A program made the position numbers and the translations under genes. Of a DNA stretch of 64,000 bases, positions 1 through 64,000 are shown one piece after another. The stretch comes from Lepraria neglecta (Eukaryota; Ascomycota; Lecanoromycetes; Lecanorales; Stereocaulaceae): assembly GCA_033220425.1 (NCBI GenBank), contig CM065649.1, positions 5,137,526 through 5,201,525 of the forward strand. Reading direction: 5' to 3'. Below the pieces are notes generated by a model. That model did not search any database. It was not told the DNA's origin and saw nothing but the letters and a program-made list of their open reading frames with translations. Numbering within the stretch: position 1 is the first letter of the stretch; every line of letters begins with the position of its first letter.

Positions 1-2140
1 GGCTACGAGTTATACGCGTTTACCTTAGTATACTTATTCCGGATCGCTACCCTTTATAAGGAAGGAGAATTAGAATTATAATAGGAATCTATAGCAATAT
101 AAAATTAAGTATAGTAGTAGGTTTATACTAAGACTAATTCTTAAGGAGTCTATAAGAGGGGGAGACGAAAATCCCCTATTAAATAATAGGCGCACGGGAC
201 TCGTAGCGCTAACGCACGCCAAGCGTACTATAGTCGCGAGCTAACCAAGACTTTGCCGAGCCTTCTATTATAATTACCTACTTTATAGATAAAAAGACGC
301 TAGTCTTTAAAGTTAATTAAATATATATATAAGGTTCTAATTAATAGCGGCTACTATTATTACTCTTATAAAGAAGTAAGCCTAGAGGTACCTAGTATCC
401 TAATAGGAGGCTATACTTTAAAGATAATATTATATACTAATAATACTACTATTATCTATTAAATATAGCTAGTAACGAGATTAACGTATACGTAGTACTA
501 GCTATAATCCTTAGTAGTACGACTATAAATTCTATCTTATATAGAGTTTTCACGCGCTTACTAGTTAGCCTCTAGAACTATAGTACTATCACGATATAAA
601 GGAGTTATTAGGGGAAGAGTTAGAAGATATAATAATAATACTATATTAAACTAAGTGGAGCTAGAAGTTATACCCCTAGCTCCGCGTAGAGAGTACGTAG
701 TTATAGCTACCTATATACTCTAACCTAAATATATAGACTTCCTACCTAGATACTTATCTACTAATATCTCTACCTCTTACTAATATAGACTTTACGAGCG
801 ATAGTAATAAAGCCCTATTACTGATACGTTAGTAACGTATATATAGGATCGAATATATAGCGTTAATCTAGGTCTTAACGCGCTCTTAAAATAAATATAG
901 CCTATAGCCTACTAACAGGTATATATAATATCTATCTACAATTTATATTGATATAATTACGGTATCGAGTAATAGTTAGTATAACGTTATACTAGTAAGG
1001 AGCATCGCTAATACTATAGTACCGCCGGTTTATCCGAAAAATCTAATACCGAGGCCGCCTTATCCCTATGCCGTTCTATACCGCTAATCTACCTTAGGTC
1101 TAGTCGATTACCTCCCTCTAACAAGATACTAATCGTCTAACCGGTCCTACCAAATAACTAATCCATTGTCAATTAAATTATAGCAGTATAGAAGGCTCCG
1201 GCCATTAGCTCTAGCCACTTAGAAGAGAAAGAAAAGGGGACATAGGGAAATATACACACATATATCGTTATTGATAGCTAGTAGTAGCTTATATATAACA
1301 AAGAAGACGTGGAGGGTAACGGGTTTTAGAGAGATATCAGTCTACCTTATCGAACGATAGTTATAGATATATAAATAATAGTTGAAGAGTAATATTATAG
1401 ATAAGAGATTCTAGTAGTACCGAATAACCTGGTACTCGAAGAGAGCTAGGTTTATATATATTATGAATTATTATGGATAAGCGGGAGTTTTCACCCGGGG
1501 AGGCAGATCGTCCTCCTCCCACGGTTTCTTCTACGGTAATATATAGTACGCTTCGACGGTTAAATCCATATATTATTATCAAGAATATCGTTATAGATCT
1601 CCCTTATTAGTATAAGTAGATGCTAGAATAGGCGTATAAATCAATTAATTAATTAATATATTCCCTAATATAATAATAGAGTTTTAATTCCGTTAATATA
1701 ATATCTAATCTATTTTTAACTAATATTAATAAAGGGATATCTAAATATTAGGAGCTTAAGTTAACTTAATTACTTAACTTATATTTAAAATTCAAATCTT
1801 ATTTATAAGGCTATTTAAATAATAATTAAATGTAAATAAGATTATTATATTAATATTAAAGAGGGCGCTATCTATTATAATAGAAAATTAGTAAGAAAGG
1901 TAGATAGGAATTACTATCATAATGAAATATCTTATAAAGATCTTAAAGAGTATATTAACTTTAATAAGTATAGCTTAATAAATTAAATAGCCTAATATTA
2001 AATTAGTTCTAGTATTAAGTATAATTTGATATTTATAATAATACCTAGATTTATTAATTACTAGTTAATCTAGGAGTTAATAGTACTATTAATCTATATT
2101 ATAAGAGATAGAGAGAAGGTATATATTTTATTATATAATC
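1..2140. repeat. RIP-degraded AT-rich DNA, no intact gene
   Basis: This stretch is dominated by TpA-rich text with frequent stops in all six frames. The first kilobase keeps patches of moderate GC and could be a decayed transposon, but I could not recognise a conserved protein motif in it. From about 1640 to 2140 it is almost pure A/T. The longest frames are short and lack convincing features. I see no gene, tRNA or clear terminal repeat here. Confidence 0.6.
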
Positions 2141-2369
2141 AAAGGGGTGGCGAAGTTACAGCCGTGTTTATATCAGGGTAAGTAATGAGCGCTCGGCGGC
2201 TAGGCGGCGGTCTTTGTAGGCGGCTATGTCTTCAGGGTTTAGGATTATAGTTGTGGGGGGGCGGCGGAGCATGCTTGTTAGTGTTTAAGTAGGGTTGGAA
2301 GGGGGGAGGGTGGTGGTGGGCGCTGTGGAAGGGTAGAGGGGAGGGGTTTATATGAAGGGGGATAGGGGT
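2141..2369. other. G-rich non-coding spacer
   Basis: A short stretch of normal to high GC, with runs of G on the + strand, separates the degraded AT-rich tract from the Tc1-type element. No open frame, tandem repeat or known motif is convincing. The abrupt change in composition suggests it escaped the mutational process that affected the left flank or arrived later. Confidence 0.4.
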
Positions 2370-3675
2370 GCACGCGGTAGACAAAATAGTTCGGACACTA
2401 GCCTTTCCGAGAACCCCACCAAAATTTGTATACGCATCTCCACTATTGATACTAATATCCAGTCATTTGGCCTTCCAACGCAATTAAGTCCTATAGTCGC
2501 TTTGGCATACTACGAGACCTTTCATTTATGAAGCTTTTTGGAACGTGGTCCTCCCATCCTTCTACCATTAAGTGCTCTGTGTCTCATCATCCCAATGAGG
2601 TACTGTTTTCATCCATTGTTTTGGGCCTTGCCAGCAGTTTTCTATTGGAGCGAGGTCTGGACTTCCTGATACGTTGAAGTAGTAGTCTAACATATACTCC
2701 TTTTTCCAAGTACGAACGACGTTATTTTTACCTATACCGTGCCCGGAATCACCGTCTTCTTCTAGTGTAAATGGATCACACTTTCCCATCTTTACGTCGG
2801 TAATCCATGGTTTAATAATTGGCTCAAGGATTGCGTCGTGGTAGACCTGAAGGGACATCTTCCCATTCTTATTGCCAGGGACGGTATAGAATATAAGGTC
2901 CGACTTGAAGCCATACCTAACAGCCGCCCATACATGTTTTCGCTTTTGCTCCCGTTCTTCCTTTGGCTCCGGAGCAACAACAGTCTGGGCAATAGCGTGT
3001 GCCTAGCTTTCGGATAATATACATCCGTCCCTGTGTACCAAATCCTGCATGTATCTCGTCGCTAAATCGTATATTATCCCAGTCCTCAGGCTTCGGGCGT
3101 AGGAATAGTGCATTTTCTACCCAATTAACACGTCTAGCTGCATAGTCCGGGCTAACCCAGCCTCGTCGACAGGCTATACACTTCCACCAGTCTAAATGAT
3201 GCATTGCTCTTTTCATAGTCCGGGGGGACAGGTTATAATTGGCCTCATAGGTAAGCATTTCCCACGTTAACGTCTTCCCATCAAACCCTGCTTTTTCTAG
3301 TATGGTGTCGCATCGCGAGATATCCTCCTGAGTCATCTTCTTTTCCCTACCCCGAGTCTCTTGTCGCTCAGGATTATTGCTAATACGACGGGAGGAAGAG
3401 CCGTGGACGAGGTCCCATGCTGTAGACTTTAGTATCCTAGCCCCGATTTGGGCAGTGTGAGACTCAATCTGGCGGTACGACCATCCAGCGTCCGTTTTCA
3501 GAGTCTTAACACGAGAGGTCTGAGGTATATACCATTCAAAATCCATCTCATGATAAGTGGGCGACGACATCGTGTAATTAACAGTAGTAGGAATATCAAT
3601 AGTAGAGATGCGCATACAAATTTTGGTGGGGTTCTCGGAAAGGCTAGTGTCCGAATTATTTTGTCTACCGCGTGC
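2370..3675 (-). mobile_element. Tc1/mariner-type DNA transposon, inactive
   Basis: The element is bounded by about 80-bp terminal inverted repeats: the left end from 2370 (GCACGCGGTAGACAAAAT...) matches the reverse complement of the right end up to 3675 with a few mismatches. Between them lies one transposase frame on the minus strand. TA is the known target of this family, and a TA sits inside each arm (2378-2379 and 3666-3667). If those are the true edges, the outer 8 bp on each side would be a palindromic target rather than element sequence. Length, about 1.3 kb, is normal for the family. Confidence 0.85.
2568..3615 (-). pseudogene. Tc1-like transposase with one frameshift
   Basis: The minus-strand frame from 3615 encodes an N-terminal helix-turn-helix region (around residues 38-70) and the first catalytic aspartate in the motif FSDEIHAGFG. 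It ends early near 2917. The protein continues in another frame with the second aspartate (LEEDGDSGHG) and the catalytic glutamate in SPDLAPIENCWQ, ending at 2568. Counting from the LEED aspartate to the glutamate leaves 37 residues. Such transposases cut at the inverted-repeat ends and insert at TA. The single frame change near 2935 means this copy cannot make full-length enzyme, but it shows little RIP, so it may be a fairly recent insertion. Confidence 0.85.
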
Positions 3676-3725
3676 GGAAGGAATCCGCGCTTGTGGAGCG
3701 GCTGTATTTGGTTAGACCAATCCCA

Positions 3726-3766
3726 GTAACTACACTCGCGGGTGACATAAGAATCCGTCCGCCAAG
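3726..3766. repeat. Left arm of inverted repeat outside the MULE
   Basis: Reverse-complemented, this segment matches 6827-6870 closely over about 30 bases (shared core CGGACGGATTCTT.TGTCACC) and more loosely beyond. The pair encloses the Mutator-like element but lies 70-125 bp outside its terminal repeats. It may be the ends of an older element into which the MULE jumped. Confidence 0.5.
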
Positions 3767-3836
3767 AGAATTCTAACAGGACTACGATATACCACAACTC
3801 CTTAATACGACAAGCTATGAAAAAGTAGGCTTAGAC

Positions 3837-6703
3837 TCCGCGTACACCCTATCCTTGTAGGCGTACACCCCCGTTACCTTCCGCGTACACCTCTGTTTAC
3901 TTCCGCGTACACCCTGCCTCATATTGCTAGACAGCACCATGTTAGGTTAGCGTCCCGCTGGCGGGGCAACCGCCGGAGCAAAGGCGACATCTTACCGTCG
4001 GCCCCCGGTCGCAATAATTTTGCAAATTCTGAAAGGCGTCAAATATGCGTTTGCCGTCGTCTTTGCAAATGTACATTTATTTGCTATGGACGTTCTGATT
4101 GGCCAGTGGAACATACCCTAACCCTAGCTACCCTACGGGGCGCAAACCTGACTGTCACCATGCCTCAGGATCATAAACACCCATATGCGTCTCGTTGCCA
4201 AACCCAGCTGGCTGTCGCAGCGTACCACGTGTCCTTGCTGCAGTATTTCGCCCTCCTTTTGGTATTTCCACTGCAATACCTCGTCGCCGTCGGCGTACTG
4301 GCACAGCCAGCAGCCGCGCCCCTGTCGCATTGCCCCGTGGGGGAGCCGGTGAGGTCTGGGCCACCGCCGCTGTCCCATTGCTTCCTGGTGTAGATGTAGC
4401 ATATCCGCCTCTTGATCCAGCTCCTCCTCTTGGTATAGATCCAGCTCTTGCCCCGCCCCTTGGTGTAGAGGTTGGTGCTGATGCTGGGGTCGTGCCTCCC
4501 ACGCCCCCCGGCCCATAGTATTCATCCAGCTCTTTATCGAGGTCTTGCTCTGCCACTTGGCTCGCCGTGATAGCAAGTCGGTGCTGCTGTAGGGCGACGA
4601 CGTGCTCGAATCCGGAGGGTTCACGAGAGGTTGATTCTTCAAAGGCTTGCTCTCGTCTACGCTTGGTGTTGCGTACCTTATTGCGAGCCCCGGACGGCCG
4701 TCCCTTAGGCTTGATGACAGCAGGTGCGCGTACTCTAAGAAGCTCAGTCACATCAGCTCTGTTAGTATCTGACGGTGGCTTATCACCCTCGCCGTCGCTG
4801 GTGAGATAAGGGCGGCCCGGGCGCATAGGCTTTTCAAATCGCCAGTGAGGGTGGATATCATCAATATGTAGGATTCCGCTGGGCCCATTCATAGGTGCCT
4901 CGATCTTATAAGAGCATGGAAGACCCATTCCCTTGGTGAAAACCTCAGTACACGGCTTCATCTGGTAATGAACTACCTTCTGGTACTGCGGGAGTATTTG
5001 CCTGAGGGCAAATGGTGTCACCTTTGTAAGGAGGTCTCGGAAGACGGCGACCTTGATGTCTTTGCCTATCTTCATTCGTGCCTGGCCGAATTTGATGTTG
5101 TAGGTAGTGCGTTCACGCGTGAGGAGGATTTCAATCTGATCAACGACATATTTGAGATCACCTGCGGAGTAGTTAGCTTCGTGGCCGCTACTGGTAACGA
5201 CGTACTTACCAATTGAGACGCCATGGAGTTGGTCTTTTAGCCTCCCATTGTTTGACTCGCCGCGTGAGGTAGCGCGATTGCCAAAGGTAAGTAGCTGACT
5301 CGTCCAGCATAAGGCGAACCTCGTCTTAAGTAGTATCACGTTGTCCTGAAGATACGTGACAACGTCGGGGTATTCGTTGATGTAGTCGTCTTGCAATTTG
5401 TCCCACTCATCATCAAATATTTGCTTAGTGGTCGCGTACATAACACGATGCCAATGGGCGAAAAAGGCCTCCCAGTCATCCTTTGTATGAAAGTAGAGGG
5501 CGCACTTCTTCAGCACGTTGTTATCAATATGCCAGATACAAACAATGCGTTGGGCCTCAGGAAAGACAACACCTGATGCCCTGATCAATGCCGACTCACA
5601 GTCGGTCAATAAGACTTCTGGATATAGAAGATCAAGCTCATCGTAGAGCTCCCTTAACGCCTGCATGATCCACTGATAGTCTTTAGCAAATTCGCTCTTC
5701 ATGAAAGCGAAGCCCACGTAGAAGGATTAGTTCAGGCCCGTTACCCCCGTGATTACTATAAGAGGAAGCTTGTATCTGTTCGTCTTGTAGGTACAGTCAA
5801 GGATTAGGACTTCATGGTTCAGCTTGAGTATCTATTAGGAGGACTTCCGAGCAAAGAACAGGTTCCCAATTCTATCGGTAATATGATTCTTGTCCACTCG
5901 GACGAACCAATCATCGCGTTGGTAGAGGTTTCTCATTAAGGCCTGCTCCTGAGTCAAAGATCCAAGCTCTTCAGCCTTCGCATCCCGTTTGATATTATAG
6001 ATATCTTAAGGCAGGATAAATAGGTTCTCTTCGTCGCCGTCTAGGAGGAGGCCTAAGAGAATTATAGAGGGCTTAGATCCAGCCTTTATTTGGTTGATGA
6101 CTACTGCCTTCATCGCCCTTAACCGATGCCTTACTCGATGTAAGGCATGTGCACCAGCCGTTATAGGAGGATATGTATGTCTCGTATCTCTAATGTCCAA
6201 AGTCCACAAGCCATTCTCATCTGCAGAGGTAATTTTCTAGAATAGACAGTCAATTAATCGACTGTCAGTCACCCGTTTGTCCATGCTTTTGCTGTTTTTC
6301 TCAGGTTCACCACCACGGTCGCACCGTATCCAGGCGCGACGACGCTCCCCAGTCTTCTTGTTCCGCTTGGTACGGCCAAAGACGACAGCGTAACCCTGCG
6401 CCTCTGCATGCTGCTGTATCTTCTCGAGGAGTGAGTTTGATGAGTAGGCTGAGAGGTCGGCCGGTGGTGGATCGATATTCATGGTAGTGTAGTTGATGGC
6501 GACGTGGCTACAAAAGATGTCTGATTATTGCGACCGGGGGACGGTGAGATATCGGCCTTTGCTCCGGCGGTTACCCCGCCATCGGGACGCTAACCTAACA
6601 TGGTGCTGTCTAGCCATATGAGGCAGGGTGTACGCGGAAGTAAACAGAGGTGTACGCGGAAGGTAACGGGGGTATACGCCTACAAGGATAGGGTGTACGC
6701 GGA
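3837..6703 (-). mobile_element. Mutator-like element (MULE) with 180-bp TIRs
   Basis: The left terminal repeat (3837-4018) and right terminal repeat (6524-6703) are inverted copies of about 180 bp with a handful of differences. Each begins TCCGCGTACACCC and carries four spaced copies of the GCGTACACC motif, which may be subterminal transposase-binding sites. The single gene lies on the minus strand between them. MULEs usually make a 9-bp target duplication. I compared the immediate flanks and found none, so the flanks have mutated or recombined. Confidence 0.88.
4155..6482 (-). pseudogene. MULE transposase, FAR1-type, with in-frame stops
   Basis: One continuous frame of about 776 codons runs from ATG at 6482 to 4155, interrupted by five stops between about 6240 and 5718. 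The N-terminus (AYSSNSLLEKIQQHAEAQGY...RCDRGG) is a FAR1-type zinc-binding DNA recognition region. The MULE catalytic core follows: first aspartate in LDCTYKTN, second in LLTDCESALIRA, then the diagnostic CIWHID. A SWIM-type zinc motif sits further on (C-x11-C then HPH near 4840-4950), followed by a basic, Gly/Arg-rich tail. The last 520 residues remain open. Stops in an otherwise preserved frame fit C-to-T decay rather than indels. Confidence 0.88.
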
Positions 6704-6826
6704 ATGGCAGCCAAAAACTATTGTAGAGAGATACTGCTTAGAATGGCTGATTGAGTAGATTTGTCCGCAAAAGTAATAGGTCAAACCCCATTTTTGAAGG
6801 CACAGCGTGGGTCGAAAGATTTACTA

Positions 6827-6870
6827 GTCGGACGGATTCTTGTGTCACCCGCGAGCTACAGTGACTGGTT
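6827..6870. repeat. Right arm of inverted repeat outside the MULE
   Basis: Partner of 3726-3766 in inverted orientation. It is followed by a short direct repeat, GTGAGCTACAGTG, near 6871-6884 that also occurs in similar form just before it (GCGAGCTACAGTG). No gene is linked to it. Confidence 0.5.
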
Positions 6871-6899
6871 GGGTGAGCTACAGTGCGAACGTGGACAAC

Positions 6900-7800
6900 T
6901 ACAAATTTCGCGTCACGGCAAGATGTCAATTCTTAGCCTCTTGAGCGTTGCCCTCACCGGTAGCAGTTTTATCGTCGTCCCTCTCTTACTTCGAGACTGA
7001 CAATACATCTCAGGGTTTACCTATCATTTTAAATAGCTCGATCCAGTATGATGTGTGCCCGATTGTCATCTCCGCAATATCGACTACCCTCCGTGATCAA
7101 GCGTTTGACGCCCGTATTAAACATTTCGAAGGAAGATATTTCATCCCTAATAAGGTCCTGGAAGTTGTGCTGTCTGCAGCTGTAGCGACACGATCCCGCT
7201 CTCGCCCTACAATGTCTGTCATCGCTTGCATCTCCTCCGCTTCCTTGATCTTCCGGGGAGCATTGCAAGATTGATATCCTCGGAAAAACCATCGCAGGGT
7301 ATTCCGCATACAAGCAGGCTAGTACGGCAGTTCGAGCCTGAGGCTCATCGTCTGTACTAAATACGGTCGAGGTAGCAGCAGTAATGACCCTCATCTTCGT
7401 GCGCTAAAGAAAGCAATGTCAAACATACAAGCCTATACGCTGCCACATTTGGGTGCAGAATCGTGTGGCGCCGTCAGTGTAGACGAGGTCAAGGGGTAAT
7501 TCGAATGAGTTGAGATAGAGAAGCTGAGGAGCTTTTTGATGCTTTACTGCATCCCTCAGTTATGAGCTAGGGGGTTAATGTAGCCAAGAAGGTCAAGGTC
7601 AAGCTCAAGACTGTTGCCAAAGATTTGAGCGGTGGATGTACCTGAGGACCAAAATGGGAAGGGATGTGATAAGGAGGTATCATTGGGGATTCTTGCTATA
7701 TGGTATAGGACTAGAGCTGACCGAACTGGCAACAGCACTTCGATATAGATGAAGTAAATTTGGGTCACTAAAGACTGTACCTTGAAGTTAACCAGCTAGA
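6900..7800. other. Degraded single-copy DNA, no identifiable gene
   Basis: GC is normal and several overlapping minus-strand frames exist (7029-7394, 7097-7309), which suggests a former gene broken by indels. The translated pieces have no motif I recognise. I treat this as a pseudogene remnant of unknown identity. Confidence 0.35.
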
Positions 7801-7808
7801 TAGAATGA

Positions 7809-8135
7809 TCAAACAGCCCTCGCGATCCAAATACACATCGGAAACACTATTGCAGCACCGCTTCTGACTTCTTCGCCGGCTTCCTTAAGGAGTTTCGCAA
7901 CCTCAGGGGTGTCCAAGCCTCCCATGATTTGTTTGATAAACTCCTCCCACGACTGCATATACCTGAATAGACTTCCTGTTAGTACAGGATTCAAAAGGAT
8001 ACGCAAGTCTCACATGTCATGCCAGAAACGGAAGTTTGCCGGGCTTGGTTTGTAAATATGTAGGCAGCTGCCCGCAAAGCCGTGTGCGTCTAACGTATTC
8101 GGTAATCGATCTTTCCAACTGTACAAAAGGGATAT
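7809..8135 (-). pseudogene. C-terminal remnant, probably SAM methyltransferase-like
   Basis: On the minus strand a plausible last-two-exon structure survives. The upstream exon (to about 8008) encodes LPNTLDAHGFAGSCLHIYKP and continues FRFWHDM. A 50-bp intron with GTGAGA donor and TACTAAC branch site (near 7980) separates it from an exon encoding YMQSWEEFIKQIMGGLDTPE, whose frame ends MCIWIARAV at 7809. The pattern of a helical segment followed by a hydrophobic strand at the end resembles the tail of fungal class I methyltransferases. That call is from general resemblance, and the SAM-binding N-terminal part is not present. No start or upstream exons were found, so this is a fragment. Confidence 0.4.
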
Positions 8136-8685
8136 TGGTAAGCATTCAGACTGTAATGGCTTAAAACTTCACACTTGGAGCTCGAGAGCATCCCTGTCCC
8201 ACTGGCCGATACCACTTGGCCTATCACAGCATCTTACTGTGGCTGATCGTACGCAGTATGACTTCTCGTCGTTCTCCAATGACTCTGTGCATAGAACGCA
8301 CCAAGATATGTAGGGACACTTACCCCACTGCCCCTCCTTCGCCCCTGGGTATCGAAAATTTCTTAAACAAATTATCCAATGCTGGCGTTGAAGCAGCAGG
8401 CTCGGTTCTTGCTATATAGTTGGCTTCAGGGTTGACTTCGTCCCATTAAAGGTAGCCGTTCGGCTCTGCGTCCTCACGATTAATTGCTTCCTTATACTGA
8501 CTATCAGGCTAGCAATGGAGCGTTGCAGACCTACTCAATAAAGCTCTCAAATTATTGACAATCGGCACGACGTCGTTGTTCTTGATCACAAGATGGATGT
8601 GTCGAACATATATAACGTCGAACGAGCCCATAAGTTCCATGGGTGGAGGCTGGAAGATGTCCCATTGATACATATACAAGAATAT
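8136..8685. other. Spacer without supported gene
   Basis: This stretch holds a few short frames on both strands but nothing with recognisable family features. The sugar transporter remnant to the right would need its N-terminal half here, yet no transmembrane-like coding text is seen. The 5' half of that gene appears lost rather than merely shifted. Confidence 0.4.
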
Positions 8686-9961
8686 GCCACGCGACGACGC
8701 AGTGGTGCTCAAGCAGAAGCGAGCCATCGATGCTGCTTTGGCTCTAGAGAACGCCGAAGGCCCTTGGAAGATCACGGAAATCTTCAAAAATGGTCCATTG
8801 AAGATTCGACGTCGCTACATTCTCGCCATTGCTGCCCAGGCCATACAACAGCTTAGTGGGATCAACGTACTGTGGGTGTCTCCAGCTCATTTTCTCCTTT
8901 CTTGTTACCACATTCGTAAAATTTTTTGACACGTCTCGTAAATTAATTCCTATTCCGCACTTCCCAAAAATATTCGCGTACGACATGTTGTCGACATGGC
9001 TGACAGCGGAAATTATCATCAGGGTCTACTACTTACCACACACTCTGACCACAAACGTCGGCCTCAGCTATGAAACCTCCCTACAAGTCGGCGCCGGCGT
9101 CGCGGACACCTATTGGGTGTTTTCTTTCATCGGAGTCTTCTTCCTCGATCAGATAGGTCGCCGCAAGCCCTTGATCTGGGGCGCCTTTACCTGCGGCATC
9201 TGTTTCCTGTTGGTATATCCCACCAAAGACCGTCTCAATCCCGAGTCCAAGCCGGCCAACCATACTCATGAAGTCCAGGCCGGTGTTCTCCAAAAAGACA
9301 TCACTCCCGTCCGAGCCAAGGCCTCCCTGGCCTTTTTCTTCCTCTACGAAGCCATCTTCGCCATCGGCTGGCTCCTAATACCCCTAATACCGTGGCTTTT
9401 CGTGCGTAATCTCCCAGACTTCCGTAATCCGAATATGCTGATTAAGTGTGACACAGCCCCCGGAAATCATGCCGATGCGCCATCGGACCAACTGCGCTGC
9501 CCTCGCCACCGCCAGCGACTGGATCTTCAACTAAATGATTGTGCAAATCACCCCGGTCGCCATCTCCAACATCGGCTGGAAAACCTACATGATCTTCTTC
9601 GTACTGAACCTCTTCTTCGCGCTGGTCGTGTATCTGTTCTATCCCGGTGTGTATAGATACATCTCTTGGCCCCTCTCCCCCCTCTCCTTCCCCTAGCGTA
9701 TGTTTCCTTACTAACCGCCTCCGAAACGCTCCAGAAACGAGTAGACGTACCCTCGAGGAGATCGATCTGCTCTATTCGGGGGATAATGACAGACTCATCG
9801 TCGTGGACAAGAGGGGCGTGTTGCTGCCGGGCTTCCGAACGAAGATGTATCGCGTCAATGAGCTTGAGGCTTTTAATGACTCGTCGTCGGATTCGTCGGC
9901 GGTGGAGAAGGTCCTGGAGACGGGGAAGATGCGGCATGAGGAGATTGCGGTGGCGAAGTGA
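8686..9961 (+). pseudogene. MFS sugar transporter, C-terminal half
   Basis: The text begins in the central cytoplasmic loop of a fungal sugar porter (QKRAIDAALALENAEGPW...) and enters TM7 at AAQAIQQLSGINVL. A 151-bp intron (8872-9022) joins this to VYYLPHTLTTNVG. TM8-10 follow, with the family signature DQIGRRKP near 9150 and FLYEAIFAIGW near 9350. A frame change near 9440-9460 and a TAA near 9538 break the protein. It resumes with ASDWIFN, SNIGWKTYMIFFVLNLFFAL and, after an 88-bp intron (9647-9734), the canonical ETSRRTLEEIDLLYSG tail ending at 9961. A working homologue has about 12 membrane helices; this lacks the first six, so it is dead. It would have imported hexose or a related sugar by proton symport. 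Confidence 0.82.
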
Positions 9962-10208
9962 TGCGAGGGCTCGGGTTGGGTCTTTGTAGTGGCTGGCTAA
10001 CGAGTACGAGAATCATGTCATTGGATCTAAGATTGTGGACACCTGGTTCGGATTCAATGACCACGGGTTCCTCTACGCTTATGCAAATGTAGTAACTAAT
10101 AACGGTGTCCGTAGGCTGACGAGCCGTCAGCGCCTCGACATCCAACCATTCCAAAGGTCAGCCAATCAAAGATTTACTAGCCTTTCGGCATCTGGGTTCA
10201 CTGTAAAT
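9962..10208. other. Spacer between two pseudogenes
   Basis: The sugar transporter remnant and the dioxygenase remnant converge here. No gene, repeat or regulatory motif stands out. Confidence 0.4.
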
Positions 10209-11979
10209 TTACTCATGGCGTATATGCTCCTTCCCCTTATAGAACATGACTCCGTCTCTACTGAGCGGCTGCATTAACTTTAGCAATATCAGATACCTCC
10301 TTCTCGCCGTTTGCGCTGCCCCCTTTCGTCCCTTCGCCACCAAATCGCTCACTCTAGCTCTGTCCACTGGCATTATAGACCGGCCGCTCGCCAAAGATGG
10401 CCGTGCGCTTGCCCTCCCGCAAAGTCTTGTCGTAGCCGCCGGGCACCGCGCGATGGGCCACGACGCGATTGTCCCAGAAGGCGACGGAGCCTGCCTCCCA
10501 TCGCCACCGGACGGTCAGATCGTCGGCGGTGTGCGTGTGCTCGCGCAGGAAAGATAGCACGTGCTCGCCTTCGAGGCCTTTGAGTTCCTGGTCGCTACAG
10601 TGGGACTGTGGGTTAGTGTGTCTCATGATCAGATGCGGTTTCAGCCATGCGCCATGACCATGGGCCATAGCGAGAGATCCGTGCTTCCTGAGAGCACTAT
10701 TTGTATGAGCATCCCACCAGCAGTTGGCTCTTCAGTCGAGTTCATCTCTTTCAGAGCCATAGCAGTTCTTTCCCGCCCACCCGCACCTTATACATAGCCT
10801 ATATATAGCCTATCTACACTCCAGGTCTATGCCGCCTAGGCATGGGAGTTTTCTAGCGCTGGGGCACCTGTTGTAGCCTTTCTAGGCCTGCTAGCCCTGG
10901 CGTTAGACCGCCCAAGCATCTATTTACATATCCACTTGTGCCGGTGTGTATAGCTTCAGGAGTGAGAACACTAAATGTGGATTATGTGGGAAGGGTTGTA
11001 GAAGAGGGATTTGAGTTTGGTGACGGGGTGTGTGCGGATCTAGGGGTTGGGTTTTAGAGAGTTGTGGTTTTCTTGTTGCTGGAGGTGAGGAGACGTACTA
11101 GTAGGTGATCTCGACGGACGGGGGGTCTGAATGACTTGCCGCCAAGATTGATGGTGTTGATTTATGTTGCCTATCGTGTTGATTGGTCAGTCGTGACGGA
11201 AAAAGCAGGCCGAGATATCAGGGAGGATATATACTCGCCTCGGAGCTATGGACACCGTAGAGACCCTCGAGGAGATTCTGGAAGGTTGAGCTCAATTTGT
11301 CGAATAAAGCTACCTGGCTGGTGAAAATGGTATCCCCGCCCGTTGACGGAGCCCTGACCATACGTAGCATGGTGTACGCCGGCGGGTTCAACTCGAACGA
11401 ATGGTCGTTGTGGAAATCAGCCCCGAAATGGGCGTATTCTCGATCGCTGTCACGTGTCAGCCTAATTTCGCATAGAGGCAAAGACGACGCGGACTTATTA
11501 CGACCGAGGATGGTGACATGTTTGGGATCTTGTTAATTGGGGTCGCGGTCTTGCTAAAGATAAATATGTCAGTTTACGAAAGGACGACACTTGGCTTGCC
11601 TTCTTACCACGCCAAAATGCTTAGTGAACTCGTACTGTTGCTCGATGGTCAAGTCCTGGTCTCGGAAAAAGACGACTCCACGCTACGACATGTCAGCTGA
11701 TTGATCGTTGAATGAATGAAAGGTCACGGAAACTACCTCGGCGACGAGCAGTGCCAGCTCGTCCTGCTGGGTGTCGATCAATTAACTCAATTGTACGCCA
11801 TGCAACTGTGTGCCGATCCATGGGGTCAGATCGTCAACCTTGCTTGCAGCCGATAACAGCGATTTCTTCTCAGGGTCTGCAAAACTTGCACGATCCGCTT
11901 GGACCTCGAACTCCGGCACCAAGGGATCGGGAGGCTCGTACGCCAATACAGCAGGTGTTAGTCCAGTGTGAGTAGCCAT
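10209..11979 (-). pseudogene. TauD/AlkB-type 2-oxoglutarate dioxygenase, split by insertion
   Basis: Read on the minus strand, the N-terminal exon (from ATG 11979) ends in LTPWIGTQLHGVQLS and continues QQDELALLVAEV. The next exon gives FFRDQDLTIEQQYEFTKHFG. A further exon near 11500 contains an in-frame TAA after QDRDPN. The iron-binding H-x-D motif lies in FHNDHSFELNPPAY (about 11410). RTHPVTKLKSLFYNPSHIIH leads to the 383-bp insertion, after which the gene resumes at DQELKGLEGEHV and reaches the distal histidine in VAFWDNRVVAHRA (about 10450). The family uses Fe(II) and 2-oxoglutarate to release sulfite from alkylsulfonates or to hydroxylate similar acids. The stop and the insertion make it inactive. 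Confidence 0.85.
10592..10974 (+). mobile_element. Solo 383-bp terminal unit of DIRS/Ngaro-type element
   Basis: This segment matches 20250-20632 over its whole length and has exactly the same length. Its first 180 bp also match the left end (A1) and its last 132 bp the B1 repeat of the full element at 16065. It begins near TCGCTACAGTGGGACTG and ends GTGAGAACACTAA. It sits inside the dioxygenase gene. Removing about 380 bp restores the dioxygenase reading frame with no target-site duplication, which fits insertion or resolution by a tyrosine recombinase rather than an integrase. It shows less C-to-T change than the copies near 20 kb. Confidence 0.8.
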
Positions 11980-12616
11980 CTGCGCAATCGAATTCGAGGA
12001 GACAGAGGGATAGAGAGGGAGAGAGAAGCGTCACAGAGTTCTCGTCACGGAGAATTCGAGGCGATATATCGTGGGGTTGTGTCTCAGAATGTGCACTGTT
12101 CAGTTGGCATATATATCACCCAAGTGCCCCAATTTCGGATTACCCTCGTTTTTTTGGATTACAAATGAGAGTGTGGGGGACTCCACGCTGTTTGTCGTCC
12201 AAGGGTGTGGTAGGGGAGGGTAATCTAGAGCATTTCGACATCGCCCCGGCAAATGATACCATCCAGCATCGCGCCAAGCCAAGCTAAGGCACATATCAAC
12301 AATCAATACATGTCGGAGATATGAAGATCAGTCCGAAAAGCAGCTGCAGGCAGATCATCCTAATTGCCCAGCCACCTTTGATATCGCGCTGCAAGATAAG
12401 TGCTGGACCGTCTGGATCTGGACCGACTGTTTGCGAATCAGACTAACAAAAGACGTGATTCTGATTGTCCGGATATAAGACTTGATGGCGATGCTTCAAG
12501 CACTCTTACTGTCTGCTTTATCCATAACGCTGAACGTGAAAAGCTACAATACACATACACCATGTCGGTAGACCCAGCTTCCATCGCGCCCGCCATCGAG
12601 GTCGAGGACGCCAAGC
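11980..12616 (+). promoter_or_regulatory. Shared 5' region of dioxygenase and MFS remnants
   Basis: These 640 bases lie between the diverging starts of the dioxygenase remnant (minus) and the transporter (plus). An upstream ATG at 12562 opens a frame of similar codon character (MSVDPASIAPAIEVEDAKHA) that is one base out of phase with the transporter start at 12617. It may be the original start displaced by an indel. No specific binding motif is claimed. Confidence 0.4.
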
Positions 12617-14281
12617 ATGCAGCCTTCTCGCGACTCCAGCATCGACATGCACAAGGAAGTTTTCGACATCACTCGCATCGACCCGGTGCTCGCAAAGAAG
12701 ATGGCGCTCATCAACGAGGCCATCGAACAGATCGGCATGACGCCCTTCCAGTGGAAATTGTTCTTCCTCAATGGCTTTGGCTATGCGGTTGACTCGGTGA
12801 GTAACTGCCATTGCTTTTCTCTCCCCTTTCTCTGGCTTGGTTGACGGTCCAGCCAGCTCCTCGTTGTCTGTCAATCCATAGCCTTGCCAGCCGTTGCGCA
12901 AGAGTATGGTAGTCCGACTGCGAAGATCGCTGGAGTCGCGCTGGCCTCGCAAGTGGGTCTGTTGGTAGGGGGTGCGCTCTGGGGCTTCTCCGCAGACATC
13001 ATCGATCGAAGGATTGCGTTCAACACGAGTCTGTTCGTCTGCGCATTGTCCGTGTTGATCGCGGGTGGCATGCCAAATTATATTTCGTTCTCGGCCATGT
13101 ACGTCTTCCTCTGCGCTTGACCGCACCCTCTTCCTCCATCGCATCTCGTCGAGCTAATCCGAGAAAAGGGTCGCCATTTACTCGGCAGCCGCCGGAGGGA
13201 ACTACATACTCGATGCCACCAACCTCATCGAGTTCCTCCCCGCCGCGTATACCTGGCTCGTCACATTCATGGCCTTGTGGTGGGCCGTCGGATACACCAT
13301 CACCGGCCTTTTCGCGTGGGGTTTCATGAGCAATTACTCCTGCGCTCCGGACGCGACGGTCGCCCAATGCACACAGCAGGATAAAATGGGGTGGCGCTCT
13401 TGTCTTGGTCTTGAGTGTTCTGCGCTTGTTGGTCGTCCGGATGGTTCAAACGCCGAGATGGCTGCTTAGCCAGAACAGAGACGATGAGGTGCTTCACAAT
13501 CTTCACGAGGTGGCTTCCAAGTATAGTCGCTCCTTCTCCCTCACGTTGGAACAGCTCCAATCGCAGGGTCGCATCACCGATACTGAGAAATCGGTTTGGT
13601 CGGGACTACGACTTCGCAAGCACTTCTCCGGGCTCTTCGACACCAGGAGGTTGGCGTGGTCGACCACCGTCATTATTGCCAATTGGTTCGTGATAGGCAT
13701 GGTGAGCCCTCTGTACAGCGTCTTCTTGCCATACTATCTCAAGTCACGGGGAGCCGACGTGGGATCCGACAGCAACTACACGACATGGCGGAACTATGCG
13801 ATCAACCAGGTGGCCGGCCTCATTGGACCGTGCGTAGCGGCAGTCCTTGTGGAGACGAGGTATCTCGGGAGAAGGGGGACCTTGGCAATTGGTGCGGCCA
13901 TCGCTATGGCGTTGCAGTTCGGGTACACGCAGATCAAGACCCCGGCGCAGAACGTCGGCGTGTCGGCGTCCATTACTGCGGCATCGTAGGTCTTTTCTCT
14001 AACCGGTCGAGATCTCATGCTGACTTCCACTTTGCAGAAACATCTACTATGGAACAATATACGCGTATACGCCCGAAATCCTCCCCTCCGCCCACAGAGC
14101 TACGGGATATGCCATCTGTGTAGTCATGAACCGCGTGGGAGGTATCTTAGGGGTTTTGATCGGGAGCTATGCAAATGTGGAGACGACGGCGCCGCTCTTT
14201 GTTTGTGCTGGACTTTTTGGTCTCCTTATCATCCTCAGTCTGCTTTTACCATTCGAATCGAGACGAAAGAGGGCTCAATAA
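12617..14281 (+). pseudogene. MFS transporter, four exons, one frameshift
   Basis: Four exons are supported: 12617-12796, 12857-13098, 13169-13985 and 14038-14281, with introns of 60, 70 and 52 bp that splice in phase. The product has the 12-helix layout of fungal major facilitator proteins of the metabolite/niacin-like group: AKKMALINEAIEQIGMTPFQ leads into TM1, GGALWGFSADIIDRR is the loop 2-3 signature, and the end reads YGTIYAYTPEILPSAHRATG and GVLIGSYANVETTAPLFVCA. Exon 3 is one base out of frame: it breaks between QQDKMGWR (near 13397) and ALVLVLSVLRLLVV (near 13400), where homologues would have several more residues, so a small deletion is likely. The rest is clean. Substrate unknown. 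A true deletion makes this a young pseudogene; a sequencing error would restore it. Confidence 0.75.
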
Positions 14282-14753
14282 GATTGAGTACAATTTTTGC
14301 ATCAGATTTAAAGACATGCGTTGATTTATCTAAAACTGGTTATACCAGGTGATGATGAATCGAGTGGAGGCTTCTTTTAGGATCTGGCTGATTCTATGAT
14401 GGAGTTCCTCCATCATGAAACGACTGGCACGCTCTCAAGGCTTTATGTGTCATGCTCTCACGTATTGGGTTCCTGCCGCATGCATCGGTCCTTGGAAGCC
14501 GGCGGCTGGCATTCTTGAAGGTCTGACGATTGACTGCTTCTAGGTGACCTAGTCTTCAACATGTCGAGGAGTGACGGAGGGAGGTGTGCCCACGGAAGAA
14601 TCTATTGCTGGCAAGCATGTGAAAGGTGACCCTGGAAGGTTTACTCAGCTACTTGGCCTTGTGCGAATACAAAGTGTAGTGTTACTGCAGCAGAATCACG
14701 AGCAAACTCCCCAATTCCACTTCGTCCCACACCCATACCAGAGCCAGAGAACA
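14282..14753. other. Spacer between convergent genes
   Basis: The transporter remnant and the SDR gene end toward each other across 470 bases. The + strand is T-rich just after the transporter stop, as in 3' untranslated DNA. No other feature is seen. Confidence 0.4.
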
Positions 14754-15751
14754 TCACAGCTCTGGCAGCTCCTGCAGCTCCTTCTCAGTCCACTCCCACA
14801 ACCGCTCGCACAGCGCATCATCGCCCACAATCTCCGCCTGCCCCTTCCCAGCGCCAACCTTCCCCGCCGGCTGGTGCCCCACCGGCTCATAATATCCTCC
14901 GTTCTCAATCTCCGCCTTATCGGCCGTGGCAGCCCACAGCGTGTTCCATGCGCCTTTGTTCGCGCTCTGATACAACGGCGTATACCGCAGCAGCCTCATC
15001 ACGGGCGTGTACAGACCGGCCTCCGCGCGGCCCGAAAGCTCCGTCCGGACCAGACCCGGATGCACGGACACGGAGGTGATGTTGGCGAAGTGCGTGGCCA
15101 TGCCTTTGGCGAGGAAGATGTCTGCGAGCTTGGACTGCCCGTAGCGAGACCATTTGGTGCCCGTGTCTGCGGACTTGAGGGCGGAGAAGTCGATCCCCTC
15201 GGGCGGATGCAAGGTGTGGCCGTAGGAGCTGAGGGCCACGAAGCGCACGTCGTTCTTGCCGCTGTCGGTCGTCTTGAGCATCACTGGACGCAAGAGCTTC
15301 AGCAGCACGGCGTGCCCGAGGTAGTTGGTCCCGAATTGGATCTCGAATCCTTCGGCGGTGAGGGCGGGTGGGACGGCCATGATTCCTGCGTTGGCGATGA
15401 AGATGTCGAGGCGTGGAGACTTGAATGCGTCTACGATAGCGTGGCGGATGCTGTCGCGCGTGGAGGCAAGGTCGCATTTGATGAAGGTGATTGTCGTTTG
15501 TGGGGCGAGCGACTTGACTTGGGAGAGAACTTCTGAGCCGGCTTCAGCATTGCGGCCAGTGAAGTAAATGTGAGAGGGGTTATGAGATGCTAGGGCAATG
15601 ACAGCGGCTTTGCCGATTCCGGTGGTGCCTGGCAGGAAAGTGTTAGCTAGACGATGATGATGACGAAAGATGGGCGAGTGGCCAAAATACCTCCTGTGAT
15701 GAAAATCACTTTGCCTGCGAGGCTTGGGATGCTGTTTGGATTGAAGGGCAT
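14754..15751 (-). CDS. Short-chain dehydrogenase/reductase (retinol dehydrogenase-like)
   Basis: Two exons, 15691-15751 and 14754-15628, with a 62-bp intron (GTATTT...CCAG), give a 311-residue protein. The intron falls inside the nucleotide-binding motif, and correct splicing restores ITGGTTGIGKAAVIAL (about residues 17-32), the TGxxxGIG Rossmann signature. IANAGIM gives the structural NAG motif and YGQSKLAD the catalytic Tyr-x3-Lys (Tyr and Lys near residues 185-189), with the upstream serine in VALSSYG. The sequence most resembles NAD(P)-dependent reductases of the retinol dehydrogenase/WWOX-like branch, which act on hydrophobic alcohols or aldehydes. The substrate cannot be read from sequence. 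No stops or frame changes. The start is chosen because MPFNPNSIPSLAGKVIF precedes the motif at normal spacing. Confidence 0.9.
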
Positions 15752-16064
15752 CTTGTGTCGTTGAGAGGCTCTTTCTCCGATGGGGGGGTTCTCGTACCAC
15801 CAGGATACGATCTTATACCAACTCTGATCAGAAAGGGTGGGAAGAAGGGGCGTGCAGGATGGACTACGGGAGGACTTCTCTTGTAGAGTATTGGTGTCCG
15901 TTGACGTCGCTATATACACGAGATGGGTCAATGTCAATCGATGTTCGTCATCCTGTGTAGGTGTAAGAGTAAAAGAGTGTGTAAGAGTGTAAAGTGTTGC
16001 CTGAAGTCTTCGGCGGCCGGACCTTCGGCTGCATTGAGCTCCGATCCGATTCCGGTGAAACTTC
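15752..16064 (-). promoter_or_regulatory. 5' region of the SDR gene, cut by a retroelement
   Basis: About 310 bases of normal-GC DNA precede the SDR start before the left end of the DIRS-type element. The element therefore truncates the natural promoter region, which may affect expression. No factor-binding motif is claimed. Confidence 0.4.
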
Positions 16065-16339
16065 TCGCTATAGTGGGTGGGTTAGTGTGTCTTATGATCA
16101 GATGCGGTTTCAGCCATGCGCCATGACTATAGGCTATAGCGAGAGATCCGTGCTTCCTGAGAGTACTATTTATATAAGTATCCTACCAGTAGTTAGCTCT
16201 TCAGTCGAGTTCATCTCTTTTAGAGCTATAGTAGTTCTTTTCATAGTAATTAAGCCTATATATACATTAGTCCATCTATCCTTTCATCCCATCTACACTT
16301 ATATTCTTCCCCCTCTTTCTAAGTATAAACACCTTAGTA

Positions 16340-17520
16340 TTATCTAGTTATAGCTGTCGCTATATATAAATCAGCTACCTCTAAGAAAGCCTCTAAGAAA
16401 GCCTCCAAGACGGCCCCTAAGACCTCCTCTAAGAACCGCAAACAAGCTAAAACAGCTACTCGGAGGGATACTATACCCCCCTCTGAATTACAGGTATCTA
16501 CTACCTCTTCGGGAACTATCAGCCTAAGCCTCATCGACGAAATACCTCCTCCTAGTTACTATAATTAAATTCGCGAGTTAGAATACCGCCTGGCGGCGCT
16601 AAAGGACCAGCGCGATTACTAGGATCGCTATTAAGTCTATAAGTTATATAGTCGCCGTCGCCGTTATCGTTATCGCTACTTATCTATTTCTAGTATAAAC
16701 TCGGAGGAGGGGGATAGCCTAATAGTCTCTTTTAGGTATACCGAAGGTAAGAAACCCTTTCTTAGTCTTTATAAGCGCTATCGTACTATTAATATTAAGT
16801 ATTTTAAGTAAATCTTCTTTAGAATATTTAAAACGGAATACCTTATAAAGCTAGCCTATAACTATACCAATCGTATAGATAGCGATACTATCTAGGAGAC
16901 TAACGGGTTAGTATACCTCCTATAGTGTTTCGAGGTATATAGCTAGGCCGTTTATTACTATACGCACCCTATAGTAAGTATATAGTTATAGGTAGCCCTT
17001 TCGGACTACCGCCTTCGCCTTACGAAGCTATATATATACTATAAATTTGACTCTATCCGCGTATACTATCACGTATTCGTTACTATACGCATCCTAAGTA
17101 GCTAGGATAATCTAGTAGCCTAGTCAATCGACGATAGACACTACTTAGACCTCTTAGTCCGAAGGATATCCGTATAGGGCGATACTAGGTTATACGTAGG
17201 TGGTAGTACCTCAAAATCCTCCTCTTCAGGCCTATTTATATATAGATTATTTAATAGCGGCTACTGTCTACGCGACCGCTGCAGGTATCTTTATATCTAT
17301 TCTATATATTAGTAGAATCACCTAGCGAATACATGCTCAAGGGCTAACTCGGCCTCGAATAACGCTAACTTAATACTACTAGCAAATCGAATTTCCAAGT
17401 CGGAATAACTCCTAGAGTACCCGTAGGTAGCTATATCGCTACTATGCGTAGTAGAGGGTTTTCTATACTTACTCGTCGATCTATCCGATCTAGATCTACC
17501 CTATCAGGGCCCGTTACGCG
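16340..17520 (+). pseudogene. Gag-like region with CCCH-type zinc motif
   Basis: The 5' part of the element is low-complexity at first (Lys/Ala-rich text near 16380-16450). Around 17230-17300 it encodes LFNSGYCLRDRCRYL, with cysteines spaced as in a CCCH finger (RNA binding). Many stops are present. In this order the first protein packages the RNA. The assignment rests on position plus the cysteine motif. Confidence 0.5.
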
Positions 17521-17899
17521 TTGATAGTTAGTATAAATAGTTAAAGAATCACCCCGATCAAACCTTCGCCAAGACCCTAGCGGCTATTCTTTAGAAGGGG
17601 GCAAAAATCGGGTATAGAGGTATAGACATCTAACACCTTAGTTAAAACCACTAATCAGTATATGCAGTACTAGATATATTAACTGCGGACCTTTAAAAAC
17701 AGCTTCAGTATAACTAGTTAACTTAAGTAGACTATTAGACGGAGCCCTGGTACGTCTATTCGCCGCTAGGCTTGGTCCCGAAGTACAATAGGGGCTAGAG
17801 ACGTATTTATAACCTCTTATTTCTATACGGCAGCTCAGTTAATAATAGTATACCTTACGATTAGGGTACCTTAGAGTATATAACGTACGATAACGCCGT

Positions 17900-19080
17900 A
17901 GATACGCTACTATAATAAGGTCCAGGGGCTTAATTCGTTAAGCGAGACCTGAAAGACGCCTTTCGTTATATTCTAGTAGCTACTTTAGACTAGTAGCTAC
18001 TAGGTTTCTACTATAATAGTTTCTACTAGAAAGAATACTATCTACCCTTTAGTTTACGTATAGTACTATTCCTCTTTAACCTGTTTACGAAGGCGATTAA
18101 CTAGATTATAACCGCAGTATTACTATAGGCTATAGTATTATACTACTTGGACGATTTCTTCGCCATTCTAGTACTATAAGCTAATACTATCGCATACAGC
18201 CATTAATTCGATCAAGTATATAACGAATTAGACCTATTAGTTAACTATTCGAAGGATGCGAGAGGTATAAAAGCCGACTTTATAGGAATTGAGTTCGATA
18301 GTATCCTTATATAGGCACGACTCCCTCTAGATAAGCTAGATAGGGTAAGAAATATAGTGTAAGGCCTCCTTAAAAGGCCTATAATCCTATATTCGGAGCT
18401 TGAGTTAGTAGTCGGTTTTCTGTTATTTACTGCCAAAATTATAGTTCCAGGAAGGGCCTTCTTAAGGCGACTTTTTAACGCAATTCGGAGATAAATGGCT
18501 ATCCTATATATTACCGCAGCTATAAGGGCTAATCTACTATAGTAGTATACCTTCCTGAAGGACTAGAATGGCCTTAAATTACTACGTTACGTCGTTAGTT
18601 AACTATCGTAGTATATATAGACTGACGCCTCTAGGAGGCTTGGTATAGAGGGCTATATTCTTAATCACCTAGCCTATTTATACTCGATCTAGAACGTCTT
18701 TAGTATACCGGTCGCTATACGCTATTATCGTAAAGATATATAATTTAAAGAAATAAAGGCTATTCTTTACGCGATACAGCTATAGTTAGAACGACTCCGG
18801 GGATTAAAATTAACCCTTTATTGCGATAATAATACCTGTATCTATAGGCTATATAAATCCTCGATCCGTAGACTAGCTATAGCCCTACTAAAGGATATAG
18901 CTATATTTATAGCTAGATATGACATCTATTTAGTTCCGGAATAGATCCTAATAGGAGCTAACTAACTGGCTAATAACCTCTTGCGATTCCGATATCGAAA
19001 AATCGCTGGTAGATACCCTTAGCTAGGTTACCTAGCTATATCCCCGCCGAGTCAGGGCGGGACCTACTATAATCTTGGTA
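17900..19080 (+). pseudogene. Reverse transcriptase and RNase H of DIRS-type element
   Basis: Stops are mostly TAG, but the frames remain readable. VKRDLKDAFRYILVA (from about 17938) is the first RT block, PFSLRIVPFLFNLFTKAINW follows, and YYLDDFFAI (18140-18166) carries the two catalytic aspartates. The RNase H region begins DASRR near 18624 and includes LTLYCDNN near 18810-18840 and ANQLADNLLRFRYRKIAG near 18957-19010. The order and spacing match DIRS-order polymerases. It is inactive. Confidence 0.8.
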
Positions 19081-19149
19081 TAGTTAGACCGTACTACTAC
19101 GAGAAGCCGCTCGACTCCTATAGTAGGGGTTAGTAATAAAAACCCGAAA

Positions 19150-20000
19150 AACGTATACTATACTAACGCAGTTATATATTACCTATTATATACTTAGGGG
19201 GAGTATACCTCCCTTCCTAGCGACGGTAAACTTATTAGCTAGTTAGATAGTAGATCTTAGTACGAAACAGGTCAAGGTAAAGACAGTTAAGGCCTACTTG
19301 ATAGGCGTTAGATCAATGTATATAGATATAGGCTATAGGGGCCTTGTAGTATTTTATAACCTATAATTAGAATATATAATAGCGGGTATACGATACCTAT
19401 AGGGCGAGGCCGGGATAAAAGAAAGACGTCCTATTACTAAGGATCTACTACTATAAATCCTCCCTTATTTTGACTAGCATAACGAGACTAGTTTAATATT
19501 ATATACGGCCTTTTGCCTTGTATTCGCCGTATTCCTCTATATAGGGGAGTTTACCTATACCGCAAAAGATTATAATAATTACGAATTCAGCTAGTAGTTC
19601 CTAACTCGTCGCTCAGTAAGGCTATATAAGAACTATCTAGAGCTTACCCTCCTAGTATTAAAAACGGACCCTTTCAGGCGGGGTATTACCCTTACTATCG
19701 CAGCTTCCGGTAATAGATTATATATAGTTAAGGCGTTACGCTATTTATTTAAGTAGAAGACCGTACTAAATAGTCCCCTCTTCTAGCTAGGAGGCTCTAT
19801 ATTTATAAGGGAGATCGCTACGAGTTACCTTCGTTAAGTACTTATATTACTTAGGGTAGAAGGTTATTATTTAGGATACTCCTTCTATAGAGGGGCCGCT
19901 ACCTCTATATAAGAGGCAGGCCTTAGTAATAAAGAAATCTAGCTACTAGGGCGATAGAAGTCGGACTCCTATCGTCTATATATAGTTATTTATCCTAAGC
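19150..20000 (+). pseudogene. Tyrosine recombinase of DIRS-type element
   Basis: An N-terminal core-binding segment reads KTVKAYLIGVRSMYIDIG (about 19278-19335). The catalytic domain contains YIGEFTYTAKDYNN (near 19540, the box I region), KTDPFRRGITLTIAASGNRL (near 19665-19725) and YSFYRGAATSIQEAGLSNKE (19876-19935), where the usual His-x-x-Arg of box II now begins with Tyr. The nucleophile region is SDSYRLYIVIY near 19955-19990. Tyrosine recombinases join the retroelement cDNA circle to the target without a target-site duplication. Stops and changed catalytic positions show decay. Confidence 0.8.
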
Positions 20001-20632
20001 GAATACTTATAGTATTACGTCGGTACTAGTAGCGCTAGTGCTAGCGATACTCGCTAGGAGCTACCCTGCGAGGCCTTCCTCGGAAACCCTCTACGGGGGC
20101 GTTATTTAGGTGTTATTTGGGAGTTTTCTAGCGCTGGGGCACCTATTGTAGCCTTTCTAGGCCTGCTAGCCCTGGTGTTAGACCGCCCAAGCATCTATTT
20201 ATATATCCACTTGTACCGGTATATATAGCTTTAGGAGTGAGAACACTAATCGCTATAGTAGGACTGTAGGTTAGTATATCTTATAATCAGATACGGTTTT
20301 AGCTATACGCTATAACTATAGGCTATAGCGAGAGATCCGTACTTCCTGAGAGCACTATTTATATAAGTATCCTACCAGTAGTTGGCTCTTCAGTCGAGTT
20401 TATCTCTTTTAGAGCTATAGTAGTTCTTTCCCGCCTACGCACACCTTATATATAGCCTATATATAGCCTATCTATACTCCAGGTCTATGCCACCTAGGCA
20501 TGGGAGTTTTCTAGCGCTGGGGCACCTGTTGTAGCCTTTCTAGGCCTGCTAGCCCTGGCGTTAGACCGCCCAAGCATCTATTTATATATCTACTTGTGCC
20601 GGTATATATAGCTTCAGGAGTGAGAACACTAA

Positions 20633-20868
20633 TCCGACTATAGAGTATTCTGGCATCGATGTGCATGCTCTCCTTTTATGCCTACCTACTTTATAATAAG
20701 CAAGCTACATTGTGCTATTCTTCTTGTGTGGTAGCCGCAGAGAGAGATCGGCTATTAGAATACACGGAATCACGGAGAGCGAGCCTGACCTAAGATGGTC
20801 CCCACCCCATAGCTTCGATATTTCGGATCGAGACAATAATTCATGTGCATCGAGGCTGACGTTCTACC
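20633..20868. other. Spacer left of the regulator gene
   Basis: Normal-GC sequence begins right after the B2 repeat and runs to the stop of the zinc-cluster gene. It probably includes that gene's 3' untranslated region. Nothing else is supported. Confidence 0.4.
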
Positions 20869-22963
20869 TTATGCGTACTGCCAATTCCACTTGTCCAAGA
20901 CCTCGGTCGCATATTCTCCGAAATCAAATGAAGGCGGTGTATCTGGCGAAACCGTTGTCGAACCTATGTCTGTATCCCACGAAGCTTTCAGAGATCCCAA
21001 TCTCGAAGCCATGATGGTGAAAAAGTCCTGATGCTGATGCTGCCACCCTTCGCCCGTCAGCCCCGCATCTTCCTTGACCCTGCTGAAGTTGCTTTGGACT
21101 TGCTCCAAGACCAATGAGACATCAATGTTGTCCGTGACAAGCTTGCGATCCCATTCAGGGTGTTCGCAGGTCGAGAGGCGCCATATGCCTATGAGACAGC
21201 GCGCCATCTGCGCATATGTGAACGCCGAAAATCCCACGTACTGCGATGGTGGGATGCTAAGGAATATATCGATCCAGGATTTGATTGCTTGGAACGAGGC
21301 CCAGAGGCACTCGAACCGCTGGTTGGTCAAAGCGGGAAAGATGTCGCTTGCTTGTGACAGACCAACTTCATTGATGCAAAGCTCTGTTATATGTACTTCC
21401 AACCGGAGAATTTCTGGGAGTAAAGACACGATCAGTAGATATATGAATACAACTGATATCGAGGCTGCCGGTTGTAGCTTCTTGGGAGCGTTAAAAGGAC
21501 GGCGAGCGGTGACTTACTATTGTCTGCTAATTCAACAGGGATCATTACCTTCAAAGTACGAAGTTGCGCTTGCAAGGATCCGAGGTAAGCCATAGCCGAT
21601 GGTCTCGTCAGGTACTCTCCTTCGATTGGAGAACCCCATGACACCTCATTCACCTTCTCGATGATTAGGCGCGACTGGACCAGTCGGACAAGCAGCAAGT
21701 CAGATGGGAATTCCTTCGCTCCTTCCAGCACTACAAGAGACTCGTTGTAGTATGCCGTCCAGCGTAGTGTTTCGCCTTTGCGTGCGAATGAAGGCCTATC
21801 ACTATTAGCGCACTCGTGAAGTCGAGAGGTATGTAGGACTCGTACGTGGAGCTCAGTAAATAGCAGCCAAGCAACGCCCTGCGTTCCTCGAGAGTCGGGG
21901 ATCTGAAACATCTAGAGGGTTTGGGAATCCCTTTCAACTCATGCTCGAGAAGAAGGCCTTGGTCGTTTGACGGCGGCTTGTCCAAACCAAGGTCATACAA
22001 GACTGCTATAGCAAGCTGCACCAGGCTAGCAAAGATCGATCCGTCCAGGTTATAGCGTCGATCCCTAAGGTTCACCGAGCACGGACATTAGCGCAACCAC
22101 CATGCATACCCCGAAGGCTTTACGGATCGGCTCACCAAGCGATATAGACTAAGATGGCCAAAAGCAAGTCTAGATTGCGTGTCCCTACCATATACACTTC
22201 TCGTACTAGAGTCTCGCGCACGTTCTTTGACAGAAACAGCTGTTGCCCTGCGTCGGTTGATGCTACAGTCACGATACAGAGCCAAAGCAAGGGGTATTGC
22301 TGCCGGAGCTGAACAGCCGTGACGGAAGGTGCAATGACGACGAAAGGAAAATGATGCAGAAAATCAGACCGAAATCTACTATAAAACGACTCTGCATCTG
22401 CAGGGTTGATAGATTGATTTACGACCCCTAGCGTGTCTTGTCCAGTGCTTATGTCCGGTGACCTCTGCGGAGCGAAGCCACTTGTATCAACAACCGAGGC
22501 GCCATCTGGCAGTGGATCCGAATCGTTTTCGACATATAGGTTATCGGGCGATAAGTTCAAATCCCTTCTTCCAGCCGATGACGAAGACTGTAGGAGGGCA
22601 ACGAGTCCATTGACTTTCTCCTCGAGCTGGCCTACTTTGCTTCCCCTCGCAGTGGCTTTTGGGAGCACCTGTCGTCTACGCACAGGAGGTGACGGGGAAC
22701 AGGTTTTGTTTAGGCTGTCGCATCTGCGGCCATCACCATAAGCACGTGGCAGCACGAGAGCTTGTTTCCTTGGCCAACCTTGCACATTTCCCTCTCGAGA
22801 TCATGCCTGGGCTGCATTTTGCCTTTGCACGGACACAATTTGTGCAAGCTCGAATGGCTCTGCTGGAAGCAGGTGAAGATGAACCGTTGCCCGCGTCGAG
22901 CAGTGAAGTCTGATTGGATGTGCTGGCGAGTGCAGTGGCTACACCATGTCGGGATGAGCTCAT
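20869..22963 (-). CDS. Zn(II)2Cys6 fungal transcription factor
   Basis: Five exons on the minus strand (22779-22963, 22136-22723, 21846-22064, 21518-21801, 20869-21413) splice in phase to a 606-residue protein; introns are 55, 71, 44 and 104 bp. The zinc cluster lies at about residues 39-70. Joining exons 1 and 2 restores six cysteines spaced C-x2-C-x6-C-x9-C-x2-C-x6-C (ACTNCVRAKAKC ... KCARCDSLNKTC). A basic linker and a short coiled coil (GQLEEKVNGLVALLQSS) follow, as usual for dimeric binding to CGG half-sites. The middle region, with FYSRFRSDFLHHFPFVVIAP and SLVQLAIAVLYDLGLDKPPS, is typical of the fungal-specific regulatory domain. It is the only regulator in the island and may control the neighbouring oxidoreductase genes. 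The 44-bp intron is at the lower limit. Confidence 0.85.
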
Positions 22964-23278
22964 CGCGTATGGTCATAAGCACAATCACGGAATCGGAGTA
23001 GGAGCACAATAATGCTTCAATTACATTGTGAAGGTAGACAGACAAGGAGTAGGAAGGAGTAGGAGAGGGGGTGCAGGATGGAGAACGAGAGAACCAAGGA
23101 ATCTGGTCGGGCAACGAGGTCCGATCCGATCCGATCAGGTCCGGGATCGGAAGTTCCCACTTTTCGCTGCCAATTAATTGCCTTGGCGGCGTAAGCTGAC
23201 GCCATTTGGCATGTCAGAGTCTGGCTTGAAGCAATGGCAGCTGCATGAAAGAAGCATGCAGGAACGTAGGACATAGTG

Positions 23279-23532
23279 CAGTAATTACTGTATTAATTTC
23301 CATCTCCGTATTGACGCTAACAGTAGTCTAGCCCTCTCGGGATAGACTAGGGACTAGACTAGTACTACTCTCGCTAAATCTCGAGTACTAGGATAGATTC
23401 AGCTAGTATAGTTACCATAGTCCAGTCTTCTATGATTACTAAGGTAGATCCTCTTATTGTAGTGTGGCTTGGTATCGTTAGTCAGACATTACAATAACGA
23501 ATAACGCTATCCACAAATTACAGTAACTACTG
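23279..23532. mobile_element. Possible 254-bp MITE
   Basis: Both ends carry CAGTA-TTACTGTA-type sequence in inverted orientation: CAGTAATTACTGTA on the left and, reverse-complemented, CAGTAGTTACTGTA on the right. Each end is itself nearly palindromic. The interior is AT-rich with several small palindromes and no coding capacity. Size and ends fit a non-autonomous DNA element in the promoter region of the regulator gene. A second copy would be needed for proof. Confidence 0.45.
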
Positions 23533-23929
23533 TATGAATGGTGAAATCATACTTATTCAGGATCCCTACAGCCAACAACAGCTCAATATAATAGAAAGAC
23601 CCGGGTTTGACTAGTAGTCTTAGTTCTGTTTCAATGGACCTGGATTTTCATTAGCTGTAGATCGCTCGGTTACTCCTCCAATGGCGTCTGCTGCTTAGTC
23701 ATTCGCCAAGCATCCGCCAATCATCTTTTCGTGGTTCCTGCAGGCCCACTCCCTCCATCCCTCCTAAACACCACATTGAGTATCTATATTTTCAACACGG
23801 AATCCTTCAACACGTTGGAAAGACATACCAAAGTGCTGCAATGGTCAGTTGAGGTAGCTTCTTGAACCGAACTCTCTAGACCGTATTCGAGCCACTTCCT
23901 GCTACCAAAACGAGAGATGTGATGCTTCT
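23533..23929. other. Spacer before SDR 3' end
   Basis: This lies between the putative MITE and the second SDR gene's stop. No open frame, repeat or RNA gene is evident. Confidence 0.4.
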
Positions 23930-24781
23930 TCAGCAAATCCACCCACCGTCAATGGGCACAGTGACTCCATTGACGAAACTACTGTTCGGACTCAAAAGAA
24001 ACGATATAAGCTCAGCCACCTCCTCAGCATCCCCTTTTCGTGCTAGAGCCCCCGGATCGTCCGCACCAAAGAGTTCCGTACTGCCCTTCGCCTCTTCGAT
24101 TCCCTTGATCATAGGCGTCGCAATGATGCCCCTGCAAGTGGCTCAATCAGCACAACACCTAAGCCTGCAGGATAGATGCGACGATGCTCACGGTGCAACA
24201 GCATTGCATCTGATAGCCCGGTGACCCTCTTCTTTGGCCAACGTCCGCGTCAACCCCACGACTGCGTGCTTGCTAGCCACATACGGCGCATTGTTCTCCC
24301 CGCCCACGAGTCCCGCAACACTCGCCGCGTTGACAATGCTACCCCTACCTCTTCCCCCTTTGCCTTCCACCATATGTGGAAGCTGCGCCCGCAGACAGTT
24401 CAACGTTCCCTTGAGGTTCACATCCCACACAAAGTCAAATTCTGCATCTGTGATATTGTATATGCTGCCTTTTTCCTGCGCAATACTAGGCCCGAACACG
24501 CCGGCGAGATTAGCAGCGCCAAAGATGCGCTGATTGAAATGGGAGACCGTGCTGACGATCCAGCCGCGGCAGGCCTCTTGGGAGCGAACGTCGAGCTCGG
24601 TGACGAGGATGGGGAGAGGGGACAGATGTTGGAGGGAGGTGCGGAGGGATTCAAGTGCAGGCGCGTTGATGTCGGCGAGGGAAAGAAGGGCGTGGTGGGA
24701 TGCCAGGAGGGTGGCAGTCGCGCGGCCAATGCCAGAGGCAGCGCCCGTGATACAAATCACCTTGCCTGACAGAGAGGCCAT
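23930..24781 (-). CDS. Short-chain dehydrogenase/reductase (classical type)
   Basis: Exons 24192-24781 and 23930-24131, joined across a 60-bp intron (GTGAGC...TTGCAG), give 263 residues, the usual classical SDR length. VICITGAASGIGRATATLLA (from residue 8) is the cofactor motif, and LADINAPAL after the second strand, with an acidic residue, favours NAD(H). AANLAGVFG replaces the NNAG motif. VNAASVAGL has the catalytic serine and YVASKHAV the Tyr-x3-Lys. The splice joins NAVAP to GIIATPM, rebuilding the conserved PG motif, and the end GVTVPIDGGWIC is the standard C-terminal block. It starts 505 bp from the diverging DUF3237 gene, so the two may be co-regulated. Substrate unknown. Confidence 0.92.
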
Positions 24782-25285
24782 GGAGGGTAATGGCGGATGT
24801 CTGAATAGCCAAGTGGAGGACTGATGGTTCTGCCGAAAATCTTGACGACGAGGACAAGATATTAGAGGCTTGATAAAATCTGCCGAGCCATCAAGGGAGC
24901 ATCAAAATAGATCCCTTCTTCGCGGTCGACTAGAAGCTAATTGAGAAGGTCAGTATCAAGTCAGATCAGGGACAAATCTTGTGAGTACTCGCATTATCAC
25001 CGCGCTTCTCGATGAGTATCGCTCTGGAACCAACATATTTGGCTCCATCCTCGTCCTGCGGACGAAGTAGATGAAATACGCAGTACAATCCCCCATGTTT
25101 CCTGTTGAGATTGCGCTCCTCTCTCCGAATCGGCCCGGAATGTGGAGAATCTGGGGATGGATCCGGTGTACTCGGACCGAAGGATACATGAAAAGCCATG
25201 GCCACGAAAAACTCCAGCAGCAGACTCTTCCAGCTAGATTGAAGAAACCATCATCAACATCGAGGCTGAAACAATCGTAACGACA
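24782..25285. promoter_or_regulatory. Bidirectional promoter between SDR and DUF3237 genes
   Basis: The 504 bases between two diverging start codons hold no supported gene. Such arrangements are common for co-regulated fungal catabolic or metabolite genes. I do not see a definite CGG-N-CCG palindrome that could be assigned to the zinc-cluster factor. Confidence 0.5.
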
Positions 25286-26174
25286 ATGCATTCAGTAGCC
25301 CCAACTACCAAAGATCTCTCAGGATTCCCTACCCTCAAGCCGGCAATCATCACCAAGGTGCATATTGGCGATGTGCACGATCTAGGTCAGGAAAGCCCCA
25401 GCGATCACACGGACTGATAATTCACGTTTGTTTGTAGCTTTTGTAAAAAAAAAACATTCTGACTGTGGTGCCACGTAGGGACCATCCACAATGGATCTAA
25501 GCTGACACACTATGTTAGCCGCCGGGATCCCTATAATGCGCCATGCTGTTCCCTTGCTAATAGTCTGTCTACATAGGGAACCCCAACCGGCACCATTGAG
25601 TCTGTCCCAGGCTACGAGCCCTCCTTCAAAGCGGACGTCACCTTCGGCGCAGACTGGCTTTCATTCGACCCGGACGGGAAGCACGCGCGCATCAACTTGA
25701 AAGGAATGGCTCGGTTCGTGTTTTGGCGTTTCCCTTAGCACAGGAATCTTCGGAAATGTATGATTTCACTGCTCTAATCACTGCCTTGATGATTCACAGG
25801 ACCGAGTCAGGCTCCGCCATTGATTTCCGCTACAAGGGGATTATAAAGATGCCGCCTGAAGTGCAGAAATTGTTCAGCGGGGACCCCACCATGGCGACGG
25901 TACCGTTTGGTCATGCAAGTAAGTCATTGCCATCTCTCGCTTCCCGTCGCCGGCGCCTTGCTTCATATACCAACTTTTTTCGCCCTGGGACGGTGATTTT
26001 CAGCAGCTGACTTTTCTGATAGCTGGCGCGCATACCTTTCTCGTGGCTGATCCGGCGTTGAAGGATTTGGAGAACAGTGTGTTTGTTAGCAATGGTCGAA
26101 TCGTTGTCCATGAGAAAGGGTTGACGGTGGAGACGAGACAGTCTCTGGTCGTTGCTGCGACAGTTATGGATTGA
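25286..26174 (+). CDS. DUF3237 family protein, possible broken first junction
   Basis: Four coding segments are visible: 25286-25385, 25577-25713, 25800-25918 and 26023-26174. The last three splice in phase across GT..AG introns of 86 and 104 bp. The translation (VHIGDVHDLG, TPTGTIESVPGYE, FGADWLSFDPDGKHARINLK, RTESGSAIDFRYKGIIKM, AHTFLVADPALKDLENSVFV) follows the DUF3237/UPF0311 pattern of about 160-170 residues, a small beta-barrel family of unknown function often near oxidoreductase genes. The first junction does not close: donor G|GTCAGG is phase 1 while the only good acceptor, ACATAG|GGAACC, is phase 0. The gene uses an unrecognised first splice (AAG|GTGCAT at 25357 would be in phase but loses conserved residues) or has a 1-bp indel. 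Confidence 0.7.
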
Positions 26175-26362
26175 TGGTTGCAACAATGGATATGTAGCTT
26201 CTCAAGCTGATGAGCAAACTCAAAACAAAATGTACAAGCTGATGGGTGAATCAAACCAAAAAGCGACCAAGTGACGAACGTTGGCGCCATCTCAAGTGGA
26301 AAGTATGATACAGTTTGGTTATGGAAGTACCAAGTATTCAGCCTTACATTTTCATCCTACCA

Positions 26363-27648
26363 TCACTTTACTTTCCCCATAACAACCCCCTTCTTATCCT
26401 TTCCCTCTTCGAACAGGTCCTCATCTCCCGCCCATCTGATAGCCAGATACGTGCTACCAGGCCTAATCAAGAGATATCCAAACACCACGAAACCCAGCGA
26501 CTTCATCCAATTGGTCTCCCATTTCCTCGCCTTGACCACAGTCCTCAATTCCAGGACCGCCACTAATAGCATGACCGCATATCCTGCCAGCTGGTCCCAA
26601 AGCATAAAACCCCTGACCCCATCGCCTATAGTCTTGCCTTGAGCGATCGACAACGGCGGCAGAAACAGCGAGGATAAAGACAATAAAGAAGCGTGGCTCG
26701 GATTGAAGAGCGCGGGAAACAGGGAGCTGGAGATGGCGAGGGTGAGGACGGTAATGTGAAGTATGAAGCCGACAAGAATGGCAACACCACTCACCAACCT
26801 CACTGCTTTGAGGTGTCCTCCTCTCGTGCTCGCAGCAGGCGGCGCATCGGTCCGCTTTTCAGACGCCACCGACACAACTGCGGCGAACACCCTGAAGAGT
26901 GCGTACACGAGCAGGGGATACAGGTTCCACGCCACGATGGCCCATTGCTGGAAAGCATTGCTCACGACTCCTGGAGACGGCAGCGACATCAGGGCCGCGG
27001 GAAGCCAGTAGCCGAGAAGCAGGGCGGGCAAGATGAGCAGGGTTCGCTGTAGAGGGAGGAGAGAGGCGTTGCGGAGGGCCGTCAGAGAGAGCGAGCTGGA
27101 CAGCAAGGGGGAGGAGGCGATGGAGGAGAGGGCCCAGAGGAAGTTTGTCGCGCCGAGAGAGCATGCTTGGAAGGCGAGGAGCCAGAATGTCGATCTGTGA
27201 TGTTCAGCGTGGTCGAGATGGGCAATGGATGTTTTTTCCGTTTGGGATAGGGGAAAAAGAAGCAGCTGGAAACGCTCACTCACCTCAACAAGCCTCTTTG
27301 CCGTCGTCCCTGCCGGAAACAACCCATGTAAAACGCGACGAGGATGGGAAACAGCTGTCCCAGGAAATAAACCCCAATCGTCGACGTGGCGGGATGCGAG
27401 CCGTCGACCGCCTCCCAGAAAAACACCACCAGCACGTCGAGCAGGTAGTCGACTGGCCAGTAGATGCCCGTGAAGCTCCTCCGCAGCTGATGATTCGTTC
27501 CGGGGAGGATGTAGGCGTCGGAGCCGTGCAGAGCGCGGAAGAGGTGGGCGAGGGTGCCGTCGAGGGCGGTGCGGCCCCAGGTGCCGAGGAGGCCGATGAG
27601 GCCGAGGGTGGAGAGGATGGGGCGGAGGGAGTGGGGTTCTGAAGCCAT
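26363..27648 (-). CDS. Polytopic fungal membrane protein, 398 residues
   Basis: Two exons (27284-27648 and 26363-27194) flank an 89-bp intron that splices in phase. The product has eight or nine hydrophobic spans. Notable conserved-looking segments are GTWGRTALDG, ILPGTNHQLRRSFTGIYWPV, VVFFWEAVDGSHPATSTIGV, a Trp/Tyr-rich span QQWAIVAWNLYPLLVYALF, and WDQLAGYAVMLLVAVLELR near the end. The acidic pair in WEAVDGSHP lies next to a membrane span and could be catalytic. The protein resembles uncharacterised fungal integral membrane proteins. A relation to the membrane-bound terpene cyclases of meroterpenoid pathways is possible but only a guess. It is convergent with the DUF3237 gene, with 188 bp between stops. 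No stops or indels. Confidence 0.75.
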
Positions 27649-27739
27649 TGTGGGGAGGGGGGAGATTTTGGGTGATGGGGAGAGTGTTGTGCATGCTTGG
27701 GTTGCGTGGCAGGTGTCTTTTCATGTGTAGAGTGGATTG

Positions 27740-28464
27740 GGGGTTCGGGCCGACAGCGTGCTCGGGCTCGGGCGTTTTACTTGTATTAGGATAAATCTAT
27801 TAGCTTTTTTTCATTTATCTTTTAAAAGTACAAAAAGCTCGAAAAATAGTTATATAGATTTATTTATTATATTCGACTCAATGAATTATATTACGACTAA
27901 ACCTTTAATATTTCTAGCCGTAACTTTATAGAACTACGGGAGCGGGTTTAATATACTTTTATATATATATATATATATATAATTTTATATAGATTATTAT
28001 TCTATATTTAATTACTTTATTTAATTTATCTCTATTTATTTATTCTAGATACGATTCTAATATTAATTTAATTTAATTAATTCTTTTTAATATCTTTTAT
28101 TTTTATAAAAACTATCCTATTTTTTTATAATATATAAATTATATAATTTTTAAAAGTAAATAATTTTCGAAGCTTTAATTAAACTTGTTAAAATATTAAA
28201 TATTAATTTATATAAAATATAATATCTATATTATTGAAACCTATATTATTAATTCTATACGACTATATAGATAAGCGACTAATCTAGTACTAGTATAAAA
28301 GCGGACCGAGGATTAGCCGAGGAAGACTTCTTTCTTCCTTATACTAGAGTAACTTAAATAGTATTATCGAAGATATAGTCCTATTATAGTATACCCTTTC
28401 AATATATATTATTATTATCGCTTTTAAAAATATTTCTAAATATAGCTCTATAAATATTTATTAT
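27740..28464. repeat. RIP-degraded AT-rich DNA
   Basis: GC drops sharply from about 27780 onward. The sequence is nearly all A/T with a (TA)n run near 27961-27980. No coding features. It marks the edge of the gene island. Confidence 0.6.
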
Positions 28465-28612
28465 AAAACAAGTGAGTACCCGTAATCTTCACAGAAGATT
28501 ACCAATAAAACGGCTATATCTCGCTTATTTTATACTCGATTTAGAAAATTTAAGCGGTATTAGAAATTCCTCTATATATAGTATACTTTTTATATATAAG
28601 GCTAAGCTCTAA
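28465..28612. repeat. 145-bp dispersed repeat, copy 1
   Basis: Matches 36705-36842 with few differences, including CCCGTAATCTTCACAGAAGATTAC (with a CTTCACAGAAG palindromic core) and TATCTCGCTTATTTTATACTCG. The Gypsy element begins directly after this copy, so it inserted at its right edge. It may be the end of another transposon family. Confidence 0.65.
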
Positions 28613-29164
28613 TGTTACGAATACGTTGCGTGCTGTATATCGTATATGGATTGATTCTCAATAGGGATGGAGGTGCAACTAGACAAGAGTATAAAGCAGG
28701 CTTCAAGTGATGCTAAGCGGGTCTGGTATATAATCAGATGATATATATTCAGTGCCTAGCCTAAGAGATCTATCGTATATAGTAGATACTAGATGAAAAT
28801 AGAAGTTGAGCACGATACTCCAAGTGGTAAGTAGTGCTCTGCATATATAGACATACGAAATCCATACTAAGCATTCTTGATCGCACTGATCGCACTGATC
28901 GCATCTACGCTTATTACGACCACTGCGCTTATCGCTTAATATGCCAAGTCTTCCTGATCGCACTGATCGTACTAATCGTATCTACGCTCATGACGACCAC
29001 TATACTCATCGCTTAATATGCCAAGCCTTCAGGGTCTATCCGAGTCGGACACCGACTCGTCGACTCGAACTATAACGGGCGCTACGCTCTATAAGCGTAT
29101 CCCTGATTATATTTCCTAATCGTAATATTAGCTCCCTCTCCCAGATTTCTCGTCCCGAGAAACT

Positions 29165-29770
29165 ATCTATCCTTTATACTACCCCGACGTACTAAACGTT
29201 TAGATAAACCGACCGTCCGCCGAATAGTATTGGCCAGTAAGCTAAACGAAGTTATTATATAGCCGTGCTCCCGATATATTACCAGCGGCAAATAGTACCT
29301 GATAGGTACAGGGTCCGACAGGTATTCTAACTATATGGGCAGCGGTAGGAAATACGACCTTATAGTATTACCCCTCGAAATATATCGTATTAAGACGGAA
29401 CGAAAGGAAGCGTAGTTATAGTTAAAAAATACGCGCGAAGAGCTTGAGGATTATATACAAAAATTAATAGAGGAATCTATATATCTTTAGACTACGCTAA
29501 CGCGCCTTTAGATATAGTATAAATATCTTAAAAATAAAAAGCGGAAGATTATAGACTAAGTAATATAGAATATTAAGGAGTTAGAAGAAGACTAGCGGTC
29601 TATCCTAAGTATTCCTGATAATTAGATATTCAACGTCTCGTCCGAATAATTTAGCTTCCTAGCCGGAACCGATTAGTCCTCCTTCCCGATCATTCCCGGA
29701 ACTCCTATAGAAGGCCCTGGTAGTTCCGGAGGTTCTTAAGGGGTTCCCAGGTATTTTCGGTATCGTTGTA
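29165..29770 (+). pseudogene. Antisense Cys-rich coiled-coil gene inside the Gypsy element
   Basis: On the + strand, opposite to pol, the text SRYITSGKQYLIGTGSDRY then SNYMGSGRKYDLIVLPLEIY precedes a charged helical segment (KTERKEAQLQLKNTREELED) and a Ser/Pro-rich tail. Several Tyr positions (TAT) would be Cys (TGT) before G-to-A change, giving a C-x2-C ... C-x2-C zinc-binding pattern followed by a coiled coil. Similar Cys-rich frames are common in fungal repeats. Its place between the 3' end of pol and the 3' LTR, in antisense, suggests an accessory gene or a nested fragment. Confidence 0.5.
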
Positions 29771-30199
29771 CCCTTTCTATTTAACTAGATATTTCTAATC
29801 GACCTAATTTAGAATCCTCTTAACCTCGAACTCTATTTCTTCCTTAATATTATAGTAAAATATTTCTTAGAGAGGTATATTAGAGTCCGCTAGCTCTAAG
29901 AGTAAGATATAGAATATCGGATATACTTTAGTGTCAGGTAGTAGTTAGAGTTTATAGTTGACTGGTCCTTTTAACCGTTTAATCAAGAATAGTCTAACCT
30001 TAATATAATCTAGTTTCTTACTTGGTCTCGTCGTCCTTATATTTTTATTAGGAGGTATACTTTATCTCCCTCTTTTAGCTAAGGAATATTCTTTCTTTTC
30101 TTATTAATCTATTCCTTTAACTTCTTATTAGAGCTCTTAATAGACCTTTATATATCCTTATATAAATTCTTTAGCTCTTCTACCTTAACTAAGGCTCTT

Positions 30200-33100
30200 T
30201 CTATATTAGGTCCCTCCTTTAGTTATAGAAATATATTTATATTCTTTCTATAGTTAGTAAAGAATAGGGTCAGTCCGGTTATATCTAACCGCTTATTATT
30301 ATACGCTAGTTATACTATTAGAAGTAGTAAAACCTAGTTATCCTACTTCTAGTTTATATAATATCTTAAATATACTTCTATTATCTAGTTTACACGTTCT
30401 ATTTATCTATTAGTCTATAGGTAATATACTATTAATATCCGAAGTTTAGTTCTAATTACTACTATAAGTGTTTTCTAGTAGTTAGAAGTAAATAACTTAT
30501 CTCTATTAGATATTATCGACTTTAGTATACTATAATCCCTTATTAACTTGTCGAGTAGTATAAAGGCTAACTAATCTACCTTATATATCTCTTTGAAAGG
30601 TATTATAATTATATACTTCGTAAGTTTATCTATAATAACTATAATTAAGTCGAAGGTATCCTATATAGCCGGATCTTTTAAAGGTGGTAGTTTAACTATA
30701 AAGTCTATTATAATATTATCCTATAGTGATTCTAGTATAGGAGCAAACTGTATTTATCTATACTTGGCGTATTATGCCGCCTTGTTCTACTAGCACTAGA
30801 TATATTTTTTAATATATTATTCAACGCGTATCCGAAGTCTCGGCGCTGCGTATACTCGTCCTAGGAGTTCTATAGTCTTGGCTACTCCTAGGTAACCTTG
30901 TAAAGGGTCGTTATAGTAATCCCTAATTACTTCCTCAACGTATTATTCAGGTAGATAAGCCCTCTCCTAGTATTTAAGTAATATAGTATCTAGCTAATCC
31001 TTCCTTGGGGTTGTTGCGAATATATCGTCTTCGTAGGCCTTTACGATCCTGTTAGTTATATTAGGTCCCGTTATACGAAGGGTTATAGCTAATACCTAGT
31101 ATAGTACTAATAATCCGTCCGCTTCTTTCTTTAGAATTAGTCGCTCTATAATATTCTTCTCTTCTATATAGTCTAATCGCCTACTAAGGGTATCTACTTA
31201 ACTATTATCCTTTCCTAGGGTATAGGTTATCTTGAATTTATATTAACCTAATAGTTCTAACTATCGAACTTATCTTCTATTTAGCTCCTTTATTATTATA
31301 AAGTTAAGAAGATTCTTATAATCTATAAAGATAGTTAGATCCGAGTAGCTCTCTGCGTATACTTACTAGTTCTAAAGTATATAAACTACGGTAAGTAGTT
31401 CCTTGTCGTATATATTATAGTTCTATTCTACTACTAATATCTTCCTTGAATAGTAGATAACTAGATACTACTTTTAGTCTTTTATTTAATATAGGTATAC
31501 TCTAATCGCAAGATCCGAGGTATCTATTTTAATATAGGCCGGTTCGTTAGCCTAAAAGGTACAGAGTACTAGTAGATCTATATATACTTTCTTTAACGTG
31601 TCGAATGATTTCTATTAGTCTTTTCCCTATATAAATCCGATATCCTTCTTCGTAATATCTATTAGAGATAGTACTTTCTTTAAGTAGCCCTCTATAAACT
31701 TCCTATTAAAGTTAGCAAATCCTAAGAAACTTTGTACTACTTTAATGTCCTATAGTATAGGCTATTTGGCGATAGCCTTGATCTTTTCTAGGCTTATACT
31801 AATACCTTTTATACTAACTATAAATCCTAGAAATTCTACCGATTCTCGATAAAATTCGTACTTTTCTAGTTTAAGAAGAAGTTTCGCTTATAATAGGTAT
31901 CTAAGGATATCCTATATATACTTAATATACTCTTTCTTATTCTTAGAATAAATTAGTATATTATCGAGGTACGCTATTGCTATTCGATCTAAGTATACTT
32001 ATATAATATTATTAATAAGTGCTTAGCAGGTTACTGGTACGTTAGTAAGTCTAAACGGTATTACTAAATACTTATAATGGCTATATCTCGTTCGGAAGGT
32101 AGTTTTCTATTCTTCGCCTTCTTTTATCTAAATTAAGTTATATACGCCTCTAAGATCCAGTTTAGTAAATATCTTTGCTTTACCGAGCCGATCCTATAGC
32201 TCTCCTATATTCGGTAATAGATATCTATTTTTAATAGTAATATCGTTTAACTTTCGATAGTCGACGTATAGTCTTAAGCTTCTATCCTTCTTTAGTGTAA
32301 AGAGGATAGGGTAACCTACTAGTAATTTAGATTCTCGAATAAATCCCTTCTTGAGGTTCTTATTAATATACCCGCGAAGTACCTTAAGTTCCTTTTCTAA
32401 TAATACGTAAATAGGTCTAAATATCGGCTATTTACCAGGTTTGAGTTCGATCTTATAATCCTATAGCTAGTACCTAGGTAATACTTCTATATTCGTCTCT
32501 TCCTTAAATAAGTATATCTACTTACTATACTCTTAAGGGACGGAGGGTATATTAGTTCCTCCCTTAACTCTTACTTCCTTATCCCGCTAACCTTTACTAG
32601 TAACTATAGAGTCGGACTACTATTTAGTACCGTCCTTATACGAAGCTAAGGTAATATATACCTTGACCGGTCTTCGGTTCGACTTCTTATCTACTATTAA
32701 ACGCCGCTGATACGTAGGTATAATCCTAGTAATATTACCGGATTAATCTATCTTAAGTACTCCTCGAGCCTAATCGATTATTAGGTTATACTTCTTTAAC
32801 TAAGATATTCCTAAAATTATATAATAGGTAGCTATCCTAATAACGTTAAAGGTAATCTCCTTATAGTAGCGCTAAATTATAATAGATAACGAAAGTATCT
32901 CTTCGTTTACCTTTCCTATTAATAGTATTAACCTATTAGCCATCTAGAGATTATACTACTACGACTTCTTTCGAGTTAGTATTCTAGTCGTCCGTACTAG
33001 ATCTTATAAGATAAAGTTTCTAGTAGCTCTAGAGTCTATTATTATAACGGTCCGCTGTCTATTAATAATTACCGGTATCTTTATATATATATCGTATTAC
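30200..33100 (-). pseudogene. Gypsy pol polyprotein: protease end, RT, RNase H, integrase
   Basis: In minus-strand order, the protease-RT linker (IILGISQLKKYN followed by IDQARGVLKI, about 32850-32750) leads to reverse transcriptase with AYLDNILIYSKNK (about 31985-31945; the second catalytic Asp now reads Asn). RNase H shows YTLGKDNS and VDTLSRR near 31220-31170. Integrase shows a zinc-binding CxxC-like segment (YIQCQQNKAA, about 30795), FDLIIVIIDKLTKYI near 30640 and the RTERVNQIIEVYLRYY block near 30400. The PR-RT-RH-IN order defines Ty3/Gypsy. Stops throughout make it inactive. Confidence 0.85.
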
Positions 33101-34888
33101 GCGGAACACAGATATTATTTAGGGGTTAATATATTGATCTCCTTATAGCTACCCCTGCTATAAGGGATTACTCTTTTCCCGCTTATAGGAGTAGGAACCC
33201 TACCTTTAACTTCGACTATATATACTTCTCGTAGTTATTATATAGACAGGCGTACTATTCTATTAAATAGTATTCTCTAGTACTTAGGTCATTATTTATT
33301 CGTAAATAACTCTCTTTAACTATTCCTTATTATATCCTAGGAAGTATTAGTATATTCTTTTCGTCGCGAGGTACTATAGATATCCGTTTTCCTTATATTC
33401 GTAGTAATAGCTATATCCGCAGGGTAGTATTCTTACTAGCCCCTTGGCTATATTCCTCGGCGTACTATACTATATATAGTAAAGCGATATATATTCTTCC
33501 TATAGTATACTCTTATAACCTTAGTGATTCCGATCTATCCGATAGTCTAGCTATATATATTCTTTAGAGCTTTCTTCTTCTTCCTTAGACGTAGTAGTTT
33601 CAGGTATTATCCTTCTTGGTAGTCGTATTTCTTCCTACTTAGCTTCTAATGTGCTAAGGGCTTCTTTCTACTCTAGATCTATTTTACTTTCTTCCTAATC
33701 CTACTTAGACTTTTCTTCTTAAGCCTTACTACTATCTTTAGTATTTAGGTTATTCCTATATTATTCCCTAATATATATATTGAACTTCCTTGTAAAGTCG
33801 TTATCGCCGTTTTTAGATTCTTTATCGAGTTCTTCTTATATTATCCTATTATACTAGGAACTAATATCTTCTTTAACTTTATCCTATACTAGTAGAATCT
33901 CCTTAGGCGTGCCGTCTATATTATCCTAGGTATATACTTTCTCTAGTATATTTAGCTGCGGTCGATATACTATATTTTTCGACTTATAGTCTCTAGTAAA
34001 GTAGCCCGGTTTACTATAGCTATAATACTTCAGTGTTTTCTTATTACCCCCTTACTACTTCTTGCCCCTAGCTGGCCCCCTAAAGGCCTATTTACCTTTC
34101 TTCTCCGTGAAGTCTAGTTCTATAGGCGTATACCTATAGGGGTCGTATTCTTTATATCCTGGGCGATAGCTCCTTAACTTAGCGAAAAAGCTTAAGTATC
34201 CTATTCCGCTGACTCCTCCGTTATACCTCTTCTCTATAGTCCTTTCGAATAGCTTATTATTAATTTCAATCGCTTCTTTAATTAGTTTATTAAGGGTATT
34301 AATAATAATCCCTAACCTTATAAGCTTATCTTTAATATTATCCTTAAGACCTCTCCGGTATATAGTTATTAATATATTATTATCCTAGTTAGTCTTTACT
34401 ATATATTACTAAAATTAAGTCGAGTACTCTAATACAGATTTCTTCTAGATTATATACTAGATAGTTTATATCGCTATATTAACTTCGTTTAACGGACCGA
34501 ATATATAGTAGATTTCGAGTCTAAATATAGCTATACTCTCTATCTATTATTTGATTTCGCTATCTTCGTTATTATCTTCTATATACTTCTTTAGGAATAG
34601 ATTAACCTACTTTTAGGCTCTTCTATATAAGTAAGTAATAGTAAAGGTAGAATATTATTATATAGATATAAGGTCTCCTTAGAACTTTAAGTAAAGTAAT
34701 ACGTAGGATAGCTATCCCTTAAGCTTATCTCTCTCTCTATAGTATAAGTCGGGCTAGGCTATCTTAATATATCTACTAAGTCCTTCGTTAATAGTTAGGT
34801 GTTATTATCCGCTTCCTCCTCCTAAGGAGCTTAGGGTAGGTACCCTAGGGTCTCTTAGTATAGCACTTATCCTTAAGGGTGCTTAAAG
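33100..34888 (-). pseudogene. Gypsy gag region
   Basis: This lies between the 5' LTR and pol on the minus strand. It is Glu/Lys-rich when read through stops, and a CxxC-like zinc knuckle region is plausible near 34010-34040 (SKTGYFTRD and CYS text). The call rests mainly on position. Confidence 0.5.
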
Positions 34889-35403
34889 TATTACGAACAC
34901 GTTGCGTGCTGTATATCGTATATAGATTAATTCTTAATAGGGATGGAGATATAACTAGACAAGAGTATAAAGCAGGCTTCAAGTGATACTAAGCGGGTCT
35001 AGTATATAATCAGATGATATATATTCAATGCCTAGCCTAAGAGATCTATCGCATGTAGTAGATACTAGATGAAAACAGAAGTTGAGCACGATACTCCAAG
35101 TGGTAAGCAGTGCTCCGCATATATAGACATACGAAATCCATGCCAAGCATTCTTGATCGCACTGATCGCACTGATCGGATCTGCGCTCATTGCGACCACT
35201 GCGCTTATCGCTTAACATGCCAAGCCTTCCTGATCGCACTGATCGCACTGATCGCATCTGCGCTCATTGCGACCACTGCGCTCATCGCTTAATATACTAA
35301 GCCTTCAGGGTCTGTCCGAGTCGGACACCGACTCGTCGACTCGAACCATGACGGGCGCTACGCTCCATGAGCGCATCCCTGATCATGTTTCCTGATCGTA
35401 ACA

Positions 35404-36420
35404 CCTAATCCTAATAGGGCAAAAGTTATTAAGGATTTAGTATATTAGTACTTCGGGGGCGGCTGCGGGGGTAGCTTTAGGGAACTCCGCAGGCAAAAAC
35501 ATATTTTTTAAGCTTTCCTTAGCTAAATCTCAGCCAAATTTTAAAATTCGAACCGCGTTGGAAAGCGCATGTTTGGTTCCAGAACTTATGAAATTATCTC
35601 GATATTATATAACGTATGTAGCGCGGGGTATCGCTGCGAAGAAGTTGCGGTGCGCATTCAACTTTCGATGTTCTAGGTCCGGGGGCGCCAAGCTCAATGC
35701 TTGGCATTTGCCACCGAGCTTGCGCTGCCCGCAAAACATGGCGAAAACGCTTCTTTTACTCATAAGTTTTGCGTAAATAGACCGATTTTGAAAATTCTGA
35801 CGGTGTTGGAAAGCGCATACTTGGCTCCAGAACCCATGAGATTATCTCGATATCATATGACGTATGTGGCGCGGGGTATTGCTACGAAGAAGTTGCGGTG
35901 CGCATTCAACTTTTGATGTTCCAGGGTCCGGGGGCGCCAAGCTTAATGCTTGGCATTTGCCACTGAGCTCGCGCTGCCAGCAAAACATGGCGAAAACGCA
36001 TCTTTTGCTCATAACTATTGCGTAAATGGGCCGATTCTAAAAATTATTGATGCGCAAGCAAGCTAATGATTAAGTCCAAAATTTATGAAATCATCTCGAT
36101 ATCATATGGCGTATGTGGCGCGGGGCATTGCTGCGAAGAAGTTGCGGTGCGTATTCAACTAAGCTTGCGCTGCCCGCAAAACATGGCGAAAACGCTTCTT
36201 TTACTCATAACTATTGCGTAAATGGGCCGATTCTAAAAATTATTGATGCGCAAGCAAGCTAATGATTGACTCCAAAACTTATGAAATTATCTCGATATCA
36301 TATAACGTATATAGCGCGGGGAAGTACTGCGAAGAAGTTGAGGTGCGAATTCAAGTTTTGGTAGTTAAAGGCGCTAGGCCGAAAAGCGTACTATCAGGGG
36401 GGTAGAATATAGGGCTATTC
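35404..36420 (+). repeat. Tandem repeat of about 248 bp, four diverged units
   Basis: Related units start near 35540, 35790, 36040 and 36235; the third is shortened to about 195 bp. Each holds ATTATCTCGATATCATAT, a GTGGCGCGGGG.ATTGCTGCGAAGAAG stretch and a CAAAACATGGCGAAAACGC stretch. In one frame, units 1 and 2 encode similar 45-residue segments ending KKLRCAFNF, so the repeat may come from a duplicated small coding unit. No full gene is supported. Confidence 0.65.
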
Positions 36421-36704
36421 TGATTGGCTGCAAGTGCGGAATTGCTCCGAATTGCCGTATAATCTATTATTAGAAGAAAGATATAAAATATTTATAATTC
36501 TATTATCTTTTAATCCATTTTTATATTTATAAAATATTAACTTTTTAATTTATTTATAAAGTTTAATATTTTAGAGCTTTAAATATTTTATATAATTAAG
36601 TCCTTTATTATAGTAATCAAAGAGTATATTAATATTAGTTTAAATCGAGAGAACGATATTTTTAATCTACTTTTAAAATACCTTCGCGGTAAAGTTATTA
36701 TATA
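36421..36704. repeat. AT-rich RIP-degraded spacer
   Basis: Almost entirely A/T with no frames of interest. It lies between the 248-bp array and the second copy of the 145-bp dispersed repeat. Confidence 0.5.
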
Positions 36705-36842
36705 GTACAAGTAAGTGCCCGTAATCTTCACAGAAGATTACCGTAAAAACTACTATATCTCGCTTATTTTATACTCGATTTAGAAAAGTTAAGCGGTATT
36801 AGAAATTCCTCTATATATAGTACATTTTATATATATAAAGCT
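36705..36842. repeat. 145-bp dispersed repeat, copy 2
   Basis: Second copy of 28465-28612. The sequence to the right differs from that next to copy 1, so this is a true dispersed element or element end, not part of one large duplication. Confidence 0.65.
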
Positions 36843-36939
36843 AAGCCCTCTAAAGTCTTGGGCAATTGGACTCTGCCCCCGCTCCTTTTCTCCCGAATCC
36901 GACTCAGGGGCTCGGTCGGGGGGAAATCCGACTCAGGGT

Positions 36940-37110
36940 CAGGCGGGAAATTCGACTGAGCCCCCCCGGCAATTAACCCGCCAAGTATTAATCCGACTGA
37001 GCCCCCCCGGCGATCGACCCGCCAAGTATTAATCCGACTGAGCCCCCCTGGCGATCGACCCGCCAAGCATTAATCCGACTGAACCTCTTACCCCCTACAG
37101 GCCATCTATA
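36940..37110. repeat. 41-bp tandem repeat, about four units
   Basis: A unit of roughly 41 bp (GACTGAGCCCCCCCGG then CGATCGACCCGCCAAG, ending TTAATCC) is repeated, the outer copies more diverged. It is C-rich on the + strand and lies in the presumed 5' region of gene A. Confidence 0.75.
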
Positions 37111-37222
37111 GATACCACCAATAGGGTAATTAGACTGAACCCCTCTCGACGCGGTTGACGGACCGATTATCAATGATCCTGAAACCCCCTCTCGTCCTAT
37201 CTTCGCGGACGCGTACGCGCGC

Positions 37223-37330
37223 GTTGATGTCCGCGTGCGCGTTGATGTCCGCGTGCGCGTTGATGTCCGCGTGCGCGTTGATGTCCGCGTGCGCGTTGAT
37301 GTCCGCGTGCGCGTTGATGTCCGCGTGCGC
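37223..37330 (+). repeat. 18-bp minisatellite, six perfect units
   Basis: GTTGATGTCCGCGTGCGC occurs six times in a row from 37223. In the frame that leads into the gene A zinc finger it would encode Ala-Leu-Met-Ser-Ala-Cys repeats when an upstream start is used. The gene can also start downstream at 37434, so the array may be untranslated. It is unmutated despite being CpG-rich and next to RIP-affected DNA, suggesting recent expansion. Confidence 0.85.
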
Positions 37331-37433
37331 GTTCGCGTCCGCGTCCGCGTGTCTAACAGTCTATCCGGCTATAGATAATAACTGTTTAATAAAGAGAGAT
37401 ACTGTTAGGGGAGAGTCTGTCTATCTAATAGAG

Positions 37434-40400
37434 ATGATGCCTGACGGAGTTATCGAATGTTTTGAATACTATACCCCGTTTCGCGTGGTGATTTGTACGC
37501 GCTGTCAAGGCGGTGTTCCTAACCCCGGGCTTAAGGCCCATCTGAAGCGCTTCCATCCGGACCTTCTAGCAAGCCGCCGTCAGGCCGTCTTATAGTATTT
37601 TACTAACGAGGTCTCTCTGGCGCTGAGCGAGGACCTGCTATCCCTGCTCCCGCGATCCCTGGACGCGCCTATCCCCTATATTCCCGTCTTCAAGGACGGA
37701 CTACGATGTCACCGGTGCGATTCGACCACCCCGCGTCCCTATATAGGCCGCTCCGAGGAGAATCTCAGAAGGCACTGCGGGAGCGCTCATAACTATACCA
37801 AGTACCGAGGACGGGGGCGGCCAAGCGTCGCTAGCGTCAGGAACCGAGGATCAGAATCAGATCCATGGCACCGCGATATTCGCTGCCAACGGCTATTCAC
37901 CGCGGGTACCGGCAGCTTCTTCCTAGAAATCATTGAACCTGCTACAACTGCAGCAGCGGCGGCTGCGGCTGCCCACCCTCCAGCTCAGAACCCGCCGGGT
38001 ATCCCCGCGGAGATCGAGATAGGTACCGAGACTGTATACACAGCGAGGATCCAGCAGCGCGTACGAACCCAGCTACAGACGATCGCGACGGCGCAGCAGC
38101 AGCAGGATCATCTAGGTATCCTCGCCCCGGCCGATCGGACCGAGGCGAATCCCTGGCTCCGGATCACGCGGTGGGCCGAATTCCTCAAGGGCTACGAGCT
38201 ACGGAAGATCCTGCCTCTGGTCGACCCCCTCGACCGACCGAGACGATCCTGCGCGAATTCAGCCAGAGCCTGGATCGGATTATCGAGGAAGCGCGCGCCT
38301 CGGTCCTGACGGAACGGATCAATATCTTCGATCAGACCATGATCAATATGTTTACCGACTACGCAACCAAGGCGGGACGACCGCTAACCACGCAGCTCCG
38401 AGAAGGGACGTACCGGGAGTACAAGAACGTATGGAAGCGCCTGCTGTGCTTCGTATATCGGTGCTTCTTATACCGGACCGCGGATCCTGAAGTCTGGACC
38501 GCTATTGCCGCCGTCGAGGATCTTGATACTGATAGTATATCGAGAGACGAGGCTAATCCGACCTTTCCGTTTATCCTGACGCGGAATTAGTATACCGGAC
38601 TACGGCGGAGTATCCGCGAGGCCTATACGCTGGTCGGGCTTCAGGGCCGAGAGGGCGTTACCGTAGAAGCGTTGAATGAGCGCCGTTAGAAGCTGGACCG
38701 AGTCCTCGCGCGGCTATGTATGGCGCTGCTGGAGCATATCCTGCCCCAGAGTATCTACCAGTCTACCGTCGTCGGGTTCCTAGCGATCCTAGGGATCGAC
38801 GAGAAGCAGGTACGGAGCTCCTCCCTCTCTTCCCTTCTCCTACTAACTAATCTCTACCGTTCCCCCTAACCCCCCGGCCCTGCTGATCCAAGCTCGATAG
38901 GGTCGTTTCTACGACGCCTGCAATTACACCCCAACCCTATCCGCCTTTGTCAAAATCACCTAGCTGCTTACTATTCAGGCGAGCGTCTACGCCGAGGAGG
39001 CCGGTAAGGTGGAGCACGCCGCTGATATGCTTCGCGCCTACCGCGCCCGCTGCCTGCTTCGGGACGGCCATACGCCGTTTGGCTGGATTCTCACCTTGCG
39101 CTCCCAGGGTAGACGGATTCGGAACAACACGACGAGTGCCGGCTATATCACGTGGGCGGATGATCGGTCTAGTCTCACCTTCAAAGATATCACCCTGGAT
39201 ATTAAAGCATTTCGGGGCTTTCTACATCAGCAAACGGAGGCCCTCTGCGCCGAGCTAAGCGAGCTCTGCCTACCGCAGCCGCACGAGCCGAGTATCCCAC
39301 GGTTCGATCTCGGTAAGCTGAGGGATAACCCCGCTAACGCTTAAACCGGCTGGTCCTTCCTGCAGGAGCCGCAGAACGATCTGGCTCGGTGGCAGGAGTG
39401 GCTTATTAATCGCGTGCTGGACCAGCGTATACTACGCGAGCAGTTCTTCCAGTTAGAGCGGCGCGTCGCCGGTCAGCCACCGAAGGATCCTTAATGGCAG
39501 GTAGCCCGCGTCCGACAGTATCTGGAGCTCCTTCGACGGTTTCTAACGCGGCTATCGATGCTAATCTTTATCCTCGGCGGGCAGCCCGCGAGGGGGACCG
39601 AGCTATTCAGTCTGCGATACCGCAACACCTTCTACGGCGGTTATCGAAACATCTATATCGAGCAGGGTCTGCTAGGATTTGTCACCCTGTACTATAAAGG
39701 CTACTCCATCGGCGGATCCCTGAAGATTATCTATCGATATTTACCCCCGGCGCTTAGCCAGGTCGTCGTTCAATACCTCGTCTTGGTTCTACCCTTCTCC
39801 CAGCAGCTCAGCCGTCTTGTCTATGATCAGCCTGAGGATTCGGCGTTCCTCTGGGCCAGGGCGGAGACGACGTGGGACCCGAGCCAGCTGTCCCACTTCC
39901 TGCGGCAGGAATCCGCGCGGGAGCTCCAGGTGCCGCTGGCGATCTCGTCCTGGCGCCATACCGCTATCGCTATCTCGCGCGAGTTCATCCCCAAGGGGAC
40001 GTATTTCGATCGCGAGGCCGACAGCGAGACGAGTCAAACCCTTGACCGGCAGGCTTGCCATTCGAATAACACGGCCGGTACGATATACGGGCGTCTGGTC
40101 CAGGACGGTGATGGGCAGATCAGGGAGTTTCGCGAGCGATATCGCCGGGTTAGCCTACTATGGCATACGCTCTAGCTGCAGGAGGCGCCCTCGGAGCCCT
40201 CGGAGCCCCCGGTGGAGGAGCAGCCAGCCGAGGAGCCCGCTCAACCATTACAGGAGGACCGAGGTGAAGATTCAGTAACTATTGGATCGGTAGGACGATC
40301 GGATAGCGTACCGCCTGGAGATGATTCAAATCTCTCGGCGGAGGGTCCTATAAGTACCGCCGACGGTAGGTCCTACTTCCCAGGTATAGACGGGTCTGAA

Positions 40401-40667
40401 CGTCTCGAGACAAGTCCTGAGCCCCGGGGTAGAAAACGACCCGCTCCGACGGATTCTCTCCCCCAGTTACGAGAGCCTGCGATAGAGCCAGCCGATCTCC
40501 CTCCGCCAACCGCCATATCAGCGCCGGCGACGCCGTCTCTACCGATAGACTTACAACAGCAGCAGCTCCTCCAGTAGCATTTACACCAGCAGTCACTCCT
40601 ATTTCAGCAGCATCAGCAACAGCAGCTACAGCTCCTTATTCAAATCATGCAGCATAGGAAGAGCTAG
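37434..40667 (+). pseudogene. Gene A: OrsD-type zinc fingers plus tyrosine-recombinase-like domain
   Basis: The frame from the ATG pair at 37434/37437 encodes two C2H2-like fingers of OrsD (DUF3505) type: VVICTRCQGGVPNPGLKAHL with RFH (37480-37550) and LRCHRCDS...NLRRHCGSAH (37700-37790). A Q/A-rich stretch, a long alpha-helical region and an intron (about 38809-38898) follow. The recombinase-like part has Arg in QPARGTELFSLRYRNT (39591), YYKGY (39696), SSWRHTAIAISREF (39946) and a Tyr in HSNNTAGTIYGRL (40084), placed like the Arg, Lys, Arg-His and Tyr of phage integrases. A Pro/Gln-rich tail ends at 40667. About eight TAG/TAA stops and one frame change near 38225 (C-run) inactivate it. It lacks the helicase that gene B carries. 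Confidence 0.7.
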
Positions 40668-40744
40668 TGTATCCTCCGTCTAGGAGGCGGTGAAATATAA
40701 CAGGAAGTAGTCTATATAGCCTATTTATCGATCCCCTCGTTTCC

Positions 40745-41375
40745 GCCGCCGCTATCTCGCCAAGGAGTGGTCCGTTTTTCAATCCGAGGATAGTATTAGA
40801 ACGGCCTCGATTAGCCGGTGCCAGAGGTAGCCGGCAAACCACTGCCGGGGCCACCCTTTACCTAGGACATCCAGGCAAAGCTCCTCAGCGGATTCTACAC
40901 TGGCTATCGACTTAGATCCCTCTCTATCTCGCCAAGGAGTGGTCCGTTTTTTAATCCGAGGACGAAATCAGAATGGCCTCGATTAGACGGTGCCAGGGGT
41001 AGCCGGTAAACCATTGCCGGGTCTACCCTTTACCTATAATATTAAGGTAAAGGTCCTCAGCGGATTCTACACTGGCTATCGACTTAGATCCCTCTCTATC
41101 TCGCCAAGGAGTGGTCCGTTTTCCAATCCGAGGACGGAATCAGAATCGCCTTAATTAGACAGTGCCAGAGGTGGCCGGTAAACCACTGCCGGGGCGACCC
41201 TTTATCTAGGACATACAGGTAAAGGTCCTCAGCGGATTCTGCACTGGCTATCGACTTAGATCCCTCTCTATCTCGCCAAGGAGTCGTCTGTTTTTTAATC
41301 TAAGGATAGAATTAGAATAGCCTCGAATAGATAGTACTAGAGGTAGCTACTAAACTATTGCCGAGGTTACCCTAT
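40745..41375 (+). repeat. 172-bp tandem array after gene A, about 3.6 units
   Basis: The marker TATCTCGCCAAGGAGTGGTCC recurs at 40753, 40925, 41097 and 41269, exactly 172 bp apart. Each unit also carries AATCCGAGGA, GCCGG.AAACCA.TGCCGGG (a small stem-forming element) and GTCCTCAGCGGATTC. The last unit is decayed. The same unit follows genes B and C. Confidence 0.92.
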
Positions 41376-41735
41376 CCCCCATCGGTAATGCTAGTGTTGG
41401 TTCACTGGAATTATTTCCTAGGGCTGGATTTTTACCGCGGCGCGCGGATTTTCCAGCACGGGGGGTTCCCTGGAATTGATTCCGACCCCTTCACTGGAAT
41501 TCCCTTTTGTGGTCGGATCCGGCGCAAACTTCAGGGCAGGCCAGGACGGTATCGAACCTGCCCGGTCGCTGAGTTAGAGAAGATTTGGCCTTTAGGGTAT
41601 GGTTAAGTAGTACGTGCAAAGTATCGAGTCGAGGTAGAAGGATCGGCCGCTTAGGCGCGCGCCGCCGCCCCCCTCATACCGGGCCGGATCCCGCTTGATT
41701 CATCCAACATTCATCTAACGTCTATCGAATATCGA
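41376..41735 (+). promoter_or_regulatory. Presumed promoter region of gene B
   Basis: About 360 bp of normal GC separates the array from gene B. It contains repeated CTGGAATT motifs (near 41406, 41469 and 41493), two of them as TTCACTGGAATT, that could be protein-binding sites. Function is inferred only from position. Confidence 0.4.
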
Positions 41736-44700
41736 TCGATACTATAGAGCAATCATTAAGCACCGAAGCGATCCAGGTCGCGCACCAATATATCGATTAG
41801 ATCCCCGAGTATCGATTGGTCGTCTGCAAGTTATGCTAATACGCGGTATGGCCCCAGCAAATCAAGTCGCATTTCCAGGGGGCGCAACACGATATCCCCA
41901 GAGAGAACATCGCCGCTATTACCCGGGTCGTCAACATGTGGACGTATATGATTCAATATCCCATCGAGTTAGAAGTTCCCGAATCTATTACGCAGCCGGT
42001 AGGGCAGATTGAATTATTTCGAGACGGGTTACGATGCGAAGTGGACCGGCCTAATTACCATTATGTCTGTCGAAAAGATCGGGCTATTAAGGAGTATCTC
42101 AGTTAGAAATATAGTCGATCTAGGTATGGTAAACGAGGTAGACCCAGCCAGAGTCAACGGACGTGCCGGGCCGCCGCTGAACCCCAGTGGATGACTGTTA
42201 CGTGCCAGCGGTTTTTCCCTAGCCGGGAAGGGTCCCGGTATTTCGAGGTGACCGCGCCCAGTCCGACCCCTACGCCCGCTAACCCGCGTATAACCCCGGT
42301 GTGGGAACAGGCGGAGAAGGCCCTAGAGCAGCGTAAAGAGGCTATCGAGTAGAAGGAACAGAAGATTATTACTGAGGGCCAGGCTAACGAGGTTAACCTC
42401 TGGCTGGAACGGGCCGGATAGCATGTATACCTGGCCGGGTTAGAGCGCGAGCGGCTGTTAGCATCGGTGGACGGCCCCGACGCGAGGGCGGAGCCTGTGT
42501 TGACGGCCGTGTGGCAAGCTATGGATGAAATGATCAAGTATTGCCAGTATACCGCGACCACGCGGGTAAGCCTCTTCGTCCGGTTCGAAGCCGTACGCAC
42601 CGAGAAGTATTAGACCCGGTATCAGCCGCTGCAAGGGTATATGAATACGAAATTAGTACAGGAGTATGGGCGGCCGTGGAAGCAGATGGTGATGTTCATC
42701 AGGCGTACGTACCGCCAGCGGGGGTGGAAGGTGCCTAGGTATAGACTAAACGGCAGGCAACGGCGGGCGTGGAAGGATCTACTGGCCAAAGCGCGGGTAT
42801 TACTGCGAGAAGAAGATAACGGAGATAGGCCGGCCGGCCAGGAGGAGGAGGAGGAGGAGGTCGATACCGATCCGGAGGGCTCCTAGTCTGCCGGGGACGC
42901 CGGGACGGAGGAGGCCCGGTCCGACCCCGAGGATCATCCCGTGTTGGCTACGCTGCCCAAGGCGTGTTTGGAATTCTGCATGTCCTTGCTGGCCGAGTAG
43001 ATCACGCGGAAGGAATACGACAGCGTAATAGTCTGCGCCTTAGCCGTGTTAGGGGTCAAGCAAGATGGCTGGCTCGGGCCGGATCGATACCCGCCGATTT
43101 TATCGGCCATTATCAAGATCAGCCGGTTTATAGTCATCCAAGATGCGTTCGAAACGGCCGGGCCTATGGAATCCTGCTCGAGCCGTAGCCGTAGCGGTAG
43201 TAGTAGCGGCGGTAGTAGTAGTAGTAGTAGTAGCAGCGGCGGTAGAGATGACGGTGATCGGCCGTCCCGCTTAAACGACAATGGTACTGAGTTCGAAAAG
43301 AATTACTTAGGGTTAGTCAAAGAAGCTATGGATCGCTTTATGATCCGGGGTAGCCACAGCCCGATATAGTGGATGTTGGATCTGCGGACCTATGGGCTCA
43401 ACATCTATTACGCCACCACCGCCGAGGGGACGATCGATTGGGTCGGGGATCAGGTCGTGTACAAGAATATCCAATTCACTATGGCCGAACTGCGGGGTAT
43501 AATCCACCGATTGGCCACCGAGACGAGGCGTATCTTAGTCCAGGAGCTGCTGTTTCTCGCCGATCCCGGCCGGCTCCCCCGGATCCCATAGGCGTCGTTG
43601 CGGGATAACCCTGTCAACGGGGAGCGGGGGTAGAATTTTGTGCGGGACGAGCGCAATATATGGCCGGTAGACGGCCGAGTATGGTTAAGGGATCGCGTCG
43701 GGAAAGACGACGCCCTACAGCGAAGATTCATCGAAGACGGCCAGGTCTTGAAGTGGAAGAAGGCGGGGATCCGCGCGTATATGGATCAGGTGGTAGCATA
43801 TCGAGAGCGGTCCTTACCGTTACTGCATATAACCGGCGGATACGCCGCCCGGGCCCCCGAGATATTAAGTATCCGGTATAAGAATAGTATTAAAGGCGAA
43901 TACCGCAACGTATTCATCGAAGATGGAATGGTGGTATTAGTAACCCGATATCATAAAGGGTATTACGCGCACGGGAACGAGAAGGTCATCCACCGCTATT
44001 TGCCCCGACCGGTTAGGGAATTATTCGTATATTACGAGTAGCTGGTCCGCCCCTTCCAGGAGGTCATCGAGGCTGAGGGGTAGGATTAATATACTACGTC
44101 GCCCTTCCTATAGCCGGCGGACGCTGACGGGAAGGGATAGACCGCCAGTCGGATAACGAAATATATACAGAACGCCAGCGAGAGCGGGATAGGGGTGAAG
44201 GTCGGGGTCCAGGTATGGCGGGATTTATCTATTGGAATCAGCCGGAAGTTCTTGCGGAGCGAGTATATCTTCCGGCGGGACGAGGATAACGAAGATGGAG
44301 ATTTCTACGAAGACCCGGCCAGTGCGATCTAGGACGAACAGGCGGGCCATACGTCCCATGTGGCGGGGATGGTATACGCGCGGGGGATTACGGAGTTAAG
44401 TAGGGTCGTAGCTAGCAGGCGGCAGCGGTTTCGCGCGGCGAGCATGGAGTGGCACCAGTTTTTAGGGTTCAGTTAGGATGATACAGCGGCGGCGGCGGCG
44501 GCGGCGCCGGGCGGTAGGCAAAAGCGGCCAGCGCCCTTTGGTAACGAAGCTGAGGACGCCTCGTTCCAGCGGTGGAAGCGGATCAGAGGGACAGATATCC
44601 ATACCGAACTACGGCGTATGATGGGGTCTACCGCCACGTTTCGAGGGGTATAGGAAGCCGCTATCGGGGCTATCATAAAGGGGGAGAGTCCTGTGGTTAT

Positions 44701-46462
44701 GGTGATGGGAACGGGTAGGGGGAAAAGTTTGGCGTTCATGTTACCGGCCCGGTGCAGCGCAGGGGGCACTAGTATCGTGGTAGTACCGTTAATCGCATTA
44801 CGGCAAGATCTGAAAGATCGATGCCGCCGGTTAGGGATCGAATATATCGAATGGAACGGCCACCGGCCCCCCCGCCAGGCCCGAATCGTGTTAGTGACGC
44901 CGGAAGCGGCGATGGGGGACGGGTTTAGCACGTATATAAATCAACTACGGGCGACGCAGCAGTTGGATCGCATCGTGATTGACGAATGCCATGTGGTATT
45001 GAATAACCGGTGGGATTTCCGGCGGAAATTGCAGCGGATGGGGGAGCTGAATCATACGGAGGCGCAGATAGTGATGTTGACCGCCACATTGCCCCCCGGT
45101 ACAGAAGCCCAATTATGGGACCGGATAGGATGGAAAGCCGAGACGGTTCGTATATTCCGGGCAGGTACGGTTCGACAGAATATCAGATATTAAACGGTAC
45201 GGATCCCGGCAGCGGACAAGAAGACCGGAGGGGATGTACGGGTTATCCAGTAGGTATTTGGTCGATATCGGCAGGGAAAGATAGTAGTATATTACACTTC
45301 GGTACAGCAAACGCAGGATCTAGCGAACCGACTAGGGTGCGAGGCATATTACTATAACGCCGGTAACAAGGCCGAGAAGCTGGCGCGGTTTAAAGATGGA
45401 AATCGGGTGATTATAGCCACCAGTGCGTTCGGGATGGGGATCGATATCGAGAACATCCGGGTAGTAGTTCACGTGGATCGGCCGCGGACCTTATTAGATT
45501 ACGCATAGGAAAGCGGACAGGCGGGTCGAGACGGGCTGAGTAGCGATACCGTTATTATCGATGTTAATAACGGGCTAGAAGAGGGGGGAGGGGATTCGCC
45601 AGAGGAAAGACTGGTCCAGCGATTCATTAAGGGAGACGGGTACCGGCGGCAGGTACTAGATGAGTATTTGGATAGACGAATAGATCATATAGAATGCGCA
45701 GACGGCGAGGAGAGATACGATCGATACCAGGCGATAGAAGAGGATGGTCATATACAGCGGCGGCGGCGGCGGAGCAGTATAGCAGACGGGGTACTGGACC
45801 CGGGGTCCGGGCCGGGGCTGGCGGAGGAGGCAGATCGGGCGGGGACAGAGATAGGGGTCTTTCGGCAGCAGCGACAGATACGGGCCCGGATTAGGCAAGA
45901 ATAGCGCGAGCGAGTACAGGCGGAAAGGGCAGACGTTATAGCGTTAAAAGGATATTTAAATACCGTCCGAGGGCAATGTCCGTTTTGTCGATGGCTACAG
46001 ATCGAGCACGAGCCCTATCCGTTGTATCGATGCCGTCTCGGGGATTCTAAGCGGAGCCGGGAGCTATATACGGCGACGAAGAAGAAGATTCGAGATATAC
46101 GGGCGATAGAGCGCTTCGGTAGATATATAGAGTGCTTTATACCGTAAGAGTGGTATAACTAATAGCGACAGAAGGAGGAGAAGGCAGAGGATGGGAACGA
46201 TAGTGGAGGGGGGTACGAGAGGGTGCCCGGACGAAAATGCCAGTATTAAGACGTGGTACTAGGGGGGTTCGCGGTGGCCTTAACGCAAGATCCGGTATTT
46301 AGCAGTAGGTAGGTTAGACGATTAACGAAGGCGGGTCCTGATTAGTTAATAGGAGATAATCTCCTCCGGTACCTAGGGAGACGAATCGAGTGGGGAGGGT
46401 TAGAGACTAACCGGTTACTGCGGGAATACTGGGAGGCGGTAAAGTACGACAGGGAGGAGTAG
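41736..46462 (+). pseudogene. Gene B: OrsD fingers + tyrosine-recombinase-like domain + RecQ-type helicase
   Basis: A single frame of about 1,575 codons, broken by roughly 30 stops, all TAG or TAA. The start may be a former ATG, now ATA, near 41738. In order: an OrsD-type finger (YRLVVCKLC.YAVWPQQIKS with H, 41810-41890); a helical region with a poly-Ser stretch (43195-43250); recombinase-like motifs ARAPEILSIRYKNS (43850), YHKGYY (43951), VWRDLSIGISRKFLR (44214) and HTSHVAGMVYARG (44347-44385, putative Tyr); then helicase motifs GTGRGKSLAF (44707), DECHVV (44981), MLTATLPP (45073), VIIATSAFGMGID (45410) and ESGQAGRDG (45510). The end has a CxxC zinc pattern (CPFC, 45978). RecQ enzymes unwind DNA 3' to 5', and telomere-linked RecQ genes are known in fungi. 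Box II reads Arg-Asp. Confidence 0.8.
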
Positions 46463-46489
46463 TCTATACCGCTTATTTATCGATTCCCG

Positions 46490-47010
46490 CCTTTCCGCCG
46501 CTACCGCTGTTATCTCGCTAAGGAGTCGTCCGTTGTTTAATCCGAGGATAGAATTAAAATAGCCTTAATCAGCCGGTGCTAGAGGTGGCCGGTAAACCAC
46601 TGCCGGGGCTACCCTTTATCTAGGATATCCAGGTAAAGGTCCTCAGCGGATTCTATACTGGCTATTAACTTAGATCCCTCTCTATCTCGCCAAGGAGTGG
46701 TCCGTTTTTCAATCCGAGGACAAAATCAGAATCGCCTTAATTAGACAGTGCCAGAGGTGGCCGGTAAACCACTGCCGGGGCGACCCTTTATCTAGGATAT
46801 CCAGGTAAAGGCCCTCAGCGGATTCTATACTGGCTATTAACTTAGATCCCTCTCTATCTCGCCAAGGAGTAGTCCGTTTTTTAATCCGAGGACGGAATTA
46901 GAATAGCCTTAATTAGACGGTGCCAGAGGTGGCCGGCAAACTATTGCCGGGGTTACCCTTTATCTAGGATATTAAGGCAAAGGTTCAAAGCAGAATTAGC
47001 TAGCTATTAA
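46490..47010 (+). repeat. 172-bp tandem array after gene B, about 2.9 units
   Basis: Units with the TATCTCGCCAAGGAGT marker start near 46508, 46680 and 46852. The first is altered (CTCGCTAAGGAGTCG). The array ends in a diverged unit (to about 47110) that becomes the upstream region of D1. The sequence preceding it, from GTAGTCTATAC through TTTATCGATTCCCGCC, matches that preceding the array after gene A. Confidence 0.9.
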
Positions 47011-47237
47011 CTTCAATCCTACTTGATTTTTTAAGGAGCTATTTAGTTTTTATCCTAAAAATTAGAAAAGCCGGAGTTAGGTAGTACTACAGGATTTTTG
47101 TATAATATATACCCGCCCCGCGGTTACCTCGATATAAGCTTCTTTTTAAATCTATTCTCTTCTTCTTAATACTCTCCGGTCTATACGAAACCCTTTAAGC
47201 CCTTTCTATATTAGTAAATCAGTTTCTTTAACCCTCT

Positions 47238-48225
47238 ATAGCTCTACCGCTACCTACTACCTAGACCGTGGCGACTGGCGCTGATATAGTCGGCACCTGG
47301 TTGAGCGACCTGAGATTAAGCGGCGCCCCTCAGTATAGCCCTACTCCAGGCCTAGCTGGACCGCCGGCTATCTGGCCGCAGGTAGCTTTATACACTAGCG
47401 AGGCTCAGAGGCAGAGGTAAGATAGATATTGCTTGCTTACATCCTTACTTGCTTGCTAGCTTGCCTATATACTTGCTTACTTACCTACTTGCCTGCTTGC
47501 TTGCCTACTTGCTTACCTGCTTACTTACTTACCTATATACTTACCTATTTACTTGCTTACCTGCTTACTTACCTGCTTACTTCCCTACTTACTTACTTAC
47601 CTACTTACTTACCTCCTTACTTACTTTCTTCCTTCCCCCTCCCTATTTTCTAAGGGCTAATCGTTTATTGACTCTATCTAGCTACCTGAATTCGGTCGTT
47701 GATATATCGGAACGGGCGAGCTATAAGGCTTGTAGCATATTGAATCCTACGGCGCGCGCTATAACCGCCCATAGCGCGGCGCTGGTATGTAGCAACCTGA
47801 ATAGCGCCAGCCAAGACAACGCCGGCCTCGCGCAGTGGTACGCAGTAGGGATAGCCCGGGCTGGGCAGCAGTATTATGTCTACAGCAGCACGTTCGATCC
47901 GGCGGATTACCTAGCCTCGTCTCCCCCCCCGCGGCTCTCCAGTCAGCCTAGCTATATTAATACCGAGTATATTATCCGGTTGATACGGACCCCCCAATCG
48001 ACCACCTATCCGGCTATCAGAGGGGTGCAAGGCCATCCGGTCCGGGGCCGTAGACTGACTGTGGCCGAGATATAGACTACGGGGAGCGGGAATACGAGGC
48101 AGCAATATATAGGAGAGGGTGCCCGGTTTATTTACAAGGTAGCTAGTGGGCGTGCCGGTATCTCGGCTATAGGGTCGATAATACCTAATCTAGCAGGATA
48201 TAATTGGGTACGGGCGACTTGGTAA
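47238..48225 (+). pseudogene. Gene D1: unrecognised small spliced gene, RIP-damaged copy
   Basis: Homologous to D2 at 59544. Exon 1 (47238-47416) and exon 2 (47682-48225) have the same lengths as in D2, but the start codon is ATA instead of ATG, and TGG-to-TAG changes create stops in exon 1 (near 47265) and exon 2 (near 48073). The 265-bp intron is a CTTA/CTTG/CCTA tetranucleotide repeat. The three key differences are all explained by G-to-A change in TpG, so D1 is a RIP-inactivated duplicate. Confidence 0.8.
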
Positions 48226-51200
48226 TAATTAGTATAGAAATAGTAGATAATTAAAGAATAAAAGAATTATAACTTATTACTAGAATAATAGATAAGAAAA
48301 GGAGGAAATGGTTAAATTTTTTATAAAGAATAATAGACGATTAGAATTAGATATTAGATATTAGATATTAGATATTAGAAATAGGAATAGATAGTCGATA
48401 GTAGATATTAGAAATTAGAAATTAGAAATAGATAGTAGATAGTAGATATTAGAAATTAGAAATTAGATAGTAGATAGTAGATAGTAGATAATAGATTAGA
48501 GTTAGAGTTATAAGATAGGGTTTAAATTTAATAAAAGAATAATATTAGAAGGTAAATTATTAAGAATTATAAGAAAAAGAAAAATAAGAAGAAGATATAA
48601 ATAATAAAGAAGATACTAAGAAGGAATATATTTAAAATTAAACTAAAGAATTAAGAGATTAGAATTATAATAAAATATTAATAAGAATTAAGAAAGATTT
48701 AAGCTAAATTTAAATATAATTAGAGTTAAAAGCTTAGGATTAGGGCTTAGGATTAGGGTTTAGAAAGATAAAAGAGTTAGAATTAGAATTTTAGAGTTAA
48801 AAATTAATAAAGAGGAGGTTAAGTTAAAGAAGAATTATAAAAATAAAAGGGATTAAATAGAGAGGAGCTAAAAAGGGAGTTAGAGGTTATAGAAAAGATT
48901 TAAAAATAATAGATATAATTAAGAAAATAGATATAAAAGATTTATATATTTTAAATTTAGAGTTTAAATTATATAAATTAAAAGATAAGTAATTAATTAA
49001 TAAATAAACTAAAATAAAATATATATATAATAGAAGTTTTAGATTTTAAGAAATTAATTAATTTAGAGGTATTAGGGGTTAAGAGTTTATTAGAAAAGAA
49101 GAATTATAAAAGACTAAGTATAAAGAAAGTAAAGGTATAAATATAAGATTTTAAATAATAAATTAAATAGAATAGATTATAGATTTAATTAATTATTAGG
49201 GAAATTATTAAAAGAATATAAAAGAGGAGATAAAGGAGGTAAATTTAGAAAAGATATAATTTAAATAAGATTATTTAGAGGATATAAAAAAGAGGGTTAT
49301 AAGATTAATTAGTAAGTAAAAGATTTAATTTAAGTAAGATTATTTTAAGTTAAAAAAGGGATTATAATATTAATAAAGAATTAAGAGATTAAATTTAAAT
49401 AATAATAAGTTAATTTAGAGTTAAGAGGTTATATTAATAAGTTTTTAAATAGTAGTTTATAATAAGTAATTTATTTATATATTAAATAATAATAATTTAA
49501 TTTAGGGTTAAAAGGTTATATTAATAAGGAATTAAATAGTAGTTTATACTTAGAGTTATTTATTTAAAGAATATAAATAGTTAGAATAAAAAAGAAAAAT
49601 TTCGGGTTAATATTAAAAGAGAGTTAGGGTTAAGTTATTTTATAAATAATTAGATTAAATATAGTTAGTAATAAATAATTTTAGAATATTAGATAAGTTA
49701 GTAAATTAAGGAATTAAAATAGATTAATTAGAAGAGAGAGAATAGATTTTAGTTTTAATAGAAGTAGAAATAGAAATAAAAGTAGAATAAAAAATTAAAA
49801 TAGAAGTAGAAATAAAAAGAAAGAGAGTAGATAGAAATAGAAATAGAGTAAATAGGTAGAAATAGAAATAAAGGAGGAATAGATAGAAATAGAAAGAAAG
49901 GAGGAATAGATAGAAATAGAAAGAAAGAAGAAGTAGAAAGAAATAGAAATAGAGAGGAAATAGAGATAGAATTAAAAAGAATAGAAAAATTAAAGTAGAA
50001 ATAAGATTTAGAGAGGAAGAAATTTTATTTAAATAATAATTATAAGTTTAATATATTTTTTAAAGAATAGATAGATAGATATATATAGAATTAGAGAGAG
50101 AAGAATTAAAGATAATAAGGATTAAATAGAAAAGAAAATAAAAAGAAATAAGAATAGATAATTAGAATTTAAAAAGGATTAGAAAGAGGAAAAAAGAAGA
50201 TATTTAATAAAAGAAGAGAAGGTATTAAATAGAGATAGAAATTAATAGAAAGTAAGATTAAAGGGTAAAAGAATAGAAAGGATTTAGAATTATATAGAGA
50301 AGAATTAAATTAAAGAGAAAGAAAGATAAGTAGAAAAGGGATTAATTAATTATAAAATTAAATTTATTAGGGGTTAAGAATTTTTAAATAAGGTAAAGTA
50401 GATTTAGGGATTATAGAGATTTTTAGAGAGGTAGGGTATTTATAGAGAAGGATTTTAGGGATTTTAGGGTTAGAAGTATTAATAGAGAAGGATTTTAGGG
50501 TTTAGAGGGACAAGATTAGGGTTATAGATAAGGGCCCGGGGTTTAGAGGTAGGGATTATATTTATAAGGAAGGATAAAGGGGGTTTTAGAGGTAAGGATT
50601 ATATTTATAAGGAAGGATAAGAGGGTTTTAGAGGTAGGGATTATATTTATAAGGAAGAATAAGGGGGTTTTAGAGAGCGAAGAGGCAGATTAAATATAGT
50701 TAGTAATAAAGATTTTTAGAATATTAGATAAATTAGTAAAGTTAAGAATTCGATATTAATTTAAGGAGAGAGATTAGGTTTTAGGGTTATAAGAAGTAGA
50801 AGTAGAGAATAAAAGTTAAAATAGAAATAGAGAGGAAGTAGATAGAAATTAAGAGGGAATAAATAGAAATAGAAATAGAAGAAGAGTAGATATAGAATTA
50901 AAGAGAAGAGAAAAGAAAGAGTAAAAAGGAAATTTAGGGTTAAGAATTAAGATAGAGATAGAAAAAAGAATTAGAAAAAGAATTAATAAAAGTTAGAATT
51001 TAAGGGTAAAATAAATCAGAATAATTAAAGGTTAAAGAAGATTTAAGGGAGTAGAAGTAGAAGTATTTTTAGTTTTATAAGATAGAAGATTTATAGGGGT
51101 AGGAAATATTTTAAGGAGTAGGAGTATTTTAGGAGGTAGGGTTATAAGATAGAAGATTTATAGAGGTAGGAAATATTCCGGGGAGTAGAAGTATTTTTAG

Positions 51201-52205
51201 GGTTAAAGAGTTTTTAGGGGAGGGGGTTTAAGGGGCGAGGATCGTGTTTATAGGGTTAGGGTTACGGGTATTTAGAGGGCCGGGATTAAGGGATAGGGTA
51301 TAGGTTATAGGCGTTTAGGGGGCCAGGACGGTATTTATAGGGTAAGGGTTACGAGTTTTAGAGGGGCGAGGATCGTGTTTATAGGGTTAGAGTTAGGGGT
51401 ATTTAGGGGCGAGGGTCGTATTTATAGGATAAGGGTTATAGGTATTTAGAGGGCCGGGATTATATTTATAGGGTAAGTATTACGAGTATTTAGAGGGCCG
51501 AGATTATATTTACAGGGTAAGGGTTACGGGTATTTAGGGGCGAGGATCATATTTATAGGGTAAGTATTATAAGTATTTAGAGGGCCGAGATTATATTTAC
51601 AGGGTAAGGGTTACGGGTATTTAGGGGCGAGGATCGTATTTATAGGGTAAGGGTTACGGGTATTTAGAGGGCCGGGATTATATTTATAGGGTAAGGATTA
51701 CGGGTATTTAGAGGACCAATATTATATTTATAGGGTAAGGGTTACGGGTGTTTAGAGGCGAGGATCGTATTTATAGGGTAAGGGTTACGGGTATTTAGAG
51801 GGCCGGGATTATATTTATAGGGTAAGGGTTACGGGTATTTAGAGGAGTTAAACGGTAGAAGTGTTTTTAGAGTAATAAGATATAATATTTAGAGGAGTAG
51901 GAGTATTTTTAGGGTTATATATTAGAATATTAGTAGGGGTAGTAAATAGTTAAGCGGAGTAGGAGGGTTATAATAGAAGATTTATAGGGGTAGGAAACGG
52001 TTCGGGGGAGTTAGGAGGTTTTTAGGGGTAAAGAATTTGGAGAGAGGGGGAGGGGAGTAGTTTTAGGGGTAAAGAATTTGGAGGGAGGGGGAGTGGGATT
52101 GTTTTTAGGGTTAAAGAATTTGGAGGGAGAGGGAGTGGGGGTGTTTTTAGGGTTAAAGAATTTGGAGGGAGAGGGAGTGGGGGTGTTTTTAGGGTTAAAG
52201 AATTT
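48226..52205. repeat. C-depleted purine-biased subtelomeric block, copy 1
   Basis: Nearly 4 kb whose + strand is A/G/T with almost no C. From 49604 to 50510 I find no C at all. It opens with GATAGTAGATATTAG-type short repeats (48340-48500). Scattered TTAGGG-like words grow dense toward the right: a 43-44 bp minisatellite with TTATAGGGTAAGGGTTACGG (about 51220-51850) and a 42-bp unit with TTTAGGGTTAAAGAATTTGG repeated four times (52020-52200). There is no coding capacity. It is paralogous to 60517-63780 and looks like an old telomere-adjacent region now internal. Confidence 0.85.
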
Positions 52206-52854
52206 ATTATAGCGGGCGGTGGGGCAGGGTCAGCGGGCCCCGCTCGAGGACTTGGACATTTTCGCCATCTCGGGCCGGCCAAAAAGTCGGGCGGATCCCT
52301 TCACTTTGTAGACGAAAAAGATGCGCATTTCCCTTCCGATTCCAACCATGCCATCCTGAGCAAAAACCAAGCCGGATCGACCACGTTATGGATGATTCCA
52401 TGGCAGGAAAATGTTGATGTTCATCCTCGGGTAGGCTAAGCGGCGGGCCGGCGATGCTTAAATCCTGCCGGCCAATCGACCAGCGTTTAAACGACATAGC
52501 GCATTCTATTTGGCGCTATGTCGTTTAAACAGCATCTTATTGGCCTGAAACTCGCAACCCCACGCGCATTGATGTTGAACGTCAACACGTCACCTATTTA
52601 TGTATATCAGGGGGACTCTGCATATCCGTATATCCTATCCGACATATACGATCGAATCACCTGCGCGTATCCGGATCGCGCTATCGGTTGATCCCTCCCG
52701 CCCCGGGACCCGCTATCACCTCGCCAACAATGCTGGGAAATTGACCACTTCGCAGAAATTCCCCCCCCCGAAACTTGCGCATCTTTCGCGAGCTTTTTCC
52801 AGTCCTATTATTACAGTCGGTTAACTACCTACGCTAATATCACTAGTCGCTATA
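52206..52854 (+). promoter_or_regulatory. 5' region of gene C with a perfect hairpin
   Basis: Composition returns abruptly to normal GC. It includes an 18-bp perfect inverted repeat, separate entry at 52485, and TATTTATGTATATC near 52593, which could act as a TATA region about 260 bp before the start. No gene is supported on either strand. Confidence 0.45.
52485..52530. repeat. 18-bp perfect inverted repeat (hairpin/cruciform)
   Basis: GTTTAAACGACATAGCGC (52485-52502) is followed by a 10-base loop and its exact reverse complement (52513-52530). It lies 325 bp upstream of gene C, just right of the C-depleted block. It may be a recombinase or replication site or a binding site for a dimeric protein. 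Confidence 0.9.
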
Positions 52855-54348
52855 ATGGGTCAACCTCCAACTACAGCCGCTGAGAAGAGGATAAAGAACG
52901 CCGCCCGGTAATATCGGTGGCGCCAGCGACAAAAGCAGACCTGGTAGCAGGAACGAGCAACTCGCCTGCAGCAGGACGCGCTTATCAAGGAACTGCAGCA
53001 AGCACTCCGCGGTCGCCCACCTCCCCCTTCTCCTCCTTCTTCTTCTTCCCCTCCGACTACACCGTAGCAAGTATCGGCTCCGTTACCCCGGCCGTCGGTT
53101 CCGATAGAGAGCCAGGGCCCCCCGAGCGAACTCTATAGGGACGAGAACCCGCCACGAACCCCTCCCGCGAACCGGTGGTCCATTCAATTACCCTGTCCCT
53201 ACCCTCCCGAGAGCTCGACGAAGAAGAAGGACGACAGCTACTACTTAACGGTATATATCTCGTATGGGTCCCCGACTCCCAATAGGGAGAAGATCCCTGA
53301 CGGGCTGGGTTCGAGGGGATCGGAATCCGGTATCAGGCCAACTCCACCACCCTAGATAAGCCGTTACGCGACCTTTGGCCCGATTTCCCCAGCCATCTAA
53401 CTTTCACCCTGAGCCGAAAGAGGTAAGACGTTACTTAACAGGATTATGCTCAAGGCGATAACGTACTTCTCGGGCGCTGATTGGCCTATTATGGTCCAGA
53501 GTAGGCAAATCGCCCACCCTATCAGTTTCCCCGCCTTTTTTACAGGTACTAGACGATACCCCAGCTTTTTCTTCTTCCCCCCTAACCGCGCGACGCATAT
53601 TAATGATTTTTTATCTTCTAGGACAGATTTTCTTACCAGCCGTAATTCCTTCACTATAGGCCGTAAAGTAAAGCCCCAAGAGGAACGACGAGCTACCAGA
53701 CGAGCGACGCAACGCAACTACAACAGGGACAATACTACCAGACGTACCGGCCCCTCCAATATCACCGCCGAACCAGCTCCCTTTAACCAAGGACCGGAAT
53801 CCCCTCCTGGTCGGCCTCGCCATCCATCACCCCCGAATAGCTCCCTTCTTCGGCAGAATCCTACCGCTAGCGAGCCTGCCGCCCTCTTTGATCCTACCGC
53901 AGAGGATGATAATCACCCCCGTATCAATCGAGTCACCCGCAAACGGCCTGCTGCTTCCTCTCCTAGATCTAGTCACTCTCGACCTAAAGCTCCTTCGACC
54001 TCCAGCACCGCGAACAACGTTCCACTATCTACAGGGACCGATACCCGCTCTCAGTCCATAGATCTGTCCAGTAGAAGTAACAGCCTGAATCGGATCATCG
54101 AGCAGGACATATCCCATACACCAAATATCAGCCAGGGTCCAGGAGTCAATAATAATAAGAATACCCTATATCCTATCCCCCAACTCCAACCGCGTTCCTC
54201 CACAAGCGCCTCGTTACCAGTGGCCTCTTTAACGTCGAGGGTTACCGCAGTCCATATCCCTCTTTCGACGTCAACGTTAACTTCAGTTAATATCCCCTCC
54301 CATTCGACGTTTTCAAGACCAACGGTAGTAACCTACACCTTACTATTG

Positions 54349-54381
<33 letters not shown>

Positions 54382-57300
54382 TACGCGCCTGACCACGATG
54401 ATCCTCTCGAGTCTCGCTCGGCCGTTTCCGGGCCATCCGATCTAGATAGGTACGATGAGTCCGCGGTATCGCTGGAGGATGATCTCTCAGAACTCAGCCT
54501 GTCCGACGAAGCTCCTGATCCCATAGCTGCCGCGCAGGACTGCCTGGACCGCAGCTGGGCGCCTCTCTGCACGTGCAGTAAGACTGCCACCTCGACTGCA
54601 TCCTGAATGCTTGATTGACTGACTGACTGACTGACTGATCACGTATCTATAGGGAACGACTGCATCGGCAGCAACGGAGCACGCTCGTTAGCCGAATGCA
54701 CCGACTATCTCAACGAACATCTCCCTAGGACCCCTTTTCCTCTGCAATCCGGTACGCATCTACGTCGCCGAGGTCAGTATAACGATTTCCGAGCGGTAGA
54801 CTGGCAGGAACTCCTGGGAGGCCGCAGTAATGGCGATGTCCCGGAACAGGCTCTCAGCATCGCCAGGTCCGCAGAGGCCTTCGAACAGGCCGAGCAGAGG
54901 ACCGACCCTTGGGTCAGGCGCAGTTACGACGTGGATAGCTTTATGGCCAGGGTCACTACACTGGCGGTCCACCGGAAGGGCTTCAGACTTGCCTACCGCC
55001 CGCCTTACCTTAGGACTATCACCCAAGACCCTCACGTCACGTTCCGGTCGAGACGGATCCACAAGACTAAACACCTCCGCCTCGGGTATGGCGTTAGCAG
55101 CGCGGGCTTTAACTACGAATGTTATGTCTTCTTCCCTCGGATGACTCGCGCGAAGAAACAGCAGAAGAACCATAGCTACCATCTTAGTAGCAAATCGCAG
55201 CAAATCTAGATCGACGATATCATCCTCCCTGCGCTCCGATCGACCTGTGATGCCCAAGTCCGTGCTCGTCATCCCCGTAGCTTCGAAGACGCTAACTACA
55301 AGGCCCACGTGAGGCAGGAAGTTCATAATCTGCTACCTGGCCAAGCTATAGACGTGTCTTACCCGATCCCCTCCCAAGATCTGGATGCCTTTTGGAGAGA
55401 GGTGTGCCGTAAAGCCGACGATCGCCCTCTGTTCAAGAACCCCTTTCTGATCGTCCAGGGCCACGACCTCAAGATCTATACGTCTCGCCCGTCTCCCGCC
55501 CAGGCTCGCGAAGATTTCCTTACCCACCTCGAAGACTGTTTCGATTTCCGCGAGGAATACTTCCCACCCGGAGACTGTTAGTTGGACTTTGGGGTGGAAG
55601 ATACCCCGGTCGGTGATACCTCGCAGGCCATTACCCTTCTGCGCAAACCCAGTTGCCTGGAGCATTGGGCCGAAGCCTTTCACGACCCCTCCCGACGTAC
55701 TACTGGCACCAAGGAGGCGAAATACCCTTGGTTCTGGACCCGGGATGCCGGCTCCATGTCTGTCGCGGTCCTGGCCAATAACTACCTCCACCGAAAGTGC
55801 GGGATCGCATATCCCAAAGCATACAATCTCATCAAACATCTGTTCGATACGCCCCTGAAGAAACACAGGCCTTTCCAGAACCCGCATTTCGAAGCTCTAG
55901 GGTTCAGCCAGTCGAATCTCGACCGCTGGTACGAGGCCAATCACAAAGGGTCATCATCCGCACGTCGGCGGAAACACGAGCAGCTCGTCCGTCAATACAA
56001 CACGACCAAAATCCGGCTTCAGGCGGCCCTGAAGTCCGCCGAAGACACCACTTATCGTCCGCCACGGCCCCAGCGCCGCAACCAAGGAGTAGCACCATCA
56101 CCACCACCTGACCTCAGCGATTACGCACTCGATGACCCTCCCACGTCGGATAACGAGACCTGCTCACCACACGGATCCGACAACGAAGCGCCCGCTCCCG
56201 CGCCCAGGCGCGTGCCCCCGGTCGCTCCGGAGCATAAAGCGGCCAACTTCGGGGCCCGACAGGAATGCCGAATAGACTTGACGCGGTTTCGAAATATGAA
56301 TTTCGATACAGTCGACGGCGACGGCGACGGCGACGGATCCGCCCTAAGCCCGATGTTAACTAGAGTTAACGATCACCCCCGCCCTCACCGTCGACGTGTA
56401 CCGCATTTCCCATATTGGATCCTGCCTACTACCGAGGTTCTCCAGTTTATCGCCGCGACTACCAACCGCTGGCTCCTGCACCTCGAGGTCATCATGACAC
56501 GCCTGGAGGGCGGAGTTAGGGACCTTACGCCGATGACGTGGAAGGACGAGCAAATGCATGGGGTAATGGTCATGGCCATCGTCCGTACCCTGGCGCTCAG
56601 CTTTGGAGGCGACGATCCCCGGATGTTCCCGCATCGGCCATTGTGGAGGGACGACTGGACGATGAGCCGCCTACAACACGATAACCACGAAGACGACGGG
56701 ACCCCTACGGTACGACTAGGGCTAGGATATCGTCGCTCCGTGGACACGTACGGTATGGTCTGGGTCCGGGCCGATCTCATCCGATGGTTGCCCCTACCTT
56801 ACTTCTCCCAATACGCACTCAAGAACCTTGGGCTCTCCCAAGACAATAACGCCTTTCAGAAGTCCTTCCGCAGACCCCAAATCGCCAATCTCCTGAATAA
56901 GGAACATTATTTCTACCGTCGTTGGCGTAAGCATTGTAAGACGCATATAACAGTACGGCGGGCGTACGAGCCGGTGGAACGCTGGGTGAAACGCACACTG
57001 GATCTCGCCGCGCAACTCGTCGTCAAGGAATATAATCTAGAAGTATTCGACATCCTCGCCAAGCGCTGCTACATCGCGAAAAAGGACTGGAAGGCGGCCG
57101 TTCAAAGCCGCAATACAGGACCCTGCCCCCTTCAAGACGAGTGGCCCTCAAAGGCGGAGCAGAAGGAACACTTTCTGGCGCAAATGGACGAGGACTCGCG
57201 AAACGGTTTCTGTATGCTCACGCCCGGGTTGGTGACCCGGATTACGGGGGCCAGGCCCCACATCATTCACGCGAAAGCCCCGGGCTCCAACGGCAAAGGA

Positions 57301-57966
57301 GCCGTCTTCGCTCCCTACCACAGGTCAGGACTGTGGGAGGATCGGGTCCGCGCACTCTTCGGGTTCGACGAGCCGGAGTTAGAGGGTAGGAGGCGCAAAT
57401 GGGAGCGATGCAAATTCCGTACCCTCGTCAAACAACTCTGGACCATTTTCGACCAGACCTTTGAACATATCCTGCGTCAACCCGACTGGACGTATTGTCT
57501 CGGGCGCCACGCCTCCAAACTGATGCTGATCATCCCCCAATACGACGCTGACCACCTCTCGTGCATCCAAAAGGCGAAGGACGGCAATGCCGTGGAGACA
57601 CGACAGAAAATCAACGGGACACCGATGGTCCAGCGAACCAACTGGCTGTCCTGCCGTCTCGAGGAGGAGCACCATGAGTTCGTCCATCGGGTAGACCGCG
57701 CGGTGAACGACGAACCAACGCAGAAGGCGATCAGGGACATCCTTCGAGACAGCCCCTTGCAAACCTTGACCAACACCAACAGCCGTGCGGCCAAATATCC
57801 TCGCGGCGTATTCCACAACCTGGACCTGGACGGTTTGGACGACACCTTTTATGAGGCGGAGATGCACCATATACTGGCTGAGGAAGATAGTAGGGAGGAC
57901 GCTGGAGAGGTGGAATCGGAACCCGAAGAGGGAATACGGGACGATTCGTCATCGTCAGACGAGTAG
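52855..57966 (+). pseudogene. Gene C: large unrecognised protein, lightly damaged
   Basis: The frame begins at ATG 52855 (MGQPPTTAAEKRIKNAAR) with Gln-rich basic helices, then shifts frame near 53110. A long intron (about 53422-53623) may lie before a Ser/Thr/Pro-rich region that ends in a run of Asp (54350-54380). A 75-bp intron (54578-54652) containing (GACT)n joins TC to NDCIGSN. From 54653 to 57966 one frame of about 1,100 codons has only two stops, TAG at 55207 and 55579. It includes DVSYPIPSQDLDAFWREVCR, FLIVQGHDLKIY, a LLRKPSCLEHWAEAFHDPS block, an acidic patch and an Asp/Glu-rich C-terminus. I recognise no catalytic motif. Similar blocks occur in uncharacterised fungal repeat-associated proteins. 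Both stops fit single RIP changes of CAG or TGG. Confidence 0.65.
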
Positions 57967-57989
57967 ATGCGGTAGAATCAGAGGGTTCA

Positions 57990-58045
57990 GAGGTCGCGCC
58001 TCTGTGTGTATGTGTGTGTGTGTATGTATGCGCGCGCGCGCATGA
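57990..58045. repeat. GT/GC dinucleotide microsatellite after gene C
   Basis: TGTGTGTATGTGTGTGTGTG followed by CGCGCGCGCG begins about 38 bp after the gene C stop. The motif GTAGTCTATA follows shortly after (near 58054), as after genes A and B. Confidence 0.85.
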
Positions 58046-58175
58046 CGCCCGAAGTAGTCTATATTAACTGAAGTTAACGTTACTCGCTCGCCGTACCCTT
58101 TGAAGCCTATCTCGGTGCCGGTCGATGTAGATATCTGGTATTTATTCGCAAGGGCCCAACACGTCCATGTTAAAC

Positions 58176-59285
58176 CCTAAGCCGGTACTAGAGGTGGCCG
58201 GCAAACCATTGCCGGGGTCACCCTTTATCTAGGATATATAGGCAAAGGTCCTCGGCGGATTTAGAACTGGCTATCGACTTAGATCCCTCTCTATCTCGCC
58301 AAGGAGTGGTCCATTTTTCAATCCGAGGACGGAATCAGAATGGCCTCGATCAGCCGGTACTAGAGGTAGCCGGCAAACCATTGCCGGGGTCACCCTTTAT
58401 CTAGGATATATAGGCAAAGGTCCTCAGCGGATGCTGCACTGGCTATCAACTTAGATCCCTCTCTATCTCGCCAAGGAGTGGTCCATTTTTCAATCCGAGG
58501 ACGGAATCAGAATGGCCTCGATCAGCCGGTACTAGAGGTAGCCGGCAAACCATTGCCGGGGTCACCCTTTATCTAGGATATCCAGGCAAAGGTCCTCAGC
58601 GGATGCTGCACTGGCTATCAACTTAGATCCCTCTCTATCTCGCCAAGGAGTGGTCCATTTTTCAATCCGAGGACGGAATCAGAATGGCCTCGATTGGACA
58701 GTGCCAGAGGTGGCCGGTAAACTACTGCCGGGGTGACCCTTTATCTAGGATATCCAGGTAAAGGTCCTCAGCGGATTCTCTACTGGCTATCGACTTAGAT
58801 CCCTCTCTATCTCGCCAAGGAGTGGTCCGTTTTTCAATCCGAGGACAAAATCAGAATCGCCTTAATTAGACGGTGCCAGAGGTAGCCGGTAAACTACTGC
58901 CGGGGCGACCCTTTATCTAGGACATCCAGGTAAAGGTCCTCAGCGGATTCTGCACTGGCTATCGACTTAGATCCCTCTCTATCTCGCCAAGGAGTGGTCC
59001 GTTTTTCAATCCGAGGACGGAATTAGAATCACCTCAATTAGACGGTGCCAGAGGTGGCCGGCAAACTACTGCCGGGGTGACCCTTTATCTAGGACATCCA
59101 GGTAAAGGTCCTCAGCGGATTCTCTACTGGCTATCAACTTAGATCCCTCTCTATCTCGCCAAGGAGTGGTCCGTTTTTCAATCCGAGGACGGAATTAGAA
59201 TCACCTCAATGAGACGGTGCCAGAGGTAGCCGGCAAACCATTGCCGGGGTCACCCTTTATCTAGGATATCAAGGCAAAGGTTCAA
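58176..59285 (+). repeat. 172-bp tandem array after gene C, about 6.4 units
   Basis: The TATCTCGCCAAGGAGTGGTCC marker occurs at 58292, 58464, 58636, 58808, 58980 and 59152, always 172 bp apart. Neighbouring units share private variants: the first ones have CCATTTTTC where later ones have CCGTTTTTC. This points to local unequal exchange. The array ends in the same diverged unit that precedes D1. Confidence 0.93.
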
Positions 59286-59543
59286 AGCAGAATCAGCTAG
59301 CTATCCACTTCAATCCTACTTGATTTATTAAGGAGCTATTTAGTTTTTATCCTGAAAATTAGAAAAGCCGGAGTTAGGTAGTACTACAGGATTTTTGTGT
59401 AACATACACCCGCCCCGCGGTTACCTCGATATAAGCTTCTTTTCAAATCTATTCTCTTCTTCTTAATACTCTCCGGTCTATACTCTTCTTACGAACCCCT
59501 TTAAGCCCTTTCTATATTAGTGAATCAGTTTCTTCAACCCTCT

Positions 59544-60516
59544 ATGGCTCTACCGCCACCTACCACCTGGACCGCGGCGACTGGCGCTGATATAGTCGGC
59601 ACCTGGTTGAACGACCTGAGATTAAGCGGCGCCCCTCAGTATAGCCCTACTCCAGGCCTGGCTGGACCGCCGGCCATCTGGCCGCAGGTAGCTTCATACA
59701 CCAGCGAGGCTCAGAGGCAGAGGTAAGATAGATATTGCTTACTTACCTCCTTACTTACTTGCTAGCTTGCCTATATACTTACTTACTTGTCTACTTGCCT
59801 GCTTGCCTGCTTACTTGCCTGCTTCCTTGCTTACTTACTTGCTTGCCTGTATACTTGCCTACTTGCTTACTTGCTTACTTGCTTGCTTGCCTGCTTACTT
59901 ACCTCCTTACTTACTTTCTTCCTTCCCCCTCCCTATATTCTAAGGGCTAATCATTTGTTTGACTCTATCTAGCTACCTGAATTCGGTCGTTGATATATCG
60001 GAACGGGCGAGCTATGAGGCCTGTAGCACATTGAATCCTACGGCGCGCGCCATAACCGCCCACAGCGCCGCGCTGGTATGCAGTAACCTGAACAGCGCCA
60101 GCCAAGATAACGCCGGCCTCGCCCAATGGCACGCAGTAGGGATAGCCCGGGCCGGGCAGCAGTATTATATCTACAGCAGCACATTCGATCCGGCGGATTA
60201 CCTAGCCTCGTCCCCACCCCCGCGGCTCTCCAGCCAGCCTGGCTGTATTAATGCCGAGCATATTATCCGGTTGATGCGGACCCCCCAATCGACCACCTAT
60301 CCGGCTATCAGAGGGGTGCAAGGCCATCCGGTCCGGGGGCGTGGCCTGACTGTGGCCGACATATGGATTACAGGGAGCGGGAATACGAGGCAGCAATGTA
60401 TAGGGGAGGGTGCCCGGTTTATTTACGAGGTAGCTAGTGGGCGTGCCGGTATCTCGGCTACGGGGCCGATAATACCTAATGCTGCAGGATATAATTGGGT
60501 ACGGGCGACCTGGTAA
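59544..60516 (+). CDS. Gene D2: unrecognised 240-residue protein, intact
   Basis: Exons 59544-59722 and 59973-60516 splice in phase across a 250-bp intron made almost wholly of CTTA/CTTG/CCTA tetranucleotides. The product begins MALPPPTTWTAATGADIVG and contains YLNSVVDISERASYEACS, CSNLNSASQDNAGLAQWHAV, TFDPADYLASSPPPRLSSQP and ends AGYNWVRATW. No signal peptide or membrane span is clear, and there are four cysteines. I start at the ATG because a longer frame needs a GTG codon. It is the last gene before the telomere, about 3.4 kb from it, and is preceded by a 172-bp array. Function unknown. The damaged copy D1 shows that the gene travels with the flanking subtelomeric block. Confidence 0.65.
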
Positions 60517-60691
60517 CGATTACTATAGAAATAGTCGATAAATAAATAATAAAAGAATTATAACTTATTACTAGAATAATAGATACGAAAAGGAGGAAAT
60601 AGTTAAACTTTTTATAAAGAATAATAGATGATTAGAATTAGAAATTAGATATTAGATATTAGATATTAGAAGTAGAAATAGATAGTAGATG

Positions 60692-60731
<40 letters not shown>

Positions 60732-60832
60732 AGTAGGAATAGATAGTAGATATTAGGAGTAGGAATAGATAGTAGATATTAGAAGTAGGAATAGATAGTA
60801 GATAGTAGATATTAGATATTAGAAGTAGGAAT

Positions 60833-60863
<31 letters not shown>

Positions 60864-61119
60864 AGTAGAAATAGATAGTAGATAGTAGATATTAGATAGT
60901 AGATATTAGATAGTAGATGTTAGAAGTAGGAATAGATAGTAGATAGTAGATATTAGAAGTGGGAATAGATAGTAGATAGTAGATATTAGAAGTAGAAATA
61001 GATAGTAGATAGTAGATATTTGTGGTAGGAATAGATAGTAGATAGTAGATAGTAGATATTAGATAGTAGATGTTAGAAGTAGAAATAGATAGTAGATAGT
61101 AGATATTAGAAGTAGGAAT

Positions 61120-61157
<38 letters not shown>

Positions 61158-63780
61158 AGTAGAAATAGATAGTAGATAATAGATTAGAGTTAGAGTTAAA
61201 AGATAGAGTTTAAATTTAATAAAAGAATAATATTAGAAGATAAGTTATTAAGAATTATAAGAAAAAGAAAAAGAAGAAGAAGAAGATATAAATAATAAAG
61301 AAGATACTAAAGAGAAATATATTTAAAATTAAACTAAAGAGTTAAGATATTAGATTATAATAAAATATTAATAAGAATTAAGAAAGATTTAAGCTAAATT
61401 TAAATAAAATTAGAGTTAAAAGCTTAGGATTAGGGTTTAGAAAGATAAAAGAGTTAGAATTAGGATTTTAGGATTAAAATTTAATAAAGAGGTTAAATTA
61501 AAGAAAAATTATAAAAAGAAAAAGGATTAAATAGAGAGGAGCTAAAAAAGAATTTAGGAGTTATAGAAAAGATTTAAGAGTAATAGATATAATTAAGAAA
61601 ATAGATATAAAAGATTTATATTATTTAAAATTTAGAGGTTAAAGTATATAAATTAAAAGATAAGTAATTAAATAAATAGATATAAGATAGAAGTTTTAGA
61701 TTTTAAGAAATAGATTAATATAGAGGTATTAGAGTTTAAGAGTTTATAGAAAATAAGAATTATAAAAGACTAAGTATAAAGAAGTAAAGGAGTAAATATA
61801 ATATTTTAAATAATAAATTAAATAGAATAGATTATAGGTAAAATTAATTATTATAGAAATTATTAAAAGAATATAAAAAAGGAGATAAAGGAGGTAAATT
61901 TAGAAAAGATTTAATTTAAATAATTTTATTTTAAGTAGAAAAAGAGATTATATATATTAATAAATAATTAAAAGATTATATTTAAATAATTTTAATTTAA
62001 TTTAGAATCAAGAGGTTATTAATATAATTTATTTTTTATATAATAAATAATATTTAGGGTTAAGAATATTAATTATATTTATTTAAAGAATATAAATAAT
62101 TCGAGTAAAAAAGAAAATTTTATAAATAATATTAAAAGAGAGTTAAGTTTAAGTTATTTTATAAATAATTAGACTAAATATTTTTAGAATATTAGATAAG
62201 TTAGTAGATTTAGGAATTAAAATATATTAATTAGAAGAGAGAGTAGATTTTAGTTTTATTAGAAGTAGAAATAAAAGAAAGAGAGTAGATAGAAATAGAA
62301 ATAGAAATTAAAGAGGAATAAATAGAAATAGAAATAAAGAGTAAATAAGTAGAAATAAGATTTAGAGAGGAAGAAATTTTATTTAAATAAAGATTATAAG
62401 TTTAATATATTTTTTAAAGATTAGATAGATAAATATATATATAAAAATAGAGAGAAAAGATTTAAAAGTAATAAGAATTAAATATAAAAAGAATATAAAA
62501 AGAAATTAAAGTAGATTAGAAATTAAAAAGAATTAGAAAAAGGAAAAAAGAAGATTTTTAATAAAAGAAGAAAAGGTTTTAGAGATAGAAATTAATAGAA
62601 ATTAAAATTAAAGGGTAAAATAATAGAAAGGATTTAGAATTATATAAAGAAGAATTAAATTAAAGAGAAAGAAAGATAGATAGAAAAGAGATTAATTATT
62701 TATAAAATAAAAGTTATTAGAGGTTATAAGATTAGATTTATTAAAATCCGGGGATATTTTTAAGAGGGATTTAGTTTTAGGGTTTAAGAGGGATATTTTA
62801 AGGGGTTAAAGGATTTTTAGGGTTAAGGGTTTTTTTAAAGAGGTAGAGTATTTATAGAGAAGGGTTTTAGAGGTTTTAAAGGGTAGAAGTATTTATAGAG
62901 AAGGATTTTAGGGGTTAGAAGGTAGGAATTATATTTATAAGAAAGGATTAGAGGGTTTTAAAAATTAGGATTATATTTATAGAGAAGGGTTAGAGAGTTT
63001 TAGAGACCGGGGTTATATTTTAGGGTAAGAGTTAGGGTATTTAAGGGTCCGGGATTATATTTATAGAGTTAGGATTTAGATATTTAGAGGGCGGGGATTA
63101 TATTTATAGGGTAAGAGATTAGGGTATTTAGAGGGCGGGGATTATATTTAGAGTAAGAGTTAGGGTATTTAGAGAGCTAGGGCCGGATTTATAGGGTAAG
63201 TTATAGGTATTTAGAGGGCTGGGATTATAAATATTTAGGGGAGTAGAAGTATTTTTAGGGTTATATAATAGAAGATTTATAGGGTTAGTAAATATTTAAG
63301 GGAGTAGAGTTATTTTTAGAGTTATATAATAGAAGATTAGTAGGGTTAGTAAATAGTTAAGGGGAGTAGAAGGGATATAAGAGAATATTTAGAGGGTTAG
63401 GAAATATTTAAGGGGAGCGGGAGGGATATAAGAGAATATTTAGAGGGTTAGGAAATATTTAAGGGGAGCGGGAGGGATATAAGAGAATATTTAGAAGGTT
63501 AGGAAATATTTAGAGGGTTAGTAAATATTTTGGGGAGCGGGAGGTTTTTAGGGTTATATAATAGGATATTTATAGGGTTAGATTTTAGGGTTTAGAGAGT
63601 TTAGATTATATTTATAGAGAAGGATTAGAGGGTTTTAAGGGTTAGAAGTTTTTATAGAGAAGGGTTATAGGTTTTTAGAGGGTATTAGTAATTAGTATTA
63701 GTTTAGAGGGTAGAAGTATTTTTAGGGTTAGGGTTTAAAGGGTAGAAGTATTTTTAGGGTTAGGGTTTAAAGGGTTTAAG
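60517..63780. repeat. C-depleted purine-biased subtelomeric block, copy 2
   Basis: Paralogous to 48226-52205, with the same order: GATAGTAGATATTAG-type repeats (60640-61160, longer here), a C-free section (62175-62747), then TTTAGAGGGC/GGATTATATTTATAGGG-type minisatellite (about 62900-63200) and a 51-bp unit with GGGGAGCGGGAGGGATATAAG repeated near 63360-63530. No genes. It differs from copy 1 by several indels. Confidence 0.85.
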
Positions 63781-63959
63781 AGATAGGATTTAGAATAAGA
63801 ATTTAGTAGAAAGTAGAGGTAGGAATAGAAGTAGGAGTAGAAATAGAAGTAGAAGTAGAAATAGAATTAGGAGTAGAAGTAGAAGTAGAAGTAGAAGTAG
63901 AAATAGGAATAGAATTGGGAGTAGAGCGGAAGCGGAAGCGGAAGCGGAAGCGGAAGCGG
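63781..63959. repeat. Hexamer-based telomere-associated repeats
   Basis: From about 63800 the sequence runs in six-base steps of GAAGTA/GAAATA type, then changes at 63925 to five units of AGCGGA and one AGCGGT, directly joined to the TTAGGG array. The shared six-base period with the telomere is notable. Confidence 0.85.
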
Positions 63960-64000
63960 TTAGGGTTAGGGTTAGGGTTAGGGTTAAGGTTAGGGTTAGG
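63960..64000 (+). repeat. Telomere, (TTAGGG)n
   Basis: Six full TTAGGG-type units and a partial one, with one variant TTAAGG at 63984-63989. The G-rich strand runs 5' to 3' toward the end of the window, as required at a right chromosome end. Confidence 0.95.

Follow-up and report, generated by a model that had tools for sequence, protein, structure and literature searches.

A broken OrsD, tyrosine recombinase-like, and RecQ fusion gene near a telomere of Lepraria neglecta and its possible part in a chromosome-end element

Close to a telomere of Lepraria neglecta, one reading frame joins an OrsD zinc finger, a domain resembling tyrosine recombinases (YR-like), and a RecQ helicase core, and the relatives of the middle domain retain five residues, Arg, Lys, Arg, His, and Tyr, almost without exception. 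The window, i.e., the whole stretch of 64,000 nucleotides that was analyzed, ends in telomere repeats and presents an element layout of a 19-bp left terminus, a gene, a 172-bp array, a tail, and the telomere (Table 1). The reading we favor, although we put it slightly below an even chance, is that the gene is a telomere-linked helicase copy damaged by RIP, with a divergent YR-like middle, and is carried in a chromosome-end element; the YR-like domain would join the terminus, and RecQ would aid outward copying. Fungal telomere-linked helicases have been in print since 1998, and no mechanism for their spread is reported in the papers examined. A conserved recombinase-like site together with a defined terminus leads to a direct hypothesis with concrete substrates for testing and, if the hypothesis is true, a joining enzyme would be added to the known ways of capping or rebuilding chromosome ends.

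Table 1. Features of the window, numbered from its first nucleotide
Feature	Position	Strand	Basis or remark
Left terminus TCTAAAGTCTTGGGCAATT of first unit	36849..36867	+	Start common to copies at other contig ends
Short gene: OrsD region and YR-like, no RecQ	37401..40574	+	Introns or frameshifts alter the frame at about 38.3 and 38.9 kb
YR-like domain of short gene (QPARGTE, YYKGY, WRHTAIAISR, QACHSNNTAGTIYGR)	39495..40172	+	
172-bp tandem array of first unit	40752..41373	+	Breaks off after GGTTACCC (41365-41372)
Fused unit, degenerate left end	41373..41421	+	BLAST to L043 left end from 41384; first bases by eye
Fused gene OrsD, YR-like, RecQ	41702..46459	+	Frame with 29 in-frame stops
OrsD (PF12013) zinc-finger domain	41840..42103	+	Pfam on stop-free pieces, E = 3.8e-9
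YR-like domain of fused gene	43322..44491	+	tblastn span; query, the window's own protein
YR-like Arg codon of fused gene	43850-43852	+	Numbering of translation, alignment of relatives
YR-like Lys codon of fused gene	43955-43957	+	Numbering of translation, alignment of relatives
Box II Arg codon of fused gene	44219-44221	+	Numbering of translation, alignment of relatives
YR-like His codon of fused gene	44348-44350	+	Numbering of translation, alignment of relatives
YR-like Tyr codon of fused gene	44375-44377	+	Numbering of translation, alignment of relatives
RecQ helicase core (DEAD and Helicase_C) of fused gene	44654..45901	+	Pfam, tblastn
172-bp array of fused unit	46511..47019	+	
Distal tail and C-poor, purine-rich repeats of fused unit	47020..52205	+	
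172-bp array of outermost unit, then same kind of tail	58180..59316	+	
Terminal TTAGGG repeats, contig end	63960..64000	+	

The frame of the fused gene comprises 1586 codons, and its 29 in-frame stops are exclusively TAG or TAA, with no TGA. The stops are RIP-like, and the window copy is, judged from its sequence, broken and RIP-damaged. Besides OrsD, Pfam searches with the stop-free pieces matched DEAD at 44654-45190 (E = 5e-20) and Helicase_C at 45254-45505 (E = 9e-10), i.e., the RecQ-type core by which a telomere-linked RecQ helicase is recognized, and gave no match for the middle piece at 43634-44038. These matches and the frame agree with the original prediction that an OrsD finger, a YR-like domain, and RecQ lie in one frame, and the motifs RAPEIL, YHKGY, WRD, and HTSHVAGMVYARG were found where it had placed them. 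The L. neglecta genome contains four places of the fused type, none of which is full length and open; open-frame homologues with the same three-part fusion occur in other ascomycetes and in metagenomes. The YR-like region has 272 relatives at E ≤ 1e-3, and many among the best 120 of the 272 unite OrsD, DEAD, and Helicase_C in a single polypeptide. In a tree of 239 proteins (11 of 250 were dropped), the 101 with a DECH/DEAH motif after the YR-like region all fall on one side of the midpoint root; the search that supplied most of the second clade took only proteins of approximately 323 to 1029 aa, so we do not claim that this clade never occurs with RecQ.

Within the set of 250 relatives (column counts omit gaps and X), the box I Arg of the YR-like domain is present in 248 of 248, the β-hairpin Lys in 248 of 249, the HxxR Arg in 245 of 246, and the Tyr at the nucleophile position in 239 of 240. 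The box III His/Trp position is His in 238 of 240, and its spacing of nine residues to the Tyr is that of His270 and Tyr279 in XerD. It had been predicted that Arg, Lys, and Tyr motifs are placed as in tyrosine recombinases, a claim that intact homologues lacking the Arg or Tyr would have contradicted; the near invariance of five residues upholds the placement as more than chance. The doubt expressed about box II, which reads WRD rather than His-x-x-Arg-His, was also justified and applies to the whole family. The tetrad His, three residues before the HxxR Arg, remains in 2 of the 123 sequences counted once 4 of 131 proteins had been removed for excessively long spans, and in a larger set of 247 this position is usually occupied by Q, A, L, S, P, or T. 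Membership in the canonical YRs was rejected on the loss of this His, and the domain is therefore named YR-like; with one canonical catalytic His missing, its catalysis is putative.

The middle domain may adopt the YR fold, to judge from profile comparison. When the YR-like family was aligned with 76 XerD-like recombinases, the Arg, Lys, Arg, His, and Tyr were all in register, with a score of 29.95 and a modest P value of 0.0034 from a single comparison; the profile of the narrower family gave a P value of 0.013 before the short family was added. Lambda Int and Cre scored far higher against the same reference (105.5 and 88.4, respectively). Near-identical relatives of lambda Int from viral contigs were excluded from the profile work, and the DUF3435 gene pieces of the genome itself were too fragmentary for use as a benchmark. 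Column shuffles never reached 29.95 in three runs (0/40, 0/120, and 0/600; 760 in total), and four other regions of the YR-like proteins scored 11.3 to 16.7. If the likeness were convergent or accidental and the middle domain were another helical DNA-binding fold, one would understand the modest value of that one comparison, the absence of a match for the YR-like middle region in HMMER searches against Pfam, PHROGs, and PDB, and the behavior of a RecQ control region, in which three catalytic letters matched by chance at a low score. We consider such an origin distinctly improbable: the five near-invariant residues match in order, identity, His-Tyr spacing, and register, and none of the 720 shuffles scored for catalytic columns equaled this, the best of them matching four.

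The 19-bp left terminus and the 172-bp array are found in the units that hold most of the gene copies, and the arrays and tails are common to different units. Two of the four fused-type copies are not followed by a 172-bp array, C9:79613 over the next 4.6 kb and C4:5070506 over the next 3.9 kb. The join of the fused unit at 41373 falls at the same array position as the join of another unit on contig C1 (L032). Rfam gave no match within the window.

The terminus has 22 matches in the 42-Mb genome at up to two mismatches, and its reversed pattern has none. It points outward in all 21 cases listed for contigs C1 to C9 (20 of 20 on C1 to C8 and the one on C9), a list that left out C10. The genome search counts are lower bounds; of 17 YR copies (16 scripted and that on C11 counted by hand), the 3 that are not outward belong to two small contigs, C9 and C11, and all 13 on C1 to C8 are outward. 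Eleven of these 13 lie within 28 kb of a contig end and two at 98 and 131 kb, and the three that bear RecQ lie at 20, 28, and 131 kb. The original prediction of an element that moves between or maintains chromosome ends is partly supported: the link to ends holds, and the shared terminus, the outward orientation, and the joins with a missing far side described below fit an element that spreads to chromosome ends. A part of the protein in the movement is proposed.

Units attach to older sequence at the left terminus, which adjoins at least 13 different flanks (hand count), and joins also run into unlike sequence, with 1 to 4 nt in common. These joins bear on the possibility that the domain is YR derived and its site selected, but for the host or for its own copy number. 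It would then bind or nick subtelomeric repeats and, with RecQ, promote end-to-end recombination as a Y'-type amplifier, without joining the terminus itself. Exchange by homologous recombination would fit the arrays and tails that the units share, and subtelomeric fungal RecQ genes have been tied in print to telomere maintenance and telomerase loss (sections of PMC10532341 and PMC4522978). However, homology exchange predicts neither one 19-bp terminus on so many flanks nor joins into unlike sequence, and we regard this explanation as rather unlikely.

The nucleotide right after the join is T in seven of eight sites; at S7, this holds for the closest paralogue and one other, the third paralogue being different, and the eighth site, S1, is ambiguous because of (CT)n. 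The far side of the empty site is absent in all six sites tested. At the two in the window, S6 and S8, it is absent up to the contig end with its telomere repeats; three or more consecutive TTAGGG were seen in no other contig-end stretch retrieved, so the assembly may stop short of the far side at the other four sites. Variable (CT)n adjoins several left termini and, together with the one-sided joins, would also fit reverse-transcriptase end addition or break repair. A reverse transcriptase encoded elsewhere might add the units to ends, by end addition or target priming, with the OrsD-YR-RecQ protein as passenger or helper; (CT)n at a left end equals a 3' (AG)n tail on the other strand, the short shared sequence and missing far side at the joins would be expected, and telomeric retrotransposons are described near helicase genes in Fusarium (part of PMC12857005). 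On the other hand, the terminus occurs also without (CT)n, no reverse transcriptase was recognized in the few window ORFs scanned, and the invariant Arg-Lys-Arg-His-Tyr set would be left unexplained, which makes this route unlikely in our estimate.

According to the reading we favor, in which the YR-like domain acts on the terminus, the OrsD finger and the YR-like domain would bind the 19-bp terminus, and the conserved Tyr would cut beside it and attach it to the end of a chromosome, in many cases at C|T. RecQ would unwind a donor, from which a strand would be copied outward to the donor's telomere, and the outcome would be a one-sided addition in which the older tip is replaced. The chemistry, the action of the fused protein at the terminus, the copying step, and one-sidedness as a rule are proposed rather than observed. 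More broadly, and with a good deal less confidence, fungal telomere-linked RecQ genes may serve a new class of chromosome-end transposons as their transposases, in which a YR-like-helicase fusion would join a fixed terminus and the rest would be copied outward, so that the element would spread and rebuild telomere-proximal DNA.

Several known systems resemble the units in part. Starship captains (DUF3435) are recombinases of the YR type that mobilize large elements in fungi; this assignment was rejected, as the proteins scanned gave no PF11917 (DUF3435) match, and 36 matched DUF3435 pieces occur elsewhere in the L. neglecta genome. Helitrons, with a Rep/HUH nuclease and a Pif1-like helicase, are the type that the DHX code of certain Colletotrichum elements presumably denotes; they were rejected because the Pfam scans found no Helitron family and assigned the helicase to DEAD and Helicase_C. 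In Colletotrichum higginsianum, the subtelomeric elements DHX_G198, DTX-chim_G199, and DHX-chim_G203 are, like the units here, full-length single copies in one orientation to the telomere, between telomere and unique sequence, and have helicase and DUF3505 (OrsD) domains; the available part of the source mentions no tyrosine recombinase and derives integrase or transposase domains from inserted elements (PMC5576322). Cryptons likewise are mobile elements of eukaryotes that encode a YR, and WOC, a Crypton-derived protein, is located at telomeres; they have an R-H-R-Y tetrad, and the word helicase is absent from the paper describing them (PMC3212892). They are described as flanked by a 4-bp repeat (part of PMC7175516). 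Membership in the Cryptons was rejected, as the YR-like domain has lost the tetrad His and is fused to a RecQ core, a Crypton YR having no other enzyme domain. The Y' elements of yeast spread by homologous recombination and are not known to have a YR-like domain. They share with the units the character of helicase repeats at telomeres (part of PMC4522978).

Telomere-linked RecQ genes (TLH) are known in fungi as UTASa/UTASb in Ustilago, TLH in Magnaporthe, recQ in Metarhizium, and tlh in Fusarium. The literature on them that was examined contains no report of a YR-like middle domain, and the conserved domain between OrsD and RecQ distinguishes the fused gene from TLH proteins, which were compared by description only. 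Like TLH genes, it combines a subtelomeric RecQ core, multiple copies near chromosome ends, and OrsD, which is reported with Ustilago UTASb and the Metarhizium gene (parts of PMC10532341 and PMC11457142).

The window represents the final 64 kb of contig C4 (5,201,525 bases) of the Lepraria neglecta genome, with TTAGGG repeats at its end. The original prediction of a single frame joining an OrsD finger, a recombinase-like domain, and RecQ was borne out, though the frame is interrupted by stops, every one of which (29/29) is TAG or TAA. In an alignment with eight homologues, the commonest residue at these positions is Trp or Gln in 16 cases and another residue in 13. Such stops arise by a CpA-to-TpA change on either strand, as in RIP. 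The TpA/ApT and (CpA+TpG)/(ApC+GpT) values, which can be read as a RIP signal, are 1.04 and 0.77 in the fused gene, 0.79-0.80 and 1.16-1.25 in two flanking stretches, and 0.81 and 0.96 in the copy on contig C9, respectively; the indices of the fused gene agree with probable RIP-type damage. The fused-type copy on C9 (stretch L026, C9:74601-84600) has an open 788-aa frame that covers OrsD and some of the YR-like domain, and a search behind this frame found no RecQ.

Features of the window and their positions
Feature	Position	Content	Basis
Fused frame	41702-46459	OrsD finger, middle domain, RecQ core; 29 stops	Frame and Pfam
Short gene	37401-40574	OrsD and middle domains; no RecQ before the 172-bp array start at 40752	
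ORF pair	53413-57966	Long ORFs of 397 and 794 aa; no Pfam match	
C-poor stretch	48332-52205	Plus strand C-poor, locally near C-free, towards telomere	
C-poor stretch	60621-63925	Plus strand C-poor, locally near C-free, towards telomere	

The middle domain, which HMMER assigned to no known family, is called YR-like (YR, tyrosine recombinase). Among 250 relatives, the box I Arg (248/248), Lys (248/249), box II Arg (245/246), box III His (238/240), and Tyr (239/240) are retained, and the check on Arg and Tyr in homologues gave no refutation. The earlier doubt about box II was justified, i.e., the His of HxxR is replaced in nearly all relatives. Judged by eye from the family consensus, the order of elements (Arg helix, three strands with Lys, helix, turn, box II helix, box III, and Tyr) appears to fit a YR catalytic domain. 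The proposed search against tyrosine recombinases used a reference profile made up of XerD, lambda Int, Cre, and 73 XerD relatives (76 recombinases) and brought all five conserved residues into register (score 29.95, P = 0.0034), but the score lies far below the 88-106 of true members. The column-shuffled family reached at most 22.4 (40 runs), 27.6 (120 runs), and 28.3 (600 runs), with no more than four catalytic columns matched in 720 shuffles (the 120 and 600 runs). The reversed family profile scored 19.3, and four further regions of these proteins scored 11.3-16.7. As a caution, chance alone gave the RecQ control matches to three catalytic letters.

A search of the genome found at least 17 YR places, 4 of the fused type and 13 of the short type. 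The predicted link to chromosome ends holds on C1-C8, where each of the 13 copies points outward and 11 are no farther than 28 kb from a contig end; on C9 and C11, one of four reads outward. The 172-bp array lies downstream of 13/13 short copies and 2/4 fused copies, and none was found within 4.6 and 3.9 kb of the fused copies on C9 and at C4:5070506, respectively. The ORF pair of the window constitutes a gene of a third kind, which lies upstream of the 172-bp array in the outermost unit. The C-poor stretches show a GC skew of up to about 0.95 per kb, and some of their repeats contain degenerate-telomere-like sequence. DUF3435 (Starship captain) matched pieces at 36 places in the genome, many with stops.

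A left terminus, TCTAAAGTCTTGGGCAATT, commonly preceded by (CT)n, is located upstream of 11/13 short copies; it was not found at C9:7768, and the C11 copy is cut by the contig start. It precedes the fused copies on C8 and at C4:5070506, is degenerate before the fused copy of the window, and was not found before C9:79613. Across 42 Mb, 22 sequences match the terminus and none match the reversed pattern. All 21 matches on C1-C9 are oriented outward, and 18 lie no more than 30 kb from an end; that on C10 (172,957 bases) sits mid-contig. At least three kinds of sequence follow inside the terminus. In stretch L043 (positions 1761-1820), a unit truncated to 40 bp runs directly into the left end of another, a join nested at that same terminus. 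Inverted repeats were seen by eye just inside the terminus in two left-end kinds (L028, L029, L034, and L037; L043:1801), one with TTAGGG in its arms.

At eight sites, a paralogous empty site could be aligned beside the filled one. The base after the join is T at 7/8 sites, both in the terminus and in the closest empty site, and the two share 1-4 nt; the preceding base is C in 5/7 and A in 2/7. At the eighth site (S1), the join is ambiguous. Two units of different families are joined at the same GGTTACCC of a 172-bp array, at window position 41372 and in L032. At six sites, a search beyond the element for the far side of the empty site (minimum 100 bp and 85% identity; 60 bp and 80% for S6) found it at none. 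A match in L027 was rejected as a far side, being the fused gene inside L027. Among the contig-end stretches examined, only the window ends in telomere repeats, and its sites S6 and S8 are therefore the complete tests; the other four, on contig ends without telomere repeats, are consistent with a missing far side.

The stop-masked window protein (region 545-965) matched 272 relatives. Among the best 120, OrsD, DEAD, and Helicase_C occur together in named proteins from Alternaria, Plenodomus, Didymella, and Polycauliona. A Teloschistes relative has no OrsD match, a Pyrenophora relative has no Helicase_C match, and the remainder are mostly metagenomic. The short gene matched 261, the best 120 of which include Aspergillus, Penicillium, Botryotinia, and Pseudogymnoascus; one from Aspergillus fischeri is named putative telomere-associated RecQ helicase. 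A tree of 239 proteins, whose picture of RecQ presence is biased by the length limits set in the searches, places every protein with a DECH/DEAH motif downstream of the middle domain (101) on a single side of the midpoint root, together with 18 that lack the motif and 1 undetermined; the opposite side holds 118 lacking it and 1 undetermined. Parsimony requires 19 or more changes, some of which may reflect truncated proteins. P0049, annotated as RecQ helicase L2 from the plant Tanacetum, belongs to the fungal family and is likely contamination.

The units have a defined terminus and orientation, and at two joins the far side is lost. The YR-like domain would make the join, one-sided addition would be the rule, and RecQ may aid copying outward. 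Among the papers listed, none recognizably describes a recombinase domain in these proteins and none unites a YR domain, RecQ, fungi, and a mobile element; those matched on these helicases and OrsD do not mention a tyrosine recombinase. PMC7473861 reports no other domain for subtelomeric RecQ proteins. Helicases at chromosome ends, partly with OrsD, are already known from PMC10532341, PMC11457142, PMC4522978, PMC5576322, and PMC12857005.
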